Source of the DNA: a virus
IMG/VR virus record: IMGVR_UViG_3300043313_000605
Coordinates: 1-64,000 of that record
DNA length: 64,000 nucleotides
Direction: 5' to 3' (one strand)
Positions 1 through 64,000 of the stretch are shown here, piece after piece. Below the pieces are notes generated by a model, which saw nothing but the letters and a program-made list of their open reading frames with translations, was not told the DNA's origin and made no database searches. Both the position numbers and the translations under genes were made by a program. The stretch's first letter is position 1; each line of letters starts with the position of its first letter.

Positions 1-39
1 ATCAGGATGGGTGAAGAACGGATCATCTTGACGTCGCAT

Positions 40-381
40 TTACGCTCTCCACTTCGGGAAGTTCGATACCTTCTCCATCGGCCACGGGAACCATACCGGC
101 GCGTCTGGCCCCTCGGTTTGCACGAAGTGCAGCGTGGTCGTACCAGCCTCTTTCCTGATCAGCGCGCGCACGCCACGATGGCACCGCTCGCAGACTGCGC
201 CCTTCGCATACCGCTCCTCGACGTCGAGAATCCCATGCACGAGCCAATCCGGCTCGGCGCAGAACGGACACGGGACATGGGTCCGCACGCCATCTACGCC
301 GTACCCTTCAATCCGCATATTCTCGGCGTACCGGATGTTGTACTCGTCGAGCGAGTCCGGCTCATTGATGTAGTACCCCAT
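40..381 (-). CDS. Putative zinc-ribbon protein
   Basis: A 113-residue protein of unknown function. A CPFC pair near residue 38 and a CERC pair near residue 64 form a four-cysteine zinc ribbon. The remainder is soluble and rich in aromatic residues. The ATG lies inside the TAATG junction with the upstream 41-residue membrane peptide, so the two are translationally coupled. It is the last complete gene at the left edge of the leftward operon and one of several unrelated small CxxC proteins there. The function cannot be assigned. Confidence 0.75.
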   Translation of the reverse strand: MGYYINEPDSLDEYNIRYAENMRIEGYGVDGVRTHVPCPFCAEPDWLVHGILDVEERYAKGAVCERCHRGVRALIRKEAGTTTLHFVQTEGPDAPVWFPWPMEKVSNFPKWRA

Positions 382-506
382 TACTCTCCTCCCTTCCGCG
401 ATGCTTTGACTACGCCTTCCAGCCCTTCCAGTATGAGCAGCACGAACAAAAGAGTGCCGAGATAGTGTCTCCAGTCCGCAAATAACCAGTTGAGAATATC
501 AAGCAT
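381..506 (-). CDS. Small single-pass membrane peptide
   Basis: A 41-residue peptide that begins MLDILNWLF. A hydrophobic helix runs from about residue 15 to 28 (LGTLLFVLLILEGLEG) and is followed by a basic tail with KASRKGG. Its TAA overlaps the next ATG as TAATG. Its start follows the stop of the 57-residue zinc peptide by three bases. The tight packing and coherent membrane segment argue that it is real despite its size. The role is unknown. Confidence 0.6.
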   Translation of the reverse strand: MLDILNWLFADWRHYLGTLLFVLLILEGLEGVVKASRKGGE

Positions 507-509
507 AGC

Positions 510-683
510 TCAACGCGGTTCGATGGCGCCAACGTCGGTACCTTGCATCTTCCCCGCTGGCTTGGCGGCGCACACGTCCCTTGCGCACGTCTCACAGAAT
601 GGGCGCGTCATGTCCACGAACTCGGATCGGAGTCGCACCCAGCGCGTCGCGCGACGCTGGCAGTCTTCACGGTTGCACTTCAT
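510..683 (-). CDS. Small cysteine-rich (zinc finger) protein
   Basis: A 57-residue protein with cysteine pairs MKCNREDC at the N-terminus and CETC followed by DVC near residues 34-41, a plausible zinc finger. The ATG overlaps the stop of the upstream 63-residue gene (ATGA). Small zinc-finger proteins of this kind are frequent in phage early operons, often as modulators of host enzymes. No specific role can be assigned. Confidence 0.6.
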   Translation of the reverse strand: MKCNREDCQRRATRWVRLRSEFVDMTRPFCETCARDVCAAKPAGKMQGTDVGAIEPR

Positions 684-871
684 TGCTGTCTCAAAAACAA
701 GGTGAGTAGCCGCTCGATCTCATCCGACCCCGGCGTCCGGTGATAGTTCACATGGATGTGCGGCTTGCCGTCATCCATCTCGAATCGCAGTTGCTCCTGA
801 AACGAGAGCGTCTGCATTTCGGCGACGATCGCCATCACCAGTGCCTCGCACAATTCAATGCGCTGCGGCAT
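680..871 (-). CDS. Hypothetical protein
   Basis: A 63-residue protein (MPQRIELCEAL start, FLRQQ end) with a hydrophobic-acidic helical N-terminal half and an HIHVNYH segment near residue 40. The reading frame stays open upstream, but the start at 871 overlaps the previous gene by only 17 bases and avoids arginine-rich out-of-frame sequence. The stop overlaps the next ATG as ATGA. Function unknown. Confidence 0.55.
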   Translation of the reverse strand: MPQRIELCEALVMAIVAEMQTLSFQEQLRFEMDDGKPHIHVNYHRTPGSDEIERLLTLFLRQQ

Positions 872-1283
872 TGTGCGCCACGCTGGTGATCCCGATGGAC
901 CGCGCATGATCGAGCACGAAGTCCGCGACTTTCGTGATCCATGAATCCTCACGCACCACGGGTGTGCAGTCTGGACTCCCGCACGGGCACGACGCCTTGG
1001 CGTCGCAGATCGGACAGCCGGTGATCGGCCCCATCTTCTGCAACGCATTTGCGTAGACGATATGCTGGTACATGATGAGCGGATGGAATGCATGCGGTTC
1101 CATCAGCCGGCGCATCTGCTCCGCGCCATCCACCTGCTCCTCGTCGTCAATGATGTACGCACCGAAGCCACGCACACGCAGCGCATCCTTCGCCATCGCA
1201 AAATGCGCTGGGCACAACTCCAGCTTCCCAACCGGCTCGGCATCATCCGGCACAATGGCCTGATCCCAAACACTACCCTTCAT
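855..1283 (-). CDS. Putative zinc-binding protein
   Basis: A 142-residue protein. Its C-terminal part holds CPIC (near 92), CPCGSPDC (near 99-106) and additional histidines, so it can coordinate zinc. The N-terminal half has an LCPAHF motif and an acidic IDDEEQVDGAE stretch. The start overlaps the stop of the upstream gene as ATGA. It belongs to a run of small metal-binding proteins in this operon. Function unknown. Confidence 0.7.
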   Translation of the reverse strand: MKGSVWDQAIVPDDAEPVGKLELCPAHFAMAKDALRVRGFGAYIIDDEEQVDGAEQMRRLMEPHAFHPLIMYQHIVYANALQKMGPITGCPICDAKASCPCGSPDCTPVVREDSWITKVADFVLDHARSIGITSVAHNAAAH

Positions 1284-1567
1284 GTGGTGTCCCCCTCCGT
1301 TGGCGTGAGCCCATGCTCCTGTGCGTACTGCCGCACGGTGGCGCGAACTTTCTGAATGGATGTGTCGCGATCTAGCTCGGCCTGCTCTGCTGCCGTTGGC
1401 GTGCGCAGCGTGTCGTCAATATCGAAGATCGCCACGTTCGCGCAATACAGGCAGATGCTGACGTCGCCGGGATTCGGCAACTGCGGGTTGCCGATCCCGG
1501 CAGCGGAATCGAGCGTCTTGCCACACGTCGGACAGATAGCCGGTGGCATGCGATGAGATGTTGTCAT
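1280..1567 (-). CDS. Putative zinc-ribbon protein
   Basis: A 95-residue protein with a CPTC pair (residues 12-15) and a CLYC pair (39-42) spaced as in a rubredoxin-type zinc ribbon. A helical tail follows (AEQAELDRDTSIQKVRATV). The start and stop both overlap neighbouring genes by four bases. The ribbon might bind nucleic acid or a host protein, but nothing identifies the partner. Confidence 0.7.
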   Translation of the reverse strand: MTTSHRMPPAICPTCGKTLDSAAGIGNPQLPNPGDVSICLYCANVAIFDIDDTLRTPTAAEQAELDRDTSIQKVRATVRQYAQEHGLTPTEGDTT

Positions 1568-1746
1568 AGCCGCTCGATCTCGTATTCGATACTAGCCGCC
1601 ATCACGTCGAACATTTTCACGGCGACGGCCGGATACTTGGCGCCCACGTAGGCCATGAATGCCTCTGGGTCCGTATCGGCCACGGCATCGCACAACGCGC
1701 TGATACGCTCCAGCAGCGCGCGCTCTTTCTCGGTCTGAATCTTCAT
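1564..1746 (-). CDS. Hypothetical helical protein
   Basis: A 60-residue, mostly helical, acidic protein (MKIQTEKERALLER start). The internal start at 1746 is chosen because it overlaps the upstream stop as ATGA. The longer open frame upstream encodes only arginine/alanine-rich shadow sequence of the neighbouring gene. Function unknown. Confidence 0.6.
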   Translation of the reverse strand: MKIQTEKERALLERISALCDAVADTDPEAFMAYVGAKYPAVAVKMFDVMAASIEYEIERL

Positions 1747-2291
1747 AGCAGTACCCCGCTTGGATCGGTGTCGTTTGGGTTTCCGTGAATCCGGCATAGT
1801 CCCTCCAGTAGTGGTGCGCCGCAGTCCGGACACGCTGGCGTCCCCGGTGGCAGCGGATCGGGTTGAATCGGCTCGTGCGGCACCTGCGGCCCCGCGAGCG
1901 GCCACGGGAACGCGCCCTTCGGCGCCCGCGCGATGAGCCCACCGCCCATGATGTACGCCCACAGCTTCGGCGCCGCGCGCTTGATCTTCCGTAGCTCATC
2001 GTTCGCCGGCTTGTACCACTCCGCGTCCGGTACATGCCGCGCGAAGACCGGCCAGTCGCGCATCTTCCGCTCGTCGTTCATCACGAGATGGCCTTCGCAC
2101 GGCTTGCCGTTGACCGGCCGCGATCCCGGCAATGTCGGACACCGGAACTGCGGCGGATGGTCACCACGCACCGTCTGCACCGTGACGAGCACGCGCCGAC
2201 ACTTGTCGCACCGGAAGTAGTGCCAGATCGGCTCGAATGCGGTCATACCGAACGCAGCGTACGCGTCGTTCGTACCGTTGCTGTGACTCAT
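1743..2291 (-). CDS. Putative zinc-binding protein with two ribbons
   Basis: A 182-residue protein. CDKC with a downstream FRCP and C form one ribbon near the N-terminus. CPDCGAPLLEGLCRIH forms a second at the C-terminus. The middle is basic (NDELRKIKRAAPK). The start at 2291 gives an ATGA overlap with the upstream membrane gene and removes 16 residues of out-of-context sequence. Function unknown; nucleic-acid binding is possible. Confidence 0.65.
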   Translation of the reverse strand: MSHSNGTNDAYAAFGMTAFEPIWHYFRCDKCRRVLVTVQTVRGDHPPQFRCPTLPGSRPVNGKPCEGHLVMNDERKMRDWPVFARHVPDAEWYKPANDELRKIKRAAPKLWAYIMGGGLIARAPKGAFPWPLAGPQVPHEPIQPDPLPPGTPACPDCGAPLLEGLCRIHGNPNDTDPSGVLL

Positions 2292-2473
2292 GGGTGCAGT
2301 TGGTAGTAGAGAGTGAACAAGATGCCAATGAGCAGCCAACTAACGAGCGCCACGCCTTTCTTGTATGCCTTCAGGTCATCGGTCTCAGTGTGCAATCGCG
2401 CGCTCAGGTAGAAGTACCAGACGGCGATACCGATCACGAACCCATGTTGATACAGGTAATCACGAACTGTCAT
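2288..2473 (-). CDS. Two-helix small membrane protein
   Basis: A 61-residue protein with two hydrophobic segments (HGFVIGIAVWYFYLSA and KGVALVSWLLIGILFTLYY) joined by a charged loop, so a likely inner-membrane hairpin. The start at 2473 is favoured over the open frame upstream because GTTCACTG and AAGGAGG precede it, matching the start-associated element seen elsewhere in this genome. Holin-like topology is possible, but the position far from the endolysin argues against a primary lysis role. Confidence 0.65.
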   Translation of the reverse strand: MTVRDYLYQHGFVIGIAVWYFYLSARLHTETDDLKAYKKGVALVSWLLIGILFTLYYQLHP

Positions 2474-2530
2474 CAAATCCTCCTTCAGTGAACATTCCCC
2501 ACTCATCCAATATAGTCTGCATGTCAATGA

Positions 2531-2782
2531 TCAGATGAGGGTCTTGAGCATCGAGACGAGTGCCGCGCGATCGTTCGCTCGCACAACCGTTGTCGGCAAT
2601 GCCTGCTCATCAGGCGTTCGTTCGATGAGCATGAGATACGTCTTCTCGGCTGCCTGCTTGAAGGCAGCCATGCCGTCTGGCGAATCGAACCACTGCTCGG
2701 CCATCCGCACCCCGCGCTGATACGCGATGCCGAGTGACAACCACCACATCAGAACGAAAATGAACCAGAACCAGAACGGCAT
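2531..2782 (-). CDS. Small membrane-anchored protein
   Basis: An 83-residue protein with an N-terminal hydrophobic segment rich in Trp and Phe (PFWFWFIFVLMWWLSLGIAY) and a soluble helical tail. The ATG follows CACTGGAGG at normal spacing. The tail contains one of the dispersed CAACCGTTG palindromes, read as Thr-Thr-Val-Val. Function unknown. Confidence 0.65.
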   Translation of the reverse strand: MPFWFWFIFVLMWWLSLGIAYQRGVRMAEQWFDSPDGMAAFKQAAEKTYLMLIERTPDEQALPTTVVRANDRAALVSMLKTLI

Positions 2783-2803
2783 GCGCGCCTCCAGTGACAG
2801 GGT

Positions 2804-2989
2804 TTACTTGACGTGCGCCCAGCGCGCACCGATCAGGATGTCGCGCACAGCGCGCTCGGAAACCTTGTACTGCTTGGCGAGCGTCACGTAGCCGGCGCCA
2901 CGCTTGCCCTTGACGTACTTGGCGCGAATCTCCCGCACCTGATCCTCGTTCAATTTCGCGTTGTGGTTCTTGGTTCCCTGCTGTGCCAT
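2804..2989 (-). CDS. Small helix-turn-helix DNA-binding protein
   Basis: A 61-residue protein. The sequence from NHNAKLNEDQVREIR through VTLAKQYKVSERAVRDI to the C-terminus is the short helix-turn-helix typical of HNH-endonuclease-associated or NUMOD-type phage DNA-binding modules, here without a nuclease. The ATG follows CACTGGAGGATCAC. It probably binds DNA as a small regulator or is a remnant of a homing endonuclease. The HTH call is firm; the role is inferred. Confidence 0.7.
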   Translation of the reverse strand: MAQQGTKNHNAKLNEDQVREIRAKYVKGKRGAGYVTLAKQYKVSERAVRDILIGARWAHVK

Positions 2990-3009
2990 GTGATCCTCCA
3001 GTGAAAGTA

Positions 3010-3300
3010 TTACGATTGCGTGCCGAACATCTTCCCTGCGCCTGCATCGATCGCGTTCCGTGGATCGCCGTACCGTGCCTTCAGTGCGTCAGCCGCCATC
3101 AGGAACAACTGGAGCGACGTCTGCACCAGCACCGCGCGCCCATCTGGGAGCACCGCCGCGATACCGACTGACGGCTTCCCGCTGGACATCCCGTTCGCCA
3201 GCCCGCCGATTCGCACCGTATCCTCGATGTTGATGATCTTGTCGAGCGGAATGTCGTTGAGCATACCTTCGCCTTCGATATGCAAATCAAGTAGTGGCAT
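3010..3300 (-). CDS. Hypothetical protein
   Basis: A 96-residue, mixed alpha/beta protein (MPLLDLHIEGEG start; DGRAVLVQTSLQLFLMAADAL in the centre). The start overlaps the stop of the upstream 52-residue gene within GATCACTGATG. No family is recognised. Confidence 0.6.
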   Translation of the reverse strand: MPLLDLHIEGEGMLNDIPLDKIINIEDTVRIGGLANGMSSGKPSVGIAAVLPDGRAVLVQTSLQLFLMAADALKARYGDPRNAIDAGAGKMFGTQS

Positions 3301-3458
3301 CAGTGATCCTTTGGCTTCGCTGGTTTGATTTTGCGCAATGCTTTCTCTAGCCGATTGACAGATTCAAGCGATTGCCGAATGCGAATCTTCGTGAGCCGCG
3401 CCTTATGCGACTGGATGCGCGCGCCATAGCTGCGGCCATCTTCAGGAAGCCTCCCCAT
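3300..3458 (-). CDS. Small basic protein
   Basis: A 52-residue, strongly basic helical protein (start MGRLPEDGRSYG; RLTKIRIRQSLESVNRLEKAL). The start at 3458 overlaps the stop of the AcrVA2-like gene as TAATG. Both proteins end in Lys-Asp-His-stop, because each stop lies inside the same AAGGATCACT ribosome-site-like sequence. Nucleic-acid binding is possible; function unknown. Confidence 0.55.
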   Translation of the reverse strand: MGRLPEDGRSYGARIQSHKARLTKIRIRQSLESVNRLEKALRKIKPAKPKDH

Positions 3459-4831
3459 TAGTGATCCTTCGCTTGTGCAGGTTGAACTCTTGCTGCGCGA
3501 ATCTTCAGTGTCTCGTCGAAATCTGGCCCCTTCCGGTATGGACGAATCCAGACTACGCGAACCCCCTTGCGTCCGACGCCGACTTTCTGCTGGCGCCAGT
3601 GCCCACTCACCCACACCGGCTTCTCCAGCTTGTGTCCGCGCATGCCGACGATCGTGATGCGCTTCTGAAACTCGTGCGCCTCGATCTCAGCCACGCGCTT
3701 GCCGACGTAGATGTAGCCCAACTTTGACTGCTTGCTGATGCGCCGAATGACTTTCGCTTTCTTCCGGTTCGATTTGATCGCACCGAGATCGCGCCGTGGC
3801 GTCGCTGGCACCGGCTCCAGATCGGGATGCTCGGACTGCATGTACAGGCAGAGCCCCAGCACCACGCGCGGCATAATCTTCGTCAGGAATTCCTGCTCGT
3901 CCCCTTTCGCGTAGTCAGAGCCGTGCGTGAATTTGACGTCGGACATCTTGCCATCCGGCCCGAGCCCCGCCGTGATGTACGCCGTGTTCGCGCCACCAAC
4001 CGTTGACGTGCCTTCCCCGCACACGACGAAGGCAATCTCGCGCTGCTTGCCGGTATCCGGCTGCGTCTCGTCGATCGACACCATGATGCCTTCGGCGTAC
4101 TCCCGATCGATCCCGCCCGTCATCAGGTTCGGCACGCTGAACGCGAACGAGCGCGACGGAATCTTGATGTAGAACGAGTGCTGCCGGAACGCGAGCATGT
4201 CGAGCGGAAACTGCGGTAGCTCGGTATGCCCCAGCATCGTGTACAGCGTCTCATCGAGCACGTACACACGCCGGCCGTCCGCGCGCCAGAGCGCCAGATG
4301 ATACATCGTGTGTAGCAACTCGCTGTGCGCCGCGTGTAGCTGTTCCTCGTTCCGCAGCACGCGCCAGTCGATCAGGGTCTTCAGGTAGCTCTCGCGCCAC
4401 TTCATCACCGATGGCAGCGTGTTGAAGTGCGAGATGTTGTAGATGTTGAGCGCGGCCGGCGTCGCAGGCGCGAGGCTCGGATCGAACGTGCCGAATGCCT
4501 GAAAGTGTGGGTTGCGCTGCTGGGTGTCGAATTCGAGCGTCCCTTTGCGCATCTTCTCGCGCGACTCCTCGACTTCCACGAGCAGCGTCTTCCATGACGG
4601 GAATGGCTCGGCGATGACGTTCTTGACCTTATCCACCTTCAACTCGGTCTTGTACGCCTGCCGGCCGTTGACCATGACCGGCTCCAGCTTGATGTCCTTG
4701 TCATCGATCATAATGTTCGCCATTCCCGGCTCTTTGCTGAAGTACAAATCTTCAGCGATCTCCGGCCACACAGGCGGCAGCGGTGAGCGATGGGAATGAT
4801 CCTTAGTGGTGATGTTGCCAGCGCCAAACAT
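3458..4831 (-). CDS. AcrVA2-like putative anti-CRISPR family protein
   Basis: A 457-residue soluble protein. The last ~45 residues hold GHWRQQ, a glycine-rich GVGRKG turn and WIRPYRKG. This C-terminal signature is one I associate with proteins annotated as the AcrVA2 family, which was defined by a Cas12a inhibitor from Moraxella elements. The central region (SFAFSVPNLMTGGIDREYAEG) also fits a large family of phage hypothetical proteins. Most relatives are untested, so anti-CRISPR activity here is inference. The start at 4831 (TGATG overlap with the YkgJ-like gene) is preferred to the frame open further upstream. An RNA- or translation-related role is an alternative. Confidence 0.45.
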   Translation of the reverse strand: MFGAGNITTKDHSHRSPLPPVWPEIAEDLYFSKEPGMANIMIDDKDIKLEPVMVNGRQAYKTELKVDKVKNVIAEPFPSWKTLLVEVEESREKMRKGTLEFDTQQRNPHFQAFGTFDPSLAPATPAALNIYNISHFNTLPSVMKWRESYLKTLIDWRVLRNEEQLHAAHSELLHTMYHLALWRADGRRVYVLDETLYTMLGHTELPQFPLDMLAFRQHSFYIKIPSRSFAFSVPNLMTGGIDREYAEGIMVSIDETQPDTGKQREIAFVVCGEGTSTVGGANTAYITAGLGPDGKMSDVKFTHGSDYAKGDEQEFLTKIMPRVVLGLCLYMQSEHPDLEPVPATPRRDLGAIKSNRKKAKVIRRISKQSKLGYIYVGKRVAEIEAHEFQKRITIVGMRGHKLEKPVWVSGHWRQQKVGVGRKGVRVVWIRPYRKGPDFDETLKIRAARVQPAQAKDH

Positions 4832-5313
4832 CAGAGACCTCCGAGCAGCATGTCGAACAAACTGAATCCATCCGGATCGTCTGTCTTTGGCGTGCGGCCG
4901 AGCAGTGTAGTGATCTGCGCCTGATGCTCTGGCGCGTCCCACGCGTCAGCGACCTTTTTGTGCGCCGACTCTGAGCGATCGACCGGACCATCTGCGCACC
5001 ACGCTTCGCCACACTCGAATGGCTTGACGGCGTGAATCGAGCAGAGTCCGTCTTTCAGGAAGACGCACCGGCCCTTAGCGACAAACGGGAACTCGGTTCC
5101 CGGCTCCTCGCCCCCGATCCCCGGCGAAAGCACGAAGATCGGATCGTCGCCACGCTCCCACCAATCGACATTCAGGTAGTCGCGAAACAACTCCTCAACA
5201 GAGATGTTGAGGAACGTCGCAATCTTCTCAGCCTCTCCCGGCTTCATCCATCCCGGCTTGCGTTCGCAGCACGCAACGCATTTGGCGCACGTACAGGATT
5301 CGCGAGAACTCAT
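4831..5313 (-). CDS. YkgJ-family cysteine-cluster protein
   Basis: A 160-residue protein. It has CTCAKCVACC at the N-terminus, then GRCVFLKDGLCSIH and KPFECGEAWC in the centre. This is the cysteine layout of the YkgJ/FliB-type zinc- or iron-chelating family. The biochemical function of most members is unknown; some act as protein methylation partners. The ATG follows a GAGAGG ribosome site and a GTTCACTG element. A sigma70-like promoter lies just upstream (5352-5380), so this gene probably starts a transcript that includes the AcrVA2-like gene. Confidence 0.75.
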   Translation of the reverse strand: MSSRESCTCAKCVACCERKPGWMKPGEAEKIATFLNISVEELFRDYLNVDWWERGDDPIFVLSPGIGGEEPGTEFPFVAKGRCVFLKDGLCSIHAVKPFECGEAWCADGPVDRSESAHKKVADAWDAPEHQAQITTLLGRTPKTDDPDGFSLFDMLLGGL

Positions 5314-5351
5314 GAAAAACCTCTCAGTAAACGGTCAGTGAACGTGAACGA

Positions 5352-5380
5352 AGTATAGCGACTACGGGCACACTATTCAA
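5352..5380 (-). promoter_or_regulatory. Sigma70-like promoter for the 5313 gene
   Basis: On the minus strand, TTGAAT and TATACT are separated by exactly 17 nt. GTTCACTG follows 8 nt after the -10 box, then the ribosome site and the ATG at 5313. The same arrangement recurs at five other minus-strand sites in the window. The -35 box overlaps the end of the upstream coil/zinc gene. Confidence 0.55.
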
Positions 5381-5783
5381 GGGCTCTGGCGCTCGTCTTG
5401 ACGACTTGCTTGCAGTCACGGCAGACGAAGACTGACTTGCCGACCATCTGCACGAGATGCAGCCGCGCGTGTGGGCAGCAACCGTTGCGCATCTGGCCGG
5501 TGATCACCTTGCCGTACTCGTAGCGCGCCTTCCTCACTTCCATGTCTGCCAAGAACTTTTCGCGCTGCGCAACCGTTGCTTCCAGTATCTGAAATTCCTG
5601 CTCCAGTGGGTCGAGCGTTTCCGGTCGCTTATCGAGATCGTCGCTGATCTGGTCGAGATGCTTCACGATCGCGTCTGCTGGATTCACCTTATGCGCCATC
5701 CACCGCATGAACGGCAGCCACGCGGCAGCCGCGATCATTGTGATCCATCCAATCAGGTTCTCAGGCCAGAATGCATCCGGCAT
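5373..5783 (-). CDS. Membrane-anchored coiled-coil protein with zinc ribbon
   Basis: A 136-residue protein. An N-terminal hydrophobic helix (LIGWITMIAAAAWLPFMRWM) is followed by a charged coiled-coil region (about 35-85). CCPHAR with CRDC near the C-terminus form a zinc ribbon. The start directly follows GTTCACTGA and a hairpin at 5800-5822. It resembles small phage membrane proteins of unknown role. A scaffold linking a cytosolic partner to the membrane is one possibility. Confidence 0.65.
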   Translation of the reverse strand: MPDAFWPENLIGWITMIAAAAWLPFMRWMAHKVNPADAIVKHLDQISDDLDKRPETLDPLEQEFQILEATVAQREKFLADMEVRKARYEYGKVITGQMRNGCCPHARLHLVQMVGKSVFVCRDCKQVVKTSARALE

Positions 5784-5799
5784 TCAGTGAACTCCCTGC

Positions 5800-5822
5800 G
5801 CTGGCGCACAACGTGCGCCAGC
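5800..5822 (-). repeat. Intergenic hairpin upstream of GTTCACTG
   Basis: Perfect 10-bp arms GCTGGCGCAC / GTGCGCCAGC around a three-base loop, in the 51-base gap between the secreted beta-helix gene and the coil/zinc gene. GTTCACTG follows 7 nt downstream on the minus strand. The arm sequence GCTGGCGC is shared with the hairpin family at 61.1-63.8 kb. There is no U-tract, so it is not a classic intrinsic terminator. Confidence 0.75.
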
Positions 5823-5834
5823 GCCAGTGAAAGG

Positions 5835-8030
5835 TTATCGGCTCCCTGCGATGCAGCGTGTAACCGCCGCCGCGTTGCCCTCGTACGTATTCCGGCACCG
5901 CGTCTCCAGCGACGCAGGCCGGTAGCCACTCTGCCGTGGCGTTGCGATGGCGCGGCGTACGCCAGCACGCGTTGGATCGCTCACCACCGCGCCCTGAATC
6001 TTCGCATAGACGAGCGACGCGTTCGCGCCGAGCGGACGCCCGTCGTGCGTCGGCGCCGTCCCAGAGTAGTATCCCTGCGCGTTGAAGCCTGCCTCGGCCC
6101 ATTTCCCCGGTGGATACGCCACGTTGTGCGTCCAGTTCGACGTCGCGCTGTCCACGAACAGGCGCCAGTCACTACCACCAGAGCCACCATGCACGCCGTA
6201 CTCGCCGTTGTCGTACGCGTTCGATCGGAAGTCCATGTTGACGATCTTCGGTGGCTGCCCGTCAAAGCTGATCGACGTCTCGACGCCAGACGCGAGGATC
6301 GTCGTGTTGTGCGTGACGGAAACGTGCGAGAGTGGGCCAAGGAACTGCCACAGCCGGCCCTCACCCCTGAAGATGCCCGTGTTCACGTTCTTCGTGATGT
6401 TGTCATATACCGTGATGCGCGACGCGTTCACCACCTGATTCTGGCACGCGGCGCAGAAGTTCCAGCCCGCGCCCGCGTTCTGCACGAGATTGTACCGGAA
6501 CGTGATGTCCGTCGCCTGCGACTGCGGTGCCGTCCCATCCTGATTCACGCTCTTGCACAGAATCGCATAGCCAACCTGCCCATCGGCCCAGATGTTCTCG
6601 ATGACGTTGCCTTCGACGAGCATGCGTCGCGCGTTCTTGCATTCGATCAGGTTCTTGGCCGTCCACACGCCTTTCCACGACGCCGGACGCGTGATGTGGT
6701 TGTGCCGGATCGTGATGTCGCTCGGCACGAGCCCCGGAATCGACGGATCGCCGCCACCGAACATGACAACTTCGTGGCTGGCCTCCATGTAGTTGTTCTC
6801 GATCAGATACGGACCGGGGCCATTGAGCCCGAGCCAGCACTGCGAGTCGCCGTTGTTGTCGTGGCCTTCGGCGCACCAGCTATCGACGACGGCGGTCCGT
6901 GCGGAGTTGATGTAGAAGTTCCGCTTCAGTCGGAGTGTCGGCGTCCCAGAGACGAGCGTATGCGAGAAGACGAAATCTCCCGGCACCTGCGCCATCGTCG
7001 TCTGGTTGATCCCCAGCTTGACGAGCGCGTTGACATCTTGCGTGCCGCCGCCGAGAATCGCGACATCCTCGAAATAGTACCCATGCACGCCACCGCCGTC
7101 CGCGCTCACTGCTGGTGCGTTCCCCGCGTCCACGCTCGCGATCTTAGCCTGCTGCCGCTGCACCGACAGGCTTGGCGTCACCCGAACGCCACGCGCCAAC
7201 AGCGGGAGTCCGTTGTTCGTGCGAACGATCGTGTGATACTGCTCGGTACACGGCTTGGCTGGTAGCTGCACTGGCGCATACTGGAAGTTCGGCACCAGCC
7301 GCAACTCGACACGACACGCAGAGGTATTGAGCGCCGTCTGCAACGCGCCAGCGGACGCCGGCACATTCACGATCGTGTACCCAAGCGGGTACGTGACGTT
7401 GACGGACGCGCGCGGCAACTCGGCCAGCGTCGCCTTACCGGCGACGGGCGGCAGCGACGTGGAGTCGGTAGGCGGCGGCACCGGGATGACCACATCCTTG
7501 ACCGGATAGACTTGCGACCCGACGACCGGATCAGCCGTCGCCGTGACCGTACAGTTCCCGGCGCCCTTCCCAGTCAAGAGTCCTGTGCCCGACACGTCGC
7601 AGAGCGCCGTTGGTGTTGCGCCCCAGCGAATCGGTGATGGCAGGACGACGCCGTTCGCGGCCTTCGGCGTTGCCGTTAGTTGCACACTGGCGCCAACGGT
7701 TACGGTTGCTGTGGCTGGCGCGATCGTGACTGACGCAACGGTTGGCACAACGATTGTGTCTGGCTTCGGTGGCACTGGCCCTGATCGGCGCATCGCCGCG
7801 AGAATCGAATCCGCCGCACGCTGGATGCGAACGTTGTGCGTCGAGTCGATTCGCACATCGGCGCGCTTCACATACCCCGGCCGGCCTCGATCCTTGCGGA
7901 TCGTATCGACGTCCTGATCGATGCGAGCCGTCCCAGCAACGATTTCACCAACATGCTTTTTGATCGCTGTCGTATCCTGCGCCATCAGCGGTGGCGCAAG
8001 GACGAGCAGTAGCGCGAGCAGTGTTCGCAT
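5835..8030 (-). CDS. Secreted Big2 / right-handed beta-helix protein
   Basis: A 731-residue protein. Residues 1-18 are a signal peptide (MRTLLALLLVLAPPLMAQD). A short charged region is followed near 97-170 by a bacterial Ig-like (Big2) domain (TIAPATATVTVGASVQLTAT). Residues from about 215 to 660 have the repeated Asn/Ile/Val ladder of a right-handed parallel beta-helix (ITIRHNHITRP, MLVEGNVIENIW, VSVTHNTTIL), as in pectate-lyase-like or tailspike folds. The signal peptide implies export from the infected or lysogenic host, not virion assembly. It lies in the replication/early operon, not with tail genes. It may act as a host-derived surface or polysaccharide-active protein; an enzyme activity is not demonstrable. 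Confidence 0.8.
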   Translation of the reverse strand: MRTLLALLLVLAPPLMAQDTTAIKKHVGEIVAGTARIDQDVDTIRKDRGRPGYVKRADVRIDSTHNVRIQRAADSILAAMRRSGPVPPKPDTIVVPTVASVTIAPATATVTVGASVQLTATPKAANGVVLPSPIRWGATPTALCDVSGTGLLTGKGAGNCTVTATADPVVGSQVYPVKDVVIPVPPPTDSTSLPPVAGKATLAELPRASVNVTYPLGYTIVNVPASAGALQTALNTSACRVELRLVPNFQYAPVQLPAKPCTEQYHTIVRTNNGLPLLARGVRVTPSLSVQRQQAKIASVDAGNAPAVSADGGGVHGYYFEDVAILGGGTQDVNALVKLGINQTTMAQVPGDFVFSHTLVSGTPTLRLKRNFYINSARTAVVDSWCAEGHDNNGDSQCWLGLNGPGPYLIENNYMEASHEVVMFGGGDPSIPGLVPSDITIRHNHITRPASWKGVWTAKNLIECKNARRMLVEGNVIENIWADGQVGYAILCKSVNQDGTAPQSQATDITFRYNLVQNAGAGWNFCAACQNQVVNASRITVYDNITKNVNTGIFRGEGRLWQFLGPLSHVSVTHNTTILASGVETSISFDGQPPKIVNMDFRSNAYDNGEYGVHGGSGGSDWRLFVDSATSNWTHNVAYPPGKWAEAGFNAQGYYSGTAPTHDGRPLGANASLVYAKIQGAVVSDPTRAGVRRAIATPRQSGYRPASLETRCRNTYEGNAAAVTRCIAGSR

Positions 8031-8041
8031 TGCCCTCTCCG

Positions 8042-8365
8042 TTATTGGGTGATCTTCGCGACTTGCCGCATGACGTGAATCTTTGCTTCGACTTCGGTCG
8101 AGCCGAATGCTACGATCGCAAACGGAATCCCACTCTCATCGACAGGGCCGATCGCCGCACGCACGCGTGACGCGACCGGATTCGTCGGATAGACTTGCGT
8201 CGCCATCCACCAGCGCGCCGTCGCCACCATATCGAACCACCACTTCTCGGCAGCCGCGATCTCGCGCTGGTGATATTTGATGCCGCTTGGCATGACGCCG
8301 TAGATTTCGACTGACACGAGCGCGTTGAATGGAATGTCTTCGTCAGACCAGCCGATGATGGGCAT
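8042..8365 (-). CDS. Hypothetical protein
   Basis: A 107-residue protein with a tryptophan-rich helix (AAEKWWFDMVATARWWMA) and a C-terminal beta-strand/helix unit ending in HVMRQVAKITQ. The ATG overlaps the stop of the YqaJ exonuclease gene as TAATG, so the two are co-translated and it may act with the nuclease. No family is recognised. Confidence 0.6.
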   Translation of the reverse strand: MPIIGWSDEDIPFNALVSVEIYGVMPSGIKYHQREIAAAEKWWFDMVATARWWMATQVYPTNPVASRVRAAIGPVDESGIPFAIVAFGSTEVEAKIHVMRQVAKITQ

Positions 8366-9360
8366 TACGCACGGCGACCAAAGCTGGGGCGCAGCACACG
8401 AAATACCGTGCGCCGCTGATACGGTAGCAGATTCAAGTCTGGGTGATCTTCCTTCAGCGCGTCAAGGTCGAGCCACGGCTTGTCCTGTTCCTTGTACGTG
8501 ACCTTGCCGATGCCGGGAACGACGACTTCCGTCACACCCTCTGTCTCGACTAGTTCTTTTAGCACTTCCTCAAATCCCTCTTTGATTGCCTTAGCAATCG
8601 CGTACTTCTCGCGAGCCTCTTTCACTGCGCTAAGTGTCTGCTTCCATGCTGGCGTATCCCGCACGAGCGAGCCCGCCGTCAGTTGCGCGCGAGCCCGCGT
8701 CTCCTCACTGATGGTCTCGGTATGCCGCGCCAACCGTTGTGCGTCGAAGTTGCCGGCCTGCACCATCTCCCAGAAGTGATCGCAGACCTCGAAAATCTGC
8801 GCAATCATCTCCTCGTCACGTTCGACGTCGATCGTATACAACACCCAATCCTCCGCGTTCAAGAACGCGAACGAGCCCCACGCCAGACCGGTGACCGCAA
8901 GGTAGTGCTGCAATTGTGCGTAGTAGCTCGGATTGACGCCCACTTCGCGCGTCGCGCGCCAGACCGGCAAACGCGGACACTTCGCTTCCAGAATACCAGT
9001 GCCACGCATGGCGGCACGCACTTCATCGTCAGTAGCATCGACGATCAGCCGATCCGGATTCGCGTGCATGTACGGCCGATCCGGATGCGTAATCGCTGGC
9101 CCGAAGTGAATCGTACGCCGGCCCGTGTCGCGCTCGTACTTTCGCACGCACGCGGCCTCTAGCTCGCGCCCACGCTCCATGTCCGGATTGTCTGGCGTGA
9201 CGACGACCGGCCGGCTGTCGAGCACCGCCGTGATGCGCTCGTAGATCGAGCGCGCGTCCGACTGGTGACGATTGACGCCGAGTAGCGTCCCGATGTCACT
9301 CCCTCCGATGGAGGGACGCGGGACGTACGGCTCGGCGCCGGGGTTGGCGAGATCAGGCAT
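8365..9360 (-). CDS. YqaJ-like exonuclease (lambda Exo family recombinase nuclease)
   Basis: A 331-residue protein of the YqaJ viral recombinase family, PD-(D/E)XK fold. Visible signature residues are GGSDIG (19-24), RGRELE (63-68), HANPDR (99-104), LEAKC (124-128; the E-x-K active site) and YAQLQHY (147-153). It should resect double-stranded ends for phage recombination and concatemer formation, working with a single-strand annealing or binding partner. A recT-like or erf-like gene is not evident, but an SSB-like gene lies at 15.3 kb. Its ATG overlaps the stop of the upstream zinc-ribbon gene by eight bases. Confidence 0.9.
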   Translation of the reverse strand: MPDLANPGAEPYVPRPSIGGSDIGTLLGVNRHQSDARSIYERITAVLDSRPVVVTPDNPDMERGRELEAACVRKYERDTGRRTIHFGPAITHPDRPYMHANPDRLIVDATDDEVRAAMRGTGILEAKCPRLPVWRATREVGVNPSYYAQLQHYLAVTGLAWGSFAFLNAEDWVLYTIDVERDEEMIAQIFEVCDHFWEMVQAGNFDAQRLARHTETISEETRARAQLTAGSLVRDTPAWKQTLSAVKEAREKYAIAKAIKEGFEEVLKELVETEGVTEVVVPGIGKVTYKEQDKPWLDLDALKEDHPDLNLLPYQRRTVFRVLRPSFGRRA

Positions 9361-9511
9361 CGTGAAGTCGAATGAATCCTGCTTTCGTTACTGCGTATTG
9401 ACGCGCACAATCACGGCACTGCGCATCTTGACGAATTCTTTCTGGCTCACTGCTGGCGTTGAGTCGCACAAGCACACCATTGCACGACGGACATAGCATT
9501 GTCTTATCCAT
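9353..9511 (-). CDS. Small zinc-ribbon protein
   Basis: A 52-residue protein with CPSC near residue 7 and CRDC near residue 32, and little else, so a minimal zinc ribbon. The start at 9511 is supported by GAGGGACGA before the ATG. It overlaps both the exonuclease gene and the upstream zinc protein. Function unknown. Confidence 0.6.
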   Translation of the reverse strand: MDKTMLCPSCNGVLVRLNASSEPERIRQDAQCRDCARQYAVTKAGFIRLHDA

Positions 9512-9707
9512 TCGTCCCTCGTGATATCCGATACCGTGCCGTACGACAGTATTGGCAGTCGCTATGGCCCATGTCCACTTCATCCGACTCGATGGCCTTG
9601 CACGCCTCGCACAGTTGCTCGTCATCGCCGCCGCGCCATGCAATCTGAACGTCGCACCCGACACACTGCGTCTTGATCAGCGGCGTATCGAGTTGATCAT
9701 CCGCCAT
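9504..9707 (-). CDS. Small zinc-finger protein
   Basis: A 67-residue protein with three cysteine pairs (CVGC, CEAC and CQYC), enough for one ribbon plus an extra pair. The start MADDQLDT at 9707 overlaps the end of the 56-residue membrane peptide gene. An earlier in-frame ATG exists at 9743 but would deepen the overlap. Function unknown. Confidence 0.6.
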   Translation of the reverse strand: MADDQLDTPLIKTQCVGCDVQIAWRGGDDEQLCEACKAIESDEVDMGHSDCQYCRTARYRISRGTNG

Positions 9708-9867
9708 CGTCTTGATTGCGAAGGATGCGAAAGTACGTGTCATCGCCCTCTTTCTGCACCGCCGTCTGTCGATCGATCGCGGCCGAGATGCGGTGGGCGA
9801 CGCTGTGCAGCGCGTGAACGACAGCAGCAACCAGAAAGACGACTGCGACCCATTGGAAATCATTCAT
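9697..9867 (-). CDS. Small membrane-anchored peptide
   Basis: A 56-residue peptide starting MNDFQWVAVVFLVAAVV, a single N-terminal transmembrane helix with a polar tail (ISAAIDRQTAVQKEGDD). The start is preceded by ACTGGAGGGAGC, a strong ribosome site shared with other genes here. A second ATG four bases downstream opens a different frame, but that frame lacks a coherent protein. Confidence 0.6.
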   Translation of the reverse strand: MNDFQWVAVVFLVAAVVHALHSVAHRISAAIDRQTAVQKEGDDTYFRILRNQDDGG

Positions 9868-9886
9868 TGCTCCCTCCAGTTAACCG

Positions 9887-10135
9887 TTATTTCCGCTCCA
9901 CCGGACCACCGCAATACCGACAATGGGTTTTGCGTAATGCTCCACCAATCTCCTCCAGCTTGAACACACACCAGCCGATCGGGCTTTTGTCGCATTCCCA
10001 GAAATTCGACACTGCGTAATCGAGGAAATGAAAATCAGGAATCACCAGCTTTGCAATTTCATTGACCTCAGATTGCGCACGATCGATCGCGCGCCAATGC
10101 GAACCAATAAGTTCTCGCGCAAGCGGATCAACCAT
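9887..10135 (-). CDS. Hypothetical protein with C-terminal zinc motif
   Basis: An 82-residue protein beginning MVDPLARELIGSHW and ending with CRYCGGPVERK. CDKSPIGWC and CRYC provide four cysteines. The start is set by overlap with the upstream stop. No family is recognised. Confidence 0.6.
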   Translation of the reverse strand: MVDPLARELIGSHWRAIDRAQSEVNEIAKLVIPDFHFLDYAVSNFWECDKSPIGWCVFKLEEIGGALRKTHCRYCGGPVERK

Positions 10136-10520
10136 TCCGCGCCCCGTGCGGATCGTCCTGCGCCGACCCGAAGACCGGCCCCGTGCCACTCTCCACAACG
10201 GTTGGCGCGGCCGACCCCGTTTTGTCTTGCCGATGCTTCCGGCCCTCGTGATACCGGCGCAGCGTCTTGATGTTGTGATACGACTCATGGTAGCCGTCAC
10301 GCAACCGATGCGTGTGCTGCCGCTCCCCTTCCGTGCGCGGCTTCACGCGGTTGTCGAGCCGGTACACCTGATGCCGTAGCTCGGCCTCGACGATGTACAG
10401 CGCGTCGATCAGCTTCCCCAGATCACGCGTGATCGGGTGCGACGTATCGACCAGATCGACATGGCGTTCGTCGCCCTCTGGTAGCTCCTCGTCGTCGTCG
10501 ATGTATGGTGAGTCGATCAT
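10128..10520 (-). CDS. Hypothetical charged protein
   Basis: A 130-residue protein. The N-terminus is acidic (DDDEELPEGDERH), the centre is helical with many His/Arg residues, and the C-terminus is disordered. It overlaps its upstream neighbour by four bases. A CAACGGTTG palindrome lies in its C-terminal part, read as Pro-Thr-Val-Val. Function unknown. Confidence 0.6.
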   Translation of the reverse strand: MIDSPYIDDDEELPEGDERHVDLVDTSHPITRDLGKLIDALYIVEAELRHQVYRLDNRVKPRTEGERQHTHRLRDGYHESYHNIKTLRRYHEGRKHRQDKTGSAAPTVVESGTGPVFGSAQDDPHGARNG

Positions 10521-10894
10521 TTTTGCTCCTCGACAATGTATTCCAAATCAAGCATGTCCCATGCAGCCAGCATCAACTCGAAATCGCTGGGCAGCATGTC
10601 TAGCTCGCTGAATCGATGTGCCTGCGGCATGTTCGCTTTCTTGCCGGCGAACGTCAGCATCTTCCCAGACTCCCGGTCGCGCAACTGCGCCACCAGCTTC
10701 GTTTCGTCCAAAATGGCTACGGGGACTGTCCGTAGCCATCTCGGTTCGTCGGTCACGCGAATCTCAACAAGTCGGAGCAGGAAGCGTTGGTACGTCTCAG
10801 GCTTCTCCTGTTGCGCAACGGTCTGCGCGTGCTTCTCGGGATGATGCTGCTCGGCCCACGAGAGCACCAACGCTTCCAACTCCTGAATCATCAA
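10517..10894 (-). CDS. Hypothetical protein
   Basis: A 125-residue, acidic, largely helical protein (MMIQELEALVLSWAEQ start, IVEEQK end) with four-base overlaps to both neighbours. No domain is recognised. It is co-expressed with the duplicated-domain gene upstream. Confidence 0.6.
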   Translation of the reverse strand: MMIQELEALVLSWAEQHHPEKHAQTVAQQEKPETYQRFLLRLVEIRVTDEPRWLRTVPVAILDETKLVAQLRDRESGKMLTFAGKKANMPQAHRFSELDMLPSDFELMLAAWDMLDLEYIVEEQK

Positions 10895-11694
10895 TGCACC
10901 GCCTGCCCGTTCCGCGTACGCGGCACCGGACGCTCGGCGAGCATGCGCTTCCGGGTCTCGATCGCTTTCTCGCCCGCCTCGATCGCGGTGTGGCTGTTTG
11001 TCGCTGACGCCACCGCCGTGCTGCTGGTGCCGCTGATGCCGATATCCAGATGCAGCGCGGCCTCGACCGGCTCATCGAGCGACTGCGGCAGATCGCCGCG
11101 CGTGTCGTTCTCGCTCGGCACCGTGATGGCATGCCACCCGCCCTCGAAATTCTTGCGCAGCGCGCGGACGGGCCCCATCTGGAACACGTCGTAGCCATAC
11201 TGCGCGTAGTGCTCGATGACAGCCGCTTCAGCGGCGTTGCGCGGCAGCTTCCGGCTTTCCTCGCGCTGCGCCTCGACAGCCTTCTGCGTGGTACGCGCCG
11301 CGTTGAGCGCTCCGTTGACGTTCCCCGGCTCGGCGATCAGCCCATCGACGAACGCGAACACGACGGCGCTGGACGCGGCATCGAACTCGAATGGTCCCAG
11401 CCCATGTGCCGGCCAAAACGCAATCCGCACTTCTTCGTCGAGCGTCTTCGGCAATGCCGGCCCGTCAGCGGTGACGGCGACCTTCATGTCGAATGGCAGC
11501 GTGTCGATGGTGTACATGCCAGCATCTTCGACCAGCTCGCGAAGGGCCGCTTGCGTCGGATCGACACCCTCGACTGGCGCCTTGCCGAGCAACGCCAGTA
11601 ACGACCGGCCGATGCGCGATGACTCCACGTTGTAGACGCTAAAGCCACGACGCGCGTATTCGTCTTTGACGGCCTGCTCCTGCTCTCTACTCAT
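10891..11694 (-). CDS. Hypothetical protein with internally duplicated domain
   Basis: A 267-residue protein that appears to be two copies of a ~110-residue unit. VKDEYARRGFSVYNV near residue 11 corresponds to VIEHYAQYGYDVFQM near 163. LPKTLDEEVRIAFWP corresponds to LPQSLDEPVEAALHL. Each copy ends in a helical Ala-rich segment. The start at 11694 follows a GGGGGACAA ribosome site. A promoter lies at 11744-11772. The fold and function are unknown; the pseudo-dimeric architecture suggests a binding protein. Confidence 0.65.
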   Translation of the reverse strand: MSREQEQAVKDEYARRGFSVYNVESSRIGRSLLALLGKAPVEGVDPTQAALRELVEDAGMYTIDTLPFDMKVAVTADGPALPKTLDEEVRIAFWPAHGLGPFEFDAASSAVVFAFVDGLIAEPGNVNGALNAARTTQKAVEAQREESRKLPRNAAEAAVIEHYAQYGYDVFQMGPVRALRKNFEGGWHAITVPSENDTRGDLPQSLDEPVEAALHLDIGISGTSSTAVASATNSHTAIEAGEKAIETRKRMLAERPVPRTRNGQAVH

Positions 11695-11743
11695 ATCAGT
11701 TGTCCCCCTTGTCAGTGAATTGGTCCTACAGTGAACGCCAAGA

Positions 11744-11772
11744 ATAGTACCCTTTTTAGGGGCTCGGCGCAA
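11744..11772 (-). promoter_or_regulatory. Sigma70-like promoter
   Basis: On the minus strand, TTGCGC and TACTAT have a 17-nt spacer, and GTTCACTG begins 7 nt after the -10 box. It points at the gene starting at 11694 and overlaps the end of the small zinc-ribbon gene upstream. Confidence 0.5.
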
Positions 11773-11938
11773 CCCTTTCTGCCATGCAATACTCCGGACG
11801 CGTATCACGACCAACGACGATGTAACTCTGGCACGACCGGCAGACATATTTGCGCCCGCCAGTCATCCCATAGCAGGTATCGACACACACCAGATCGCCC
11901 CCACACTTCCCGCGCTCGATCAACAGCTTACTCGGCAT
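11756..11938 (-). CDS. Small zinc-ribbon protein
   Basis: A 60-residue protein with CGGDLVCVDTC and CRSC, i.e. a four-cysteine ribbon, followed by a short basic tail. The ATG at 11938 comes three bases after the stop of the primase-helicase gene, so it is the next gene in that transcript. A GTG three codons upstream is an alternative start. Function unknown; a role beside the replication proteins is possible from position only. Confidence 0.6.
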   Translation of the reverse strand: MPSKLLIERGKCGGDLVCVDTCYGMTGGRKYVCRSCQSYIVVGRDTRPEYCMAERVAPSP

Positions 11939-11940
11939 GG

Positions 11941-14900
11941 CTACCACTCCGGTTCTTCCGGTTCGCTGTTCGCGTCAGGGCGGGCGCCATTGCCCCTAGA
12001 ATGCCCTGTAAGCCCTCCAAACCCGTCGCCGTCAAGGGAACGCCCTGACCGCTGTGCGATCTCGTCTCGGAGCCACCGGATCGCCGCTGGGGTCTTCACG
12101 TAGTTGTTGTTCGCCCCCTTCCGCAAGAATCCGACGTTCCGGAGCGTCCAGACGGCGGTCCTGAGCGCATTCCGATCTTCGATGCCCAGAATCTCGGTAA
12201 TGTCGCGCAGGCTGAATGCTTCCTGCTCCAGCATCGCCCTGACCGCGCCGTCGTTGCTGCGCATGATGCGCGCAACCTCGTCATCGCCCGTGATCTCGTA
12301 CCGGCGCTTCATGTTGCCGGCGTACTCCGTGAACGCGAGCGACGGCTTCGAGTAGATCGTATCCAAGAACTGTCCCACGAACTCAACATGCTCTGGCTTG
12401 ACGATGACCACGTTCCCGTCGTCATCCGTTGAGAAGAACAGCGCCGCCGTTGCCACGGCGAGCCGTGCGATCTTGATGCGCTGCTCGTTCGGCTCGACCA
12501 GCGGAATCTCGGTCCCGTACCGATACGTGTCACCGTGCCGCATCGCGACGGCGAGCACCGCATCGACGGCATCAGCGGCCCACACCACCTGATCTGCTTT
12601 CCGCGACCACGCCCACATCACGCGCTGGTGGCACAGTTCCGCCGTGAAGATTGCCGGCTCACGATACTCCCGTGTCGCGTTGACGACCGACAGCGGCACG
12701 TCATCGGTGGCTGCGGTGAGCACGAGATCGAATCGCGCGATGTCTTCTGGGGCGCCGATCATTTCCTTGACCGCCAGCACGCCTTGCGAATAGAACGAGA
12801 GCGGCTTGTTCCCTCTGGGGTTCGTAATCCAGATCGATCGTGTGCGGGCGAATGTCTTCTCCGTGTGAATCTTCACGATCTCCGCGATGCCACTCGATCG
12901 CATCGACGACATGCGCCCGATGTGATCCTGCGACAGATTGCCCGCCTCGTCGATCACCAGCAGTCGGCGATCATTGAGCGGTACGCGACCCCATTGCAGG
13001 GCCCAGTTGGTGCCGACTTGATGAAGTCCGCCGACAAGACCAGCAAATGATGTATTCTCTCCTGTCGTAAACTCTCCAGCACCGTAATGCAACTGCATTC
13101 GCTCGACGATGGTGGATTTACCAGTGCGAGAGTCGCCGATGATGAGTGCTTCTGACCATCCACGCTTCAGCGCCTCGCCTTGAAAGGTGAACCCGATGAG
13201 GGAGTGGTAGACGAGATCGACGGCAAGCATGAGATCACGCCGCTGATAGATGCGGGTGACCCCCTCGATGTCGTGATAAATGCCGTTAAGTCGATCCCAC
13301 AGTCCCTGTACGCCTGCACCAGTTGGTTGAAAGGCACGTAGTCTCTCCGTGATTGCGTCCGTGAGTTGGAACGCATCGATGTTCGACTGGGCAGGAACGG
13401 CTTCATAGATCAGGTGGGTGGCAAGTTGCCGGCGTGGCTCTGGCACCGTCACGCCGTTCATCACGTAGCTCCGATTGGCTTGGAGCCCGTGTCCGATGTA
13501 GTACGCTTCGCGCGTGACGTACGTCCCTTCGTTCTCGCTGCCGCGCTCGACTTCCGGAATCATCTGCATGACTTCGATGTTGAGCGCATCGACGACCGTC
13601 TGCTCGACGAACCGGCACTTGGACGGCACGCCGACCTTGCCTTTGATCTGCTTCCCCAGCGTCGCGTCTGGGACGTTGATGAATTGCAGAATCTCATTCG
13701 AGGCAAACTCGATCTTGTGCGTCATCGAGCCGGCCTTCCGCCCCACGGGACACCGCTCGCACATCGGCAGCCCCGGCATCCGGCACGACAGCTTTACCTC
13801 GTGCGGGACCAGATACGGCGCAGTTGTTTTGCCCGATACCATGACATTGACGCGTATCGGCTTGTTGTAGTATTGCTTCTCTGTCGCGCGCGACAGATGG
13901 ACCAGTGTCGGTTCCTGATCCGCGATCGGGATGGCGTCTGATTCGCTGGGCACATACAGCGGTGTGCTCCCCACGATCGAATGAAAGTCGTCGATCGAGT
14001 GTCCGTGCAGAATGAAGTAGTCGCTGATGTCTGGTCCGTGCGTCGGCTTGTACGCCAGTGGCAACTGCACGACCTTAATGCTTGCCGCAGTGCCGTGAAT
14101 CTCTCTGGCGACGTTGGCTGCCCCTTTTCGTCCTGCGTCGTCCACATCATAGCAAATGACGACATCCCGGTCACGGACCAGCGGCGTAAATGCGTCACGC
14201 CAAGTTCCTGCGCCAGCCGTTGTAGTGTACGCGTTGAGCCCCAACTGCCGCGAAACAAGAGTGTCCCATTCTCCCTCACACAGATAGATGGGACCAGTTG
14301 CTTCCCATTGATCCAGCGGATACAAGCGCGCCTCGCCGTAGCCCGTGCGCCACGAGACCATCTTTTCATGCGCTTGCTTCGCATTCGGATCGTAGCGCCG
14401 GATGTTGACGATGGCGCCGTCAGTATCGCGCACTGGAATCGTGAATCGGCGTCCGTCATGCCCCAGCATGTAGCGTTCGATACTGCCATGCGATAAGCCT
14501 CGCTTCGTCGCGAGGTAGTCAACATGGTCTGGCGTTGCGAGTAGCCGCGCATGGAATGCCTCTGGAATCGACGGGTCAATCGTTAGCCGTTCGTCCGATC
14601 CTCCGGAAGCCACCCGTGTTCGTTGGCGCGAAGCTGGCGCTTGTGCTCCGTTGTCGGATGGAGATGCGACCGGATGTCCGTTGGGACTGACTTCACTTCC
14701 CCGATCGGGCGCGGCGGGTTGGTGACCGTTCGATGCGGCCGGATGTTGCTCTCGTTCCAAGTACGCTGCCAAGACGTCTTCCGACGAGCGACGACGCGTA
14801 GGATCACCACCAGCGACAGAATAGCCGCGAGGATGAGAAACGGAACGGGATGTGTCGAGATGTAGTCGATCAGCGATCTCATTGACTGCCTCCGTGAATG

Positions 14901-15147
14901 TGAGTGAACGCTTTTTCCGGTACAGATCGAAGATGTCCCCGCGCGCACCGCACACGGGGTTGTGACAGAAATACAGACCGTCCCTCACATTGACTGAGAA
15001 GCACGGCGTATCGGTGTTGTCGTGAAAAGGGCAGAGCGCCATGCGCTCATTCCCGCGACCACGCATCGACGGCAGCAGTTCCGCGAAGATGGCTGCGTAG
15101 TCGATGCGGTCGCGAATGCGAACGACCAATTCGTCGAGCGACGTCAT
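11941..15147 (-). CDS. Primase-helicase: CHC2 + TOPRIM primase fused to MCM-like AAA+ helicase
   Basis: A 1,068-residue replication protein. Residues ~1-85 form a DnaG-type CHC2 zinc finger (C39, H42, C61, C66). A long disordered linker spans about 88-190. A TOPRIM domain sits near 286-350 (LCEGEWD, then DVDD). A central region with a four-cysteine cluster (CRMPGLPMCERC) may be an OB/zinc domain. The AAA+ module has Walker A GDSRTGKST near 669, Walker B LLVIDEAG near 731 and a sensor-like WITNPRG. A winged helix lies near 970-1030. The AAA+ part looks MCM-like, unlike the RecA-like DnaB/T7 gp4 helicases. It should prime and unwind at the phage fork. A second gene is nested in the linker. Confidence 0.85.
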   Translation of the reverse strand: MTSLDELVVRIRDRIDYAAIFAELLPSMRGRGNERMALCPFHDNTDTPCFSVNVRDGLYFCHNPVCGARGDIFDLYRKKRSLTFTEAVNEIADRLHLDTSRSVSHPRGYSVAGGDPTRRRSSEDVLAAYLEREQHPAASNGHQPAAPDRGSEVSPNGHPVASPSDNGAQAPASRQRTRVASGGSDERLTIDPSIPEAFHARLLATPDHVDYLATKRGLSHGSIERYMLGHDGRRFTIPVRDTDGAIVNIRRYDPNAKQAHEKMVSWRTGYGEARLYPLDQWEATGPIYLCEGEWDTLVSRQLGLNAYTTTAGAGTWRDAFTPLVRDRDVVICYDVDDAGRKGAANVAREIHGTAASIKVVQLPLAYKPTHGPDISDYFILHGHSIDDFHSIVGSTPLYVPSESDAIPIADQEPTLVHLSRATEKQYYNKPIRVNVMVSGKTTAPYLVPHEVKLSCRMPGLPMCERCPVGRKAGSMTHKIEFASNEILQFINVPDATLGKQIKGKVGVPSKCRFVEQTVVDALNIEVMQMIPEVERGSENEGTYVTREAYYIGHGLQANRSYVMNGVTVPEPRRQLATHLIYEAVPAQSNIDAFQLTDAITERLRAFQPTGAGVQGLWDRLNGIYHDIEGVTRIYQRRDLMLAVDLVYHSLIGFTFQGEALKRGWSEALIIGDSRTGKSTIVERMQLHYGAGEFTTGENTSFAGLVGGLHQVGTNWALQWGRVPLNDRRLLVIDEAGNLSQDHIGRMSSMRSSGIAEIVKIHTEKTFARTRSIWITNPRGNKPLSFYSQGVLAVKEMIGAPEDIARFDLVLTAATDDVPLSVVNATREYREPAIFTAELCHQRVMWAWSRKADQVVWAADAVDAVLAVAMRHGDTYRYGTEIPLVEPNEQRIKIARLAVATAALFFSTDDDGNVVIVKPEHVEFVGQFLDTIYSKPSLAFTEYAGNMKRRYEITGDDEVARIMRSNDGAVRAMLEQEAFSLRDITEILGIEDRNALRTAVWTLRNVGFLRKGANNNYVKTPAAIRWLRDEIAQRSGRSLDGDGFGGLTGHSRGNGARPDANSEPEEPEW
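14583..14885 (-). CDS. Putative nested membrane protein gene inside the primase linker
   Basis: A 100-residue frame read in a different phase within the primase-helicase gene, covering primase residues ~88-188, which are low-complexity linker. It starts MRSLIDYISTHPVPF, has a good transmembrane helix (FLILAAILSLVVILRVV) followed by RRK, and then a soluble tail. The start is preceded by TTCACGGAGG and, further up, GTTCACTC, resembling the start element of accepted genes. Expression is inferred; the alternative is a chance open frame over a GC-rich linker. Confidence 0.45.
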   Translation of the reverse strand, partial: SMRSLIDYISTHPVPFLILAAILSLVVILRVVARRKTSWQRTWNESNIRPHRTVTNPPRPIGEVKSVPTDIRSHLHPTTEHKRQLRANEHGWLPEDRTNG

Positions 15148-15286
15148 TGCTGGGGCGAGTGACAGGGGAACGAACGGTAGGATGGTGGTAGGGTTGGAGT
15201 TTTCCTAATCACTTGGTCCCCTCAGAAACCCAAGCAACCAGAGCGCCCTTACGGGTAGCCCACTCCCCCTACCACCAACCGTTGTG
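15148..15286 (-). other. 139-bp spacer between SSB-like and primase genes
   Basis: No gene is seen. The spacer holds a CAACCGTTG palindrome (centre 15281) and a long-range inverted repeat, GGTGGTAGGG near 15187 against CCCTACCACC near 15268, which could pair in the leader of the primase mRNA. There is no clear GTTCACTG or canonical promoter. Confidence 0.4.
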
Positions 15287-16138
15287 CTACCACGGAATGT
15301 CGTCGTCTTCCGCCGCTTCTCCGGGTTCGGCCTCGACCACCTGCGCCGTCACCGGGGCGGGTGGGAACAGCGTCGTGCGATACCGCTCACGCTGCGCCAT
15401 CGCCGCTTGAAACTCCTCGGGCTCCGCATCGCGCACGATGGAGAAATCGAGCACGGCGTACGGGTTGTGCGCCGGACCGGCTCTGTGCTGGCTGAACTTC
15501 ACGATCTTGGTCTGATACGGAATCAGTTGATCGAGCAGCCCGTTGGCCCACTCGTCGAACGCCGGCACCGATGTGGGCGGCGCGACGAGCACCACGGGTG
15601 CCAGCCGATCGGGAAGCCGGATGTAGATGCGCCGCTGGTTCGTCACGGCCTTGCCACGCGGACTCTTGTTCGGCGATGCCACCAGCTTGTGTCCCGTGCC
15701 CCACTGGTTGTACGGGCATGTCCCACACGCGACTTTCAGGATGCCATCGCCCACCTGACCAGCCGGCAGTCCCTCGTGCGCAAAGCCTTCGCGCGGAATG
15801 CCGTACTCGTCATCGTTGCTGCTGCACGCTGGCAGTGACGACAGCTTGTTGTTCGGGTCCGGCGCCGTGCCGTACGGCTTGTCCCACAGCACGTTCGACG
15901 GATGCGCGTGCAGGATCATCCCCTCGAATTCCTGAAACGTCTTTCCCGGCTTGTCCGTCAACTCGAATTGACAGGCGCCGGAACTGAGCATCTTCACCTG
16001 CGTCAGATCGATCGGTGAATGGATGCTCGATGCCTGCACACGGAGCAGTTCTGCTCTCTGCTCGTCAGACATCAGATGCGCGAGCGACGTTCCCGGTGCG
16101 CGCTCGTCTTGCGGTCCTGCGGGTGTTGACGATGGCAT
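15287..16138 (-). CDS. Putative single-stranded DNA-binding protein
   Basis: A 283-residue protein. The extreme C-terminus is acidic and ends AAEDDDIPW, very like the DDDIPF tip through which bacterial SSB proteins recruit partners. The centre has CSSNDDE and CGTCPYNQWGTG cysteine motifs seen in a family of phage replication-associated proteins. It directly precedes the primase-helicase. The start at 16138 is chosen over an ATG four codons earlier because GGAGAGAGCA precedes it. A promoter lies at 16214-16242. The SSB role is inferred from tail and context; an OB fold is not obvious by eye. Confidence 0.6.
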   Translation of the reverse strand: MPSSTPAGPQDERAPGTSLAHLMSDEQRAELLRVQASSIHSPIDLTQVKMLSSGACQFELTDKPGKTFQEFEGMILHAHPSNVLWDKPYGTAPDPNNKLSSLPACSSNDDEYGIPREGFAHEGLPAGQVGDGILKVACGTCPYNQWGTGHKLVASPNKSPRGKAVTNQRRIYIRLPDRLAPVVLVAPPTSVPAFDEWANGLLDQLIPYQTKIVKFSQHRAGPAHNPYAVLDFSIVRDAEPEEFQAAMAQRERYRTTLFPPAPVTAQVVEAEPGEAAEDDDIPW

Positions 16139-16213
16139 TGCTCTCTCCATGATCGTTGGCAGTTGCGGCGCAGGGCAGACGCGACGCGCCGTTGAAACAG
16201 TGAACGGGTCCGG

Positions 16214-16242
16214 ATGGTACTACTCGGGCTGGGAGTCGTCAA
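16214..16242 (-). promoter_or_regulatory. Sigma70-like promoter upstream of the SSB-like gene
   Basis: On the minus strand, TTGACG and TACCAT are separated by 17 nt, with GTTCACTG 8 nt after the -10 box. The leader to the ATG at 16138 is about 70 nt, longer than at the sister promoters. It would drive the SSB-like and primase-helicase genes. Confidence 0.55.
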
Positions 16243-16248
16243 GCAGTG

Positions 16249-16653
16249 TCAGCCAGCACCCCTGACACGCTTCTCACCACGCGGTTTCGGCGGTGGCTTA
16301 ACGTCTGAAATACCAACGCGTTGATAGCGTTCGTTGCGCACGGCGTTCCACACTTCCTCGGTTACGTGGAGCAGGTACGCGCAGTGCCCGCATTGCAGCT
16401 TGTGCGAGTACGAGAACGTGAATGTCCGGATGACCGGCGTCCACGCCCCGCCGAACGCGTCGTGCATGTCCTTGTTGCAGTTCGGGCAGACGAGTGGCGC
16501 ACGATCGACAACGGTTGTGCGCTCGACGCACTCGTCGCACGGCGGATCGTCTGGGCAGATCGGATGCTCGATGTCGAGTTGCAGCGACTTCGCGCGCCGC
16601 GCTTCGTTCCGCTCGTATGCCTCGTCTGCAAGCTGGCGCTTCGACTTCGCCAT
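16249..16653 (-). CDS. Putative zinc-binding protein
   Basis: A 134-residue protein with CPDDPPCDEC, CPNCNKDMH and CGHC motifs, probably two zinc sites, plus basic ends (KSKRQ at the N-terminus, PRGEKRVRGAG at the C-terminus). A CAACGGTTG palindrome is read here as Thr-Thr-Val-Val. The ATG lies just after the stop of the small zinc protein upstream. Function unknown; nucleic-acid binding is plausible. Confidence 0.65.
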   Translation of the reverse strand: MAKSKRQLADEAYERNEARRAKSLQLDIEHPICPDDPPCDECVERTTVVDRAPLVCPNCNKDMHDAFGGAWTPVIRTFTFSYSHKLQCGHCAYLLHVTEEVWNAVRNERYQRVGISDVKPPPKPRGEKRVRGAG

Positions 16654-16655
16654 CG

Positions 16656-16865
16656 TTACCTCCCGACTCGCTCACGGTTGACGGATGCGATGGCGTAGTT
16701 CCGAGCCTTCGCGTACTCCGGTGTCAGCAATCCACGTCCATGATCGTACGTCTTCCAGACGGCATTGCGCAACGGTTGTGGAACGGCGAACCAGTGCGGC
16801 TTACACATGAGATGCCCAGTTTCAGGCACTCTCGTACAGCCGATGATCGGACAACTCCGTGGCAT
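16656..16865 (-). CDS. Small phage zinc-finger protein (CKPHW type)
   Basis: A 69-residue protein with CPIIGC, CKPHWFAVPQPLR and a terminal basic region. The C..C...CKPHW..VP..LR..VW pattern recurs in small proteins of many phages, with no known function. The start at 16865 is set by GGGGAGTAATC before the ATG. A perfect CAACCGTTG-centred palindrome lies immediately upstream. Confidence 0.65.
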   Translation of the reverse strand: MPRSCPIIGCTRVPETGHLMCKPHWFAVPQPLRNAVWKTYDHGRGLLTPEYAKARNYAIASVNRERVGR

Positions 16866-16886
16866 GATTACTCCCCTACGAGTAGC

Positions 16887-16911
16887 GGGGCGCACAACCG
16901 TTGTGCGCCCC
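16887..16911. repeat. Perfect 25-bp palindrome centred on CAACCGTTG
   Basis: 12-bp arms GGGGCGCACAAC / GTTGTGCGCCCC around a single central base, filling most of the 54-bp gap between the 17168 and 16865 genes. As RNA it would be a tight hairpin with no U-tract. As DNA it is an extended version of the dispersed CAAC(N)GTTG motif and a likely protein-binding site. Confidence 0.8.
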
Positions 16912-16919
16912 TCGTGACG

Positions 16920-17168
16920 TTACTCCTTCCCGTGAACGCTCTTGATGCGCGCCGTCGTGCCTTCCGCCTGCAATGAATCGACGAACTGGTTCACGTCCGC
17001 GAGACCGGCCTTCGTGGTCTCGATCTCGACGGATACGATGAACCGATCCTTCGACGCGCGCGGCTTCCGCGTGCCGTTCTTCGCGCGTGGCTTGCGCGTA
17101 CGCGGCGCACTCTCGGTCGTGGTGTCAGTGGACTCCGCGCCTTCTACTGCTGCTCGTTCTCTCGGCAT
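16920..17168 (-). CDS. Basic N-terminal hypothetical protein
   Basis: An 82-residue protein. The first ~45 residues are disordered and lysine/arginine/proline-rich (TRKPRAKNGTRKPRAS). The C-terminal part is a small alpha/beta unit (DRFIVSVEIETTKAGLADVNQF). A possible nucleic-acid-binding tail precedes a dimerisation module. It lies between a helicase gene and a palindrome-bearing gap. Function unknown. Confidence 0.6.
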   Translation of the reverse strand: MPRERAAVEGAESTDTTTESAPRTRKPRAKNGTRKPRASKDRFIVSVEIETTKAGLADVNQFVDSLQAEGTTARIKSVHGKE

Positions 17169-17195
17169 TGCTCCCTCGTGTGATAGTGATGCTCG

Positions 17196-19019
17196 CTACG
17201 CAGCGAGCGGTAAGAGCCCGATGTGACGCCGTAGATCGACCACGGCATCGGCCACGGACTTTTTGTGCTTCAGCGCGTCGAGCACGATTTCATCGCTCGT
17301 CCCAGTCGCCATCAGATCGATGTACGTCACCTGTTGGTGCATCTGTGAGCCGCCGCGATGGTTGCGCCCTTCGGACTGCAAACGATTTTCCAGATCGTAG
17401 TTCTGTGAGTAGTAGATCGCGAGCGGCGCAATCTGCCAATTCATTCCCACGCCACCAGACGCCTGATTCGAGACCATGATCGGCGTCTCTCGGCCGACGA
17501 ACCGGCGCACATGATTCCGCCGCGCCGTGTCCCCTTGCCCACCGTAGACGACCGCTGGCGCATACTCACTGAGCGCGCGAGCGATGCGTTCGACGTCCTG
17601 TCGATACCACGCCCAGATGATGATGCTGCCGTTCGGCACGTTCTCCTCGACCAACTCTTGCAGCGCGTTCAGCTTCGGGTTTGGATCGAACGTGAACGTC
17701 TCGCCCTGATCGTCCGTGACGAATCCGCTCGTGATTTGCGACAGCCGCAAGATCATCGTCAACTGGTTCGCCGCCGTCGCCACCTGATCGGATTCTTCCG
17801 ACAGCGCCGTCACCAGATCGCGCTCTAGCTCCTCGTACGCCCGCTTCTGCTCTCTGGTCAACTCGACCAGTTCTTTCTGCCACACGCGCGGCGGGAGATC
17901 GGGGATGCCCATCTCTTTCGTCACGCGGTAGCCGCGCCGCCGCATGCGCAGCCCGATCTCCGTCTGCGCCTGCTCGTTCTTAACGGACACCTTGAACGTG
18001 TACGGATTCTCGACGAGCCATTCGCGCCGGTACTGCACGAAGTTTGGCCCGAACGTCACGCCGAGATCGACCATGTACCACTGCGACCACACGTCCTGCT
18101 CTCCACGGATGACCGGCGATCCCGTCATGATCATGCGCCAGCGCGCCGCGTTGGCGAGCCGCATGCCGCTCTGCGTCATCTTCGCATCCGGGTTGCGCAA
18201 CTTCTGCGACTCGTCGATCACGATCCCGGTTTTCTTCGATCGCATGAGCAGCAACAACTCGTCTTCCATCAACCGCAGCACGTCGTGATTGATCAGCACG
18301 ACCGGATAGAACCCTTCGGGCACGACACGCTCGCCGCGCGCGATACGCTTGATCATCTCGATCCGCTCGGGCACCGGCCCTCTGAGGAGGATCGGCTTAA
18401 TGTCGCGCGTCCACTCCTCCGCTTCCAGTTCCCACACGCTGTCGAGCGTCGCTTTCTTGCCCGCGACGATCACGACATCGAGATCACCAGAGTGCAGTAG
18501 CTCGCGCATGACTTCGTAGGCCGCGCGCGTCTTGCCCGTGCCGACTTCGCCCAGAATAGCGCAGCCGTCGAGCCCGAGCCCCATCGCAGCCATGATCGCT
18601 TGATGGTTGTACTCGCCACGATACTTCCAGACGCGTACGCCTTCGGCCGTGTACTCGACGTATTCTTCATCGGCTGATGGATCGGCTGGCGTCCCTGCAC
18701 GATTGTCCAACCACGGCAACTCCGGACGCCAGCCGGTCTCCAGCTTCTCGTGTAGCTCGCGAACAAACTCCTCACTCTTGGCTGCCGCCTTCGACCACGC
18801 AATGACTCCCGGCGTGCAGTACGACGCAAACTGTGCTTTCGAGACCCCCAACTCCTGCCGCATCGCTCTGAGCATTTCGAGCGTCAGCGACAACTCCACG
18901 GCACGGCGCTTGGGATTGACCGCCGCGCCGGGGAGCCCAGATAGCACCTGCATGGACGGCCCCGTGACATAGAGCCGTCCATACATTGCATCGATCTTTA
19001 GCTGGATCGTTGGTGGCAC
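17196..19019 (-). CDS. SNF2-family (superfamily II) DNA helicase/translocase
   Basis: A 607-residue protein. Walker A GEVGTGKT lies near 158, motif II IVIDESQKL near 266, motif III MTGSPV near 300, and the C-terminal RecA lobe ends in motif VI QSEGRNHRGG near 548. These define an SNF2-like translocase without accessory nuclease or Zn domains. Phage members are thought to remodel DNA or protein complexes during replication or recombination. Residues 1-115 form an unassigned N-terminal domain. The most upstream start is GTG at 19019, three bases after a run following the previous stop; ATG at residue 12 is an alternative. Confidence 0.88.
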   Translation of the reverse strand: MPPTIQLKIDAMYGRLYVTGPSMQVLSGLPGAAVNPKRRAVELSLTLEMLRAMRQELGVSKAQFASYCTPGVIAWSKAAAKSEEFVRELHEKLETGWRPELPWLDNRAGTPADPSADEEYVEYTAEGVRVWKYRGEYNHQAIMAAMGLGLDGCAILGEVGTGKTRAAYEVMRELLHSGDLDVVIVAGKKATLDSVWELEAEEWTRDIKPILLRGPVPERIEMIKRIARGERVVPEGFYPVVLINHDVLRLMEDELLLLMRSKKTGIVIDESQKLRNPDAKMTQSGMRLANAARWRMIMTGSPVIRGEQDVWSQWYMVDLGVTFGPNFVQYRREWLVENPYTFKVSVKNEQAQTEIGLRMRRRGYRVTKEMGIPDLPPRVWQKELVELTREQKRAYEELERDLVTALSEESDQVATAANQLTMILRLSQITSGFVTDDQGETFTFDPNPKLNALQELVEENVPNGSIIIWAWYRQDVERIARALSEYAPAVVYGGQGDTARRNHVRRFVGRETPIMVSNQASGGVGMNWQIAPLAIYYSQNYDLENRLQSEGRNHRGGSQMHQQVTYIDLMATGTSDEIVLDALKHKKSVADAVVDLRRHIGLLPLAA

Positions 19020-19028
19020 GAGTGTGTG

Positions 19029-19718
19029 CTAGGCGGGTTGCGGGAGTGCTGGCTCATAGTCGGCCAAGCGTTCGGTCAGGTCTACGCGTGGCGTTCGAAC
19101 GTACGCGCCCGTGATGCGATCATAGTGCCCGTTGGTCAGCCGGAACTCGTCGTACCCAAACTGCATCCAGCCGCTTTCCACGCCTAGCTCACGCTGTGCG
19201 GTGGTGGCGAAGTTGATGCCGTCCAACACGACGGTGCGACGAGCCTCGATCTCCTCGTCGGCCGGCGCATACACATGCGCCAATGAAATCTCGCTGCGCT
19301 CGTACGCCTCGGCCAACTCTGCATCGAGAGCGTCCGGCAGATGCTGCGCGTACTGACCATACGGTTTGGTCTGTCCCATGCCTTTCAGCGCAGGAATGTC
19401 GTTCAGGGTGGTGATGAATGTCGCGACGTCCATGTCGAGACGATACCAGTCGTACAACCGTTGCGCGATCGTGCGCGAGAACTCGACCGGCGATGACGAC
19501 TCACGCGCGATGCGCGTGTTGCTGATGCCGGTTGCGAAGATGAGCGCACCGACCGCGCAGTGACCAGCCGCAGCACAGACCAGCTTTCCCGGCACGAGCA
19601 GCGAGTCGGCCTCGATCACCTTCCGCATCCGTTCGACGTCTTCCTCGCGCGGAATCTTGACGTCAGCCGGGATGTTCGGATTCTCCAGCACCAGCGACAG
19701 CCTGTTCTTTCGAGCCAT
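19029..19718 (-). CDS. Hypothetical protein
   Basis: A 229-residue soluble alpha/beta protein. CAAAGHCAVGALIFATGI near residue 50 and AQRLYDWYRLDMDVATFI in the centre are its most distinctive stretches. The start at 19718 follows GAGGAGGGATCAC. It is preceded by a 31-bp perfect palindrome and GTTCACTG. No family recognised. Confidence 0.65.
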   Translation of the reverse strand: MARKNRLSLVLENPNIPADVKIPREEDVERMRKVIEADSLLVPGKLVCAAAGHCAVGALIFATGISNTRIARESSSPVEFSRTIAQRLYDWYRLDMDVATFITTLNDIPALKGMGQTKPYGQYAQHLPDALDAELAEAYERSEISLAHVYAPADEEIEARRTVVLDGINFATTAQRELGVESGWMQFGYDEFRLTNGHYDRITGAYVRTPRVDLTERLADYEPALPQPA

Positions 19719-19747
19719 GTGATCCCTCCTCAACAGTGAACGTGAAA

Positions 19748-19778
19748 CGTGCAGGGCACAACGGTTGTGCCCTGCACG
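19748..19778. repeat. Perfect 31-bp palindrome centred on CAACGGTTG
   Basis: 15-bp arms CGTGCAGGGCACAAC / GTTGTGCCCTGCACG around one base, in the gap between the 19787 stop and the 19718 start. On the minus strand GTTCACTG follows 6 nt later, the same layout as the GCGCCAGC hairpins near 61-64 kb. It joins both repeat systems of this genome at one locus. Confidence 0.85.
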
Positions 19779-19786
19779 GGTCTTAC

Positions 19787-20365
19787 TTACCAGACTTCCT
19801 CGCCGTCGTCGAGATCGTCGTCGAGATCGTCGTCGTCGAATCCCTCGCCCACAGGCGACTCCTCGCTGCTCGGCGTTGCTGGCGCCGGACGATCGTCGGT
19901 GTAGTACCGCACTTCCTCGATCCCATCGCCTTCGTTGCCAGCGCGCAGGATCACGTAGTCGCGCAGGTAACGCGGATCGCGATGGACCGGATAGTCCACA
20001 TCCGGCGTCGCGATCACGCCCTCACGCTCGATCACGGTGCTGGCTGGCACGCGCCACAGCCCGTGCTCCCCTTCCTTCGTGACGAGCGCTGGCTGGAAGC
20101 GCGACGGCTCGTAGTCGTGCGGCACCGTCAGGTCCGACTTCGGCACCACCTGCTGCACCGAGACGATGTGTCGCCCCGAGATGACTTCGCGCTCTCGAAT
20201 CAGCACCGCCTCGCCAGACGCCGGATGCACGCGCGAGACGACTTTCCATGCATTGAACGTATCGGTCCCACTGAACACCTTCTGTGCGTACTGCTGCACC
20301 TTCGACAGCTTGTCGAACTCTGAGATGACCTGACGGCCATCGTCCAACGTCGCCATGAGAAACAT
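19787..20365 (-). CDS. Hypothetical protein with acidic C-terminal tail
   Basis: A 192-residue protein. The body is beta-rich (MFLMATLDDGRQVISEF start). The last ~17 residues are almost all Asp/Glu and end EEVW. Such tails occur in SSB-like or DNA-mimic proteins. The start at 20365 has GGAGAGAAT before the ATG. A GTG at 20419 next to GTTCACTGAAGGG is an alternative start that adds 18 residues. Promoter at 20442-20470. Role uncertain. Confidence 0.6.
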   Translation of the reverse strand: MFLMATLDDGRQVISEFDKLSKVQQYAQKVFSGTDTFNAWKVVSRVHPASGEAVLIREREVISGRHIVSVQQVVPKSDLTVPHDYEPSRFQPALVTKEGEHGLWRVPASTVIEREGVIATPDVDYPVHRDPRYLRDYVILRAGNEGDGIEEVRYYTDDRPAPATPSSEESPVGEGFDDDDLDDDLDDGEEVW

Positions 20366-20441
20366 ATTCTCTCCAATGTGGCGGTAAACGCAGTACGCGC
20401 CTTGCGGCCTCCAACGCACTGCCCTTCAGTGAACGCTCTGC

Positions 20442-20470
20442 AATTTACTCGATCAGTCAGTCACGCGCAA
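20442..20470 (-). promoter_or_regulatory. Sigma70-like promoter
   Basis: On the minus strand, TTGCGC and TAAATT have a 17-nt spacer, and GTTCACTG lies 7 nt downstream of the -10 box. It drives the acidic-tail gene and probably the 19718 and helicase genes beyond it. Confidence 0.55.
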
Positions 20471-20695
20471 CGCTCCGAGACCAGCATATTCCAGATATAG
20501 TAGGAACGTTGTCGCGCCGAGTTTCTTTGTTGGAAATGGCAAGCCAGTCATGTCTTGCACGCGCACTACGACGTCTTCCATGTACCGTCGCTTCGGCTCT
20601 GGCCGACTCCAATTGAGCCGCGCCATCTTCCGCACGACCGCCTGAAACGTCTTCCCCTCGAAGATCAGGCCGTCACTTGTGGTGAACATGATCAT
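20453..20695 (-). CDS. Small conserved-type phage protein
   Basis: An 80-residue protein (MIMFTTSDGLIFEGK start). The layout of FxGxTFQAVVRKMARLNW followed by RYMEDVVVRVQ resembles a small protein found in diverse siphoviruses with no assigned function. The start overlaps the amidoligase stop as ATGA. That coupling makes it a candidate accessory protein of the amidoligase cassette. Confidence 0.55.
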   Translation of the reverse strand: MIMFTTSDGLIFEGKTFQAVVRKMARLNWSRPEPKRRYMEDVVVRVQDMTGLPFPTKKLGATTFLLYLEYAGLGALRVTD

Positions 20696-21786
20696 CGCAC
20701 TCTCCCGCGCGCTGCGCGCCGGTTCGCGCGCAGCAACTCTATACGCTGCTGCTCGACAGCGGTGACCGTCTGATCTTGCGTAATCACGAGCGGATTCACC
20801 TGACCGCGCAACCGTTGTGCTGCCGCTGACGGCATCCGCGACGCTGGCGCATGTGCCAGCGTCCGGATGCGCGCCAACGGGTCCAGATCGAGCCGTCTGC
20901 TCTCCAACTCCGGATTCCACGCGATGCGCCGATTCTCGATCCACTGCATCAGATCGCGCGTGACCGGATGCGCGTGCGGCTCACGCAGGCCGAGCACCGC
21001 GCCCACGTACTCCGTGTCGATCGCCCGCATGCGCTGGCGCGGCACGTACGGCTCCAGCGCCACGTTCGTCTTCGCACGCTCAACGAGCGACAGCATGAGC
21101 ATCGCCCATTCGCGCATCTCCTGATAGCTGATCGTGCCGTGGTGCAAGCGAACCTCGATCCGGCCAGAGTGCCACCACGGGCGCAGGTTGAGTGCGATGC
21201 GCGGCCAATTGTCCGGGTTGGCGTGATCGCGCGCGCCCGTGATCATCCGATGGACGTTGGTCCAATGAAAACTCGGCTGCCCATCCAACTCGTACGTACA
21301 GAGCGGCGCGCAGTACGAGCGCGCGCGCCGGTACGGCGGCACGAGCGAAAACCAGAACGGCTCGTAGCGCGCCCAGAGCCACACGAGATTCTGCACCTGC
21401 GCCCACGAGAGATCGCGCGTCTCGATATGCATGTGCAGGCCGCACGAGTTGTTCACCACCGGATCGAGCGCCGCGAAGTGATGGCAGACGCGCTCTAGCT
21501 CCTCGTTCTGTCCTTCCGCATTCAGTTGCAGCGCACGGCTCGCGACTTCCCAGCCGGACGTCGCATCCGTCTTGACGTCCCATGTATTGCCGTCGCTCTT
21601 GTACCACCCAACCTCACGCGGGTTGAGATAGCGCGCTGGCGCCCCGACGTCAGACAGCGCGTTCGCAACCGCCGTTTTGAGCGAGCGCGCTTGCAGCGCC
21701 CTGCGGTTCCGCCGCTGCTTGTTGATCTCGATCTCGATCCCGATGTTCCGGCCCATCCACGGCGCGTACAGACGATTAGTAGGCAT
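20692..21786 (-). CDS. Putative amidoligase (COOH-NH2 ligase, glutamine-synthetase fold)
   Basis: A 364-residue protein matching the Amidoligase_2 family. It has GIEIE at 16-20, a WDVKTDATSGWE segment at 69-80, CGLHMHIE at 115-122 and EVRLHHGT at 211-218. These correspond to the metal/ATP and substrate residues of this glutamine-synthetase-like fold. The family is predicted to make amide (peptide-like) bonds on peptides, proteins or small molecules. The start at 21786 overlaps the amidotransferase gene by 11 bases and has TTCACTGGATATGC before it. The next genes upstream are a class II glutamine amidotransferase and a gamma-glutamylcyclotransferase. The target in infection is unknown. Confidence 0.85.
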   Translation of the reverse strand: MPTNRLYAPWMGRNIGIEIEINKQRRNRRALQARSLKTAVANALSDVGAPARYLNPREVGWYKSDGNTWDVKTDATSGWEVASRALQLNAEGQNEELERVCHHFAALDPVVNNSCGLHMHIETRDLSWAQVQNLVWLWARYEPFWFSLVPPYRRARSYCAPLCTYELDGQPSFHWTNVHRMITGARDHANPDNWPRIALNLRPWWHSGRIEVRLHHGTISYQEMREWAMLMLSLVERAKTNVALEPYVPRQRMRAIDTEYVGAVLGLREPHAHPVTRDLMQWIENRRIAWNPELESRRLDLDPLARIRTLAHAPASRMPSAAAQRLRGQVNPLVITQDQTVTAVEQQRIELLRANRRAARGRVR

Positions 21787-22798
21787 GCATATCCAGTGAA
21801 AGTTGTTCCTCGACCGCACGCAACTTCTGGTCAACGATGATCTTTTGCAACGTCTGGACGCGAGCCTCTAGCTTCTCAATGCGGTCCTGAAGGTCGCGCA
21901 GTGAGATCAACTTCGCCGGCTCATCCGACTCCCTCGTATACGGGCGCATCTGGTCCATCGAATACGACTCACGCGATGACGAGCCAGTCCACCGCTCCGC
22001 ATCTCCGCGCGAGATCGCGAGCGTGCCCCACGACCGATCCGCCTCCAGCGTCTTCTGCGCCGGCTGGCCCTGCGCGAAGCGCGCCATGTTGATGCGCAGC
22101 GCGCGGTCAGCCGGTAGCTCACGAATCGTGTAGTCCTTTGGCTTGAACCCGTGGCGCTTCAACACCCGCACGATGTTGGTGCCTAGTGAATTCCAGACGA
22201 GCATCTTCATGTTCGGAATCCACGCGTACGCGAGCACACCCTGCTGCGAGCGCGCCAGATACAGATGCTCGCCCTTCGTCCATGAGAGTGCGAAGTACCC
22301 CTCAACCTGCTCCAGCGCCGCAAGCGGGTCTTCGTTGACGTCGAGCAGCGCGAACACCGCTTCTGAGTCCACCTTCCACTTCAGCTTCTGCGCAGCCACC
22401 AGCTTGTCCTTCACCAACCGTTGTTCGACTTTCTTCCAGTTGCTGATGATCCCATTGTGGCACCCAACGACGTTGCCGATCTGGAATGGGTGCGCGCAGT
22501 CGTCACGCGACGCGTTGTCGTGCGACGCACGGCGCGTGTGCAACTGGATCGCGACCGTGGACGCGTCGATCTCCTGATCGAGAATCTTCTGCCACGGCTC
22601 GCTCGCGCGCACGACGGACGCCTTGGATGCCGTCTTCCAGACGAACGGGTTGTCGAACGCATCGATGTGCGTGATCGCGATGCCGGTCGCATGGGAGCCA
22701 CGATCCTCGATCGTGCCCACCAGTTGATCCGTCATCTCGCGCGCCAACTCCAGCGAGTTGCCGTCAGCCTGCCTGAGAATACCTGCCAGTCCGCACAT
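21776..22798 (-). CDS. Class II glutamine amidotransferase (Ntn-hydrolase) domain protein
   Basis: A 340-residue protein starting MCGLAG, so Cys2 becomes the N-terminal nucleophile after Met removal. RGSHATG (33-39), HTRRASH (87-93) and GCHNGIISN (112-120) are the glutaminase motifs of the GlmS/PurF-type class II domain. No SIS, PRTase or synthetase domain follows. Instead the C-terminus is a coiled coil (LRDLQDRIEKLEARVQTLQ). It may release ammonia from glutamine or hydrolyse gamma-glutamyl bonds for the adjacent amidoligase. It overlaps the GGCT gene as TAATG. Confidence 0.88.
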   Translation of the reverse strand: MCGLAGILRQADGNSLELAREMTDQLVGTIEDRGSHATGIAITHIDAFDNPFVWKTASKASVVRASEPWQKILDQEIDASTVAIQLHTRRASHDNASRDDCAHPFQIGNVVGCHNGIISNWKKVEQRLVKDKLVAAQKLKWKVDSEAVFALLDVNEDPLAALEQVEGYFALSWTKGEHLYLARSQQGVLAYAWIPNMKMLVWNSLGTNIVRVLKRHGFKPKDYTIRELPADRALRINMARFAQGQPAQKTLEADRSWGTLAISRGDAERWTGSSSRESYSMDQMRPYTRESDEPAKLISLRDLQDRIEKLEARVQTLQKIIVDQKLRAVEEQLSLDMHAY

Positions 22799-23229
22799 TA
22801 TCGTGATGCCCTCGGAAATGCCGCACGCGACCAGAACGTCCCGATCGGTGTCGCCCGCGACTCCTCGATCGTCTCGATCGTCGCCACGTAGATGTACGCA
22901 TCGACGCGCTCGCCGTTCTCCAGATACGCCTCCGTCAACTCACGACGATAGAGCCCGCGCGACACGCCTTCGTACATGTCGAGCAACTCCAGCATGCGCG
23001 TTGGATTATCCAACTCGACGACTTCACCCTGCACGATCTTTCGGTCTTCGGTCAGTGTGTCGTCAGTGAACGCCATCGGATAGGCGCGATGCTCTGGCAG
23101 GTACAGCGTGTAGCCATAGACGACCGCAGGAATGTGCGGACCAACCTCGCCCCACGCCATTAGCGGTGATCTAGGCTCGTCGCCATACGTCTTCAATGTT
23201 CCGTACACGAACAGATGCTTGGTGGACAT
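22798..23229 (-). CDS. Gamma-glutamylcyclotransferase (AIG2/GGCT-like)
   Basis: A 143-residue protein with VYGTLK at 8-13, the nucleotide-loop-like signature of the GGCT fold, and LDMYEG with YRRELTEAYLENG downstream, typical of the family. GGCTs cyclise gamma-glutamyl amines to 5-oxoproline and a free amine. It is the first gene of the amidoligase cassette, with GTTCACTGAGGGGG before the ATG and a promoter at 23255-23283. It may edit or remove gamma-glutamyl linkages made by the amidoligase. Confidence 0.88.
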   Translation of the reverse strand: MSTKHLFVYGTLKTYGDEPRSPLMAWGEVGPHIPAVVYGYTLYLPEHRAYPMAFTDDTLTEDRKIVQGEVVELDNPTRMLELLDMYEGVSRGLYRRELTEAYLENGERVDAYIYVATIETIEESRATPIGTFWSRAAFPRASR

Positions 23230-23254
23230 CGTACCCCCTCAGTGAACGTGATTC

Positions 23255-23283
23255 AATCTAGCGGTTTCTGTATCGATCCACAA
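23255..23283 (-). promoter_or_regulatory. Sigma70-like promoter of the amidoligase cassette
   Basis: On the minus strand, TTGTGG and TAGATT are separated by 17 nt, with GTTCACTG 7 nt after the -10 box and the GGCT ATG 13 nt later. It makes the three-gene cassette a unit that can be transcribed separately from the upstream ParB-like genes. Confidence 0.55.
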
Positions 23284-23626
23284 CTGTCTGCTTGAAGTGT
23301 CTGTCGCCTTTCCCGAGTACCACATCGATCAGACAATCGGGGCACGTCAGCACATGATCCATGACCACGGCTGCACGCGTCGCCCATCGCTCGTCTTCGC
23401 GCATCAATCGGCTCCGTACTAGCTCGCGCACAATCAGATGTTGCAGCCGCTTGCGCGTTGCGTCGTCGAGTGATTTCGCACGGCCGGCCAGCACATGCCG
23501 CAGGTACGGCTCGCTCCGATGCAGCGCCTTCGCCAGCTTCCGGATCGAGCCGCCAGCCACCGCATGCTTCGCATCGTCGATCAGCCGCTTGTCGTCGGTA
23601 TCGAGCGTGTATTGTCTACGCGGCAT
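23258..23626 (-). CDS. HTH domain protein
   Basis: A 122-residue protein. GGSIRKLAKALHRSEPYLRHVLAGR near residue 25 reads as a helix-turn-helix. A CPDC pair lies near the C-terminus. The start at 23626 overlaps the ParB-like gene by 11 bases, suggesting a regulatory or partition partner. Function inferred as DNA-binding. Confidence 0.6.
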   Translation of the reverse strand: MPRRQYTLDTDDKRLIDDAKHAVAGGSIRKLAKALHRSEPYLRHVLAGRAKSLDDATRKRLQHLIVRELVRSRLMREDERWATRAAVVMDHVLTCPDCLIDVVLGKGDRHFKQTVVDRYRNR

Positions 23627-24941
23627 GCGCCACCATATCCCGCACGAGCCCCAGTGCCTCGTGCAATTCATCGGACCGGCGATTCGGCTCGGCTGGCATC
23701 GCACGCACCGCTGCCTCGATCAGCGCGATGGCGTTGGTATACGACCGATCGCTGGCGATGCGTTCAATGATCTCCTCCCGAGTGAGCCCGTTCGGCACTT
23801 GGATGCGTGCAGCCGGCTGCGGCGCCACACTCTGCTGCCCTTCAGCGAATCCTTCTCGACGCGCTCGCTCGATGGCTTGCTGCACATGCGACCGTCGTTC
23901 TGTCGCACTCTCCACCGGCTGCCGGCGCCGTGTCGCTTCCGTCACGAGCCGGTTGTGTTCTTCCAGTGTGATGTACGTCGCGTTGTTGTAGCGCATCATC
24001 TGCGTACCAGCAACCGGCTCGACACCAGTCACGTTTGATACGGCAGCCCGCGCCGTCGCGATGCGATTCTCCAGCCGCTGCACAATGTCCTGATGATGCT
24101 GGAAGCTGATGAATCGCTGACCGTCTGCTTCAATCAGATGATCGTTGATGCGCGTGATCGCTGGCGCCTGCAATGGCGTTGACAGCCATGTTCTTTCTGG
24201 CTCGTGATCGAACGACAGCCCCGTTATCTGAAACGTATTCGGCGCCGGCCGTGTTAGCTCGACGACCGTATCCATCGCCGACTCTGGGTCGTGCTGGCCC
24301 GCCGCTCGCTCCACCATCGCTGGCGTGATCTCATCCTCGTGAGACGAACCCCAGATGCGACGCAGCGCACGCTGTGACGACGCTGGCATGCGTGCGACCT
24401 GATTCGCGAGCCGTACACTCAGTTCGCCGCGCACGAGCGCGTTCCGCATCACTGGCGTCAGGTTCGCCAGCGCGCGACGGGAACGCACCTGCGAGACGGA
24501 CATGCCGAGATGCCGTGCGATCTCCGTCTCTTGGACGCCAGCCGCGACGAGTATCTGGATCGCGCGCAGATCGACGATCGGATTCTCGCCCCGCTGGTAG
24601 TTCTCCGTCAGCATCATCGCCGCCACAACCGTTGTTGGCGTCTCACGCGGCAAGACCGTCGCTGGAATGAACAGGAGCCCAGCCCGAAACGCTGCCGCCA
24701 CGCGGCGCCGGCCGGCGATGATCTTGTACGTGTACGCATCCGGTACCGGATGCTCCAGCAGCGTCACCGGCTGCAACACACCGAAGCGACGGATGCTCTG
24801 CACGAAATCATCCGGCAGATCGCTTGGGTCGAATCCGTCCGGATCGATTATCGCAAGAGAGACTTGCCGTAGCGTCACGACTGGCCGCGCAGTGCCGTAC
24901 AGTGTCCGTTCAGTTTGTGATGGTGCGCGTCTCGCTGGCAT
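23616..24941 (-). CDS. ParB-like nuclease/CTPase-fold DNA-binding protein
   Basis: A 441-residue protein. The ParB box GRRRVAAAFRAG (77-88) and ENYQRGENP (113-121) are followed by an HTH (QETEIARHLGMSVSQVRSR, 137-156). The C-terminal ~280 residues are unassigned. There is no parA neighbour, so classic plasmid-like partition is not indicated. Phage ParB-like proteins can act as transcription regulators or nucleases. It contains a CAACGGTTG site itself. Whether it recognises the dispersed CAAC(N)GTTG palindromes is an open and testable idea. Confidence 0.82.
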   Translation of the reverse strand: MPARRAPSQTERTLYGTARPVVTLRQVSLAIIDPDGFDPSDLPDDFVQSIRRFGVLQPVTLLEHPVPDAYTYKIIAGRRRVAAAFRAGLLFIPATVLPRETPTTVVAAMMLTENYQRGENPIVDLRAIQILVAAGVQETEIARHLGMSVSQVRSRRALANLTPVMRNALVRGELSVRLANQVARMPASSQRALRRIWGSSHEDEITPAMVERAAGQHDPESAMDTVVELTRPAPNTFQITGLSFDHEPERTWLSTPLQAPAITRINDHLIEADGQRFISFQHHQDIVQRLENRIATARAAVSNVTGVEPVAGTQMMRYNNATYITLEEHNRLVTEATRRRQPVESATERRSHVQQAIERARREGFAEGQQSVAPQPAARIQVPNGLTREEIIERIASDRSYTNAIALIEAAVRAMPAEPNRRSDELHEALGLVRDMVAHAA

Positions 24942-24944
24942 CGG

Positions 24945-25181
24945 CTATCCGCGTGTGAGTTTCCAGAGTTTGTCCATCTCGGCCGCGTTGTTGCTGACGG
25001 CCATCGAGAGTATCGTGATCCGATCCTTCACGTCGTAGTTGTTGAACTGGTCATCCATCGGCTGCACACTCACCATCGCCGTTAGAAACGAGATTTCGTC
25101 ATGGATGCGACCGATCTGCGCACGCACCGCGTCCAGCCGCTGTGCGATCTCACGGTTGGTCGCTGCACGATTAAAGCCCAT
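24945..25181 (-). CDS. Hypothetical coiled-coil protein
   Basis: A 78-residue, helical, charged protein (MGFNRAATNREIAQRLDAVRAQI start). The start at 25181 overlaps the upstream stop. It directly precedes the ParB-like gene. Function unknown. Confidence 0.6.
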   Translation of the reverse strand: MGFNRAATNREIAQRLDAVRAQIGRIHDEISFLTAMVSVQPMDDQFNNYDVKDRITILSMAVSNNAAEMDKLWKLTRG

Positions 25182-25437
25182 TCGCCTTCTCCGTGAGCGC
25201 GTAGACGTGACCAATCCCCGGCCCTTTGCCGGCCTGACGAATCACCCCACGCAGATAGAGCCCATGCACGGTCTGCATGTTCACGGTCTTTGACTCACCG
25301 CCGCGACCAGCACCGCCTTTCTGAATCCATGCGCCGCCGTCAATTCCGCCGTTAGTCGCGAGTTGCCACCCGTTCTTCATCAGATCGATCACGTCGCGTT
25401 GCGTCTTACTCAGTGGACGGTTCTGCGTTTTCGTCAT
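25171..25437 (-). CDS. Hypothetical DNA-binding-like protein
   Basis: An 88-residue protein starting MTKTQNRPLSKTQRDVIDLM. The layout (helical N-terminus, glycine-rich wing, then TVHGLYLRGVIRQ and VYALTEKA) reads like a small winged helix. The start follows CACGGAGGAGACGCA. Role unknown. Confidence 0.6.
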   Translation of the reverse strand: MTKTQNRPLSKTQRDVIDLMKNGWQLATNGGIDGGAWIQKGGAGRGGESKTVNMQTVHGLYLRGVIRQAGKGPGIGHVYALTEKANGL

Positions 25438-25822
25438 TGCGTCTCCTCCGTGGTTCGCGTGGCGTCTCCAGCCCGAGTCGCGCATTCGCAACCTCGACTA
25501 GCTGGCCGACGTATTTCTTCACCTGCTTCCGGACGAATACCCGCTGCTTGTCCGTCAACCGTTGTCCCTCTGGTGCGCGGAAGCGCCACCGATCCACCTG
25601 CTGCGCCATGCTCGTGAGCATGCCCGATCCAACAGAGCCCCATCCACGGCCATTGTGCTCTGTCGTCGCGCCGGCCTGCTGCTCGTCCGTCGTCTGGCGT
25701 GCGTAGAGCACGAGCAGCGCGCGCTCGACAGCGACGTCACTGCGATCGAGTAGGTCCAGCATGGCGGCACGCGTCCATGGCGTTCCCGGCTCGTGACGCA
25801 CAACGGTTGGTGGCGCTGTCAT
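25406..25822 (-). CDS. Conserved phage hypothetical protein
   Basis: A 138-residue protein. The central GRGWGSVGSGMLTSMAQQ and the following LTDKQRVFVRKQVKKYVGQLVEVAN match a pattern common in phage proteins that sit near recombination genes. Function unproven. CTGGAGCCGGAA precedes the ATG. The 3' end overlaps the next gene by 32 bases. It contains two CAACSGTTG sites, one of them in its first codons. Confidence 0.65.
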   Translation of the reverse strand: MTAPPTVVRHEPGTPWTRAAMLDLLDRSDVAVERALLVLYARQTTDEQQAGATTEHNGRGWGSVGSGMLTSMAQQVDRWRFRAPEGQRLTDKQRVFVRKQVKKYVGQLVEVANARLGLETPREPRRRRNDENAEPSTE

Positions 25823-26001
25823 TTCCGGCTCCAGCCGAGCAGCGGCGCGACCGCGCTCTCGGAACCGAACGCCTGCGCTGTCTCTGCTTTTTCGACACGA
25901 CTCAGGAACATCGCAGCATCGAACGTGTTATCGAAGTCGTACACACGATCTCCTCTGGTCGTTTCGAGACTCACGACAACGTTTACGCTTTTGATCTTCA
26001 T
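25819..26001 (-). CDS. Hypothetical protein
   Basis: A 60-residue protein (MKIKSVNVVVSLETTRG start) with a beta-hairpin-like first half and a helical second half. The start at 26001 overlaps the upstream stop as ATGA. No family recognised. Confidence 0.55.
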   Translation of the reverse strand: MKIKSVNVVVSLETTRGDRVYDFDNTFDAAMFLSRVEKAETAQAFGSESAVAPLLGWSRK

Positions 26002-26282
26002 ACGTAGCTCTCCGCTGTCATCCGGCACAGACGCTTGAAGCATCGCTCGCCGCACGTATCGACGTGCTCGCGTACCGGCTCCAGCGACTTGCCGCAGATC
26101 ACACAGTGGTGGATGTCTTTCGTGTAGCACGCGCAGCCCGTGAGCGCCGGAAAGAGCGCGTGCTGAAGGTCGTGCTTCTGCGCCAGCGCGCGCTGCACGA
26201 GTGCGTCAACGTTGCCGCCGTCAACGATCACGACGGCTACTTCTGAACGCTCCGGATGGATACGACCCTCATGTTGATCCAT
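25998..26282 (-). CDS. Small zinc-finger protein
   Basis: A 94-residue protein. CACY, CVICGKSLEPVREHVDTCGERC and CRM give a dense cysteine/histidine cluster in the C-terminal half, probably one or two zinc sites. It overlaps both neighbours. Function unknown. Confidence 0.6.
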   Translation of the reverse strand: MDQHEGRIHPERSEVAVVIVDGGNVDALVQRALAQKHDLQHALFPALTGCACYTKDIHHCVICGKSLEPVREHVDTCGERCFKRLCRMTAESYV

Positions 26283-26656
26283 TACCAGTCTGAGCCTCCA
26301 CCCCCGCCAGAGAATCCGCCACCACCGCCAAAACCAGTGTCATTGCTACTGCTTGTGTCGGTGCTGCTTCCACCGAAATCAATGAAGTTGGACACGTCCA
26401 ATGCGTTTCGGTCTTCCTCGTCAGCTTGGCGACGCCGACGCTGCAACTCCTCGTCTTCCTCGCGCCGACGACGCGCTGCACGCGCCTCACGCGCTTCCTC
26501 CTCGGCTTGCTGACGACGGCGCGTCGCTCGCTTCGATGCCTCTTGTGTCAGCGCACGCAACCGCATGACATCATCGGTCGAAAACATGCGCTTCAGTTTC
26601 AGCGATGCAATTTCTGCCGCGAGCGCGTGGTCAGCCATATCTGCTGGTTTCGTCAT
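26282..26656 (-). CDS. Coiled-coil protein with glycine-rich tail
   Basis: A 124-residue protein. Residues ~40-85 are an uninterrupted charged coil (EEEAREARAARRRREEDEE). The C-terminus is an extended Gly/Ser-rich tail ending GGGGGSDW. Such an acidic or aromatic tip on a flexible tail is reminiscent of SSB-like interaction tails, but there is no OB domain. Function unknown. Confidence 0.55.
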   Translation of the reverse strand: MTKPADMADHALAAEIASLKLKRMFSTDDVMRLRALTQEASKRATRRRQQAEEEAREARAARRRREEDEELQRRRRQADEEDRNALDVSNFIDFGGSSTDTSSSNDTGFGGGGGFSGGGGGSDW

Positions 26657-26904
26657 CAGATTTCCCCCCGTGATTTAGCTTCCCTGCGCAGCTTCCGTTG
26701 CAGCGCCTTCTCGCGCCGTAGCTCGCGCGCATGGAGATCGGCGGCACGCAGGAATGCGTGCCCGTACGGCAACAGGTAGCTCGTCTTCCGGCCTTTCTCG
26801 CGCAGGCGAATGCCGTGCTGCTCCAACTCGACGGTCAACACCTGATTCCGTAACGTGAAGACCGTGCGCTTCAGCTTGCGCTCTGGGTTGAGTGGGCGGG
26901 GCAT
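26656..26904 (-). CDS. Small basic protein
   Basis: An 82-residue, highly basic protein (MPRPLNPERKLKRTVF start; LRREKALQRKLRREAKSRG at the C-terminus). The N-terminal half is beta-like. The start at 26904 forms TAATG with the upstream stop. Nucleic-acid binding is likely from composition alone. Confidence 0.6.
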   Translation of the reverse strand: MPRPLNPERKLKRTVFTLRNQVLTVELEQHGIRLREKGRKTSYLLPYGHAFLRAADLHARELRREKALQRKLRREAKSRGEI

Positions 26905-27173
26905 TAGCGCGCCAACTCCGCTGCGTTGAAGACGACCAGCCACCACTTCGGTCGCGGATCACGCGGGTCGTTGAACACGCGAAACTCCTCTGGCGTGTCG
27001 CAGTACGCCGCCGCCTCGAATGGTCCGTTGTCCACGACGCACACCAGATTCTCGCGCCAGAACATCGGCCTCGGCTCGATCAGTTCGGTGCCGGGAACAT
27101 GCTCCAATAGAAACTTCGCCTTGCCTTTGACCGGCAGTGGTCCTGCCGGCGTGTCGTTGATATAGAGTCCCAC
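26904..27173 (-). CDS. First gene of the leftward operon, hypothetical
   Basis: An 89-residue protein that starts at a GTG 5 nt after GGAGGAG. It has no recognised domain; FLLEHVPGTELIEPRP and WWLVVFNAAELAR are characteristic stretches. It is the promoter-proximal gene of the 27-kb leftward unit, a position often used for early host-takeover genes. Confidence 0.6.
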   Translation of the reverse strand: MGLYINDTPAGPLPVKGKAKFLLEHVPGTELIEPRPMFWRENLVCVVDNGPFEAAAYCDTPEEFRVFNDPRDPRPKWWLVVFNAAELAR

Positions 27174-27218
27174 GTCTCCTCCAGTGGACTGTCCGTTCAG
27201 TGAACTGCTGATGACCTA

Positions 27219-27246
27219 ATCATAGTCAGTCTGACGCAGGAGTCAA
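27219..27246 (-). promoter_or_regulatory. Strong leftward promoter
   Basis: On the minus strand, TTGACT and TATGAT (one mismatch from the -10 consensus) have a 16-nt spacer. GTTCACTG and CACTGGAGGAG follow. It points into the 27-kb left operon. Confidence 0.65.
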
Positions 27247-27306
27247 CCCCCTCGGTCATCTGGGGTGGAATAGTTCACCTGATGAAGCAATAGCACACAC
27301 ACGACG

Positions 27307-27341
27307 ATTTTCGGGACCGAAATATTTTCAAGCTCGAAAAT
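27307..27341. promoter_or_regulatory. Tandem operator-like inverted repeats
   Basis: Two 18-bp sites, 27307-27324 and 27324-27341, share the half-site pattern ATTTTC-N6-GAAAWW. Their centres are 17 bp apart, so on similar helix faces. They lie between the divergent promoters and are the most probable binding sites for a dimeric repressor or activator, perhaps the product of the adjacent plus-strand gene. Confidence 0.6.
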
Positions 27342-27395
27342 GAGTTGAACGTAATTCCGATTTGGAAACTGCCTTGTGTGTGTTATTCTTCTCTC

Positions 27396-27425
27396 TTGAC
27401 AGATATGTATTGACTAGACTATTCT
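27396..27425 (+). promoter_or_regulatory. Rightward promoter of the plus-strand gene
   Basis: TTGACA at 27396-27401 and TATTCT at 27420-27425 have an 18-nt spacer. A second TTGACT starts at 27410. GTTCACTGGAGG and the ATG at 27459 follow. Confidence 0.55.
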
Positions 27426-27458
27426 CGTTATGGGACATCCCGTTCACTGGAGGAAAAA

Positions 27459-27992
27459 ATGCCTGAGATCAGTAAGAAAGAGCCACGCATTTCACCTAAA
27501 GCGTTTGCTGATATCACAGACGCTATCTTCGCGAAGGGCAATCACTTCACTGGCGTCTCGATTGCCGCGCACATGGGCCAGAAGCAGTATCAGCTTTGGA
27601 CTGCGGTAAAATCGCGGGGCTTGACGGCCGGCGAGGCTCGCATGTTCTCCGACGCGCTCGATCAATGGTCCATCGAGTTGATGAACATGGCGAGAAAGAT
27701 GAGGCGGCTTGCTACCGAACTGGAGGGTGGGACTCTCCCGCCCATGCTCCCGCTCGCTGAAGCGCGGCGCGCGGCGCGGCCTCATGTGTATGCTGCGGCA
27801 GACGGACCCATCCTGAGCGCTCCGGATTACGCGGATCACGGACTACCGGCAGAGGAGCGCGCAGCCGAGCGCGCCAGCGCCGAGCCCGAGACCGAATCCG
27901 CGCAGGACGACGAGCCGGTTGCGTCTCCGCTCGACATCGAGCCGGCGCGCGCCGACGTCGATGAGCCCGTGCAGCGTAGCCGCTTCGCCTGA
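27459..27992 (+). CDS. Putative regulator; only plus-strand gene
   Basis: A 177-residue protein with CACTGGAGGAAAAA immediately before its ATG. The N-terminal ~95 residues are helical. GVSIAAHMGQKQYQLWTAVKSRG near residue 32 could be a helix-turn-helix. The C-terminal third is acidic and disordered. Transcription opposite to every other gene and adjacency to the operators suggest a regulator, by analogy to phage switch proteins. No repressor family is recognised, and its 3' end overlaps the spanin-like gene antisense by 150 bp. Confidence 0.65.
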   Translation: MPEISKKEPRISPKAFADITDAIFAKGNHFTGVSIAAHMGQKQYQLWTAVKSRGLTAGEARMFSDALDQWSIELMNMARKMRRLATELEGGTLPPMLPLAEARRAARPHVYAAADGPILSAPDYADHGLPAEERAAERASAEPETESAQDDEPVASPLDIEPARADVDEPVQRSRFA

Positions 27993-28415
27993 CCGCACGG
28001 TCAGGAGCGAGTCCTTCAGCGCGACAACGGTTGCGCAGTCGCGCTGAAGGTTGGAACACCGGCTGGCGAGGGTGTCGTAGTCGGCCTTCGCCACGTAGGG
28101 CAGGGAATCGACGGCCGAGCTATCTCTGCCCTCTCGCGTGACAATCGTCCGTGTACGGGGCACGTAGACGATCACAGGCGCCTTCCCGAGCGCCGAGTCG
28201 AGCAGCCGGTTGGACACCTGAAGGGTGACGACGGCCACCCGCTCGCGCTCACTCAGCGCCGTGTACCGCGCGCCGAGCACGCCGAGCGAATCGCGCAACT
28301 GTTGTTCGCGCTGGGTGGCCTCGGCATCCTGCCGGCGCGAGACCCACCACATCCCCGCCAACATCCCCAGCACGATCGCCACGATCACGAGCGCTACGAG
28401 CCGTGTCCACTTCAT
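27843..28415 (-). CDS. Spanin/Rz-like membrane protein
   Basis: A 190-residue protein. An N-terminal transmembrane helix (LVALVIVAIVLGMLAGMWWV) is followed by a coiled-coil periplasmic region (EATQREQQLRDSLGVLGARY), and a second hydrophobic segment (FGLGLGAGALGCALL) closes the C-terminus. The topology of the first part fits an i-spanin. The start overlaps the upstream stop as ATGA. It is the last gene of the late leftward unit. The spanin role is inferred from topology and the lysis genes at 34 kb. Confidence 0.55.
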   Translation of the reverse strand: MKWTRLVALVIVAIVLGMLAGMWWVSRRQDAEATQREQQLRDSLGVLGARYTALSERERVAVVTLQVSNRLLDSALGKAPVIVYVPRTRTIVTREGRDSSAVDSLPYVAKADYDTLASRCSNLQRDCATVVALKDSLLTVRSGEAATLHGLIDVGARRLDVERRRNRLVVLRGFGLGLGAGALGCALLCR

Positions 28416-28789
28416 GTGGGCACCACGTACCGCACGCGGGAGTACGGCAGCTTCGCCACGACGCGGATCGAGCGCGTCGTTTCGCTCTCGACGATCAGGA
28501 AGATGAATTTCTTCCCGCTCTCGGTGATCGCAATAGCGTCGAGTGCGTCCGGCTCCAGATCGATGCCGGGAATGTTCACGAGATAGTCCGTGACCGTGCC
28601 GGACGGCGGATCGCAGTCCCACACGAGCGACGGGTCTGGTGGCGTCAGTTCCGGGTCCGGGTCATTCGTCAAATACGCGCGCACATCGTCTTCCATGTAC
28701 GGCGTCTTTTTGCGCGTTGGCACATCGACTACCCACAGCTTTGCGCTGTACGGCAAGTCGTTGTATGGCGTGATCGCTTGCACTGGCAT
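28412..28789 (-). CDS. Hypothetical late protein
   Basis: A 125-residue beta-rich protein (MPVQAITPYNDLPYSAK start). It follows the giant repeat-containing tail protein with a three-base gap, so it is probably structural or a tail-fibre accessory. No domain recognised. Confidence 0.6.
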   Translation of the reverse strand: MPVQAITPYNDLPYSAKLWVVDVPTRKKTPYMEDDVRAYLTNDPDPELTPPDPSLVWDCDPPSGTVTDYLVNIPGIDLEPDALDAIAITESGKKFIFLIVESETTRSIRVVAKLPYSRVRYVVPT

Positions 28790-28792
28790 GGG

Positions 28793-31700
28793 TCACCCCG
28801 ATGGGAATTGCCGCGCGACGAGCGACGGCATCGTGGGAACGTGGACGAGCGTGACGTCAGGCACAACGTCGCGCAGGAGCATCATCAGATCAACCGGCAC
28901 GAGCGCGATCGGGAGATCGCGCTCGTCGAGCACGGGGTCCGGCAGCAGGCCAGCCAGCGCGTGCGGCAGCGTGATCGGCAGCAGTTCGCCAATCACGAGA
29001 ATCGGATCGTACGGCGCCACGGCAGTGAGCAGCGTCATACCGCCCCGCTGCTGCATCAGATCGGACACCACCTGCACGAGCGCCGATAGCGCAATCGCGC
29101 CTGTTGGCGAAATGTTGCCAGCCGACGTGACCTGCACGCCAGACTGCACAACCGTTGTGCCCTGTCGCCCCAGCAACAGGGTGGACGTAATGCCGGACGC
29201 CGCGAGCAGTGCCGTCAGGCTTGCGCGGCCTTGCGTGCTGCTTGCGACCACAGTGTTCGCGACTTGCGCAATCGTGGTGCTCTGGCGCCCCTGCGCGAGC
29301 GCGGATGCGATCGAGATGCGCGCCTGAAGGCTCGTAGACGACGACCGGCCGTGCGTGCTGATGGAGTCAATATCAGACGGATTGCCCTGCACATCGCCGA
29401 TCGTCACGCTCTGGCGCCCCTGCGCGAGCGCCGAGATGATCGAGGCGAGCACGGTGCCAGTGACGCTCCCGGCGCGCCCCTGCACGCTCGCATTCACGAG
29501 ATCAGCAGCCGCCTGCATCGCTGTGACGCTCGCACGCTCGTGCACGAGCGCCGACACGATCGAGACGAGCGCGGACAGATCGGTGACACTCTGCCGATTC
29601 TGCGTGCTCGATGACGTGACGTTGACGCCAACATCAAGGTCGGTGACGCTGGCGCGAAGATGGGCGAGCGTGGACGCGAGATCGTTGACGGCCTGCACAA
29701 CCGTTGTGCTCTGCCGGCCCTGCTGGAGTGCCGACGCGAGTGCCAGCGCCGCTGCAAGCGTGGTCACGCCCGAGCGTTCCTGCTGGGATGTGCTGTCAAC
29801 CGAGAGGAACGCCGGCCCCGTCACCGTGCCGGCTGTGCTGCTCGATCGGCCCTGCGCGAGCGCCGACACGAGATCGGCGGCAACGGCGGCAACGGTTGCG
29901 CTCGCGCGGCCCTGCGTCAGCGCCGAGATGATATCCGCTTCGCTGATCAGTGTTGCCGCGCCACTACGCCCCTGCGCGAGCGCCGACGTGATATCCGCTT
30001 CGCTGATCAGCGCCGTGATGCCAGAGCGCCCCTGCGCGAGCGCAGACGCCAGCGCGTTTGAGACCGTGCCGGTGATCGCGCCTGCTCGGCCCTGTGTGAG
30101 CGCGGAGATCAGATCAGCAGCCGCCGCTACAACGGTTGTGCTGGAGCGCCCCTGCGCGAGCGCCGACGCCAATGCATTCGAGACCGTCCCCGTAATTGTG
30201 CCTGCTCGACCCTGCGTCAGCGCCGACGCCAAATCAGCGGCAGCCGCTACAACAGTTGCGCTGGAGCGACCCTGTGTGAGCGCGGAGACCAGATCAGCGG
30301 CAACGGCCGCTATCGTTGCGCTGGAGCGGCCCTGTGTGACCGACGTCGTGATATCGGCTGCTGGCGTGACGACCGTGCCCGTGATACTCCCGCTGCGATC
30401 GTGCGTACTGTTCGACGTGATGCTGTTTGACACGCCGCCAGCGACCGTGCCGCTGCGACCGTGTGCGCTGGTGGAATCAATGCTGTTCGATACGCTACCA
30501 GCCGCAGAGCCGCTGCGGCCTTGCATGACCGTTGTCGTCAGCGCGAGCGCTGCCGCCAGTTCCGTGAGCGACGAACGACCGTGCGTGCTCGACGACGTAG
30601 CAGAGAGACCGCTGCTCACCGGCTCTGGCTTGATCGCGAACAACACGCCGGTATTGAGCGACGCCGTTGAGATGGTCGCCGTGCGACCGCTGACTGCACC
30701 AGCGGTGATGCGATTGTCGTCCGACGTCTCCATCGACACTGCGCTCGCCGCAGGAATGGCGGCAGCGAGGATAATGTGCCGCGCAGCGCTCGTCGTCGTT
30801 GACGCGAGCGTCCCGGTCAACGCGCCCGTAGCGACGCCGTTCGCTGGGTAGAGACGATAACCGCTGTGTGTGGCGTTCTGTGTGGTGGCGTTTCCGCCAG
30901 ACGCCGTGCCGGTCGTGAGTCCCGTGTAGTTGGTGGGCAGCGAATTGAGCGCAACGTTCGTAGACGGTGCGCCAACCCAGATGGAAACTGTATTCGCTTG
31001 CGATGGCGTTAGTGTCGGTGCGGTGACGCTCGCCGTCGCTGTTGAGCCGGACGTTGGCGTCGAGGCTTGTGCATTGAGCAGGACTGGTGTGCCGTGTTGC
31101 CCGCGCCACGTTTCGGAAATCCCAGATGTTTTCGCCGTTGCGGCAGAGAGCACGAACGTGACGGAGCCTGCCGTGACATGCGTCGAGGTTACGACGACCC
31201 AATACGAGTGCAGCCGTGATGTTGGCGATGCGGCCAAATTACCTTGTGGCGTGCCAACCTGCGCCCATCCAGTCGGCACGGTACTGACCGTGAGTGTTCC
31301 GGATTTGACGTTGAAGCTGGCGTACCAAAAATCACCCGCAACCGCGCCTGCTGGGAGCGGAACGACGACGTTGGCACTCGCGGCTGACTGGTTGATGGCC
31401 GAGATGCCAGAGCGGAACAGTCGTGGATCGTACTGATCGTCCGTTTCTTCGATGAATGTTGGATCGGTCCCACTCGGCACGCCCGATGTGTTCGACCCGA
31501 CCGACGACGCAACCGCGAACATCAGCGATCCGTTCGTCAGCGATGTCGTGGTCGAGAACGTGACGGTGGCGCTCGATGCGTTTGCGCTGCCGGTGATCGC
31601 CTCGATCGGATCACCAGAACTCAGTGCGCCGGCAATCGCGAAGATGCGACCGACCGCACTGCCGCCGCTCGCGCGCGTGAACGTGACCGATCCAGTCTCC

Positions 31701-32506
31701 GATCCAGTTGCCGCCGCCGTCTTGTAAAAGACTTCCGTTCGCAGCCCCGTGCCGTTGTTCGTGCCGGATTTCGATGTCCACCCAGTCGAAGACCCAGCAA
31801 CGTTGTCGAGGCTCGTGATGACCGCAACAAAGCGATCCCCGGCGACGATCGTCGCTGGATAGGCAAGCGTGAGATCGCCGCTGGCTACGCTTCCGACTGC
31901 TCCAGTCGATCGGACGTAGACGCCTCGGACCAGCGTGAGTTTTGGATCACTGGTTGTCCCGGCCGCATCAGCAGAAGTGATGGAACACGATTCTGTTCCT
32001 GATGGCGATACGTTGGTTCGTTGGTTTTCAGCAAAGACGACGAATCCTGTCGTCCCGCCACCAACGACCACGTTTGGGTCGAGCGAAATCGCGTAGGGTG
32101 TGGCAGCACCAATGTCGGAAGGGATGGCAACAGAACCACCGGCCGGCAGCGAGCCAAGCGTTGACCCTGCCCGAAATGTCGAGGTTGTGACTGTTGCGCC
32201 AGCGTCGTAGCCGCGCGCCTCCAGCGTAAACGCGGCTTCGCTAAAGCGTAGTCCAACTTCAAGCGTCAGCGACGCGGCATCTGGCGCTCCGGACCATGCC
32301 GACGTGTCAAATCGCAAAAATGCTTCATAGCATCGTAGGTCTCCACCAGAACGCTGCCCAACTGACATGCTCGCAGTAGTGCCAGTAGGGTCTTCAAGCG
32401 TCAGAGCAGCGCTGCCAGTTCCTTCGCGCGCGTCCGCGTATACAGCCGTAGCAGCAGACCGTACATAGTTGTCTTCGACGCCAGCAAAGATGACGGTGCG
32501 CGCCAT
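28793..32506 (-). CDS. Giant repeat-containing tail/adhesin protein
   Basis: A 1,237-residue protein. Residues 1-150 resemble a beta-sandwich cap, and two further beta-sandwich-like domains lie near 200-310 and 380-490. From about residue 600 to 1130 there are ~25 copies of a 20-26-residue unit built on SALAQGRSxTTVxxxxADL, where the invariant element is (Q/H)-G-R-(S/A/Q). The last ~80 residues are a conserved-looking cap. The repeats are divergent at the amino-acid level, and several contain the CAACSGTTG palindrome. It is probably a fibre or adhesin forming a repetitive beta-solenoid. AAGGATAACG precedes the ATG. Confidence 0.75.
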   Translation of the reverse strand: MARTVIFAGVEDNYVRSAATAVYADAREGTGSAALTLEDPTGTTASMSVGQRSGGDLRCYEAFLRFDTSAWSGAPDAASLTLEVGLRFSEAAFTLEARGYDAGATVTTSTFRAGSTLGSLPAGGSVAIPSDIGAATPYAISLDPNVVVGGGTTGFVVFAENQRTNVSPSGTESCSITSADAAGTTSDPKLTLVRGVYVRSTGAVGSVASGDLTLAYPATIVAGDRFVAVITSLDNVAGSSTGWTSKSGTNNGTGLRTEVFYKTAAATGSETGSVTFTRASGGSAVGRIFAIAGALSSGDPIEAITGSANASSATVTFSTTTSLTNGSLMFAVASSVGSNTSGVPSGTDPTFIEETDDQYDPRLFRSGISAINQSAASANVVVPLPAGAVAGDFWYASFNVKSGTLTVSTVPTGWAQVGTPQGNLAASPTSRLHSYWVVVTSTHVTAGSVTFVLSAATAKTSGISETWRGQHGTPVLLNAQASTPTSGSTATASVTAPTLTPSQANTVSIWVGAPSTNVALNSLPTNYTGLTTGTASGGNATTQNATHSGYRLYPANGVATGALTGTLASTTTSAARHIILAAAIPAASAVSMETSDDNRITAGAVSGRTATISTASLNTGVLFAIKPEPVSSGLSATSSSTHGRSSLTELAAALALTTTVMQGRSGSAAGSVSNSIDSTSAHGRSGTVAGGVSNSITSNSTHDRSGSITGTVVTPAADITTSVTQGRSSATIAAVAADLVSALTQGRSSATVVAAAADLASALTQGRAGTITGTVSNALASALAQGRSSTTVVAAAADLISALTQGRAGAITGTVSNALASALAQGRSGITALISEADITSALAQGRSGAATLISEADIISALTQGRASATVAAVAADLVSALAQGRSSSTAGTVTGPAFLSVDSTSQQERSGVTTLAAALALASALQQGRQSTTVVQAVNDLASTLAHLRASVTDLDVGVNVTSSSTQNRQSVTDLSALVSIVSALVHERASVTAMQAAADLVNASVQGRAGSVTGTVLASIISALAQGRQSVTIGDVQGNPSDIDSISTHGRSSSTSLQARISIASALAQGRQSTTIAQVANTVVASSTQGRASLTALLAASGITSTLLLGRQGTTVVQSGVQVTSAGNISPTGAIALSALVQVVSDLMQQRGGMTLLTAVAPYDPILVIGELLPITLPHALAGLLPDPVLDERDLPIALVPVDLMMLLRDVVPDVTLVHVPTMPSLVARQFPSG

Positions 32507-32508
32507 CG

Positions 32509-32910
32509 TTATCCTTTGACAATGACGTCTTGCAGGACTGCCCGCGCGAGCGCGATGAGATCGAACTTATACGACTGCCCACGACGAGACACGCCGCCTG
32601 CGGCATCTGGCATCAGCAATGGCGGGTTGATGATCGTCACTGGGAAAATGTTGCGCAGCACTTGCTGGGCCGCTGGCTTGGACGCGGTTCCGCTGATGAT
32701 GACCGCGCTGCCGTTCGCGACGACGCCTGTGATCGTGACAGAATACGTCGTGCCGAGATAAGAAAAATTCCACGTCTGCGGCATCACGCCAACGCCAAGA
32801 ATGGCATCGCGCAGGGCAGCAGCTTTCAAGGCTGCTGCCTGCGCGTACTTTTGTTCTACGGTTAGATCGAGACGCGCGTGGATCGCATCAACGTCATCGT
32901 AGAGTGCCAC
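32509..32910 (-). CDS. Hypothetical late protein
   Basis: A 133-residue protein starting at GTG 32910. A helical N-terminus (YDDVDAIHARLDLTVEQKYA) is followed by beta-strands (TYSVTITGVVANGSAVI) and a helical end. It is packed between two structural genes, and a minor tail or fibre-attachment role is inferred from position. Confidence 0.55.
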   Translation of the reverse strand: MALYDDVDAIHARLDLTVEQKYAQAAALKAAALRDAILGVGVMPQTWNFSYLGTTYSVTITGVVANGSAVIISGTASKPAAQQVLRNIFPVTIINPPLLMPDAAGGVSRRGQSYKFDLIALARAVLQDVIVKG

Positions 32911-32916
32911 CTGTCG

Positions 32917-33381
32917 TTACGTCCGAGAGCGCGTGAACGTCACGACGGTCACGGTCTGGCCGATCGCGATCGACGTGTTGTCGAGCGTCGCATCGCCACC
33001 ACCGCCCGTGGCCGTGATGGTGCCTTCCTCACGATGCGTGTCGCCAGAGTTGCGGAAGCGGAAATGCCCCGCCGTGCCGGCGCCTGTCGCGGCCAGCGCC
33101 CACGTTCCGGTCTTCGCCTTCGACTTGGCTGCCGCAGCCGAGAACGCGGTGGCTGGCGCAACGATCGCGACGAGCGAGGAGCCGCCCGCTGCGTTGTCTG
33201 GGCCAGCCGGCGCACCTGTACGCACATCGAACACGGGCGACGCGCCGTACAGCGTGTCGTACTCCGAATCAAGAATGGAGTTGGCCGTCGTCGTCTTCGT
33301 CGTCAGCGTCATGCTGAGACCGAGCGTCGCGGCCACCGCCGCCATTCTCGCCAGCGTTGGATTGCGAAACGTGTAGTTCAT
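32917..33381 (-). CDS. Hypothetical structural protein
   Basis: A 154-residue Ala/Thr/Gly-rich protein starting MNYTFRNPTLARMAAVAAT. It has no signal peptide of convincing quality and a beta-rich second half. The composition matches phage tail-tip or appendage proteins. The start overlaps the upstream stop as ATGA. Confidence 0.55.
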   Translation of the reverse strand: MNYTFRNPTLARMAAVAATLGLSMTLTTKTTTANSILDSEYDTLYGASPVFDVRTGAPAGPDNAAGGSSLVAIVAPATAFSAAAAKSKAKTGTWALAATGAGTAGHFRFRNSGDTHREEGTITATGGGGDATLDNTSIAIGQTVTVVTFTRSRT

Positions 33382-33980
33382 GGCTCGATCACTCCGACGT
33401 TGGCGGCAGCCTTGCGCTCGGCTGCTTTCTGGTGAGCGTGGGCGATGGTGCGCAGAATCTCCTGCCGCGCTTCGTCCTGCGCCGCTTCATCTTCCTTCGT
33501 GGCGAGCGGCGGGAGATCAGGATTCTTCATCGTCTTGATCGTCACCTTCGGCTTGCCATTCGATCCCATCTTCAGCTTGCCGTCCGGGTGCGCTTCGGCG
33601 ACCGGAATCTTCGCCTTGTCGGTCGCGCACTGGAAGTAGACGATCTTGTCGCCGTTGACGACGAACAGGAATCGCTGCTGCGCGATGTGCCCACTGATCT
33701 CCTGCAACTTGCGCGCAGCGTTTTCCATCTCGCGCAGGTGATCGGGGTTTGTCAGATCACCCTTCGCCAATTCGGCGACGCGCGCCTTCGCGGTCTTCTC
33801 CAGCGAGGCGACGTCCTTCGAGAAGGAGCCGTCCGCGTGGAGCACCTGATTCACGTACGACGCCTTCGCGACGCCGAGTGCATACTTCCGATCCTTGATC
33901 TCCTCCAGAGCCGCCAGTTGCTCGGCCGTGTAGGAGTCATACGCTCCCTCGATGGGAGTGCCTTGCGGCTGTTTGGTCAT
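33378..33980 (-). CDS. Hypothetical coiled-coil late protein
   Basis: A 200-residue, helical, charged protein (start MTKQPQGTPIEGAYDSY; ENAARKLQEISGHIAQQ in the centre; Lys/Ala-rich C-terminus). The start at 33980 is chosen over an ATG at 34040 that would run into the endolysin gene. It follows the lysis genes. Function unknown. Confidence 0.6.
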   Translation of the reverse strand: MTKQPQGTPIEGAYDSYTAEQLAALEEIKDRKYALGVAKASYVNQVLHADGSFSKDVASLEKTAKARVAELAKGDLTNPDHLREMENAARKLQEISGHIAQQRFLFVVNGDKIVYFQCATDKAKIPVAEAHPDGKLKMGSNGKPKVTIKTMKNPDLPPLATKEDEAAQDEARQEILRTIAHAHQKAAERKAAANVGVIEP

Positions 33981-34011
33981 AGCGGTCTCTGTGAGAGAGT
34001 GGTACGGGATG

Positions 34012-34563
34012 TTACGCTCGTTCTTCTGCCAAATCAACAACCATTCGCATGAACCGTTGCCACGGGAAATTCGGACCGGGGTCCATATGGTCCGACTTTC
34101 GGTAGACCTGACTCGCCTGATAGTGGCCGATTACCCCGAGATGTCCGTCCAGCAACTCCTGATTTGTCAGGTGGACAGGCGGCACGTTGTATTTCAGGCA
34201 ATACTGTGCGACTGCATCGGCCGTGATGGCGAGCATGGCGAGGCTGAACGGATCGCGCCACTGCGCGCGCGCCTGCGCCGCCCTGCCGGCCATCTCGATC
34301 TGGATGAAGTCGTGGTTCACCCCCGGTGCCGCGTACGCGACGAACGAGTCTTTCACGCACTGGATGACCGAGTTGTTATCAGTCGTGATGTGCCAACTGC
34401 TGATGTAGTCCGGATGCTGGCCGTACTTCGCCAGATTCTCTGCCGAGTCGCCGGCTTCCAAGTTCTCAGCGGTGTGCAGGCAGATGCCGCGCACCGGCCC
34501 ATCCCGCTTCGGACCGATGTGCTTGGCTGGCACGTACGGCCAGTTCTCCGTCTCGTAGCTCAT
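34012..34563 (-). CDS. Endolysin: N-acetylmuramoyl-L-alanine amidase (Amidase_2)
   Basis: A 183-residue single-domain protein. CLHTAEN puts zinc-ligand H30 at the expected place, and SSWHITTDNN, GHYQASQ and the terminal HMDPGPNFPW complete the Amidase_2 signature (second His and Asp region). It cleaves the amide between MurNAc and L-Ala. It has no signal peptide, so release needs a holin, encoded immediately upstream with a four-base overlap. Confidence 0.9.
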   Translation of the reverse strand: MSYETENWPYVPAKHIGPKRDGPVRGICLHTAENLEAGDSAENLAKYGQHPDYISSWHITTDNNSVIQCVKDSFVAYAAPGVNHDFIQIEMAGRAAQARAQWRDPFSLAMLAITADAVAQYCLKYNVPPVHLTNQELLDGHLGVIGHYQASQVYRKSDHMDPGPNFPWQRFMRMVVDLAEERA

Positions 34564-34889
34564 GGCCGATCGGCGTCCCTGTGTGCCGCCATCGCATCGT
34601 AGCGGCCCTGCGTTTCCTCTGCGACCTTCGCGTCGTTGCTTACCTCTTTCCCTGCCGCTGCTTCATGCTTCCCGGCTGCGTCGATCGGATTGACGACCTT
34701 GTTGGTTGAGATGTGCGTCAGCACGTAGCCGGCGAGCATCACCAGCACGGTCTCGACCACCGCTTGCAGGATACCCTGCACGTTGGTCGGCGTCTCGATC
34801 CCCTTGCTGGTGAATAGCCAGCCGAGCAATCCGGAGACAAGGACGCCGGCCACGCGCGCGATCCACGGCCTGAGAGTGTCTGGCATCAT
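34560..34889 (-). CDS. Holin-like two-transmembrane protein
   Basis: A 109-residue protein with two transmembrane segments (IARVAGVLVSGLLGWLF and VETVLVMLAGYVLTHIS) and a charged C-terminal tail. The length, topology and overlap with the endolysin gene fit a phage holin controlling lysis time. Confidence 0.75.
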   Translation of the reverse strand: MMPDTLRPWIARVAGVLVSGLLGWLFTSKGIETPTNVQGILQAVVETVLVMLAGYVLTHISTNKVVNPIDAAGKHEAAAGKEVSNDAKVAEETQGRYDAMAAHRDADRP

Positions 34890-35386
34890 GCTTTGAGCCC
34901 TCCACGGTTGAGTAGAAAGTCCATGATCCGGTCGTTCCCTCGCCGGATGTCCACCAACTGCTCGTTGATGTGTCGTCGATCCTCGCGAGACTCGGCCATC
35001 AGACGATTGAATGTTTCGATGTCCGTCTCATTCTGTTCGATGCGAATCGTCAAGATTGTCACAGAGTTTCGCATCTCCTGCGTGAGTGTTCGCATATCAC
35101 GATCATGCCGGTCGTTCAAATCTTTCATCTCGCGATCGTGCTTTCCTTCCAATTGCATGATCTTCTCATCGAAGTGTTTCTTCACGGCTTCGACGCTCAC
35201 GACCACTGGCGACAGGCTTTTCTTGTACAGCAGGTAGCCAGACACGATGAGTGCGGACACGCTCGTCGCCATCGTGAGCCATCCGACAACCGTGACGGGC
35301 CAAAATCCAGCGGGGGCAGAGCCGGTCGCCAGCACTCCAGCGACAGCGGCCGTTGCGATTCCGGCCCCGACTACCCTTTCATCCAT
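34886..35386 (-). CDS. Membrane-anchored coiled-coil protein
   Basis: A 166-residue protein with two N-terminal hydrophobic segments (VGAGIATAAVAGVLATG and LTMATSVSALIVSGYLLY), then a long coiled coil rich in His-Asp-Arg (DLNDRHDRDMRTLTQEMR). It overlaps the holin gene. It could be an antiholin, a second spanin-type component or a membrane scaffold. Lysis association is inferred from context. Confidence 0.6.
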   Translation of the reverse strand: MDERVVGAGIATAAVAGVLATGSAPAGFWPVTVVGWLTMATSVSALIVSGYLLYKKSLSPVVVSVEAVKKHFDEKIMQLEGKHDREMKDLNDRHDRDMRTLTQEMRNSVTILTIRIEQNETDIETFNRLMAESREDRRHINEQLVDIRRGNDRIMDFLLNRGGLKA

Positions 35387-35388
35387 AT

Positions 35389-36534
35389 CTACCCTCCGAT
35401 GATCTGCACGGGACCGTTGACGCTGCGGGGTATGTAGTTAATCAGAAACTGCACTGACACTTTACTGGTTGTGATCCGATTCGGCCACCCGCCAGCGAGT
35501 AGCTGCCCGCTGATCTTCGCGTCTGTGATTTTGTTCGGCCACCCACCAGCGAGTAGCTGTCCCGAGACCTTGGTGATGCGCTCGGCAGACTCCTCGCCGC
35601 CAACGAGCATACCAGCAGCAATCTTGGGAATCGTGATCTCGTCATCTTCTGGGGGCGTGACGACCCATGATGTGCCCACCGCCCACGTCAGGTAGTACCA
35701 CTCCCAGACCTGTACCCATGTGATCCCATCAGCACTCGCGTCGAGCCCGAATCGCTGCGGCGACTGTCCCGGCTCCGCGTCTGCGCGTCCCCAGAGTTTC
35801 GCCTGTACCACGGTAACCGGAGCCGGATGCTGATACCCGACCCATGCACCGGGATAGCCGGGATTCGGACTCGCCCAGAAATTGACGCCTGTCGTGATCC
35901 CGTCGAATGCTTCGCTCGGTGGCGTCGTCGCGTCGAAGTTCCCGCTGCTGATCGCCGTGCCGCCTGTCGCGATCTGTGGTCCACCGAGTGTATCGCGGAA
36001 CTCGATTTCCGTGAGTGCCATGACGGGATTGCCGCCACCAACGACACCACGGATGCGCCAGTAGAGTTGGCTCGTCTTCGCAGGGCGCGTGAAGGTGCGT
36101 ACTTGGTTCGTCGTCCATCCTGTCTGGTTCCACACCATCCAATCGCGATTCCAGCGCGCGAGGAAATTCGGCGCATCGTCCGTCCACTCCAGACGCATAT
36201 GGCGCGGTCCATCACCAACGGTTGCGCTGGCCGTAATCACAATCTCCGCGATGTCCTTCCAGTTGGCCGGATTCGAGCCAAAGTCTTGCCCCACCCACTT
36301 CGTCGAATTCGCGCCGTTACTCTCTGAAATCCAATCGGTAGCAAGGCTATTGTCGAACGCCTTGTCGCCCGTCGCCGTTGGAGACCCCGAGTTGACTCCG
36401 CTCCAAATGGCATTGCCGCTCGTCGCGAGGTCTGGCCCTCCAGAGACGTCACGCATTTCAAGCTCTCGGATGCGGGTAGAGCCGCCTCCGTTCGTGTTTT
36501 CGATGACCAATCGCCACGCGCGATGCACTGCCAT
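35389..36534 (-). CDS. Tail-tip/fibre protein with discoidin-like domains and short C-terminal repeats
   Basis: A 381-residue protein with two F5/8-type-C-like modules (about 8-130 and 165-275; WVGQDFGS, AWVGYQHPAPV). The C-terminal ~100 residues carry three near-copies of a ~20-residue unit around KISGQLLAGGWPNKI. Such modules bind glycans or proteins at cell surfaces. With the next gene it forms the putative receptor-binding pair. Confidence 0.7.
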   Translation of the reverse strand: MAVHRAWRLVIENTNGGGSTRIRELEMRDVSGGPDLATSGNAIWSGVNSGSPTATGDKAFDNSLATDWISESNGANSTKWVGQDFGSNPANWKDIAEIVITASATVGDGPRHMRLEWTDDAPNFLARWNRDWMVWNQTGWTTNQVRTFTRPAKTSQLYWRIRGVVGGGNPVMALTEIEFRDTLGGPQIATGGTAISSGNFDATTPPSEAFDGITTGVNFWASPNPGYPGAWVGYQHPAPVTVVQAKLWGRADAEPGQSPQRFGLDASADGITWVQVWEWYYLTWAVGTSWVVTPPEDDEITIPKIAAGMLVGGEESAERITKVSGQLLAGGWPNKITDAKISGQLLAGGWPNRITTSKVSVQFLINYIPRSVNGPVQIIGG

Positions 36535-36535
36535 G

Positions 36536-37624
36536 TTATGCCGCCGACTCTACGCCGGGCTCCGACGCGTTCCAGACGACCGCACTCCACGGATCGCCGT
36601 TGAAGTCGAGTGGAAAGTTCGCAGCCACAGTCGTGAATCCGATGCCGTTCAGCGCCAGTGCCGTTGAATACGAGATGCCAGCCGCTTGCTGAATGGCGAC
36701 CTTTAGATTCTGCGGCCCAGTGAACCCACGACGCGCATTCGCGGCCACGCGCGCCATCATAATCGGGGAGCCCGTGAGCGCCGCTGGATAATCCTCGGCC
36801 GCGAACGTCGCGAGGAGTCCAGCCGCATCCATCGTGAGGCCGGTTACCGTACTGAGCACCTTCTCGTTGATGTCCGTATAGGCACCGCTCGTCTGCTCTG
36901 CGTTCCCTGCGCCGTAGGCTGTCGCCCCTGTGATCTGCGGATTGAACACATGCAGTCCGTACGGCATGTAATCAGCCGTGCAGAGGATGATGCCAGCAAA
37001 CGTGTTCCGACCGAGACCGAGCCCATTGTTCCCCCATCCCCAGAAACCGACCGACTCGATGGCGGTAGACGACGTGAACTTCGTATCGCCCGTGAGTTGC
37101 GCGACGAGCAGGTTATTGACCCACCACTTGAACGACCCTCCCGAGTCTCCGACGATGACTTCGATGGTGTTGACGGAATAGAGGGGCACTTGAAACGGTG
37201 CGCCAACGGCGACCCATGTCTCGGCTCCCGGTGTGGTGTTCGTGTTGTATTCCAACTGGCAGCGACTGTCCCATCCACTGAAGCCAGCGACGTTACTCAG
37301 GTTCTTGATGCGATAGACTGTGCGCCCGTTCGTGATGTCGTAGAAGTTGATCCACTTCTGGCTCAGCGACCCGAACGAGGCGCCAGCCGACAGCGAGCTA
37401 TGCGTATGGACGAACTGGAGCCGGAACGACGAGAGGGGACCGTTCGCCCAATTCTGGTCGATGAAGTTGATGCGGAACGCTTCGGATGCGCTAAAGGAAC
37501 TCTCCAGCGCCGTCTTGTAGATCGTGCCGTCAAACCCGACAGAACCGGGGTTGATCTGAACGTTCCCCCCGAGCATGTAGACATCAAGGTCTTCGTTCGT
37601 GAAGGCGTGAACGGCTGGAGGCAT
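36536..37624 (-). CDS. Lectin-like tail fibre protein
   Basis: A 362-residue protein. The first ~220 residues have a concanavalin-like jelly-roll appearance (FRLQFVHTHSS, TIEVIVGDSGGSFKWWVNN, SVGFWGWGNN). The C-terminal ~130 residues are a separate alpha/beta part. Position between the central tail protein and the discoidin protein supports a receptor-binding or fibre role. Confidence 0.65.
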   Translation of the reverse strand: MPPAVHAFTNEDLDVYMLGGNVQINPGSVGFDGTIYKTALESSFSASEAFRINFIDQNWANGPLSSFRLQFVHTHSSLSAGASFGSLSQKWINFYDITNGRTVYRIKNLSNVAGFSGWDSRCQLEYNTNTTPGAETWVAVGAPFQVPLYSVNTIEVIVGDSGGSFKWWVNNLLVAQLTGDTKFTSSTAIESVGFWGWGNNGLGLGRNTFAGIILCTADYMPYGLHVFNPQITGATAYGAGNAEQTSGAYTDINEKVLSTVTGLTMDAAGLLATFAAEDYPAALTGSPIMMARVAANARRGFTGPQNLKVAIQQAAGISYSTALALNGIGFTTVAANFPLDFNGDPWSAVVWNASEPGVESAA

Positions 37625-37626
37625 CG

Positions 37627-40263
37627 TTATACCTTTTTGACGGTCAGTGTGAACAACAGCGACTTTACAGCGCTGCCGGCCGTGAGGCTTTCGAGCGTCA
37701 CGATGATGTCGTCATCGGCAGAAAATGTCGGCACGGCCCATCCAGTTGCTGATGCACCGTTCTCGGCATTCTCGTCGTCAGCGGTAACCGATAGCACCCC
37801 ACCAACCATATCGATGAGCGCCTGATCAGACTCGCGTACTTTCTTCACTGAAAACGTTCCAGTGAACGGAACCTGCGCACGATTCTCGTCGAGCGCGCGG
37901 ACCTTCCAACGCAGTGTCGTTCCGTTGAAATCCGGCGCCGCACGAAGCCAATCGCCGGCCACGCCCATCACCGCGCCGTTGCCGAACGGATACTGAATTG
38001 TCGGATCGATCATTGCCGCCGCAATCGCTGCTGCAATCGCTGCATCGACGTCGATCGGCTTCGGCGGAATCGCGATCCGCGCGACGCGACTGTTCTGCAC
38101 GCCGTCCGTCGCGAGCGCGCCGACGTGCAACATCTGCGTCCCCACAGGCGCTGGCGTCGTATACGCGTACGGCCCCGTCGAGTCGAGCGTGCCGACGAGC
38201 ACCGCCGCATCGCTCGGTGGCGTATCCATCGCGCTCGCGAACCGAATGCCGGTCGCGCCGTTTGGCAGTGTGGCCGTCACGATCACATCGGTGCCCGAGT
38301 ACACGAACGAGAGCACTGGCTGCGAGAGTCCCGTCGTGCCGACTGTCGGCTGCGGGAACTCGCCCACGAGATACTGCGTCACGCCGTCGTCGTCCGTGTA
38401 GCTCACGCGATAGAACGCGCGCGTGGAGTACACTGGATTCTTCAGCATCTCGTAGTCGTACACCGTGTCGGTGTCGGCCACCCATGCAGTCGCGGCGCCA
38501 TCGCCCACCTGCTCCGAATACTCGACCGCCGTCACGCGCAATTGCGGATCGGTGATGAGCAGATTGTAGACGACTGAAACGAGTGTATCGATCGCCACCA
38601 GCACTTCAACGGTTGGCGCGATGTACTGATCGCCGGGGACCGTTGGCTGCGCCGGCAATTCGGCTTCGTAGCTCGGCGCTTCCATCGACCAGTAGTCTTC
38701 GATGAACGTGCCGCTGATCTTGCCATCGTCGAGCGAGCCGTAGTCGATCTCGCCGATGCGAACGACTTTGCCGTACAGTCCCTTTTCCGGCCACAGGATG
38801 CGCACCAACTGTCCCGGTGTGTACTGGAGCAGGTAGCGATTGCCAACGAACGAGCCGCGCCCCAAGATCGACGACTGCACGCGCAGATCACGCTGGGCCA
38901 CCTGCAACGCAAGGCTCGGCCGCGTGATGCTCATGTACTGCACCGTCTGTGCGTTGAACCGCTGCGCCTGTTGAATGGCCGCAAGGTTCTGCACCTTCAC
39001 CACGTCTTTCAGAAGATCGCGATAGACGTTGGTGAATTCGACGTTGACCTGATTGACGTTCTGGTTGATGGCCGACTCAGCATACTCGACGCTCGTCAGC
39101 ACGGACTTGTCCAAGAGCGGCAGCGTCGAGATGTCACCCGTGTACGGACGCAGGAGCCGCAGCCGGTACTGGCCCTTCTGGAGATCGAAGTAGATCACCC
39201 CGTCGATGTGCCGCAGCACATCGTTGACGTCATCTTCGCTCGCGCGAATCGTCTCGATGCGATGCGACAGGCCAAAGTTCTCTGACACCAACTGCTCCCA
39301 CACATTGATCCAATCCTGCTTGTACATGAACGCGTGCGGGATGCCCAACCCTGTCTTGTGGTTGGTCATCATCTCCCAGAGGATGCCCGCTGGGTTCGCA
39401 TCGCCTTCCACGAATCCGGCTGGCAGGAACCCGCCCATCGCGCGGAACACGCGCTGCTCGTACGGCATGAGCGGCAAGCCGCTCCCGAGCATCGGCACTG
39501 AACGCGACGCCACGACTTCGATCGACGGGAACTGGGGCGAGCGCCCCATGTACACGTCGTTGAAGACGAGGTACGCCCACTCCGAATAGACTGGCTCCTC
39601 GTAGCCGGGGTTGAGCACCGCATCGATCGCGGCAATCTGCGGGTTCGGCAGATGCGATCCGTCGCCGGGATAGATATTGATGACACCAGCCACGCCACCA
39701 GCATCGCCAAGAATATTGCGCGCGCTGATCGTCCCGGTGCCGCCGTTCGGGAACTTGCCCGTGCCGAAGTTGATCGCCAAGTTCATCGGCGGTCCCGTCA
39801 TCGTCTGGTTCCACTGCGACGTGTACGCCTGCCCGTCTTGCGTCAGACCGCCAAGCGGCACGCCGGTTACCTGATAGGACTGGATGGCTGCACGGCTCAA
39901 CACCTTCGTACCGTTGATGATCCAGTCGAGATGCCCTTGCAGCTTGCCATAGCCGAGCCACGCGCACGCCGTCATGTAGAAATCGTATCCAGTGACGCGT
40001 GAGCCGTAGCGAATACCAAGAAACGTCTTGTCTTCCTTCACTTCGCGCCGGTACGTCTTCACTTCGCGATACACGTTGATCCCGAGCCGATGCGTGCCCC
40101 AGAACAGCGGCAGCGGCTTGTCCGGATCACTCTCCGGAGGCTTCGGCATCCCCGGATCAGGCGCATCGTCACCACCGCCCGTGAGCGCCTGAATCGCGAT
40201 GTTGATGGCAACGCCGATCGCGAGTTGCTTGAACAGGCTGCCCCAATTCACGTTGAGCGCCAT
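37627..40263 (-). CDS. Central tail tip / host-specificity (J-like) protein
   Basis: An 878-residue protein. The N-terminus has a hydrophobic segment (FKQLAIGVAINIAIQAL) followed by a conserved-type region with FWGTHRLGINV and GSRVTGYDFYM. The middle resembles the tail-hub fold of lambda J-type proteins (YTPGQLVRILWPEKGLYGK), then fibronectin-type III-like domains follow. It should close the distal tail tube and bear the receptor-binding proteins downstream. Confidence 0.75.
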   Translation of the reverse strand: MALNVNWGSLFKQLAIGVAINIAIQALTGGGDDAPDPGMPKPPESDPDKPLPLFWGTHRLGINVYREVKTYRREVKEDKTFLGIRYGSRVTGYDFYMTACAWLGYGKLQGHLDWIINGTKVLSRAAIQSYQVTGVPLGGLTQDGQAYTSQWNQTMTGPPMNLAINFGTGKFPNGGTGTISARNILGDAGGVAGVINIYPGDGSHLPNPQIAAIDAVLNPGYEEPVYSEWAYLVFNDVYMGRSPQFPSIEVVASRSVPMLGSGLPLMPYEQRVFRAMGGFLPAGFVEGDANPAGILWEMMTNHKTGLGIPHAFMYKQDWINVWEQLVSENFGLSHRIETIRASEDDVNDVLRHIDGVIYFDLQKGQYRLRLLRPYTGDISTLPLLDKSVLTSVEYAESAINQNVNQVNVEFTNVYRDLLKDVVKVQNLAAIQQAQRFNAQTVQYMSITRPSLALQVAQRDLRVQSSILGRGSFVGNRYLLQYTPGQLVRILWPEKGLYGKVVRIGEIDYGSLDDGKISGTFIEDYWSMEAPSYEAELPAQPTVPGDQYIAPTVEVLVAIDTLVSVVYNLLITDPQLRVTAVEYSEQVGDGAATAWVADTDTVYDYEMLKNPVYSTRAFYRVSYTDDDGVTQYLVGEFPQPTVGTTGLSQPVLSFVYSGTDVIVTATLPNGATGIRFASAMDTPPSDAAVLVGTLDSTGPYAYTTPAPVGTQMLHVGALATDGVQNSRVARIAIPPKPIDVDAAIAAAIAAAMIDPTIQYPFGNGAVMGVAGDWLRAAPDFNGTTLRWKVRALDENRAQVPFTGTFSVKKVRESDQALIDMVGGVLSVTADDENAENGASATGWAVPTFSADDDIIVTLESLTAGSAVKSLLFTLTVKKV

Positions 40264-40266
40264 GAA

Positions 40267-41091
40267 TTATTCCGCGTCGCTGAATGGTGACGTGACCGGC
40301 CACTTCGCGAAGCCACCAAAATTGCGCGTGTTGTCGAACCGGCTCTGGCAGATATCATACGTGCGCGAGCAGCCCTTGTAGATCGCCACCGTCTCTCCGA
40401 GCATGTCGTCCGGCATTGGCGTCATCAGAATCAGCGAACTGGAGACGTTGCGCTCGATGAACCACCGCTGCTTGCCGACGACCAGCACGCCGCCCGCATA
40501 CGACCCACCGCGTAGCATGATCTGCACGCTGTCGGTGATCGTATCGGTGACGGTGATCTGGCGCCCTGCCACGAGCGAGATGTCCGTATCGAGCCGGTAG
40601 TCTTCCATGTTCACGCCACAGCCTGTGTCGTAGAGCGCGTGATTGCACTGCGTTCCACCAACAACACGCAACATCGGCCGACGCATGAGATTCTGCATCG
40701 ATGCCACTTCCACCTGCGCATGCGAGTCATGGCGAATGAGATCGGTCACTTCGCCGATCCACGCCGGCCAGTATTCCTCGTCTCCCTCGGTCGTCAGCGC
40801 GATGCGCAGGTAGAGCGTGCCGTTGGCGTTGTTCAACCCTCTCAGCAGTAGCTCGGCACCCAATGGATGCCGGCGCGCGATGTTGAGCGTCGTCGTGCTC
40901 TGCGTCGATTCTTCCGACTGCTTGAAGCGCTCGCGCCCCGCCAGTGACGCGCGATAGGTGATGCCATCGCGCACGACATCGACGTCATGCGACGTGAAGT
41001 ACCACGCCTCGTTCCCGCGCGCGACCGTGAACAACTCGATTGGCTCGCTCGCGAACTGGTTGGCGGCAATTTCGTTCGGCAGGAAACTCAT
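40267..41091 (-). CDS. Distal tail protein, DUF2163 / BR0599-like
   Basis: A 274-residue protein. CNHALYDTGCGV in the centre and the conserved CSRTYDICQSRFDNTRNFGGF at the end are the cysteine signature of the DUF2163/phage BR0599 tail family found in gene transfer agents and siphoviruses. The start at 41091 gives an ATGA overlap and drops an unrelated 24-residue extension. It assembles between hub proteins and the tape measure tip. Confidence 0.85.
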   Translation of the reverse strand: MSFLPNEIAANQFASEPIELFTVARGNEAWYFTSHDVDVVRDGITYRASLAGRERFKQSEESTQSTTTLNIARRHPLGAELLLRGLNNANGTLYLRIALTTEGDEEYWPAWIGEVTDLIRHDSHAQVEVASMQNLMRRPMLRVVGGTQCNHALYDTGCGVNMEDYRLDTDISLVAGRQITVTDTITDSVQIMLRGGSYAGGVLVVGKQRWFIERNVSSSLILMTPMPDDMLGETVAIYKGCSRTYDICQSRFDNTRNFGGFAKWPVTSPFSDAE

Positions 41092-42311
41092 AGTGCCTGA
41101 ATGGTTCCGGGGAAATACGCGAGACTCCAGTACGGTCCACCGCCAGCGCCCCAGTTGACCCACGGACGCCCGCCACCATCGCTGCCACTAGCCAGCAGTA
41201 GATGCCCGTATAGTTCAATGCGAATCTGGTCGCCATCGGCCAACATGAACTCGACGTACGGAAACGTGAGCGTCACTGATCCAATAGAAATCCACCCGTT
41301 GCCCCAGTTACTCAGGAACGGTCCGTACACATCAACGCCACCGCGCTCGACCCACATGCGCGCTTGGAATCCATTCCATTGCCAGTTGTTTTGCGCTGAT
41401 CCAGTCGTGAACCGGATGAACACCTGCGCTGGCCCAGCGATCAGCGACACCGTTTCGGCGAGCGGCACGCTGACCCATCCAACCTCTGCAACTGGCGAGA
41501 TGTACGCGGATGCGTACGGCGGCGGCTGGTTCGCGTCAGCGGGAACCGTGACATCACCCATCAACGTCTTTTCCCGGCGTCCGTCACCGGGGATGCCTCC
41601 CGGTTCCGGGGTCGAGATATACGTCCCGTCGCCCCAGTCTCCACCACTCAGCCTGAATTCCGTCACACCAATCGTGTTCCACGGTGGGTAGCTCGCTGGG
41701 ATGTTCTCGACCGAGAGTGTGACGATCGCTTTCTCGCCATCCAGATGCTCGATCACCACGTCATCGGATTCGAGACGCACGAACCGCAGGAACATGAATC
41801 GGTGCGTCTTCGACGTTGCGAAGTCGATCGCCGTCCCGGCGTTCTGCGCACCAAACAACTGCTCCTGATTCGCTGGAAGCTGATCGACGTCGTAGATCGT
41901 CCGAATGCCCCAGCTTGACGTATCGGACTGGCTCACCCAGAAGATCGTCCGCATCGCGACGATCGGAAACAGCCGCGTGTAGTAATCGATGTCCGTGATG
42001 ATGATGTTACTGCCGCCACCGACCAGCACGTCGAGATCATCGTTCCACGTTGGCAACCAGAACGGGCGTGCGCGTCCATCGAGCGCGCGAATGAACAGTT
42101 CTAGCTCATTCAATTCGTCGCGCGTCTTGCAGAGGAATGCGATCTGTTCTTTCGCATTCGGGAGCGTGCTGTGCGTCACTCCGAGCCCGCCACCGGCATC
42201 GCCCTCGAATTCGTCCATGTCGAGACTGAACGTGCGCGCCGTCGCCGACGCGTCGAGATCAGGCGGCAGCAGCAGCAGCGGAATGTCGTCGTACAGCGCG
42301 CTGATGGGCAT
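41088..42311 (-). CDS. Distal tail protein
   Basis: A 407-residue protein. ALDGRARPFWLPTWNDDL near residue 75 is typical of a tail protein family that directly follows the tape measure in many siphoviruses. A beta-sandwich-like C-terminal half (WNGFQARMWVERGG, WGAGGGPYWS) may bind carbohydrate. The start overlaps the upstream stop as TAATG. Confidence 0.7.
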   Translation of the reverse strand: MPISALYDDIPLLLLPPDLDASATARTFSLDMDEFEGDAGGGLGVTHSTLPNAKEQIAFLCKTRDELNELELFIRALDGRARPFWLPTWNDDLDVLVGGGSNIIITDIDYYTRLFPIVAMRTIFWVSQSDTSSWGIRTIYDVDQLPANQEQLFGAQNAGTAIDFATSKTHRFMFLRFVRLESDDVVIEHLDGEKAIVTLSVENIPASYPPWNTIGVTEFRLSGGDWGDGTYISTPEPGGIPGDGRREKTLMGDVTVPADANQPPPYASAYISPVAEVGWVSVPLAETVSLIAGPAQVFIRFTTGSAQNNWQWNGFQARMWVERGGVDVYGPFLSNWGNGWISIGSVTLTFPYVEFMLADGDQIRIELYGHLLLASGSDGGGRPWVNWGAGGGPYWSLAYFPGTIQAL

Positions 42312-43195
42312 TAGGCGAACGGCTGGATGGCGATTTCGTACGTCGTTTCAATCAACCCACTCTCAACCACGACTTGCGCCGTATCGGCGGACCCGAGCGA
42401 ACTGATATTCTTGACATTCCAGACGTTCGGCATCCCGGTCGGATAGACTTCGATTTGGTCGCCGGGGAACGGCGTGCAGATGATGTCCGCGTCTGGAATC
42501 AGCGTGCCGGACGCATCCTTCACTTCGATGACGATCCCTCGGACGTCGCCGATCGCCAGCACATTGTCGTACGACTCGTCGTGCGGATAGACGTCGATCG
42601 AATCCGGCACCATCGGCTGCACCGCGCCACCTGTCGTAATGCCGGCAATGTCTTCCTCGACTTCGATCGTCAGCACAACGGTTGCGAGCAGATTGCTCGA
42701 ATCGTCGCCCCCGATCTGCGGATCGACGTAGCCGGTCACAAGCGGCAGCACGAACACGCCAGCCGGCCAGTCGTTCTCGACTGGGGTGAGCAGCGTGATC
42801 GTGTCGCCGAGTATCGAGTCGATGACAATGCGTTCCGTGCCGATCGACTCGTGGTACAGCATTGCATCGACGAGAAACTTGCGCGGCGCGACCGGCGCAT
42901 CGACCACAACGGTTGTGTCGGTGGCTATTAGCGGCACGTTCAGCATCATCGCGTCTTCCCATCGCGGGAAGGCGATCCGCATATCCTTCGTGGTGTGCAG
43001 CAATCGCTTCAACTGCGCAGCTTCGTCCTGACTCGACGTCGTGATCGTATAGACCAGCGTCTCCCGTGGCTTCGACCGCAGGCGACGGCGCTGTTCCGCG
43101 CCGTTCCGCATGGGAATGATGTCCGTCTTCCACGACAGCTTGCGGGCGACGTTCGATTCCCAGTTATGCTCTAGCACGAATGCGGGCGCCGTCAT
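42311..43195 (-). CDS. Distal tail protein
   Basis: A 294-residue protein beginning MTAPAFVLEHNWESNV. Its N-terminal part (RNGAEQRRRLRSKPRE) shares the layout of the following gene, suggesting related folds. It lies immediately after the tape measure gene with an ATGA overlap, the usual place for the distal tail (Dit-like) component. Confidence 0.65.
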   Translation of the reverse strand: MTAPAFVLEHNWESNVARKLSWKTDIIPMRNGAEQRRRLRSKPRETLVYTITTSSQDEAAQLKRLLHTTKDMRIAFPRWEDAMMLNVPLIATDTTVVVDAPVAPRKFLVDAMLYHESIGTERIVIDSILGDTITLLTPVENDWPAGVFVLPLVTGYVDPQIGGDDSSNLLATVVLTIEVEEDIAGITTGGAVQPMVPDSIDVYPHDESYDNVLAIGDVRGIVIEVKDASGTLIPDADIICTPFPGDQIEVYPTGMPNVWNVKNISSLGSADTAQVVVESGLIETTYEIAIQPFA

Positions 43196-46100
43196 CCGAT
43201 GATCCCCTTCGCGCTACGACGGTTGCGGCGCAGGTTCCGCATTGTGACAGCGGCGCCGGGGTCGGACTGCTGCACCTTCAGGATGTGCGAATCGTTCGAC
43301 TGCACGTCGAGCATCACGCGCACCGCCTGCGGAGTCGCGCTGGCCCCGCTGCCGCGCGCGAGCGCCGCGACCGACGCGTCCACCGCCCCGCCATCGGCAT
43401 ACCGTGACATCGTTGGCGACGACACATTCGGCACCGTGAACGACGGCATCACGACCGCCTGATCCGTCGTCGTGAACGCCATCGATCGGCGCGGACCAGA
43501 CAGCCCCTGCCCACCATTCAAGCCAGCGCCGAACGCCGCCGCCCCGCCCATCTGGATCGGTTGGCCGATGCCGCGCGAGAAGCTGTTGATCTGGTTGACG
43601 AGTCCTTCGGCACCACTCGCGCCGTTGGCGAGCGCCGCGCGCGCGAGCGCCGCCGCCGCCGCCGAGAGCGCCGCCGCTGCCCCAGAGAGCGCGGTCGCGG
43701 ACGGCACCATCGACGCGCCGAGCGCGGAACTGGCCGTCAGCAGAGCGGCCCCAGCCGCCTGAAGGCCCGTTGCCGCCGCCAATTCAGCAGCCTCGACCGC
43801 ACCATCGCCCGCCACAGCCCCGATCTCCCGCACGGTGGCGTTCCCGATCGCGTCCCCGGCCGCTGCGCCGCCCAGCGTGGCGCTAAGGGCCGGCAGCATG
43901 CCCTGCAAGGTAGCCATCGACGCCGCAAACGTGCTTGCCGCCTGCACGTTCGTGGTAGCAGCGGCCACCTGCTCTTTCGCCGCCGTCTGCTGGAGCACCG
44001 CCGACGACATGTCGCCGCCGATGTTGATACCGATCTTCGCGAGCGCACCCCGCGCCATCCGGGTCAGGTTCTGAGCGAACTCCTGCGCCAACTGTTGTTG
44101 GAGCGCCCGGAGGATCGAGAGCGAGACGTCCTTCGCGAAGTCGATCAGGCTGTACAGCCGCTCTTTCGTCTTCTCCACCATCTTGCCGGTGTTCTCGTCG
44201 AAGTAGCGTACCGTCTCCTCGATGTGCGTCCCGATGTTGCCGAACGCCTCGGCCACGCCGGACTGGAATCCATTCAGCCCGATCTCGACGTAGCGCGCGA
44301 GATCGCTGACCGCCAACCGTTGTGCTTCGACCAGATTCCCCAACTCGACTTCAAGCTGACGCACCGACTCGATCGCTTCGTCGTTCTTCGACGCTTCCGC
44401 GAACGCGCGCATCGCCGGCAGCGCGCGCTCGATCGCCGCGATCTGCGCATCGTACGCCGCACCGACCGCGCGCGCCTGCTCGGCGGTCGTGATCATACCA
44501 CGCGCCGCCAATGCATTGATCTCGCCGATCCGATTCTGCGCCTGCGACGACGCGCGGCTGATGACGCGGTTCAGGTCTTCCAGCTTCGCGCGCGCGACTT
44601 CGACGTTGATGAAATCGTCGAGCCCGAGCGTGGGCACCTTGTTGATCTCCATCACGCGGCGCAGCTTTTGGAACTGCTGCTCCAGTTCGATGCGACGCGC
44701 CTCGCCGGTCTGCTCGTCCTGCCGCAGCCGCGCGAGACTCAGTTGCGCCAATTCGTCATTCAGCGACTTCTCCAGATCGGTCAGCTTACGCTTCGCGTCT
44801 TGCGCGAGCCCGATCCGACGATTCACGAGATCGTTGATGTCCTGCTGAATCTTGGCTCGCTCGCCGACGTCTTCCGTATGCGCGAGCAGTTCACGCCGCA
44901 GCTTGATCTCCGCGTTGACGGCATCCCGCTCTGCGCGAAGTAGCGTGGTGACGTAATCGGCAAAGCTGATCTCCTGATGATCCAGTTCCTCGTCGAGCGC
45001 ATCCTTCGCGCGCTTGAACGCGTTGCGCACCTGCTCGATCGCCGCCTCGATCATCTGGCGGAAATCATTCGACTTTTTCGGCTCCTTGTCTTCTGGATCA
45101 GGAACGATTTTCGTTGGCTTTAGCTTGGCCGTTTCCTTGTTCAGATTGTTCATGGCGCCCAAGATGGCCGTCACGCGATTTTCTGCGTCGTCCAATGTTG
45201 GCGTCAGCCGCTCGATCGACTCGCGCGCCTGCTTCGCCTGATCTTGGAACTTGTCGGCCAGTGTATTGTCCCCAGCCGCGCGCGCGCGATCCGACGCCGC
45301 CTCGTTCGCGTTCGCAAGATCGCGTTCCAGATCAAGTTGCGACTTGATCGTGTCGGCGTTGGCGCGAGCGCTCTCGAATTGCGTCACCAGTAGATTTTCC
45401 TGCGCGATCTGCAACTGCTTCACGGCTTGGGCCGTTTCCTTCGCGCCAGCCCCCCACTTGGACAGTTGCTCGGTGTATTGCGGTGCGATCTGGATGATCT
45501 GCGCAACGATCGTCTTCAGCTTTTCCTGCGCTTCTGCGAGTCCAGCCCCGGACAGCTTTCCCGAGTCGATCTTTTTCTTCAGCAGCTCGTACTCGACAGT
45601 CAGCTTCGCGACCTCCGTTGCGTTATCGCGCGCCTTCTCATCCGCCAGTTCCAGACTACGCTGCGCCTTCTCGGCCGCGACGTCCACCGTGCCGAGTGCC
45701 TCGCCGAGCATGCTCAGGCCACCAGAAATCACGCGGAACCCGATGCCGACCGGCGTCCACTTCAGGAACGTCGTGATTTTGTCCAGCCCTTCCTGAAACT
45801 CGTGAGACTGGAACTGCTTGATCGTCCACCCCAGCGTATCGGCAGTCAACTGCATCAGCTTCGCGATCGACCGCAGTAGCTTCTCCCACGTTCCCGTCTC
45901 GGCCGCAACGCCGAGCGTCTTCGCGATGATCTCGACCGTGACGCCGAGTACGCGACCCATCTGCGTCGCCAGTTCCTTCGCGCCGGCAATCACGCCGTCG
46001 ATCGACGCACGGTTCTCCTCGAAGTAGCGAGACAGTTGCGCCGCAGCGCCAAACGCGTTGCGGATCGCCTTCGTCATCAGTGATCCGATCGAGCCAAAGA

Positions 46101-47805
46101 TGTCCTGCGCGATTTTGACGATGCCCTGAAACTTGTCGGCGATCTTCGCATTCGGAATGTCGAAGAATCCGACGAGTGCCGCGTTGCCCTCACGCCGCAG
46201 CGCATCGAACAGCGGCTTCGTGGCCGCGCCCGCGAAGACGTCGAAGCCTTCCTTCAGGTTCGACAGGAGCACGGTCATGTTCTGCATCGAGCGTTCGCCC
46301 GCGAGCGAGAATTGGCTGAACCGCTGGATCAGTCGCTCCGCGAACACGCCCTGCTGCTTCCACGACGAGATCAATTCATTCGAGATACCGAGCGTCTTGG
46401 CAATACGCGTGTTGTACGTGACCGTGCCGGCGAGCAACGACCGCACTTCCTCGTTCAACTGGTGCATCGGGAGCCCGATCGCGGACGCGGCCTGCGTCAC
46501 GCCGATCGTGAATTTCCGAATCTCGTCGAGATTGAGCCCGCTCCGAAGACCGGGACCGACCGCTTGCTGGAACGCCGTGACCAACTGCTCGGTCGTCGCG
46601 GCGGTCGCCAAGCCGGCGACACGCAACTGCGTCACCTGCTCCTCGCTCACGGCCATCGCGGCATCGAGCGCCTTCGATCCTTCCAGCAGCCGGTTCTGCG
46701 AATCGTACAGCTTCGCCTGCGCCGTGATCAGCGTCGCGATACCGAGCGTCGCCTGATTGACCGTCTCGTTGAACTGGAAGCCGGCGCGAATGAACGCCAT
46801 GAACTGCCGCGCACCCGTGATCGCCGTGCCCAACTGAATGAGCCGGCGCACGAGCAGATGCGTCGCGGTGGCACTCGTGTGCGTGCGAACCGCGTTCTCG
46901 CGAAGCGCCGTGTTGTGCTGGCGCATCGCAGCACCAGCACGCGACGCCGCGTTGATTTGAGCAACCTGCGCACGCGACGCCGCGTTGATTTGAGCAACCT
47001 GCACCGCCGCTGCCGCATGCTGCGCTGCCGCCGCGCGATTCGACGCGGCAATCTGGGCGGCAGCCAGCCGGGATGCGGCAGCCGTCGCACGATTGGTTGC
47101 CTGCGTCTGCTGATTGAGCGCCGCAACCGTTGCGCGCGTGCCCGCGAGCGCCGCCTGCGTCTGCTGCGCCATCGCGCGCGCCTGCTGGGCATTGCCCTGC
47201 AATGCCGCCTGCGTCGCCTGCTGCTGCGTTCTCGCCGCCTGCGACGCCGATGCGATATTCGCGCGAATCTGGGCCTGCTGCTGGTTCGCCTGCTGACGAC
47301 CGGCTTCGACCATCGCCTGTGTCTGCGCGTGCATCGCACGTACCTGATCGGCCGTGCCCTTAATGATGCTGGCCGTTCGCTGCTGCTGCGCGCGCGCGGA
47401 TGCGGATGCGGCCTGTACCTGCGCCTGCGTCTGCTGCTGCAACGCGCGCGTCTGCTCCGCAATCGCCTGTCGCTGTGACCGCGCGCCCTCGATCGCCGCC
47501 TGCGTCGCCTGCTGCTGCGCGCGCGTGTGCTCGCGCGCCGCCATGCTCGCCTCGTGCTGCGCCGTGACCAGCGCCTTCATGGCAGTCATCTGCGCGCGGA
47601 TCGACGCGACGTAGCGCTGGATCGACGCCTGACTCTTGGCGTACGTCGCGGCAATCTTTTCGGCTTCCGACCGATCGCGTGCCGCCGCCGCCGCGTTTTG
47701 CTTCGACGACTCCGTGAGTTGCTTCAGTGCTTCGGCGACTGCCTGAAGCAGCGCCTTCGCACCGGCATCCTTCGCACTAATTTTTAGACTGATATCGTCT
47801 GGCAT
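43192..47805 (-). CDS. Tape measure protein
   Basis: A 1,537-residue protein. Residues ~80-280 are Ala/Gln-rich coil with repeated RAQQQA/TQAA units. The centre has hydrophobic helices (GVIAGAKELATQMG) and long coils. The C-terminal third has Ala-rich hydrophobic stretches that can enter the host membrane. Length and location after the tail chaperone identify it. At about 1.5 angstroms per residue it would set a tail near 230 nm, which supports a siphovirus. No lysozyme or peptidase domain is evident. Confidence 0.9.
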   Translation of the reverse strand: MPDDISLKISAKDAGAKALLQAVAEALKQLTESSKQNAAAAARDRSEAEKIAATYAKSQASIQRYVASIRAQMTAMKALVTAQHEASMAAREHTRAQQQATQAAIEGARSQRQAIAEQTRALQQQTQAQVQAASASARAQQQRTASIIKGTADQVRAMHAQTQAMVEAGRQQANQQQAQIRANIASASQAARTQQQATQAALQGNAQQARAMAQQTQAALAGTRATVAALNQQTQATNRATAAASRLAAAQIAASNRAAAAQHAAAAVQVAQINAASRAQVAQINAASRAGAAMRQHNTALRENAVRTHTSATATHLLVRRLIQLGTAITGARQFMAFIRAGFQFNETVNQATLGIATLITAQAKLYDSQNRLLEGSKALDAAMAVSEEQVTQLRVAGLATAATTEQLVTAFQQAVGPGLRSGLNLDEIRKFTIGVTQAASAIGLPMHQLNEEVRSLLAGTVTYNTRIAKTLGISNELISSWKQQGVFAERLIQRFSQFSLAGERSMQNMTVLLSNLKEGFDVFAGAATKPLFDALRREGNAALVGFFDIPNAKIADKFQGIVKIAQDIFGSIGSLMTKAIRNAFGAAAQLSRYFEENRASIDGVIAGAKELATQMGRVLGVTVEIIAKTLGVAAETGTWEKLLRSIAKLMQLTADTLGWTIKQFQSHEFQEGLDKITTFLKWTPVGIGFRVISGGLSMLGEALGTVDVAAEKAQRSLELADEKARDNATEVAKLTVEYELLKKKIDSGKLSGAGLAEAQEKLKTIVAQIIQIAPQYTEQLSKWGAGAKETAQAVKQLQIAQENLLVTQFESARANADTIKSQLDLERDLANANEAASDRARAAGDNTLADKFQDQAKQARESIERLTPTLDDAENRVTAILGAMNNLNKETAKLKPTKIVPDPEDKEPKKSNDFRQMIEAAIEQVRNAFKRAKDALDEELDHQEISFADYVTTLLRAERDAVNAEIKLRRELLAHTEDVGERAKIQQDINDLVNRRIGLAQDAKRKLTDLEKSLNDELAQLSLARLRQDEQTGEARRIELEQQFQKLRRVMEINKVPTLGLDDFINVEVARAKLEDLNRVISRASSQAQNRIGEINALAARGMITTAEQARAVGAAYDAQIAAIERALPAMRAFAEASKNDEAIESVRQLEVELGNLVEAQRLAVSDLARYVEIGLNGFQSGVAEAFGNIGTHIEETVRYFDENTGKMVEKTKERLYSLIDFAKDVSLSILRALQQQLAQEFAQNLTRMARGALAKIGINIGGDMSSAVLQQTAAKEQVAAATTNVQAASTFAASMATLQGMLPALSATLGGAAAGDAIGNATVREIGAVAGDGAVEAAELAAATGLQAAGAALLTASSALGASMVPSATALSGAAAALSAAAAALARAALANGASGAEGLVNQINSFSRGIGQPIQMGGAAAFGAGLNGGQGLSGPRRSMAFTTTDQAVVMPSFTVPNVSSPTMSRYADGGAVDASVAALARGSGASATPQAVRVMLDVQSNDSHILKVQQSDPGAAVTMRNLRRNRRSAKGIIG

Positions 47806-47807
47806 GG

Positions 47808-48254
47808 TCAGTCCTTCAGGATGTCAGGTTTCTTTGGCGGGTTCTTGCCACCGTGGAAACTGTAACGAAGCAACGCTTGCTCGTACGACTTTGCCGCTTC
47901 GGCCTTCATCAGATGCACGAACGCCAGCAGCATCTCGCGCATCGGCCAATCCAGCACGATCTCTAGTCGCTCGTAGTCGTATCCGGCGACTTCTCTGGCG
48001 ATGATGTTGTAGTCACGACAGTCGAGCCAGCCTCGTGCAACGCTTTGAGCACGTCGCTTGGCACGGGCACGTTTGACGCGTTCGGAGAGGATGAAGCCGG
48101 TAACGGGGTCGCGCTCGATGTCGGTTCGCTTGACCCCTCGGGACTCGCCTCGCTTCCCTGCTCCGAAAAGTTCAGGGAAGTCAGCGTGGACGCGAGCCCT
48201 GAAGCGAAATACAGGACGAGGATCGAAGCCAACGGCCCATGCAGCGCGGCCTTG
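47808..48254 (-). CDS. Tail assembly chaperone -1 frame extension (GT-type)
   Basis: A 149-codon frame, -1 relative to the upstream chaperone, without an early ATG, GTG or TTG. It ends five bases before the tape measure ATG. The encoded protein is coherent (ERDPVTGFILSERVK, GYDYERLEIVLDWPMREM, EAAKSYEQALLRYSF). This is the arrangement of lambda G/GT and most siphoviruses: a -1 ribosomal slip makes the longer chaperone. Candidate slip points are the GGGG at 48134-48137 or the CCCC at 48105-48108. A textbook X-XXY-YYZ heptamer was not found. Confidence 0.65.
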   Translation of the reverse strand, partial: QGRAAWAVGFDPRPVFRFRARVHADFPELFGAGKRGESRGVKRTDIERDPVTGFILSERVKRARAKRRAQSVARGWLDCRDYNIIAREVAGYDYERLEIVLDWPMREMLLAFVHLMKAEAAKSYEQALLRYSFHGGKNPPKKPDILKD

Positions 48255-48601
48255 TCATTCTTGTTCGTTAGCTCACCAAAATACTCGGCGTTCGCCAATG
48301 CGTTCTCGCGCGTCCACTTCTTCCCGTCTTCGACGAGAATGCCGGCGAGAATTTCGTAGAGCGTGCCGTTCTCGTAGGCCGCTTCGACGCACTTCTGCGC
48401 CAGCACATCCAGCTTGTCTGGCGTGTTGTATGTCGCGGCAATCACTTCAAGGCCAGCCTGATCGAGTCGCGTCATCACCCACATATCCTGCCGCGATGAC
48501 GTCGCCTCGGTGATCTTGAACTTCCGGCCATCCGAGAACGTGATCAGCGTTTCCTTGTCGAAATCGATCTCGTCCCGCTTCTCTTGCGTTGGTGCGGTCA
48601 T
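47963..48601 (-). CDS. Tail assembly chaperone, short (G-type) form
   Basis: A 212-residue protein encoded directly before the tape measure gene. A mixed alpha/beta N-terminal domain (DEIDFDKETLITFSDG) is followed by a Ser/Thr/Pro-rich tail ending TTTSD. GAGGAGCGC precedes the ATG. It should coat the tape measure during tail assembly. Its 3' part overlaps the -1 extension by 292 bases. The low-complexity tail is where slippage probably occurs. Confidence 0.75.
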   Translation of the reverse strand: MTAPTQEKRDEIDFDKETLITFSDGRKFKITEATSSRQDMWVMTRLDQAGLEVIAATYNTPDKLDVLAQKCVEAAYENGTLYEILAGILVEDGKKWTRENALANAEYFGELTNKNDKAALHGPLASILVLYFASGLASTLTSLNFSEQGSEASPEGSSEPTSSATPLPASSSPNASNVPVPSDVLKALHEAGSTVVTTTSSPEKSPDTTTSD

Positions 48602-48627
48602 GCGCTCCTCGCTGGTGAGAAAGACGA

Positions 48628-48657
48628 CGGGGCGACAGCTTTCACGCCGCCGCCCCG
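48628..48657 (-). terminator. Stem-loop after tail tube gene
   Basis: Seven-bp arms CGGGGCG / CGCCCCG in the gap between tail tube and chaperone genes. The downstream minus-strand sequence TCTTTCTC is only weakly U-rich, so it is a partial terminator or mRNA stabiliser rather than a strong terminator. Confidence 0.35.
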
Positions 48658-48684
48658 CGTCTGACCAACGTAACGCCCGTGCGG

Positions 48685-49479
48685 TTAGGCCGGGAGATAC
48701 GTGACCTGATACAACTGGTTGCCGGGGTGACCGACCGGATCGGCCAGCACGCCGCCGACGAGTCCGAGATCAGCGAACTCCTCGGAGATGAGACCGAGCG
48801 CTCCGTCCGGCGTGAACGACGCCTTCCAGATTTCGACCATCATCTTCGGGCCGGCAGACGGATCGCCCACGAACAGGAGCGAGCCTTCGATCGTGTTCTG
48901 CGTGCCACCCTTGACGCGCTGCACCGCACCAGCGGTGTACGCGGTCGGCGTGTAGCCAACCGTGAGCGTTGACCCATCGACGATGGTTGCGCTGACCCCA
49001 TCGAAGATGTGAATGATGCCGGCGATCGGATCGACGATCTCGTAATCCGTGCCGAGCACACCAACGCTCGGGACGATCGGTGCGGTGTACGGTCCCAGCT
49101 TCGAGACCTTGTAGTACGCCCCACGCACGACACTCGTGGTGAGCACTTCACCCACGACCGCCGTTGCCGGCTGTGCGTAGGTCTCGTCCACTTCGCCTTG
49201 CGTGATCAGCGCAAGGTTGTACGGGTGGAACTCCGACAGCGTGAGTCGGACCGTCACGTTCCGGCGACGGGTGATCTTTTTGTACAGTGGTGCGTCCTTC
49301 GTCATGCTGCTGAACTTCTGGATGATATCGTCTTCGGTCGTGATCTCCATTGCATCGACGTTCCCGAGATGCTGAAGACCTGTGCCGTTACCGGCGTTGT
49401 CGAAGCGATTGATCCAGACACTACCCTTACCGACGATGAGGTTGTCGGCATCGGGCGCGGCAGCCCACGTCTGCGCCAT
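48685..49479 (-). CDS. Major tail tube protein
   Basis: A 264-residue protein (MAQTWAAAPDADNL start). Beta-strand-rich with VDPIAGIIHIFDG in the second half and an Ala/Thr-rich linker, typical of long siphovirus tail tube proteins. AGAGGATTCACAGAC precedes the ATG. It forms the stacked hexameric rings whose number is set by the tape measure. Confidence 0.75.
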   Translation of the reverse strand: MAQTWAAAPDADNLIVGKGSVWINRFDNAGNGTGLQHLGNVDAMEITTEDDIIQKFSSMTKDAPLYKKITRRRNVTVRLTLSEFHPYNLALITQGEVDETYAQPATAVVGEVLTTSVVRGAYYKVSKLGPYTAPIVPSVGVLGTDYEIVDPIAGIIHIFDGVSATIVDGSTLTVGYTPTAYTAGAVQRVKGGTQNTIEGSLLFVGDPSAGPKMMVEIWKASFTPDGALGLISEEFADLGLVGGVLADPVGHPGNQLYQVTYLPA

Positions 49480-49492
49480 GTCTGTGAATCCT

Positions 49493-50044
49493 CTAGGTGG
49501 AAGGTTCGGCCATCATTCGATCGACGACGGTGACGCTCGCGAGCACGAAGCCCCAGAGACGGGACTGACCGACAGACGCGGCGACCGCCTGTTCAGTCAC
49601 GAGACCCACCTTCATCACCTTCACTCCGTTCAACTCTCGGTAGCCTTGCGAGAGTGACTGGCTGTTGAACTGGCGAAGGGTCCTGCGCACCGCACGAAAT
49701 GTGTATCCGCCCCCTAAGACGGCGACTTCCTCGGGAACGTCTTTCGTGACGTATGCAATGGCTACTGCCATCGGTGTTTCGGTGACCTGATACGTCATCG
49801 TATCAGCGTCCGTTCGCGAATCACTATCTGCATAGACGATCAGCGCTGGAGATGATGGCGGTTGCAGCTTCGCCACTTCCGTCGCGTTGTCAACGTCATC
49901 GTAAATCGTTGGATCAACCGGCAACTCATCTTCCTCGCCGGCTGTATTCAGATGCGGGAATCCCGGCGCGTGCAGGTTGGCGATCACTCCGTAGTCCGGG
50001 TGATCGAGCCAGCGCCTGATGATACGCGTCGTTTCGTTGATCAC
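49493..50044 (-). CDS. Putative tail terminator / tail completion protein
   Basis: A 183-residue protein (MINETTRIIRRWLDHPDYGV start) with alternating strands (AVAIAYVTKDVPEEVAVL) and a basic helix. Position before the tail tube gene and after the gp10-like gene matches tail terminators (lambda U/gp12-like). Assignment by synteny. Confidence 0.55.
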   Translation of the reverse strand: MINETTRIIRRWLDHPDYGVIANLHAPGFPHLNTAGEEDELPVDPTIYDDVDNATEVAKLQPPSSPALIVYADSDSRTDADTMTYQVTETPMAVAIAYVTKDVPEEVAVLGGGYTFRAVRRTLRQFNSQSLSQGYRELNGVKVMKVGLVTEQAVAASVGQSRLWGFVLASVTVVDRMMAEPST

Positions 50045-50529
50045 TCTGCGATCTCTCCGGTGATGATGTAGCCGCGCAGAATCTTCCGCAGTTCAGTGAT
50101 CATCGGTTCCGGCAACTGATCTGGAATCGGGGGCCGTCGCGGCAGCCCGCTGGGACGCGGTTCCTCACTCTGGTGGTACTTCGCGTACGACACGAGCGTG
50201 CGCAACGTGTAATGGTCTTTCGTGATTTCTTCCTCGGCGTTCTCGCGGTAGACGAGCGAGCGATACAAGTCATCCGTCCGGCGCAGTGGTTCCTGCCGCC
50301 ATTGCGAGTGCGCTTTCTTGTAATCGCGCGTCGATTTGCGAAGCGGCTCCCACGGGAAGTTCCCAAAACGTCCGCGCGTACGAAACTGTGCAACAATGGC
50401 CTTGCGCACGAGCCGACGCACGGGACCGGCCATCACCGGCTCAAAATCCGCGAATCGTCCGAGCGCGCCGCGAATGTACCGACGACCGCCACTCTCGGAC
50501 TCGAATAGCTCGACGACAATCGGAATCAT
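50041..50529 (-). CDS. Mu gpG / HK97 gp10-like head-tail completion protein
   Basis: A 162-residue protein. RRLVRKAIVAQFRTRGRFG followed by WEPLRKSTRDYKKAH and LRRTDDLYRSLV is the signature of the virion morphogenesis (Mu gpG / HK97 gp10-like) family. The start at 50529 yields an ATGA overlap; an in-frame extension to 50661 is shadow of the upstream gene. It probably seals the connector. Confidence 0.75.
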   Translation of the reverse strand: MIPIVVELFESESGGRRYIRGALGRFADFEPVMAGPVRRLVRKAIVAQFRTRGRFGNFPWEPLRKSTRDYKKAHSQWRQEPLRRTDDLYRSLVYRENAEEEITKDHYTLRTLVSYAKYHQSEEPRPSGLPRRPPIPDQLPEPMITELRKILRGYIITGEIAE

Positions 50530-50951
50530 CGAAAGCGCTCGTAGTTCGGTGGCACGTACGCTGTGCCGTATCCAGTGTCGTTCGTGCGGTGTGACTGCGA
50601 GCCCAGCCCAGCGCCATACCATCCAGCGGCGCCGCCCGTCACGGCCTTCACGATCGCCCACGCGCGCGGATCGATGTACCGATCGCGCCAGACGACGCTC
50701 GATGATGCCTGACTGGACATCCCTTCACTCGCTTTGATGTACGGATCGAGCCCGTACTGCGACATGAAGTTGATTTGCAACATGATGGCGATCCGAAGAC
50801 GCGCGATGTCACTCTCGTTCGTCAGAGCGGGTTCAGTGAGACCAAGCACCACTTCCGCGATCTCGTGATACGCAGCGAAGTCTTCCTCGCTGAGTTTCTT
50901 CGTGAAGGCAGAGGCAAGTGGATCGGCTGACTCGACGGTGTAGAGCGACAT
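50526..50951 (-). CDS. Putative head-tail connector protein
   Basis: A 141-residue, largely helical protein with an aromatic, glycine-rich C-terminus (GWYGAGLGSQSH). GGAGACGCGCG precedes the ATG. Order after the capsid gene and before the gpG-like gene fits a gp6-like adaptor. Assignment by synteny only. Confidence 0.5.
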   Translation of the reverse strand: MSLYTVESADPLASAFTKKLSEEDFAAYHEIAEVVLGLTEPALTNESDIARLRIAIMLQINFMSQYGLDPYIKASEGMSSQASSSVVWRDRYIDPRAWAIVKAVTGGAAGWYGAGLGSQSHRTNDTGYGTAYVPPNYERFR

Positions 50952-50972
50952 CGCGCGTCTCCGGAAAAAGGA

Positions 50973-51404
50973 TTACTCCGTCTCGGCGCTCTCGCCGGCT
51001 TCGGCCGCGTCCTTCTCGGCCTTCAGCGCGTCGATGCGATCCTGAATGAGCGGCTTCGCCGTCACGCGCGTCTCGCGACGCTTCAGCTTCTGGAGATCGC
51101 CGATGTTCGTGACGCCTGCCAGTGCATCCGGCAGTTCGTCCACGCCCGTCGAAAGCAACTCGTCGAGATCGGCCTTGCCCTTCGCGCCGTCACGCTCGGC
51201 CTTACGCGCGAGTGCTGCCGCGCGCTGCTCCGGACCGCGCAGCTTCCGCTCCGAACGCTTCTCGGTGGAATCCACGCCGTACGCGCGATCGACAGACACG
51301 CCCTGCTCCTCGGCCAACGCGTCGAGCAAGTCTTCCTCGCCCTCGACAAACGTCTGACCGGCGAGCCGAGCGGTGCCCTGAATCTTTCGCTCCTCTTTCG
51401 CCAT
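50973..51404 (-). CDS. Hypothetical head-module protein
   Basis: A 143-residue, highly charged, helical protein (MAKEERKIQGTARLAG start; ESAETE end) with basic centre (RKLRGPEQRAAALARKAERDG). It directly follows the major capsid gene; a head assembly or connector role is inferred. No cysteines, no recognised domain. Confidence 0.55.
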   Translation of the reverse strand: MAKEERKIQGTARLAGQTFVEGEEDLLDALAEEQGVSVDRAYGVDSTEKRSERKLRGPEQRAAALARKAERDGAKGKADLDELLSTGVDELPDALAGVTNIGDLQKLKRRETRVTAKPLIQDRIDALKAEKDAAEAGESAETE

Positions 51405-51436
51405 TGCCGTATCCCTGTGTGAAAGTGTGAGTGAAA

Positions 51437-51474
51437 GGCTGGGGAGTTGTCGTCCACGGGTGGACTCCCCAGCC
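51437..51474 (-). terminator. Stem-loop after major capsid gene
   Basis: Perfect 11-bp arms GGCTGGGGAGT / ACTCCCCAGCC with a 16-nt loop. It lies just after the capsid stop and just before the next ATG. The minus-strand sequence after it is TTTCACTC. A hairpin behind the capsid gene commonly reduces read-through or protects the capsid mRNA. Confidence 0.55.
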
Positions 51475-51493
51475 GTTCAATCATGCTGGCAGA

Positions 51494-52552
51494 TCACGCG
51501 CCAGCGTCGATGACCCACATGCGCTTCTCGCGCGGAACCGGGAACGCGTTGACCTGACACTCGTAGGTCAGTTCGCGTCCGTTGCCCCCGACTTCGACGA
51601 ACACCCGCTGGCCGCGATTGTCGAAGCTGGCTCCAGCAGACGCGCCGACATTGTTCATGTCGTGCGCGCGGTAGATCGGTGCATAGCACATGTTGCCGAC
51701 TTCGATGTTCGACGGCAGCAGCGCCATCTTCTCATCGGGCCAGACATCGGTGGCCGTCGTGGCACCACCGCCGTCCGCGTAGACGTCGAACTGGTTCTCG
51801 CGAATGTAGAAGCGGAAGTCCACTCCCAAGTCCTGCGAGACCTGATCCTCGAACTGCCCAGCGGTGAGCGGCACCCCGTTGAGCCCCATCGGCGCGTCCG
51901 CCTGAATCACGCGATAGAGCGAACGACGCAGCACGACACCACCGATCGAGCCGATGGCATCCTTGCCGTCTTCTGCCCACGCGATGAACTCCGCGTACGC
52001 ATCGACGCCCGCATCGTCCCACGGCGTCGCGGCATTCTGCCACCGCGCCGGATCGTAGTTGTACGAGACGGTCTGCGTCGCGTTCTTGTGCGGATGACGA
52101 ACGATGATCGTGCCCGTCGTCCATGCCGTCACGTAGTCGATCTCCAGACGACGGAAGTTGGCTTCCGCCAGCGCATCGATGCGATCGGGGATGGAGGAGC
52201 GGATGATGTCGCGGAAGGCCGCGACGTTCCCCTGCACACGCTCGCCGTAGTCCTGAATCTCCTTCTCGGCGAACTTGAAGTAATCCTCGACCGGAATGAA
52301 TTCCATCTCGGCGAGGTCCGGGGTCTCCATGTTGATCTGCCGGCCGCGCGTGTTCCACTCGCGGCGATCGGACACGGGACGGAAGTCCACGTCGCCGATT
52401 TCCTTCAGCTTGACGCTGTTGACGTTCTTGCGCGGGAAAAAGATGTCCTGAAGTGTCTCGTCAACGTCGTCAGGGTCGATCTCCTGCACGCGTCGAGTGA
52501 GCACATCGGGAGACAGCCCTTCCTCCTGCGCCGCCCATGAAAAGGGACCCAT
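51494..52552 (-). CDS. Major capsid protein (lambda gpE/HK97-fold type)
   Basis: A 352-residue protein. FFPRKNVNSVKLKEIG near 38 and MEFIPVEDYFKFAEKE near 90 correspond to the N-terminal region of the gpE-like capsid family. The centre has FIAWAEDGKDAIG and VVLRRSLYRVIQAD. The C-terminus is beta-rich (NRGQRVFVEVGGNGRELTYE). No long N-terminal delta domain is present, consistent with a separate scaffold gene just upstream. GAGGCCAAC precedes the ATG. Confidence 0.85.
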   Translation of the reverse strand: MGPFSWAAQEEGLSPDVLTRRVQEIDPDDVDETLQDIFFPRKNVNSVKLKEIGDVDFRPVSDRREWNTRGRQINMETPDLAEMEFIPVEDYFKFAEKEIQDYGERVQGNVAAFRDIIRSSIPDRIDALAEANFRRLEIDYVTAWTTGTIIVRHPHKNATQTVSYNYDPARWQNAATPWDDAGVDAYAEFIAWAEDGKDAIGSIGGVVLRRSLYRVIQADAPMGLNGVPLTAGQFEDQVSQDLGVDFRFYIRENQFDVYADGGGATTATDVWPDEKMALLPSNIEVGNMCYAPIYRAHDMNNVGASAGASFDNRGQRVFVEVGGNGRELTYECQVNAFPVPREKRMWVIDAGA

Positions 52553-52564
52553 GTTGGCCTCGGC

Positions 52565-52972
52565 TTAGGAAGTGAGAAGGACGAGCTTAGAGCCCGCGCG
52601 ATCGAACCCTGCGATCTCGTTCGCGGTGTAGTCCGCGCCGAGATTGAACTTCGCGGCATCCTGAATCACCGCGCCATACAGCCCGACACCAATCCACATG
52701 TCAGGCAGCGCCGCAATGATCGGCGCCGTGTTGCCTTCTGCCACCTTGATCGCCTCGAAGGTGACCGCAAACGGAAACGCAGGCGCGGCACCAACCAGCC
52801 CGCCTGCGCGTGTGAACGGCACCCCCGGCTTCAGATAGCCAAGCGCGTCGATCTCCCGACTCGTGAGCGCCGACAGATCAACGAGCAACTGATACTCGTG
52901 ATCGACCGGACCCAGAAATACGTTGAGATACGTCTTGACTTTCTGAATCGTCTTCGTGGATCGAATAGGCAC
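52565..52972 (-). CDS. Putative head decoration / minor capsid protein
   Basis: A 135-residue protein starting at GTG 52972 behind GAGGGCGC. It is beta-rich with a gly/pro-containing loop (PGVPFTRAGGLVGAAPAFPF) and lies between scaffold and major capsid genes, the usual place of a decoration protein such as lambda gpD. Assignment by position. Confidence 0.55.
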   Translation of the reverse strand: MPIRSTKTIQKVKTYLNVFLGPVDHEYQLLVDLSALTSREIDALGYLKPGVPFTRAGGLVGAAPAFPFAVTFEAIKVAEGNTAPIIAALPDMWIGVGLYGAVIQDAAKFNLGADYTANEIAGFDRAGSKLVLLTS

Positions 52973-53000
52973 TGTCTGCGCCCTCTCGTCGATTCAGAGT

Positions 53001-53798
53001 TTATCGCGAACGCAATCCGACACGCTCGTTGAGCCGCTGCTTTGCGTCGCCCTTTTTCCGGTGGGCCGGTGCGCGCGGCGATTCGCCGTCGCTGTCGTCC
53101 TTCCCGTACTTCGCGCGAACTTCAGCAACCGACTCATCGGCCGCAGTGGTTTTGCCGGTGTTGCCCGCGTCACCAGTGGTCGTGCCCCGACCGCTGCCGC
53201 GTCCAACCTTGCTCACGAGTTGTTCCGCATCCAATGTCGGAATCACTTCGTCAGCCAGCGCCGCCAATGCTTTATCCAGATCGCTCTCTGCGATGGCAAT
53301 GTCCTTGTCCTTTTGCAGAACTCGGACGCTTCCGTTGTAAGGCTTGATTCGGTTCAGTAGCGCATCGTCCTTGACGATGGCATTCGCGTGAATCTCCTTC
53401 ACGCCCTTTGCGATCAGCGTCGCCTTCAGCGTCTTCACGGCGCTTGCGCGATCCTTTTCCTGATCCTTGCGATCACGGTCAGCCAGTTCGGCCGCGTGCT
53501 TCTCGGCCTGTGTGCGAAGTTCGGCATCGTACTTCTCGATGACCTTCGCCGGCTCCGGATTCGCCGTCTTCCATTCTGCCAGCTTCTGCTCGGCGGCAAC
53601 CTTCGCGGCCTCGGCAGCGGTGACCTTGCCTTCCAACGTCGTCTTCTCCGTCGTGTGCTCGGCGGTCGCCACGCCGTGCCCTTCGTTGAAGATCGGTTGG
53701 TAGATGTCCACCTTCGCCTTGTCTTTCAGAGCGGTTCGCAATGCGCCCTTGTCTCCGAAAGCCAGAATGGCGGCAACGATCTCGTCCAGTGTGTTCAC
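53001..53798 (-). CDS. Scaffolding protein
   Basis: A 265-residue protein with GTG start. Residues ~45-125 are an uninterrupted charged coiled coil (EGKVTAAEAAKVAAEQKLAE). The C-terminal third is Gly/Thr-rich and then basic (RAPAHRKKGDAKQRL), the usual capsid-binding end. Composition and its place before the capsid genes identify a scaffold. A promoter-like TTGACA lies upstream after the 53.95-kb terminator. Confidence 0.75.
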   Translation of the reverse strand: MNTLDEIVAAILAFGDKGALRTALKDKAKVDIYQPIFNEGHGVATAEHTTEKTTLEGKVTAAEAAKVAAEQKLAEWKTANPEPAKVIEKYDAELRTQAEKHAAELADRDRKDQEKDRASAVKTLKATLIAKGVKEIHANAIVKDDALLNRIKPYNGSVRVLQKDKDIAIAESDLDKALAALADEVIPTLDAEQLVSKVGRGSGRGTTTGDAGNTGKTTAADESVAEVRAKYGKDDSDGESPRAPAHRKKGDAKQRLNERVGLRSR

Positions 53799-54153
53799 GC
53801 GATTCCCCTGTGCGGCGGGTGAGTCCGAAACAGCCCATTGACGGCGGGCCGGGACCGAAGCAGGCGACGTCAGCCGCCCGAGTGATGAGCGAAGCTGTCA
53901 TTTTGGCATGCCCACTGTCAAGTAGGCAGTGACATTGCAAGCAAGAGAAAACCCGCCTCAACCGTAAAGGTTTCAGCGGGTCTCTACGAGATTGGCCCTG
54001 TGGATGGAGTCGCGTTCGCATCCGGTGCCCAGCCGTCTCGTGCGGCCTGTGTTTGGTCTAGGCAAGTGATCCGCGCTGGGAGTCATCTCCGAAGGATAAC
54101 CCAACGCATTCGGCCCCGACCATTCTGCTTGGCAAAGAGAGAATGCAGTATAA
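53799..54153. other. 355-bp intergenic region in the head module
   Basis: No protein-coding frame is convincing. It contains an intrinsic terminator at 53945-53981 and, beyond it on the minus strand, TTGACA near 53916-53921 as a possible -35 box without a clear -10. A weak CATTCT/AGAATG hairpin lies near 54122. It separates the portal-MuF unit from the scaffold-capsid unit. No tRNA could be folded convincingly. Confidence 0.6.
53945..53981 (-). terminator. Rho-independent terminator downstream of the MuF-like gene
   Basis: On the minus strand ACCCGC pairs with GCGGGT and an inner AACC/GGTT stem, followed by TTTTCTC. The stem interior has three mismatched pairs. It ends the terminase-portal-MuF transcript and lets scaffold and capsid be transcribed separately. 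Confidence 0.65.
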
Positions 54154-55089
54154 CTAGCGCAGGTTCGCCAGCCAACCCCCGTAGTTCGATAGCTGAACGT
54201 CGCTCATAAAACACCCGCAGTACGGATGTGGTGACCCCGGCCAGCGATCGATCGCATATCGGCCGGGGCCAAACCCGCTGTTCCGTGATGCGATGTCATC
54301 GCAGATGTCCGGCGATGACCGGAGCCCGGAGTGGCGCGCTGAGAGCGTCCACCGCCCCGTACGTGCGAGCCCGAGCGCCGCGAGCGCGCGCGCGTCGCCT
54401 TCTCGCATCGTGTTGAATGTTTCGGCCACGACAACGGTTGCGCCCAGCATCGCGAGCCCTCTGAGTGGCGTCATCTCCTCACGCCGGACGTCGTACCGCT
54501 CATACTCGATGTCCTGCCCAAGCAGCAAGAGAAAGAGATCGTTCGACACTTCATCAGCCGGCGTATCGATCAGCGACGATGACAACAACAGTTGTTCGGC
54601 CGCTGTCGTCGCGTCGCTCGCGTACGCGGACGCAAGCTGGGGAATCGAGAGATCGTTGCGACGCAACCGGCGCACGGCATCCTGCACATTGAACGGGACG
54701 CGACGCACACGATCGTAGAAGATGTCGCGCGCCGCCCGCCCAGCTTCGACGCCGTTGTTCTCGACGACGATCCCAACATGCGTCGCCAAGAGACTTGCGA
54801 TCACGAAATCGACGAATGCCTCTGATTCCAGCCCGCGTTCTCGAATGACATCGGACTGCGCTTGAATGGCGGCGCGCACGTACCCGCGCAGTCGTGCCAG
54901 TTCCACCGGATCGAGCGGCCGGCCTTCGCGCCCAGCGCGCGACGACAATCGCTTGAACTCATTGGCGATCTGCGCGAAGACCTGAACCAGCGCGAGACGG
55001 CGCTCCTCAGATTCGAGGAAAGCCGTCTCGCGAATGTCCACGAGCGCTCGATTGATGCGCTCGCCCGCCTGCCGCTCAGTGAGCGACAT
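54154..55089 (-). CDS. MuF-like minor head protein
   Basis: A 311-residue protein following the portal. The C-terminal ~65 residues carry RHSGLRSSPDICDDIASR and a terminal HPYCGC, matching the zinc-binding core of Mu gpF/SPP1 gp7-type head morphogenesis proteins. It is thought to be packaged with DNA and to help head assembly. It overlaps the portal gene by one base. The CAACGGTTG at 54436 is the rightmost copy with a C or G centre. Confidence 0.8.
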   Translation of the reverse strand: MSLTERQAGERINRALVDIRETAFLESEERRLALVQVFAQIANEFKRLSSRAGREGRPLDPVELARLRGYVRAAIQAQSDVIRERGLESEAFVDFVIASLLATHVGIVVENNGVEAGRAARDIFYDRVRRVPFNVQDAVRRLRRNDLSIPQLASAYASDATTAAEQLLLSSSLIDTPADEVSNDLFLLLLGQDIEYERYDVRREEMTPLRGLAMLGATVVVAETFNTMREGDARALAALGLARTGRWTLSARHSGLRSSPDICDDIASRNSGFGPGRYAIDRWPGSPHPYCGCFMSDVQLSNYGGWLANLR

Positions 55090-56783
55090 CAGCGGGTCGG
55101 TACGTTGGTGTTCGGTGTTCTCCGTGGCTTGTTCATCGGACGCCGGCCGTCACCATTCGAGACCTTCGATCGGTTCGATGGCGGGTTCCCCGGATTGTTG
55201 CGCGAGCCGCCCATCAATGCGCCCATCTGGGCAGCGGCATCCATCGCCGCTTCGGCTTTCTTGGCTGACGCGTCGTACTCGTTCTCGACCTTCGTCTGCT
55301 CGGCATCGTCGCCCAAGAATCCAACCGACTTCGCGACCGAGACGAGAATCTTCCGCTTCAAGGTCGCTGACGACACGCCCGCCGTCCGCTCCATCTCGAA
55401 GAACAGCGCGCCGGACGCCATCGGATCGATCAGATCGAACTCGCGCTTCCACTGGACCGATGCTGATGGGGCGGCCTCGCCCCACATCCCTTCCAGCCAC
55501 GGCAGCACCGCATTCTGTCCGGTCTCGATGTTCGCCGCGAAGTCCGCGAGCCGTGGCGCACGCACGTCGGTCCAACTGGTGCGCCGCGCCGCGCCGGATG
55601 CATCAGGCGAGACTTGAATCTCGTTCAGCATCAACTCCAGCACATGATCCTTGTTCTGTGCGATGCGCGACGCGAACGCCTGTTCGACTGATCCGCCCAT
55701 CGACGCATCCTGTAACGTCGGCGTTTTCTTCGTCTCCTCGTTCGTCGGCACGGGCGCGTAGCGCGAGCCACCCATGACGATTTCCATGAACAGGTTGTAG
55801 CCGTCGCGATCGGCGCCGAGCAGGGCGATGGCACTTGCGGCCGTATCCCAGATGTTCCAATCCGCCGCACTGCGCAGATTCATGTCAAGCACCGCCGCGT
55901 TGACGATCTCGGTGATGCCCGATCGGCTCATGCGCTGCATGTCTTCCTGCGGACGCACGCGCTCGTAGTAGAGCGGCACCATCGGAATTTCGCCGCCCGT
56001 CACATCCCATGCGGTGTCGTCGAAATCTTCCAGATCGCCGTCCTTGTCGAACCGGAACCAGCCACCGGACGCATACTCACGACCGAAATCAACGAAGCCC
56101 TCGCGCGTGAGCAGCAGGTACTCGACTTCAGGCTCGTTGCCGACGAACGCGCCGCGCACAACGCGCGGCCGGCGCACCGCGCGCCGGATGATCGCAAATG
56201 CCAACTGCCCGTTCTCGTAGTGCCAGTTCGTCACCGCGCGCGGAGAGTAGTCGGTGAGATACGGACGCTTCCCGCGCAACTCCTCCGCGCGCGACATCGG
56301 CGCTTCGGGTGGTCCCTCGACGTACACCCAGCGATGGCCCGTCGTGACGGCCATCTTCGCGACGGACTGCCAGTACGGGTCCCACTGCGAACCGTCGCGG
56401 CCCAACCCATCGGCGTTGTAGAAGATCAGTTCCGCTGGTGAGGGGAGTCGCTGGCTGCGCACGCGCGGCACGTCGCCCAGCCCCCCGAAATCGAGTGTGT
56501 CTTCCGGCGTCGGCCGCTGGCGGAAGATGTGGCCCGTGGTGATGTCGCAGAACCGATCGCCGTAGTTCGTGTAGACAGCGGACGCTTTGCGCTGCGCCTC
56601 CCGCTTGCCTTTCATCTCCTCCCAGTCGAACAACACCAGTTCGGTGTCCACGACCCGCTTCCCGCCCATCACCAATCGTTCGTTCCGCTCCCACTCCTCG
56701 ACGCACTCGTCGTAGATGGGATTGTGGATGGTCAGGAACTTGTTGCGCTTGACGGTCAAGCCGCGCTGAAACAGTGGTGGCAT
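55089..56783 (-). CDS. Portal protein (DUF4055 type)
   Basis: A 564-residue protein. The N-terminal sequence HNPIYDECVEEWERNERLV, then RKASAVYTNYGDRFCDI, is typical of the DUF4055 portal family. The C-terminal ~50 residues are Pro/Asn/Arg-rich and disordered (NNPGNPPSNRSK). It should form the dodecameric vertex through which DNA is packaged by the terminase encoded just upstream. Confidence 0.88.
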   Translation of the reverse strand: MPPLFQRGLTVKRNKFLTIHNPIYDECVEEWERNERLVMGGKRVVDTELVLFDWEEMKGKREAQRKASAVYTNYGDRFCDITTGHIFRQRPTPEDTLDFGGLGDVPRVRSQRLPSPAELIFYNADGLGRDGSQWDPYWQSVAKMAVTTGHRWVYVEGPPEAPMSRAEELRGKRPYLTDYSPRAVTNWHYENGQLAFAIIRRAVRRPRVVRGAFVGNEPEVEYLLLTREGFVDFGREYASGGWFRFDKDGDLEDFDDTAWDVTGGEIPMVPLYYERVRPQEDMQRMSRSGITEIVNAAVLDMNLRSAADWNIWDTAASAIALLGADRDGYNLFMEIVMGGSRYAPVPTNEETKKTPTLQDASMGGSVEQAFASRIAQNKDHVLELMLNEIQVSPDASGAARRTSWTDVRAPRLADFAANIETGQNAVLPWLEGMWGEAAPSASVQWKREFDLIDPMASGALFFEMERTAGVSSATLKRKILVSVAKSVGFLGDDAEQTKVENEYDASAKKAEAAMDAAAQMGALMGGSRNNPGNPPSNRSKVSNGDGRRPMNKPRRTPNTNVPTR

Positions 56784-56784
56784 G

Positions 56785-57486
56785 TCACGTCACGGGTGAA
56801 AGTGTCCGGTTCTTCAACTCGCGCGCCATGCAAATCTCTGCGCCGTCCTTCAGCATCTCGTCGATCGTATCGAACGAGAGATAGAAGAATCCCTTCTTCG
56901 CCCAGTTGCGGCCCCACGAATTCTTGCACCGCACGAACTTCTGGCGCATGTTGACGCCATCGACCTTGAACTGGTGCCCGCCGAGCATCGAGCCGGTGTA
57001 GTGGCCGAAGAAATTCACGTCCGGCGTGTCGAATCCATCCGGCCACCATGTACCGATCGTCGCCGGTCCCACGCGGCGCAGCCACTCGTACAACTCGTCC
57101 GCTTCGCGTGCCCAGCGATACTCGCCGATGTATCCCTCGCGCTTGACCGCTTGCGCCGCCGCATCGCTCGTCAATCCGGAGTCCACATCCGTGTGCGGTG
57201 TGCCGTCGATGTCCTGCCCGAGCCGATAGAGCCGCCACATCTCGGCGTCGGTGACCGTTCCTGTGTGCGTGACCGGACCATCTTCCCAGTAGTGCATCCA
57301 CGAGAAGATCGTACAGCGGCTCGAATTCCCCTGATTGAGCCACGCGCCACTCGCGTTCCAATACTTGACGTCCGGCGCTGGCGTCTCGGTCTCCAGCACA
57401 TCCTGTGCGCGAAAGAGATGAAACTTCCGCCCCATCCCCGGCTGCCAGCCCATCCCTCCCGGCTGTGGGAGACGCATGGTGATCAT
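56785..57486 (-). CDS. Papain-like (C1 family) cysteine peptidase
   Basis: A 233-residue protein with a complete papain-type active site: oxyanion Gln52 (NQGNSS), catalytic Cys58 (SRCTIFSW), His171 (GGHQF) and Asn189 in CKNSWGRNW. TSDAAAQAVKREG near 107 matches the conserved GYP-type helix region of the family. It has neither signal peptide nor pro-domain. The location between large terminase and portal is where head maturation proteases often sit, and no other S14, U9 or U35-type protease is visible here. A role in capsid maturation or in degrading a host protein is inferred. Confidence 0.8.
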   Translation of the reverse strand: MITMRLPQPGGMGWQPGMGRKFHLFRAQDVLETETPAPDVKYWNASGAWLNQGNSSRCTIFSWMHYWEDGPVTHTGTVTDAEMWRLYRLGQDIDGTPHTDVDSGLTSDAAAQAVKREGYIGEYRWAREADELYEWLRRVGPATIGTWWPDGFDTPDVNFFGHYTGSMLGGHQFKVDGVNMRQKFVRCKNSWGRNWAKKGFFYLSFDTIDEMLKDGAEICMARELKNRTLSPVT

Positions 57487-57662
57487 TGGAGATTCCCCTG
57501 TGAGACGGTCGCACGGAATTCCTCTGCATGCTCGACGAAATCATCGACGATGCATCGGCTGCACAGCGTGATGCCGGGAACCGCGACCTCATCTTCCCCG
57601 CACGAACGGCAGCAGCGTCGCGCGACGATCTCACTTTCGGTAAATGATGTACTCTGAGGCAT
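57483..57662 (-). CDS. Small zinc-ribbon protein
   Basis: A 59-residue protein (start MPQSTSFTESEIVARR) with CCRSC and CSRC, a minimal zinc ribbon, ending EEFRATVSQGNLQ. It overlaps the large terminase end by 32 bases and the peptidase start by four. Function unknown; it may assist packaging. Confidence 0.55.
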   Translation of the reverse strand: MPQSTSFTESEIVARRCCRSCGEDEVAVPGITLCSRCIVDDFVEHAEEFRATVSQGNLQ

Positions 57663-58989
57663 CGTAGGTGTTGGCGGAAGCGTACATGATGTCGTGCGCG
57701 CCCCAGACCAATGCATCGAGCCGGTCAGGCGAGCCGGGACCAAGATATTCATCGCGCGTGATCAGCGTCATCTGCGATTCGAGATCGGGAAAGTACCCAA
57801 CATGGTGCATGCGGCCCTGCTCGTACAGGCCGGCGATCGGCTCGGCGCGATTCCCTTTGCTCTTGGTGGCCGTGACAGGGCGGAAGCGCACATCCGGATC
57901 GACGGCGTGAATGTTCACCTTCACTAGATCGCCGCCGTTGTTCACTTCTCCGATCACGCGCGTCGCGCGCCAGTGGTGGTATTGCCGTACCGCCTCGCGC
58001 GCCCACGCGGTGGCAGTATGCTCGCCGGAGGCGTCCTTGAACAGATACCCGTCGCCATTCGCGCCGCGCCCCAAGACCATGATCCCGGTCTCATTCGAGT
58101 GCTCGGACGACGACACCGCTGGATCGATCGCGATCGTGTAGCGCACGATGTCCGGCACGGCGTCCGGCCGGATGCGCGTGGCGTTGATCAAGTCCTGCGA
58201 CCAGAGCGCTCCCGGCACGTCGCGCAGAATCTGTGCGTGCAACTCCTGCTGGCCGAGCCGCGTGCCCTCGTACTTGTGGATGACGCGCTGGATGTACTTC
58301 GGCGCGAGATTCGAGATGTTCTCGTAGCTGGAGCCCGTCGTGACGACGTTCATCGGGTCGTCGTACAGGCCGATCACGATCGGAATCGGGCGCGGGGTCG
58401 TCGTGACGATCACCTGCGGTTCTTCCCCGAGCCGCAGCCCCAACTCCAGATTGTCCCACGTCTCGTCCGGGTACGTGTACTTCGCTAACTCATCCACCCA
58501 CGCGTAGTGGAAGTTCGGGCCGCGCAACTGTCCCGGCTCGTCGCCCGAGTACGTCTGCGCCATCGAGCCATCGGGCCACACCAGCTTCCGCCGCGTCGGG
58601 TAGTACGTCGGCATGAAGTCCGGCGTGGAATTCGCCAGAATGCCTGACGGTCCCTCGACCATGACGTCGCGTACATCGGCGGCGGTCTCCGCGACCAGCG
58701 CGATGCGAATCGGCACACCACGGTCGCGCGCCTGCTTGACCTTTTTGATGACCCAGTTCGCGCCCGTGTGTGTCTTGCCCCAGCCACGACCGGCAAGACA
58801 GAGCCAACAGAAATACGGCTCTGTTGGCTCTTGCTGGGTCGGTCGCCCCCAGAATCCCCAGTCGTATTGCAGGTCTTCCACCTGCTTCGGACTGAGACGC
58901 CCAATGATCTCGCGGCGCTCTGCCTCCCCGAGCGCCGCGACTTTCTCGGCTGTCGATCGTACGTCGTCCGGCCGCGCGAGAACGGGCAT
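57631..58989 (-). CDS. Terminase large subunit
   Basis: A 452-residue ATPase-nuclease. Walker A is GRGWGKT at 67-73, Walker B is in YAWVDELAK near 165, and TTTPRP follows as motif III. The RNase-H-like nuclease has IAIDPAV, VIGEVNNGG and the terminal PDRLDALVW acidic residues. It packages DNA and cuts concatemers. It overlaps its upstream neighbour as TGATG. Confidence 0.93.
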   Translation of the reverse strand: MPVLARPDDVRSTAEKVAALGEAERREIIGRLSPKQVEDLQYDWGFWGRPTQQEPTEPYFCWLCLAGRGWGKTHTGANWVIKKVKQARDRGVPIRIALVAETAADVRDVMVEGPSGILANSTPDFMPTYYPTRRKLVWPDGSMAQTYSGDEPGQLRGPNFHYAWVDELAKYTYPDETWDNLELGLRLGEEPQVIVTTTPRPIPIVIGLYDDPMNVVTTGSSYENISNLAPKYIQRVIHKYEGTRLGQQELHAQILRDVPGALWSQDLINATRIRPDAVPDIVRYTIAIDPAVSSSEHSNETGIMVLGRGANGDGYLFKDASGEHTATAWAREAVRQYHHWRATRVIGEVNNGGDLVKVNIHAVDPDVRFRPVTATKSKGNRAEPIAGLYEQGRMHHVGYFPDLESQMTLITRDEYLGPGSPDRLDALVWGAHDIMYASANTYDASEYIIYRK

Positions 58990-59387
58990 CAGTCGTTATA
59001 ACTCTGCCACGACGGCTTGGCGTGCTTCGCGTGTTCGTACTCGTTGACGCGCGTATTCTCGGCGAGACTGTGAGGCGTGCGCTGTTCGATGGACTCGATG
59101 CGATCGGTGCGGACACTGATCTTCGCTCCAAAGACGTCCGTGAATGGAATCGTCTTCAAGATGCCGCTGGCAAACCACCCCTCGATCAACTGCCAGTGAT
59201 CGAGCGGCGCGTAGTGACAGTCGCCTCCGATCGTGTTGATCAGCACATAGCCATCGTCGTACGTCCACTGCCCCTGTGCGTCCGCCATTGGTTGCTCTCG
59301 AAAAAGGATTTTCCCGCACGTTCCGCAGTACCCAAACTGGTTGTGCCAGCGGACCTCGATCGCGGGATGCTCGCAGTGTTCACGCAT
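58989..59387 (-). CDS. Hypothetical zinc-binding packaging-associated protein
   Basis: A 132-residue protein. CEHPAIEVRWHNQFGYCGTCGK at the N-terminus is a zinc ribbon of a type often found between terminase genes. A beta-rich C-terminal part follows (GGDCHYAPLDHWQLIEGW). The start at 59387 overlaps the small terminase stop by eight bases. A modulator of terminase activity is plausible; unproven. Confidence 0.6.
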   Translation of the reverse strand: MREHCEHPAIEVRWHNQFGYCGTCGKILFREQPMADAQGQWTYDDGYVLINTIGGDCHYAPLDHWQLIEGWFASGILKTIPFTDVFGAKISVRTDRIESIEQRTPHSLAENTRVNEYEHAKHAKPSWQSYND

Positions 59388-60090
59388 CGTCGGTGCGGGC
59401 TGGCGCCGCGATCTCGCGGACAGGTCCCTCGGCCGGCGCCTGCCCTGCCGCCAACTGTTGTCGCGCCTCGTTCGCCAACTCCTGCCGGCGCGCAATCGTC
59501 GCCAGTCCCTCCATCACGATGCGCGCTGGGTCCGTGACGTCTTCCGTCTGAATCGGCTTGCCGTCCTTCCCGGTGACCTCGGTCTTCGCTTTCGTGGACT
59601 GCCCGAGCAGGTTCTGGCCTAAGAACATCAGCATCTGCTTGTCGCCGGCCATCGCCACCTGCAACTGTTTTCGTCTGAGTCCGATCAGCCCGAGTGGTTT
59701 GATCAGGTCCGCGTACTCCATGAACGTCATGTCATGGACGGCGCGCACCCGATCCCGAATGAACTGCTCGGACCGCCCGAAGAATGCCGCAATCTCGGTC
59801 AGGGTGCACTGGAGCCGCAACAGCTTGTCAAAGGTCTCCCACCCACGCTCATCCTCTGGCAACAGGTCGTGCGCCAGCGGCCTGCCGGGACGGCCGGCCT
59901 TCCTCGGAATGGTGGGTAGCTGGGCCGTGTCGTCGTCGTCCCCCTCGGTCACGGCCGTCAGATAGCTCTTGGCGCGCTCGATTGCACGCTGCTCCTGCTC
60001 TGCCTTTTCGGCAGCCCGCGTGACTGCCATTCCGGCAGGGTTAGCCTGAGCGGGCTCGGCAGTATCGTTTCCTGCTGGATTGTCTGGCAT
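59380..60090 (-). CDS. Terminase small subunit
   Basis: A 236-residue protein. TLTEIAAFFGRSEQFIRDRV near 95 is the HTH DNA-recognition part, followed by a helical segment LIKPLGLIGLRRKQLQVAM and GQNLLGQ, a typical small-terminase C-core. N- and C-termini are disordered. It recognises the packaging start and recruits the large subunit. Confidence 0.85.
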   Translation of the reverse strand: MPDNPAGNDTAEPAQANPAGMAVTRAAEKAEQEQRAIERAKSYLTAVTEGDDDDTAQLPTIPRKAGRPGRPLAHDLLPEDERGWETFDKLLRLQCTLTEIAAFFGRSEQFIRDRVRAVHDMTFMEYADLIKPLGLIGLRRKQLQVAMAGDKQMLMFLGQNLLGQSTKAKTEVTGKDGKPIQTEDVTDPARIVMEGLATIARRQELANEARQQLAAGQAPAEGPVREIAAPARTDDA

Positions 60091-60202
60091 ATTGGCAGGG
60101 TACTGCCAGTTTGGCGGGCCGGCAAGACTGCCTCAAGAAAACCGTGTATGGCAGCGGTCGCTTCCAAAATCATTGGTGGCTCGCGAGAGAGGCCCATACC
60201 CC
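60091..60202. other. Possible packaging-initiation region
   Basis: Between the small terminase ATG and the terminator there is a cluster of GGCAG/CTGCC elements (at least three, near 60095-60132) in inverted and direct order. Phage pac or cos sites are often adjacent to or within the small terminase gene. No promoter is obvious. The call rests on position and repeats only. Confidence 0.3.
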
Positions 60203-60247
60203 AAAAAAAAATGGGGGTGGGGTACCCGATAGGCCGGTACCCCACCC
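60203..60247 (-). terminator. Strong intrinsic terminator ending the early right-end unit
   Basis: Perfect 12-bp arms GGGTGGGGTACC / GGTACCCCACCC with a 9-nt loop. On the minus strand this is followed by CCA and nine consecutive T residues. It separates the small early genes from the terminase operon. Confidence 0.9.
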
Positions 60248-60267
60248 GAGTGAATCGCACACACACG

Positions 60268-60507
60268 CTATCGGCGATCGGTGCCCGATGCTTCCTCCAT
60301 CCACCCTACGAGCACGAGCCACACGAGCACACAGGCGAGCATGAATGCGCCGCCAGTGAATAGCAGTGCAGCGCCGAGCCAACGTATCGGCGCACAGAGC
60401 AACCAGCACAGTGCGCGCGCTGTGCGGTGTGTGCTGGACAACGCGCGAGACGAGAGGGAACGCACCACAGCCAACCACTGCGCGACCCATGCGCCAACCT
60501 GACGCAT
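60268..60507 (-). CDS. Small membrane protein
   Basis: A 79-residue protein beginning MRQVGAWVAQWLAVV. Two hydrophobic stretches (residues ~33-50 and 50-68, LFTGGAFMLACVLVWLVLVGW) predict a membrane hairpin. It is the last gene before the strong terminator. The start comes three bases after the upstream stop (TGAGCATG). Role unknown. Confidence 0.6.
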   Translation of the reverse strand: MRQVGAWVAQWLAVVRSLSSRALSSTHRTARALCWLLCAPIRWLGAALLFTGGAFMLACVLVWLVLVGWMEEASGTDRR

Positions 60508-60509
60508 GC

Positions 60510-60770
60510 TCACGCAACCGCGCGGGTGACAGTGAACGTCAGTGCATCCCGCTGAGATACCACAAGCGCATGAGTGCTTTCCTTACTGTGAGTCTCGACC
60601 ACACGCCGCAACTGGGCGGCTGTGTCGCTGTCGTCTGTCTCGACCACGATAGCACTGCGCGACCAGTACACACGAGCACCACGAGCGCGCAGGATACGAC
60701 CGATGTAAGCCAGCAATCCGGTATTTTCGATTGTCAACGGCCGAACCGGCTGTAGCAAATCAGTGAACAT
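60510..60770 (-). CDS. Hypothetical early protein
   Basis: An 86-residue protein (MFTDLLQPVRPLTIENT start). Pattern of strands and helices (RVYWSRSAIVVETDDSD) suggests a small alpha/beta fold. CACTGGGGGCAACG precedes the ATG. No family recognised. Confidence 0.6.
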   Translation of the reverse strand: MFTDLLQPVRPLTIENTGLLAYIGRILRARGARVYWSRSAIVVETDDSDTAAQLRRVVETHSKESTHALVVSQRDALTFTVTRAVA

Positions 60771-60826
60771 CGTTGCCCCCAGTGAAAACGTGTCAGATAC
60801 CAACCCTATAGATGTGACTAGGGTGG

Positions 60827-60843
60827 ACTCTCTTTAAGAGAGT
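60827..60843. repeat. Short palindrome in an early-gene gap
   Basis: 8-bp arms ACTCTCTT / AAGAGAGT around one base, in the 92-bp gap between the 60961 gene and the 60770 gene. It is AT-richer than the other hairpins. It may be a weak terminator or operator. Confidence 0.4.
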
Positions 60844-60862
60844 AGGGAAAGAAAGGAATTAC

Positions 60863-60961
60863 TTACTCGGTACTATCGGCGAGCATGCCGAACGCCAGAA
60901 AGATCATAGCGACCATGCATACGACCACGAACGCCAGACGACACCAGAGCACGAATGACAT
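60863..60961 (-). CDS. 32-residue membrane peptide
   Basis: The peptide starts MSFVLWCRLAFVVVCMVAM, is mostly hydrophobic and ends GMLADSTE. A strong GGGAGGGTGCCGTT ribosome site precedes its ATG. It overlaps the 3' end of the next membrane-protein frame in another phase. Either or both may be expressed. Confidence 0.45.
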   Translation of the reverse strand: MSFVLWCRLAFVVVCMVAMIFLAFGMLADSTE

Positions 60962-61100
60962 AACGGCACCCTCCCAGCACATGTGAACGCACCACGACAT
61001 ACACCACGAGACCAGAGAGCACGAGCACCAGCGAGCACGAGCCGACGAACGCAGCAACCACGGTTCCACACACGGAATGCACCAGCGCGCGGTTTGACAC
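60873..61100 (-). CDS. Small membrane protein (start uncertain)
   Basis: A 75-residue frame beginning at GTG 61100 after GTTCACTGAGG. A hydrophobic segment (VVAAFVGSCSLVLVLSGLVVYVVV) is followed by a basic C-terminus that overlaps the 32-residue peptide gene. The N-terminal half is more credible than the C-terminal part. TTG 61109 is an alternative start. Confidence 0.4.
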   Translation of the reverse strand: MSNRALVHSVCGTVVAAFVGSCSLVLVLSGLVVYVVVRSHVLGGCRYVIRALVSSGVRGRMHGRYDLSGVRHARR

Positions 61101-61129
61101 AGTGAACAAGCCTCAGTGAACGTGAGATC

Positions 61130-61155
61130 GAGCGCCAGCCGATGTGCTGGCGCTC
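61130..61155 (-). repeat. GCGCCAGC hairpin 1
   Basis: Arms GAGCGCCAGC / GCTGGCGCTC around a CGATGT loop, 8 nt upstream of GTTCACTG on the minus strand. It lies between the 61163 gene and the 61100 start. Member of a seven-copy family. No U-tract follows. Confidence 0.85.
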
Positions 61156-61162
61156 TATCCGT

Positions 61163-61417
61163 CTATGCGTGTGCGATGTGCTCGGCGATGTGCGCTGGCG
61201 CGCCCGACACAGGTCCGTCATACAGCACCCGATGCACTCCGGCACCGTGGTGCGGTCTCAGGGAAACCGTTGCCATGTCCACCCCGTCACGGTCCCAGAG
61301 TCGCACCACAACGGCACCCTCCCAACTTGCCGCCATCGTCCGCAGTCCGCTTGCTTTCGTGCCGAGCCGCGTCACTTCGCCACGGCTCCCCCGCAATTCC
61401 CCGTAGAAATGCGCCAT
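61163..61417 (-). CDS. Conserved-type phage hypothetical protein
   Basis: An 84-residue protein starting MAHFYGELRGSRGEVTRLG, a start shared by a widespread family of small phage early proteins (GExxGxRGExTRxGxKxSGxR) with no known function. The rest is a beta-barrel-like segment (GAVVVRLWDRDGVDMATV). GAGGG precedes the ATG. A hairpin at 61447-61471 lies upstream. Confidence 0.7.
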   Translation of the reverse strand: MAHFYGELRGSRGEVTRLGTKASGLRTMAASWEGAVVVRLWDRDGVDMATVSLRPHHGAGVHRVLYDGPVSGAPAHIAEHIAHA

Positions 61418-61446
61418 AGAGCAAACCCTCGATGATGCGCGCCGAA

Positions 61447-61471
61447 TCGCTCTAGGACGATCCTAGAGCGA
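61447..61471 (-). repeat. Hairpin of unrelated sequence
   Basis: Perfect 11-bp arms TCGCTCTAGGA / TCCTAGAGCGA around CGA, in the gap upstream of the 61417 gene. It has the position of the GCGCCAGC hairpins but a different sequence, suggesting that structure, not sequence, is what is kept. No U-tract. Confidence 0.75.
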
Positions 61472-61494
61472 ATGGCGCACGGTTTAGAACACCC

Positions 61495-61716
61495 TCACGA
61501 GCCGCGCACCCGATCGAGCGCGGCGCGCTCTAACTCGACGTCATCCTCCCGTTCCTGCTCGGCCGCGTCACCGAGTCCAGTCGCGCCAACGATGGCGACC
61601 GCATAGACCAGCACCGCCGCAATCCGGAACCCGTTGAACACGAGCACCGAACCAACTGCAAACCCAACCAACGCCAGAAAGGCAAACGCGTTCGTGCCAT
61701 GCCGTGACAGTGCCAT
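61495..61716 (-). CDS. Two-helix small membrane protein
   Basis: A 73-residue protein (MALSRHGTNAFAFLALVGF start) with two hydrophobic helices (residues ~8-24 and 30-50) and an acidic tail (EREDDVELERAALDRV). CACTGAGGAAACGGTCA precedes the ATG. Function unknown. Confidence 0.65.
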   Translation of the reverse strand: MALSRHGTNAFAFLALVGFAVGSVLVFNGFRIAAVLVYAVAIVGATGLGDAAEQEREDDVELERAALDRVRGS

Positions 61717-61744
61717 TGACCGTTTCCTCAGTGAACGTGAAACC

Positions 61745-61772
61745 AGCGCGCCAGCCGATGTGCTGGCGCGCT
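61745..61772 (-). repeat. GCGCCAGC hairpin 2
   Basis: Arms AGCGCGCCAGC / GCTGGCGCGCT around CGATGT, 8 nt upstream of GTTCACTG and the 61716 start. It begins nine bases after the 61781 stop on the minus strand. Confidence 0.85.
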
Positions 61773-61780
61773 GTCGTGCG

Positions 61781-62083
61781 TCAGTCCGCGTCCGCCATTT
61801 CCGTAGCGCGCTGCTCGTAATCGGCAACCGTGGCGCGTTCGTGCTCGGCGTTCAATTCCGCAGCCGCATCGTCCGCAGCCGTGGACACGTTCTCGACCAG
61901 CGCATAGCACCACGCGGCAACGATTCCGCCGATTTCATAGTGTCCGGCCAGCACCAGTAACACAGTGATACCGGCGGCGGTCACGTAATGGTGCGGATGC
62001 GACACGAGCACCCGAATGTGGCGCCGTCGCACGGCTCTAGCCCACACCGCAAGTGCGTACGGCGCTCGGATCAGTTTCGCCAT
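61781..62083 (-). CDS. Membrane protein with acidic helical tail
   Basis: A 100-residue protein. A basic N-terminus (RAVRRRHIRVLVSHPHH) is followed by two hydrophobic stretches (ITVLLVLAGHYEIGGIVAAWCYALV) and an acidic coil (AAAELNAEHERATVADYE). A strong GGAGGAAT precedes the ATG. Resembles the adjacent 73-residue membrane protein in layout. Confidence 0.65.
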   Translation of the reverse strand: MAKLIRAPYALAVWARAVRRRHIRVLVSHPHHYVTAAGITVLLVLAGHYEIGGIVAAWCYALVENVSTAADDAAAELNAEHERATVADYEQRATEMADAD

Positions 62084-62114
62084 ATTCCTCCTGCGTTACC
62101 TGTGAATGGAGAAA

Positions 62115-62138
62115 CGCGCCAGCCGATGTGCTGGCGCG
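62115..62138 (-). repeat. GCGCCAGC hairpin 3
   Basis: Arms CGCGCCAGC / GCTGGCGCG around CGATGT, between the 62148 stop and the 62083 start. Here the following sequence is ATTCACAGG, a diverged GTTCACTG, with a separate GGAGG ribosome site. Confidence 0.8.
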
Positions 62139-62147
62139 CTGCACTGC

Positions 62148-62504
62148 TTACGACAGTTTCCACACGCCGGGCGACACCCGCACCACGAGCCGCGCGCGCT
62201 GCAACGCCAGCAACGCACCGTGGACAATGGACTCAGTGTCCACCTGTCCGCCCACCTGTGCGGCGATGTGGTCGGCGATGGTATCCTCGTGCGACTGGCC
62301 GTTGCGCGTCAGGTACGTCATAACGCGTTTCTGGTTCGGATCGGTGACGCGTATTTTCGCTGCACCCGTTGTGCGGGTGGCAGTCTTCCGGACCGTGCGA
62401 CGGCGCGCCGTGCGCCCGTCATCGTCACTGCGCACAGGGCGCGTAAACCGCGCCTGTTGCACATGGTCCAAAATGTCACCATCAAAAGCGAGATCATCAA
62501 ACAT
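62148..62504 (-). CDS. Winged-helix-like early protein
   Basis: A 118-residue protein. The first ~50 residues are acidic then basic and disordered (DDDGRTARRRTVRKTATR). The C-terminal 65 residues (QKRVMTYLTRNGQSHEDTIADHIAA through VVRVSPGVWKLS) read as a winged helix, so DNA binding and early regulation are plausible. CACTGAGGAACACGCGCC precedes the ATG. Confidence 0.6.
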   Translation of the reverse strand: MFDDLAFDGDILDHVQQARFTRPVRSDDDGRTARRRTVRKTATRTTGAAKIRVTDPNQKRVMTYLTRNGQSHEDTIADHIAAQVGGQVDTESIVHGALLALQRARLVVRVSPGVWKLS

Positions 62505-62533
62505 GGCGCGTGTTCCTCAGTGAACGTGAGATC

Positions 62534-62559
62534 GAGCGCCAGCACATCGGCTGGCGCTC
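62534..62559 (-). repeat. GCGCCAGC hairpin 4 (inverted loop)
   Basis: Same arms GAGCGCCAGC / GCTGGCGCTC, but the loop is ACATCG, the reverse complement of the loop in the other copies, so this element is present in the opposite orientation. GTTCACTG occurs on both flanks in the minus orientation. Confidence 0.85.
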
Positions 62560-62570
62560 ACAGTGAACGA

Positions 62571-63050
62571 CTACCGCGCTGGCGCGCGGTTGCTCGGATG
62601 GTTGCCGCCGTAGCGCTCTTGCTCGGCGCGATACTGCCACCATCCCTCCGGAGCACGCCAGACCGCCGTCAGTTCGGCCGCGCCACCGTGAAAACCGATG
62701 GTTGCGGTGACGCCCGAGCATCGGCCGGGGAGCATGGCGGCAATGTCACGCACGGCGCGAATGGCGATTTGTTCGCACGACGGGAAATGTCCAACCGTCG
62801 TAAACTGCTCGGTGAAGTACCGGCGAACGTCTTGCCAGTCGATCAAAAAGCCTTGGTCATCCAACGATGCGGGGGCGCCAGTCACGGTGACAGTGTAGTC
62901 CAGTTGTCGCGTGACTCCTTTGGGTCCGCATCGGTCGTGTGCGTCGTGCTCGTGCTCGACGTGAAAACTACCTTTCGTTGTCATCGTGACTGCCTGTGCG
63001 TCAGCAACCGGCATCGTTGCCAGCACTGGCGCGGTATTCGGAATGTGCAT
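62571..63050 (-). CDS. Hypothetical early protein, possibly T-fold (PTPS/QueD-like)
   Basis: A 159-residue protein. LDYTVTVTGAP, GFLIDWQDVRRYF and FPSCEQIAIRAVRDI line up in order and spacing with the strands and the substrate-glutamate region of 6-pyruvoyl-tetrahydropterin synthase / QueD. The expected HGH zinc ligands are not clear, with only an HVEHEHDAHD cluster near residue 30. It may be a degenerate or specialised T-fold enzyme. QueD-like phage proteins otherwise serve 7-deazaguanine DNA modification, but no partner enzymes are visible in this window. Confidence 0.4.
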   Translation of the reverse strand: MHIPNTAPVLATMPVADAQAVTMTTKGSFHVEHEHDAHDRCGPKGVTRQLDYTVTVTGAPASLDDQGFLIDWQDVRRYFTEQFTTVGHFPSCEQIAIRAVRDIAAMLPGRCSGVTATIGFHGGAAELTAVWRAPEGWWQYRAEQERYGGNHPSNRAPAR

Positions 63051-63080
63051 TCCGATTTCCCTCAGTGAACGTGAACAGCA

Positions 63081-63108
63081 AGCGCGCCAGCCGATGTGCT
63101 GGCGCGCT
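63081..63108 (-). repeat. GCGCCAGC hairpin 5
   Basis: Arms AGCGCGCCAGC / GCTGGCGCGCT around CGATGT. It follows the 63118 stop and stands 10 nt upstream of GTTCACTG and the 63050 start. Confidence 0.85.
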
Positions 63109-63117
63109 GTGTCGTGC

Positions 63118-63291
63118 TCAATCGTGAATCAGTCCAGCGCGCAACATCTCAGCGGCGAGCCGCCCGTAACTGCCTTGCAAGTGCCACACGGCGCCCGAGT
63201 CCATGAGCGCTTGCATAGCCTCTACTTTTTCATCGTCTGACGTTGGCCCGTCGATTTCCTCGACGATGGCGACCGCTTCAAAGTCCGTCAT
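63118..63291 (-). CDS. Small conserved-type phage protein (WHLQG motif)
   Basis: A 57-residue protein, start MTDFEAVAIVEEIDG. The stretch MQALMDSGAVWHLQGSYGRLAAEML is a pattern found in a very common small phage protein (WQxLIDTGxxWxLQGxxGRxA). No function is known. The start overlaps the upstream stop as ATGA. Confidence 0.75.
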   Translation of the reverse strand: MTDFEAVAIVEEIDGPTSDDEKVEAMQALMDSGAVWHLQGSYGRLAAEMLRAGLIHD

Positions 63292-63446
63292 ACGAGAGAC
63301 CGCGCCAGTCGCCAGTTGTCACGAGCCGCCCACACGTTGACGAGCATTTCGCCACGGTTGCCGGTCTCGCGATAGTATCGAGCGGCCGCAAGCTGGACAC
63401 GCGCCCGAGCGCGCAGGTTCGCAGCATTCCTTTCCTGTTCCGCCAT
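63288..63446 (-). CDS. Small helical protein
   Basis: A 52-residue protein (MAEQERNAANLRARA start; WAARDNWRLARSLV end), basic and helical. Its start is the second ATG after GTTCACTGAGGAAATGCCAA, at proper ribosome-site spacing, and its stop forms ATGA with the next gene. A frame from the first ATG yields an unlikely Cys/Arg-rich peptide. Confidence 0.65.
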   Translation of the reverse strand: MAEQERNAANLRARARVQLAAARYYRETGNRGEMLVNVWAARDNWRLARSLV

Positions 63447-63474
63447 TTGGCATTTCCTCAGTGAACGTGAGATC

Positions 63475-63500
63475 GAGCGCCAGCCGATGTGCTGGCGCTC
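63475..63500 (-). repeat. GCGCCAGC hairpin 6
   Basis: Arms GAGCGCCAGC / GCTGGCGCTC around CGATGT, 8 nt upstream of GTTCACTGAGG and the 63446 gene. Confidence 0.85.
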
Positions 63501-63512
63501 TGTGGTGCGCTG

Positions 63513-63770
63513 CTACTTGTCCGACGACGGCGGGAGCCACGTAGACGCGGGAGCCGACATTGCCGCGTCCAGCGCGGCGCCGTGAATCGCTCCGTAGGTG
63601 TTCCGTGCGATCTCGTCCACCCGACGTTGAATCGCTTCCTGATTGGCGACGATGGTTGCCTGATTCATGAGCGACTGACGCACGAGCGACGCGATTTCTT
63701 TCTGTGCGTCGCGAATGGCGTGCTGATTCCCGATGATGGTTGCCTGATTGGCAATGAGTGCAGTGAACAT
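63513..63770 (-). CDS. Coiled-coil protein with NQATI repeats
   Basis: An 85-residue protein. NQATIIGNQHAI near residue 8 and NQATIVANQEAI near 36 are copies of one unit within a helical coil. The tail is Pro/Ser-rich (SAPASTWLPPSSDK). Oligomeric coiled coil likely; function unknown. GAGGTACACACAAC precedes the ATG. Confidence 0.65.
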   Translation of the reverse strand: MFTALIANQATIIGNQHAIRDAQKEIASLVRQSLMNQATIVANQEAIQRRVDEIARNTYGAIHGAALDAAMSAPASTWLPPSSDK

Positions 63771-63800
63771 GTTGTGTGTACCTCAGTGAACGTGAGACAA

Positions 63801-63826
63801 GAGCGCCAGCCGAATTGCTGGCGCTC
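63801..63826 (-). repeat. GCGCCAGC hairpin 7 (variant loop)
   Basis: Same arms GAGCGCCAGC / GCTGGCGCTC with a CGAATT loop, two substitutions from the family loop. It lies 9 nt upstream of GTTCACTGAGG and the 63770 gene. Confidence 0.85.
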
Positions 63827-63838
63827 TGTGGTGCGTGG

Positions 63839-64000
63839 TCAGTAACCGGGAGCGAATGCTTTATCGACGGCTCGTGTCACGTCGTCTGGCCCGATGCGTT
63901 CGACAATGCGCCGTGCATCATCTTCCGCATTTTCTCGTGCCGTTTTAAGCACGCTTGCCCATGTGCGTTTGCTGGCGTTCGTGCGGACGTTGCCGAACGT
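63839..64000 (-). CDS. C-terminal part of an early protein cut by the window edge
   Basis: 53 codons ending in a TGA at 63839-63841, open to the window edge. The visible part is helical and charged (KRTWASVLKTARENAEDDARRIVERIGPDDV, broken here into its two helices by Leu-Lys), ending FAPGY. Related in composition to the neighbouring small early proteins. Function unknown. Confidence 0.6.
   Translation of the reverse strand, partial: TFGNVRTNASKRTWASVLKTARENAEDDARRIVERIGPDDVTRAVDKAFAPGY

Follow-up and report, generated by a model that had tools for sequence, protein, structure and literature searches.

Phage genes for amidoligases have been found together with genes for a stand-alone class II glutamine amidotransferase (GAT-II) and a gamma-glutamyl cyclotransferase (GGCT), and for RIO1-, phiEco32-, LUZ24- and PA11-like phages the trio has been described in print as a predicted 'peptidoglycan modification cassette' (PMC5498523). 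That account refers the cassette to Iyer et al. and to Hardies et al. 2013, and a sequence-only reading of the locus described here was right to name the Aravind group as precedent for such sets. The RIO1-like version is a seven-gene cassette, and the cassette is also stated for phiEco32, LUZ24, PaP3 and PA11 (PMC5498523; PMC10580990). Enzymes of this kind have in addition been reported as auxiliary metabolic genes (AMGs) in Phage-ZRK32 (PMC10945688). The same reading had called such sets essentially undescribed in phages, which does not hold for the set itself, published in PMC5498523 and PMC10945688, but does for the substrate, as the published accounts found report none for an amidoligase cassette. 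Related chemistry is known from ergothioneine synthesis, where EgtA supplies gamma-glutamylcysteine and EgtC releases glutamate, an example of a stand-alone GAT-II that removes gamma-glutamyl groups (PMC4621440).

Here we describe a locus of this kind in a 64-kb IMG/VR phage record (the window, meaning the whole stretch of 64,000 nucleotides that was analysed). Its trio of enzymes is of a known kind in phages; the unexpected part is a family of small proteins, termed SMALL, which recurs beside the amidoligase.

Organisation of the locus

All four cassette genes are on the minus strand and are therefore transcribed towards lower coordinates, in the order GGCT, GAT-II, amidoligase and 80-aa gene; the sequence-only reading had listed the enzymes in the reverse order. 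The range that it gave, 20692-23283, covers the trio and omits the small gene. The features of the locus and its surroundings are as follows.

22798..23229, minus strand: GGCT (GGACT/AIG2-like), 143 aa, first gene; PF06094, 1.2e-16
21776..22798, minus strand: stand-alone GAT-II (N-terminal-nucleophile), 340 aa; GATase_6, 2.7e-12
20692..21786, minus strand: Amidoligase_2, glutamine synthetase (GS)-fold carboxylate-amine ligase, 364 aa; PF12224, 1.5e-11; phrog_2443, 5.8e-19
20453..20695, minus strand: 80-aa amidoligase partner (SMALL family), ATGA-coupled to the amidoligase; family profile, 3.6e-21, the profile including this protein itself
11941-15147: primase
17196-19019: SNF2 helicase
23616-24941: ParB-like gene

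Neighbouring genes overlap throughout, as had been noted from the sequence: by TAATG between GGCT and GAT-II, by 11 nt between GAT-II and the amidoligase, and by ATGA between the amidoligase and the 80-aa ORF (20695-20453), which confirms the coupling proposed for this partner. The ORF upstream of GGCT stops at 23258, 28 nt ahead of the GGCT ATG, and the cassette therefore looks like a section of a longer early-region operon. A sigma70-like promoter said to precede the set was not recovered: 20200-25300 contains 0 sites, where shuffles would be expected to give 1.5. The cassette sits amid replication genes (SNF2 helicase, ParB-like, primase), and the record also carries siphovirus-like tail genes. 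None of the four cassette proteins matched a PADLOC model at E 0.01.

The three enzymes

Matches of the three enzymes all exceed the Pfam cut-offs, and the decoy control for the model searches gave 0 matches among 24,822 reversed ORFs. Together with conserved catalytic residues, the Pfam and PHROGs matches bear out the earlier assignments as a predicted COOH-NH2 ligase, a GAT-II and a GGCT.

For the amidoligase the probable start codon is the ATG at 21786, which gives 364 aa, an upstream TTG being disfavoured; the protein matches PF12224 with 45 bits against a gathering cut-off of 22. Residues E21, E23, D77, H121, E214 and R216 (367-aa numbering) are invariant in 42 amidoligase sequences and H123 is kept in at least 90% of them, so that the ExE, HxH and ExR metal/ATP-pocket residues of the GS fold are all present; the pocket on which the sequence-only reading had staked its system interpretation is thus intact. 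The AlphaFold2 (AF2) model has a pLDDT of 78 overall, above 90 in the core and moderate outside it, and a PDB fold search with it returned YbdK (1r8g) at the top, followed by PafA/Dop (PafA-Pup complexes included) and GS. A PDB sequence search with the ligase profile gave chance matches only and hence no sequence-detectable solved relative, and an IMG/VR scan with the window amidoligase as a single protein gave no relative. One limited pattern scan of IMG/VR yielded 313 confirmed amidoligase relatives; a mixed ten-phage alignment was too divergent for making patterns. Judged by its residues and modelled fold, the protein appears able to form amide bonds in an ATP-dependent manner, and we infer from the accompanying GGCT and the likeness to YbdK that it may be specific for gamma-glutamyl groups.

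The GGCT matches PF06094 with 61.7 bits (cut-off 22.8) and its residues Y9, G10, L12, P51 and E87 are invariant across seven phages, leaving the YGTL motif and the catalytic Glu87 intact. Its profile matches YtfP (1xhs) and AIG2-like domain-containing protein 1 (3jub/3juc). In the GAT-II, C2, R89, H114-N115-G116 and D144-S145 are invariant across eight phages and provide the N-terminal Cys nucleophile, the Arg, the Asn-Gly oxyanion hole and the Asp of this class; the profile matches the GlmS glutaminase (4amv/1xff) at 1e-20. The protein has a C-terminal coiled-coil-like tail and lacks a synthase domain. By analogy, donation of NH3 and gamma-glutamyl hydrolysis of the EgtC type are equally possible roles for it.

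The SMALL family

The 80-aa protein has no match in Pfam, PHROGs or PADLOC, and tblastn with it, as with the window GGCT, gave no match against phage records, so that profile methods were needed. An IMG/VR scan with a single SMALL member gave five close relatives only. The family now comprises 40 non-redundant members; it has no Pfam entry, and a PHROG, of unknown function, covers only 1 of 22 members. AF2 predicts a compact beta-beta-alpha-alpha-alpha-beta fold for the 80-aa protein (pLDDT 91). A PDB fold search with this model returned nothing, and hence no solved relative, while a search of BFVD returned four uncharacterised phage proteins (TM 0.71-0.81) that carry no function. The 80-aa protein ends in -RVTD, and the last residue is Glu in 6 of the 40 members; across the family, Lys, Glu and Asp have no invariant position, whereas conserved residues include Arg, Phe and Leu. 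In one lineage SMALL is fused to DUF5049. The sequence-only reading had treated the 80-residue gene as an afterthought, yet its unnamed family is a recurrent amidoligase neighbour.

Gene neighbourhoods in other phages

SMALL lies within 1.5 kb of the amidoligase in 22 of 69 amidoligase clusters, about a third of lineages, and wherever tabulated it is downstream and on the same strand. Nearly all SMALL matches (74/75) fall within that distance, against 30% of all ORFs. A reciprocal whole-genome search with SMALL led to 13 new genomic places, 10 of which adjoin an amidoligase; three SMALL genes have no amidoligase within ~8 kb. Distances in the amidoligase and SMALL are correlated (r=0.50, p=0.0005), and the evidence on this pair includes purifying selection, with dN/dS ~0.10 in one cluster.

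The trio, which the sequence-only reading had proposed to look for elsewhere, is linked in unrelated phages. It or a larger set is annotated in Wheelbite, Ottawa (the GGCT there located by profile, not by annotation), Rembedalsseter (LUZ24-like), Vibrio 1.208.B and Manatee Spring, and was found by profile in Pantoea TacPo2. All four genes occur together in at least three different gene orders. Amidoligase and GGCT are both present in 39 of 65 genome loci, and in most clostridial loci the two genes are adjacent. Partnership of the enzymes is not obligate: many loci hold just two of the four genes, and most GAT-containing loci have no GGCT or SMALL; as loci were gathered by searching for amidoligase or GAT, the count of GAT linkage is inflated. 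A two-gene form of amidoligase and SMALL is found in Bacteroides prophages and in Porphyromonas phages, in the latter between adaptor and neck genes. The hosts of phages with the set are very different and include Arthrobacter, Bacteroides, Clostridia and Geobacillus.

Proposed function and alternatives

From sequence and models, we consider it about an even chance (roughly 0.5) that the four genes encode a cytosolic module which makes and reverses gamma-glutamyl-type amide bonds and in which the small protein aids the ligase. The ligase would activate a glutamyl (or comparable) carboxylate with ATP, as an acyl phosphate, and join it to an amine, with the small protein serving as its dedicated subunit or as a factor that recognises the substrate. 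The GGCT, as a gamma-glutamylamine cyclotransferase, would take off gamma-glutamyl groups as 5-oxoproline, and the GAT-II would either provide NH3 from glutamine or hydrolyse gamma-glutamyl groups in the manner of EgtC. Overall this would give a make-and-remove cycle, or a scheme in which the glutamyl group serves as a temporary handle. As target, the likeliest class would be a small peptide or an amine that the cytosol offers early in infection; cell-wall precursor peptides are the leading published guess, and an effect on physiology, for instance superinfection exclusion, is putative. More tentatively, and with the odds somewhat against it, SMALL may be the second component of an unrecognised GS-fold conjugation system, either as the ligase substrate or as an essential target-presenting subunit; amidoligase and SMALL would then form the core, to which GGCT and GAT-II would contribute optional processing.

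Naming the target turns the gamma-glutamyl module into its special case, a peptidoglycan cassette that would amidate or extend lipid-II stem peptides and so block superinfection, with GGCT and GAT-II degrading or editing. We hold this possible but doubtful. It is the function stated for the RIO1-like cassette and its counterparts (PMC5498523; PMC10580990), and the enzymes are predicted to be cytosolic, like lipid-II precursor ligases. However, it was published as a prediction, without an assay in the accounts found, neither the ATP-grasp nor the PF14395 ligase known from the seven-gene cassette was found by Pfam among the flanking window ORFs, and the set spans phages of the disparate hosts named above. 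An improbable alternative is auxiliary metabolism of a nitrogen or glutathione type, in which gamma-glutamyl compounds and glutamine nitrogen would be recycled for phage replication. Such a role has been proposed for Phage-ZRK32 (PMC10945688), and glutamate pools are the site of action of both GGCT and GAT-II; against it, a ligase and a GGCT that share one soluble product would cycle futilely unless an intermediate step intervened, and the dedicated small protein beside the ligase is left unexplained.

Tagging in the manner of PafA and Pup, the 80-aa protein being a substrate or tag conjugated by the amidoligase, would suit the nearness of the ligase fold to PafA and Dop and the Pup-sized gene immediately downstream, sometimes the amidoligase's sole companion. 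A Pup-like tag is nevertheless disfavoured by the variable C-termini of SMALL, which follow no -GGE/-GGQ rule; with no invariant Lys, Glu or Asp, a compact fold where Pup is disordered, and the DUF5049 fusion, we judge it decidedly improbable. Amidoligases, GAT-II and GGCT are also discussed for base-modification systems, and the ligase could in principle decorate phage DNA bases via amide bonds. This we think very improbable indeed, as genes for dUMP hydroxymethylase, base kinase, TET/JBP, deazaguanine and aGPT-Pplase were not found by Pfam among the tested window ORFs.

Widespread in phages, amidoligase cassettes routinely carry the labels 'host metabolism' or 'cell-wall modification', given with no established substrate. 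SMALL, being small, soluble and confidently folded, gives the missing handle for finding what the ligase modifies, and together with the amidoligase it offers a minimal two-protein system for biochemistry. If the ligase does have a dedicated acceptor or adaptor, the pair would open a new branch among GS-fold conjugation enzymes, next to YbdK and PafA.

Comparison with known systems

With the RIO1, phiEco32, LUZ24 and PA11 cassettes the locus shares an Amidoligase_2, a stand-alone GAT-II and a GGCT placed together in the early region. Unlike the RIO1/phiEco32 cassette, it has no PF14395-type COOH-NH2 ligase or ATP-grasp beside the set (Pfam, flanking window ORFs), so that it would work like this type but is not the full type. 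RIO1-type cassettes belong to podoviruses whereas this phage has siphovirus-like tail genes, and in the podovirus loci retrieved (L004-L006, L008-L010) the SMALL profile had no match, unlike here.

The likeness to EgtA/EgtC, in which a gamma-glutamyl ligase and a GAT-II likewise act on the same gamma-glutamyl group, is an analogy of chemistry and not membership: EgtB, EgtD and EgtE were not found here, and the GGCT and small protein are extra. PafA/Dop-Pup resembles the locus in pairing a GS-related ligase fold with a short partner protein, but the partner here is folded and has no conserved C-terminal Glu/Gln. YbdK, a gamma-glutamyl:Cys carboxylate-amine ligase, is the best PDB fold match to the amidoligase (1r8g, E 8e-7), but shares 14% identity and a low global TM-score (0.39, partly from flexible tails).

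All four genes are found together in the Arthrobacter phages Ottawa and Kharcho and in Laroyevirus (Wheelbite, Laroye, Salgado; cluster AL). There the order differs (GGCT-amidoligase-GAT-small), the enzymes are only 24-29% identical to those of the window, the amidoligase has an N-terminal extension and the small protein is annotated as hypothetical only; in Ottawa, as here, a ParB-like gene lies nearby.

The cassette and its phage

The IMG/VR record totals 64,128 bases, of which the window is nearly all, and its genes are those of a tailed phage (terminase, portal, major tail, tape-measure, SNF2 helicase, RecE-like exonuclease and primase), with a terminase at most about 50% identical to those of deposited phages. 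The cassette consists of three genes, each scoring above its Pfam cut-off, and a fourth encoding a small protein:

23229-22798, minus: gamma-glutamyl cyclotransferase (GGCT)
22798-21776, minus: stand-alone class II glutaminase (GAT-II)
21786-20692, minus: amidoligase
20695-20453, minus: 80-aa protein, last in cassette order

Adjacent genes overlap by TAATG (GGCT/GAT-II), 11 nt (GAT-II/amidoligase) and ATGA (amidoligase/80-aa protein). The sequence-only reading had given the genes in coordinate order, which is not the order of transcription, namely GGCT, GAT-II, amidoligase and 80-aa protein. It had also assigned the set its own sigma70-like promoter, a claim that does not hold, as no such site occurs in 20200-25300, where shuffled sequences average 1.5. 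Only 28 nt separate the end of the upstream ORF from GGCT, and the cassette therefore probably belongs to a longer transcript.

Elsewhere in the window, a 1068-aa primase (11941-15147, minus) carries an MCM-like P-loop domain (PF00493, 1e-6) after its CHC2 zinc ribbon and Toprim, and is by its predicted domains an unusual primase-MCM-type fusion. Near the RecE-like exonuclease, a protein of 731 aa (5835-8030, minus) contains a Big_2 Ig-like domain and is possibly a surface-binding protein encoded outside the main structural block. A 160-aa protein (4831-5313, minus) has a CxxCxxCC zinc/iron-chelating domain (PF03692).

Integrity of the enzymes

Alignment with distant phages shows that GAT-II retains Cys2, Arg89, His114-Asn115-Gly116 and Asp144-Ser145, that GGCT retains Tyr9-Gly10, Leu12 and Glu87, and that the amidoligase retains ExE, HxH and ExR. 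Only six residues are invariant in 42 amidoligases: E21, E23, D77, H121, E214 and R216 (367-aa numbering; from the ATG, subtract 3). We liken these to the residues that hold metal and ATP in the glutamine synthetase fold. An AlphaFold2 model built from the 42-sequence alignment (pLDDT 78, core >90) finds its best solved matches in YbdK, PafA/Dop and glutamine synthetases; with residues conserved and the fold matching enzymes of this type, the predicted metal/ATP pocket, whose lack would have refuted the sequence-only reading, appears intact.

A family of small partner proteins

The 80-aa protein has no match in Pfam, PHROGs or PADLOC, and only one of 22 relatives has a PHROG of its own, which is without function. 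It aligns with proteins of 87 aa in Arthrobacter phage Ottawa and 72 aa in Geobacillus phage GR1, and iteration yielded a family of 40 members (clustered at 60% identity). Their consensus comprises Asp-Gly near the start, Tyr-Met-x-x-Val-Ala-x-Arg, a Phe and a Leu, with the Arg in 34 and the Phe in 32 of the 40; dN/dS is about 0.10 in one cluster. The AlphaFold2 model of the 80-aa protein (pLDDT 91, pTM 0.80) is beta-beta-alpha-alpha-alpha-beta. A fold search matched it to none of the solved structures, and a viral model library holds four uncharacterised phage proteins with the same fold (TM 0.71-0.81, 15-22% identity).

In the collected loci, 74/75 small-protein matches lie within 1.5 kb of an amidoligase, as against 30% of all ORFs; reversed ORFs, searched as a control, gave no matches. 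The small protein is on the same strand as the amidoligase and downstream of it in 22/22 clusters (chance of all 22 lying within 1.5 kb, p about 3e-12), and distances within the two families correlate (r=0.50, p=0.0005).

A reciprocal search with the small-protein profile alone, against about 1190 whole genomes from three phyla and leaving out of the count those that supplied profile seeds, gave 13 places, in ten of which an amidoligase is directly adjacent. The other three (L225, L226 and L227), in bacterial genomes, have no amidoligase within about 8 kb, and are candidates for orphans, remnants or a different use. Phages of Porphyromonas gingivalis (L205, L206 and L207) carry amidoligase and small protein without GAT or GGCT, located between head/adaptor and neck/tape-measure genes and not in the replication region.

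Linkage and gene order

GGCT, GAT-II and amidoligase are also grouped in phages infecting Arthrobacter, Pseudomonas (LUZ24-like), Vibrio and Pantoea, and likewise in a spring-water metagenome. We assembled 183 amidoligase loci from IMG/VR, genome contigs and annotated phage records, searched all their ORFs with profiles, and grouped them into 69 clusters at 50% identity. Within 1.5 kb of the amidoligase, GAT-II is found in 34/69 clusters (a figure inflated because some loci were found through GAT-II), GGCT in 19/69 and the small protein in 22/69; nine clusters have none of these and only 3/69 have all. The linkage proposed from the sequence is thus frequent, but it is modular and not that of a fixed set, and the sequence-only reading, which unlinked genes would have refuted, survives this check with that qualification.

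In L228-L231, four copies on the chromosomes of three bacteria that share a phylum with a Desulfovibrionaceae MAG, the order within one operon is amidoligase-small-GAT-II-GGCT; the operon adjoins a large tail-like DUF4815 gene, and its small domain forms a fusion with DUF5049. Arthrobacter phages have GGCT-amidoligase-GAT-II-small, and the window GGCT-GAT-II-amidoligase-small. This recurrence of the same genes in three orders argues for a putative functional unit and not a shared ancestral block. In Arthrobacter Laroyevirus records (e.g. NC_055034.1) the small-protein gene lies at the very start (bases 2-220) and GAT at the far end (59806 of 59879). Should the record be circularly permuted, which is the state given for phage Kovu, all four genes lie side by side.

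Predicted mechanism

Beyond the conservation of the active sites, we infer the following scheme. The ligase would use ATP to form a gamma-glutamyl-type amide, as its fold and the repeated occurrence of GGCT beside it suggest, and GGCT would remove this group as 5-oxoproline. The sequence of GAT-II is compatible with either of two roles: a source of ammonia, the part played by the glutaminase of GlmS, or hydrolysis of a gamma-glutamyl group, the reaction of EgtC in the ergothioneine pathway (PMC4621440). For the small protein, the reading we favour is that of a subunit or recognition factor dedicated to the ligase. That it is instead a Pup-like tag is less likely, as it is folded and the C-terminus of its family is not conserved, with Glu in 6/40. 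The position of the cassette among replication genes, together with the lack of a synthase, suggests that the substrate may be early and cytosolic.

Comparison with known systems

A larger set in RIO1, phiEco32 and LUZ24 phages has been named a peptidoglycan modification cassette, with a block to superinfection hypothesised (PMC5498523, PMC10580990), and the cassette has also been treated as nitrogen metabolism (PMC10945688); the published work surveyed shows no substrate. In the paper on Arthrobacter cluster AL, an AIG2-like protein and an amidoligase are listed without function (PMC5513430). The small family is not mentioned in the literature searched, in which the work of Iyer (2009) and Hardies (2013) is represented by citing papers. 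The trio in the window is a distant new example of this known predicted system, to which the main addition is the small partner family, a testable and previously unnamed component.

Follow-up and report, generated by a model that had tools for sequence, protein, structure and literature searches.

A repeated hairpin appears to take the place of a promoter before a start-associated word in a run of small phage genes

The analysed window is a 64,000-nt stretch (positions 1 to 64,000, one strand 5' to 3') of an uncultivated phage, IMG/VR record IMGVR_UViG_3300043313_000605, and all coordinates refer to positions within it. A run of small genes, all on the minus strand, lies upstream of the terminase, and seven near-identical hairpins fill seven of its eight gaps (61130-63826). 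The first-pass annotation had called these genes early, a label that was not borne out. The family comprises h1 (61130-61155, 10-bp stem), h2 (61744-61773, 12-bp stem), h3 (62113-62140), h4 (62534-62559), h5 (63081-63108, 11-bp stem), h6 (63475-63500, 10-bp stem), and h7 (63800-63827, 11-bp stem). Stems are perfect over 9-12 bp and are built on GCGCCAGC-N6-GCTGGCGC, which has seven exact copies (at 61132, 61748, 62116, 62536, 63084, 63477, and 63803); every match elsewhere in the window has at least three mismatches. The loop is CGATGT on the plus strand in five copies, and the reported inverted copy (ACATCG at 62536, in h4, where the flanks keep their side) and loop variant (CGAATT at 63803, in h7, which reads AATTCG on the minus strand) are both present. 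The family hairpins are confined to gaps, and an unrelated hairpin with an 11-bp stem occupies an equivalent gap at 61447-61471 (minus strand).

Read on the minus strand, each copy has the same layout: the stop codon is followed after 7-12 nt by the hairpin, 7-10 nt further on by GTTCACTGAGG, and after another 12-13 nt by ATG; the exception is the gene at 61109, in front of which 4 nt lead to a TTG start. The gap there measures only 53 bp, and the others 64-68 bp. Although every hairpin had been described as paired with the word GTTCACTG, this holds for six of the seven, in which the word starts 7-10 nt past the hairpin: behind h1 (61114-61121, 8 nt), h2 (61729-61736, 7 nt), h4 (62518-62525, 8 nt), h5 (63063-63070, 10 nt), h6 (63459-63466, 8 nt), and h7 (63784-63791, 8 nt), all on the minus strand. 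The remaining copy, h3, has ATTCACAG in that place.

As RNA, all seven copies have strong predicted folds (z -2.2 to -4.3). One stem pair alternates between A-U and C-G by changes on both sides (4:3, zero mismatches; h5 carries the C-G variant), h3 retains a G-U pair on the transcribed strand, and eight pairs are invariant in sequence across the seven copies. The covariation score, for which a single pair among the seven related copies is informative, is 0.153 against 0.076 after shuffling, and two of 500 shuffles reach it. Copies of the cassette share identical stretches of up to 46 bp at 100%. The hairpin had no match above the gathering score in Rfam, where the only match was a sub-threshold chance one, and an exact search of IMG/VR returned zero other records.

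The word itself is strongly overrepresented, with 24 copies in the genome against 2.1 expected. Twenty-three are on the gene strand, and the lone opposite-strand copy (27442-27449, plus strand) precedes an opposite-strand ORF (27459-27992). Intergenic DNA makes up 9% of the total, yet it holds 16 of the 23 gene-strand copies, a concentration that disfavours a Chi-like recombination octamer. The distance from word to start codon is 12-15 nt in most gaps. Further minus-strand copies overlap start codons, at the ATG (ATGTTCACTG) of the gene after h7 (63761-63768), at the TTG of the gene after h1 (61100-61107), and at an ATG at 60761-60768, where TTTCACTG lies 12 nt before (60780-60787); h4 is preceded by an extra copy (62561-62568), which lies past the upstream stop codon. 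Pairing with conserved rRNA is argued against because neither 16S nor 23S rRNA of E. coli contains the word's complement (23S has 7-mers only) and the word differs between two phages.

Nineteen perfect hairpins with stems of at least 9 bp occur in the whole genome, and eight of these have the word no more than 10 nt downstream, where chance gives 0.11 for random positions and 1.5 (maximum 6) when placement is restricted to intergenic DNA. The eight are the six family members and two unrelated hairpins on the minus strand: a 14-bp hairpin containing CAACSGTTG (19748-19778), with the word 6 nt behind it (19734-19741), and a 12-bp hairpin (5798-5824), with the word 5 nt behind it (5785-5792). Since stems of unrelated sequence carry the word, it is structure and not one stem sequence that recurs. 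The hairpins at 61447 and 19748 had been cited as occupying the equivalent position, and both are real, but the former lacks the word; the one at 5798 is an addition to that list.

The 16 exact leader copies of the word divide evenly, with eight after a hairpin and eight after a sigma70-like promoter. In these categories, which were set after the sites had been seen, a promoter site at p <= 0.036 is found in all eight hairpin-less leaders and at p < 0.05 in none of the eight hairpin leaders, and hairpin and promoter never occur at the same leader copy; in a more lenient search, 4 of 19 leaders lacking the word also score <= 0.036. The promoter-led copies on the minus strand lie 13 nt after TTGACT-16-TATGAT (27198-27205; promoter score rank 2 in the genome), 7 nt after TTGTGG-17-TAGATT (23240-23247), TTGCGC-17-TAAATT (20427-20434), and TTGCGC-17-TACTAT (11729-11736), 8 nt after TTGACG-17-TACCAT (16198-16205) and TTGAAT-17-TATACT (5336-5343), and 15 nt after TATATT with a weak -35 (2486-2493); the sole plus-strand copy, at 27442, lies 16 nt after TTGACA-18-TATTCT. 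The genome's three best promoters all have the word, 8-16 nt past the -10. Because the same word follows ordinary promoters elsewhere, we read the hairpin as the promoter's stand-in: it appears to replace the promoter at the front of a signal that marks the start of a gene.

The nearest relative found, G001, was recovered through a primase alignment and shares 46% identity in the primase, 53% in the terminase, and the same gene order; single-protein searches with the terminase, helicase, and amidotransferase returned no relatives. Its word, GGTTACTG, is diverged but has the same role, with 16 copies, some after promoters of the TTGACA-17-TAGGTT type and one on the other strand behind its own promoter. 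Like the hairpins, the word, their statistics, and the exclusivity of hairpin and promoter, this similar word is read directly from the sequence. In the matching genome segment, the small-gene array of G001 has promoters or nothing where the phage has hairpins, and two array gaps have GGTTACTG with neither promoter nor hairpin. The hairpin half of the arrangement is therefore known from one phage only. Across 80 relative loci, no repeated hairpins with a common stem word were detected, and in leader-word discovery the L012/G001 word was the only clear one of its kind; the G001 motif recurs in a second IMG/VR record, L222, which is near-identical to G001 itself. An IMG/VR search for TCACGTTCACTGAGG matched 53 records, once in 52 of them and twice in L211 (a tandem coding repeat), in contexts that, judged by eye, resemble coding sequence. 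Three proteins of unknown family (15287, 10517, and 10128) are common only to the phage and G001 in the loci searched; the end of 15287 resembles an SSB tail, and no link of the three to the word was found.

We tentatively propose, at a little short of even confidence, that GTTCACTG serves as a leader element associated with gene starts and that the hairpin is an RNA boundary giving internal genes the leader of a first gene. The word would belong to the 5' leader, shortly before the ribosome-binding site; we infer that it probably works at the mRNA level, with a phage-specific, phage-encoded factor as its probable reader. At promoter-bearing genes, predicted transcripts would carry it in roughly their first 0-10 nt. 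In the interior of the small-gene operon, promoters are absent and a strong RNA hairpin would occupy their place, where it may direct cleavage or protect a new 5' end and would also stop RNA of the gene upstream folding over the leader, so that every internal gene would bear a leader like a first gene's. The hairpin is a candidate RNase III processing site, although at 9-12 bp its stems are on the short side for that enzyme to cut efficiently. Among the three functions suggested by the first-pass annotation, RNA processing would be the best if broadened to processing, 5'-end protection, and insulation, with cleavage itself only a proposal. A counterpoint to the boundary reading is that structure alone would not demand eight invariant pairs, although recent copying of the cassettes could account for them.

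That invariance would suit a DNA site, bound by a dimeric phage regulator that would switch a non-sigma70 start at the word on or off, as in a palindromic promoter/operator class. In most copies 21-24 nt separate the palindrome centre from the word downstream, matching the position of the -35/-10 spacer centre at five promoter sites (21.5-22.5 nt), and the loop inversion is immaterial to such a site. However, one regulator would not recognise the unrelated stems that hold the equivalent position at 19748, 5798, and 61447, G001 leaders have the word with neither promoter nor palindrome, and no regulator was found in the families searched. We consider this reading unlikely, and the regulator-binding promoter class proposed earlier is not favoured, given that the hairpins are free of overlapping sigma70 promoters and that stems of unrelated sequence take their position. 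A role as U-less intrinsic terminators or attenuators, by which expression would be graded from gene to gene in the operon, is quite unlikely. The hairpins' strong G+C-rich stems, 7-12 nt past stop codons, are in the usual terminator position, but a T run follows none of the seven, which thus lack the stem-plus-U-tract combination of an intrinsic terminator, and no promoter stands behind each hairpin to restart transcription. The sole gene-strand hairpin with a T9 tract (60215-60247, minus strand) closes the small-gene unit, between array and terminase module, and G001 has its one gene-strand U-tract terminator at the matching place; for this reason the family hairpins are probably not ordinary terminators, as had been stated before.

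Still less probable is that they are REP-like 3' hairpins that stabilise the upstream gene, with the word as an independent ribosome-binding feature. Near-identical, repeated palindromes shortly past stop codons would be expected of such elements, but the word is found 5-10 nt from eight perfect hairpins, against 0.1-1.5 expected, and hairpin and word are therefore not independent. We regard it as highly improbable that the main purpose of the cassettes is to supply short homologies at which genes recombine and shuffle. In favour of this, copies share up to 46 bp at 100%, the genes between them are mutually unrelated, and the gene at 61163-61417 has relatives with 48-70% identity in otherwise different viruses, where the gaps have neither hairpin nor word; against it, the parts always come in the same order and are tied to start codons, which implies a role in gene expression. 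The recombination point suggested by the first-pass annotation survives in part: shuffling is plausible as a consequence of the cassettes, because the genes between them are not paralogous and one was acquired across unrelated phages, but no relative was found with an exchange breaking at a hairpin.

The likeness to the ESAS-SAS pairs of cluster K mycobacteriophages, also raised earlier, holds as an analogy but not as membership. Both systems have an inverted repeat and then a short conserved word before start codons, in one orientation, with the repeat at a subset of word sites and in larger gaps among non-structural genes; the gaps here are 53-68 bp, above the 50 bp of ESAS-SAS gaps, and lie upstream of the terminase. 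The cluster K SAS, however, is a 13-bp sequence, GGGATAGGAGCCC, in the ribosome-binding position 3-7 bp from the start (PMC3203893, PMC11373665), whereas the phage word, which differs from the cluster K and EF SAS alike, is 12-15 nt away in most gaps. ESAS repeats are imperfect and 17 bp long, and Pope et al. found RNA pairing little supported (PMC3203893, PMC11373665), in contrast to the perfect 9-12-bp stems with two-sided change described here; Adephagia ESAS copies contain a putative SigA promoter (PMC11373665), unlike any of the eight hairpin sites at p < 0.05. In Microbacterium phage clusters EC, EF, EG, and EI, short motifs or inverted repeats lie 14-30 bp before starts, and the EC motif, like the phage word, is upstream of the ribosome-binding sequence; their sequences differ from the phage's, and none is described as alternating with promoters in the passages covered (PMC7302621). 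The 17-bp palindrome of cluster O (Corndog) resembles the hairpin family in its many near-invariant copies, variable centre, and lack of orientation, but it occurs in genes as well as gaps (PMC4351075), and the phage's CAACSGTTG palindrome is its closer parallel. Cluster A and CA stoperators, about 25 asymmetric sites in one orientation in gaps, recall the phage word, but they are 13-14-bp repressor sites (PMC13313380), whereas the word is at or after promoters and adjoins starts; no repressor or lysogeny genes were recognised among the phage proteins scanned. The PeSL elements of T4-like phages, which combine a regulatory signal and a stem-loop between genes and are tied to shuffling, are, going by the title of the work cited in PMC5931544, promoter-terminator composites, whereas the hairpin gaps have no promoter.

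Taken further, the leader-and-boundary proposal suggests a more speculative scheme, to which we give a minor chance: the phage may have two interchangeable gene starts, a sigma70 promoter or a promoterless hairpin, each setting the leader word behind a new 5' boundary, so that one polycistronic RNA would yield uniform messages, each resembling that of a first gene, for a phage-specific factor in translation or stability to read. Actinobacteriophages have been known since 2011 to carry start-associated repeats, which still lack an assigned function. This phage offers a natural comparison, with one word common to promoter-led and hairpin-led genes and a relative that has promoters in the corresponding array; the comparison separates the leader word from the element in front of it and opens a role at the RNA level to direct testing.

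In the window, which comprises 64,000 of the 64,128 bases of its IMG/VR record (G+C about 61%), profile searches recognised minus-strand genes for a RecE-like exonuclease, primase, helicase, ParB-like protein, amidoligase, head and tail proteins, and terminase. A DNA search found no similar isolate phage, and the best primase matches, in Bacillus and Microbacterium phages, are about 35% identical. Genes resembling gamma-glutamylcyclotransferase, class II glutamine amidotransferase, and amidoligase lie side by side at 20692-23229. Between helicase and primase sits a protein of unrecognised family (15287-16138) with an acidic SSB-like tail, DDDIPW, which reads DSDLPF in G001 (IMGVR_UViG_3300024520_000062), the nearest relative found.

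From about 63,840 to 61,110 on the minus strand, all eight gaps of at least 50 bp in a run of small genes contain a hairpin. Seven have GCGCCAGC/GCTGGCGC in common; the eighth, at 61447, is unrelated in sequence. The hairpin comes 7-12 nt after the stop codon, GTTCACTGAGG follows 7-10 nt behind the hairpin, and the start lies another 12-13 nt on, with only 4 nt from word to start before 61109. The first-pass annotation had described seven near-identical hairpins, each paired with a downstream word; all seven were recovered, but the word, GTTCACTG, follows six, being absent behind 62113-62140 (h3). Folded as RNA, the stems exceed shuffled sequences in stability (z -2.2 to -4.3). Of 19 perfect hairpins of at least 9 bp in the genome, eight have GTTCACTG 5-10 nt downstream, versus 0.11 expected, or 1.5 with placement limited to intergenic DNA. 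Extra copies of GTTCACTG lie over the start codon in two array gaps (ATGTTCACTG at 63768, TTGTTCACTG at 61107) and likewise at the 60768 gene, next downstream. These three genes open with the word (ATGTTCACTG or TTGTTCACTG), their proteins thus with M-F-T; upstream is an exact word copy in two and a one-mismatch copy in the third. The 63513-63770 gene carries a 37-nt internal repeat (84% identity, spacing 84 nt).

That the array hairpins are not ordinary terminators, as the same annotation proposed, has indirect support: the only gene-strand hairpin with a run of at least five T is at 60215, beyond the array. G001 also has exactly one (53510), and the position of both between array and terminase makes the array look like a single transcription unit with a normal end. 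All-against-all comparison of the array proteins found no similarity to one another. The 61163-61417 protein has relatives in four other virus contigs (48-70% identity), and the inspected gaps before them hold neither hairpin nor word; judged from these gaps, the cassette (hairpin plus word) is therefore a property of the window phage, not of this gene.

Genome-wide, GTTCACTG occurs 24 times (2.1 expected), including 16 exact copies that lie in leaders and do not overlap the start codon. Half of the 16 are hairpin-led, six in the array and two behind the 19748 and 5798 stems, whose sequences are unrelated. Each of the remaining eight lies 7-16 nt past the end of the -10 of a sigma70-like promoter (site p 0.0001-0.036), and no promoter at the hairpin-led eight reaches site p 0.05, a clean 8:8 split to be read in light of classes assigned after the sites had been seen. 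The genome's three best promoters, with both strands scored, are all among the eight word-bearing ones, and the sole plus-strand copy has its own promoter before it and a plus-strand ORF (27459-27992) after it. Among leaders lacking the word, 4/19 are promoter-like at the same level, under a laxer search. An 11-bp hairpin at 16887-16911, past a stop codon and ahead of a probable start near 16868, has no GTTCACTG. This hairpin and that at 19748 are extended copies of the palindrome CAACSGTTG, which has 30 sites in the window (0.56 expected; 26 in coding DNA) from 2584 to 54432 and is missing from 54.5-64 kb; it is also enriched in virus contigs G009 (10 sites) and G008 (6), and not in G001 (3) or an Arthrobacter genome.

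G001, retrieved with the primase alignment, has the same gene order as the window (identity 46% for primase, 53% for terminase, and 41% for helicase), and in both the RecE-to-terminase interval holds the small-gene array, provided that the window contig continues across its ends. The leader word of G001, GGTTACTG, occurs 16 times; promoters precede six of the 15 gene-strand copies (p <= 0.0032; mostly TTGACA-17-TAGGTT or TACCTT), and the one opposite-strand copy lies behind the best-scoring promoter. Two array gaps, at 46829 and 47054, have GGTTACTG but lack both a promoter and a hairpin. Because the word follows promoters or nothing in G001 and promoters or hairpins in the window, the leader word is, across these two genomes, the constant part, preceded by a variable element (promoter, hairpin, or nothing). 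Near-identical cassettes of TTGACA-17-TAGGTT plus GGTTACTG are repeated ahead of small genes at G001 42737-48694 (loci L166 and L242).

The main rival to an RNA structure is that the array palindromes are a DNA site: eight stem pairs are invariant, and the centre of the palindrome is positioned about where a promoter spacer would be. Against this, stems of unrelated sequence hold the equivalent position, which favours structure. At stem pair 6-29, four family copies have A-U and three have C-G, with no mismatch, and covariation scores higher than in 498 of 500 shuffles and in every slid control. This evidence is thin, coming from seven related copies and one strong pair, and a DNA palindrome would be compatible with it too, symmetry being kept there as well, which leaves a single G-U, in the h3 stem, as the only feature in favour of RNA. 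The one copy annotated as inverted is indeed so, in its loop alone (h4, 62534-62559), with flanks as in h1 (61130-61155) and h6 (63475-63500); this fits template switching or cruciform resolution inside the palindrome and suggests that the orientation of the loop is not essential.

In the proposed mechanism, the word would serve as a leader signal, and the boundary ahead of it would be set by a promoter or a hairpin. The hairpin may be a cut site, a retained protective 5' structure, or mere insulation of the leader. The reader of the word would be phage-specific, since the two related phages carry different words and no match to the window's word was found in E. coli 16S rRNA.

The start-associated sequence (SAS) of cluster K mycobacteriophages and its extended version (ESAS) were defined by Pope et al. 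(PMC3203893), putative promoters lie inside Adephagia ESAS copies (PMC11373665), and several analogous motif systems are described from Microbacterium phages (PMC7302621). The window cassettes work like these systems, so the suggested ESAS-SAS resemblance holds for mode of working but not for membership, as three defining ESAS features, when tested, were absent from the cassettes. Hairpin plus word is best placed among start-associated repeat systems, as a new variant.
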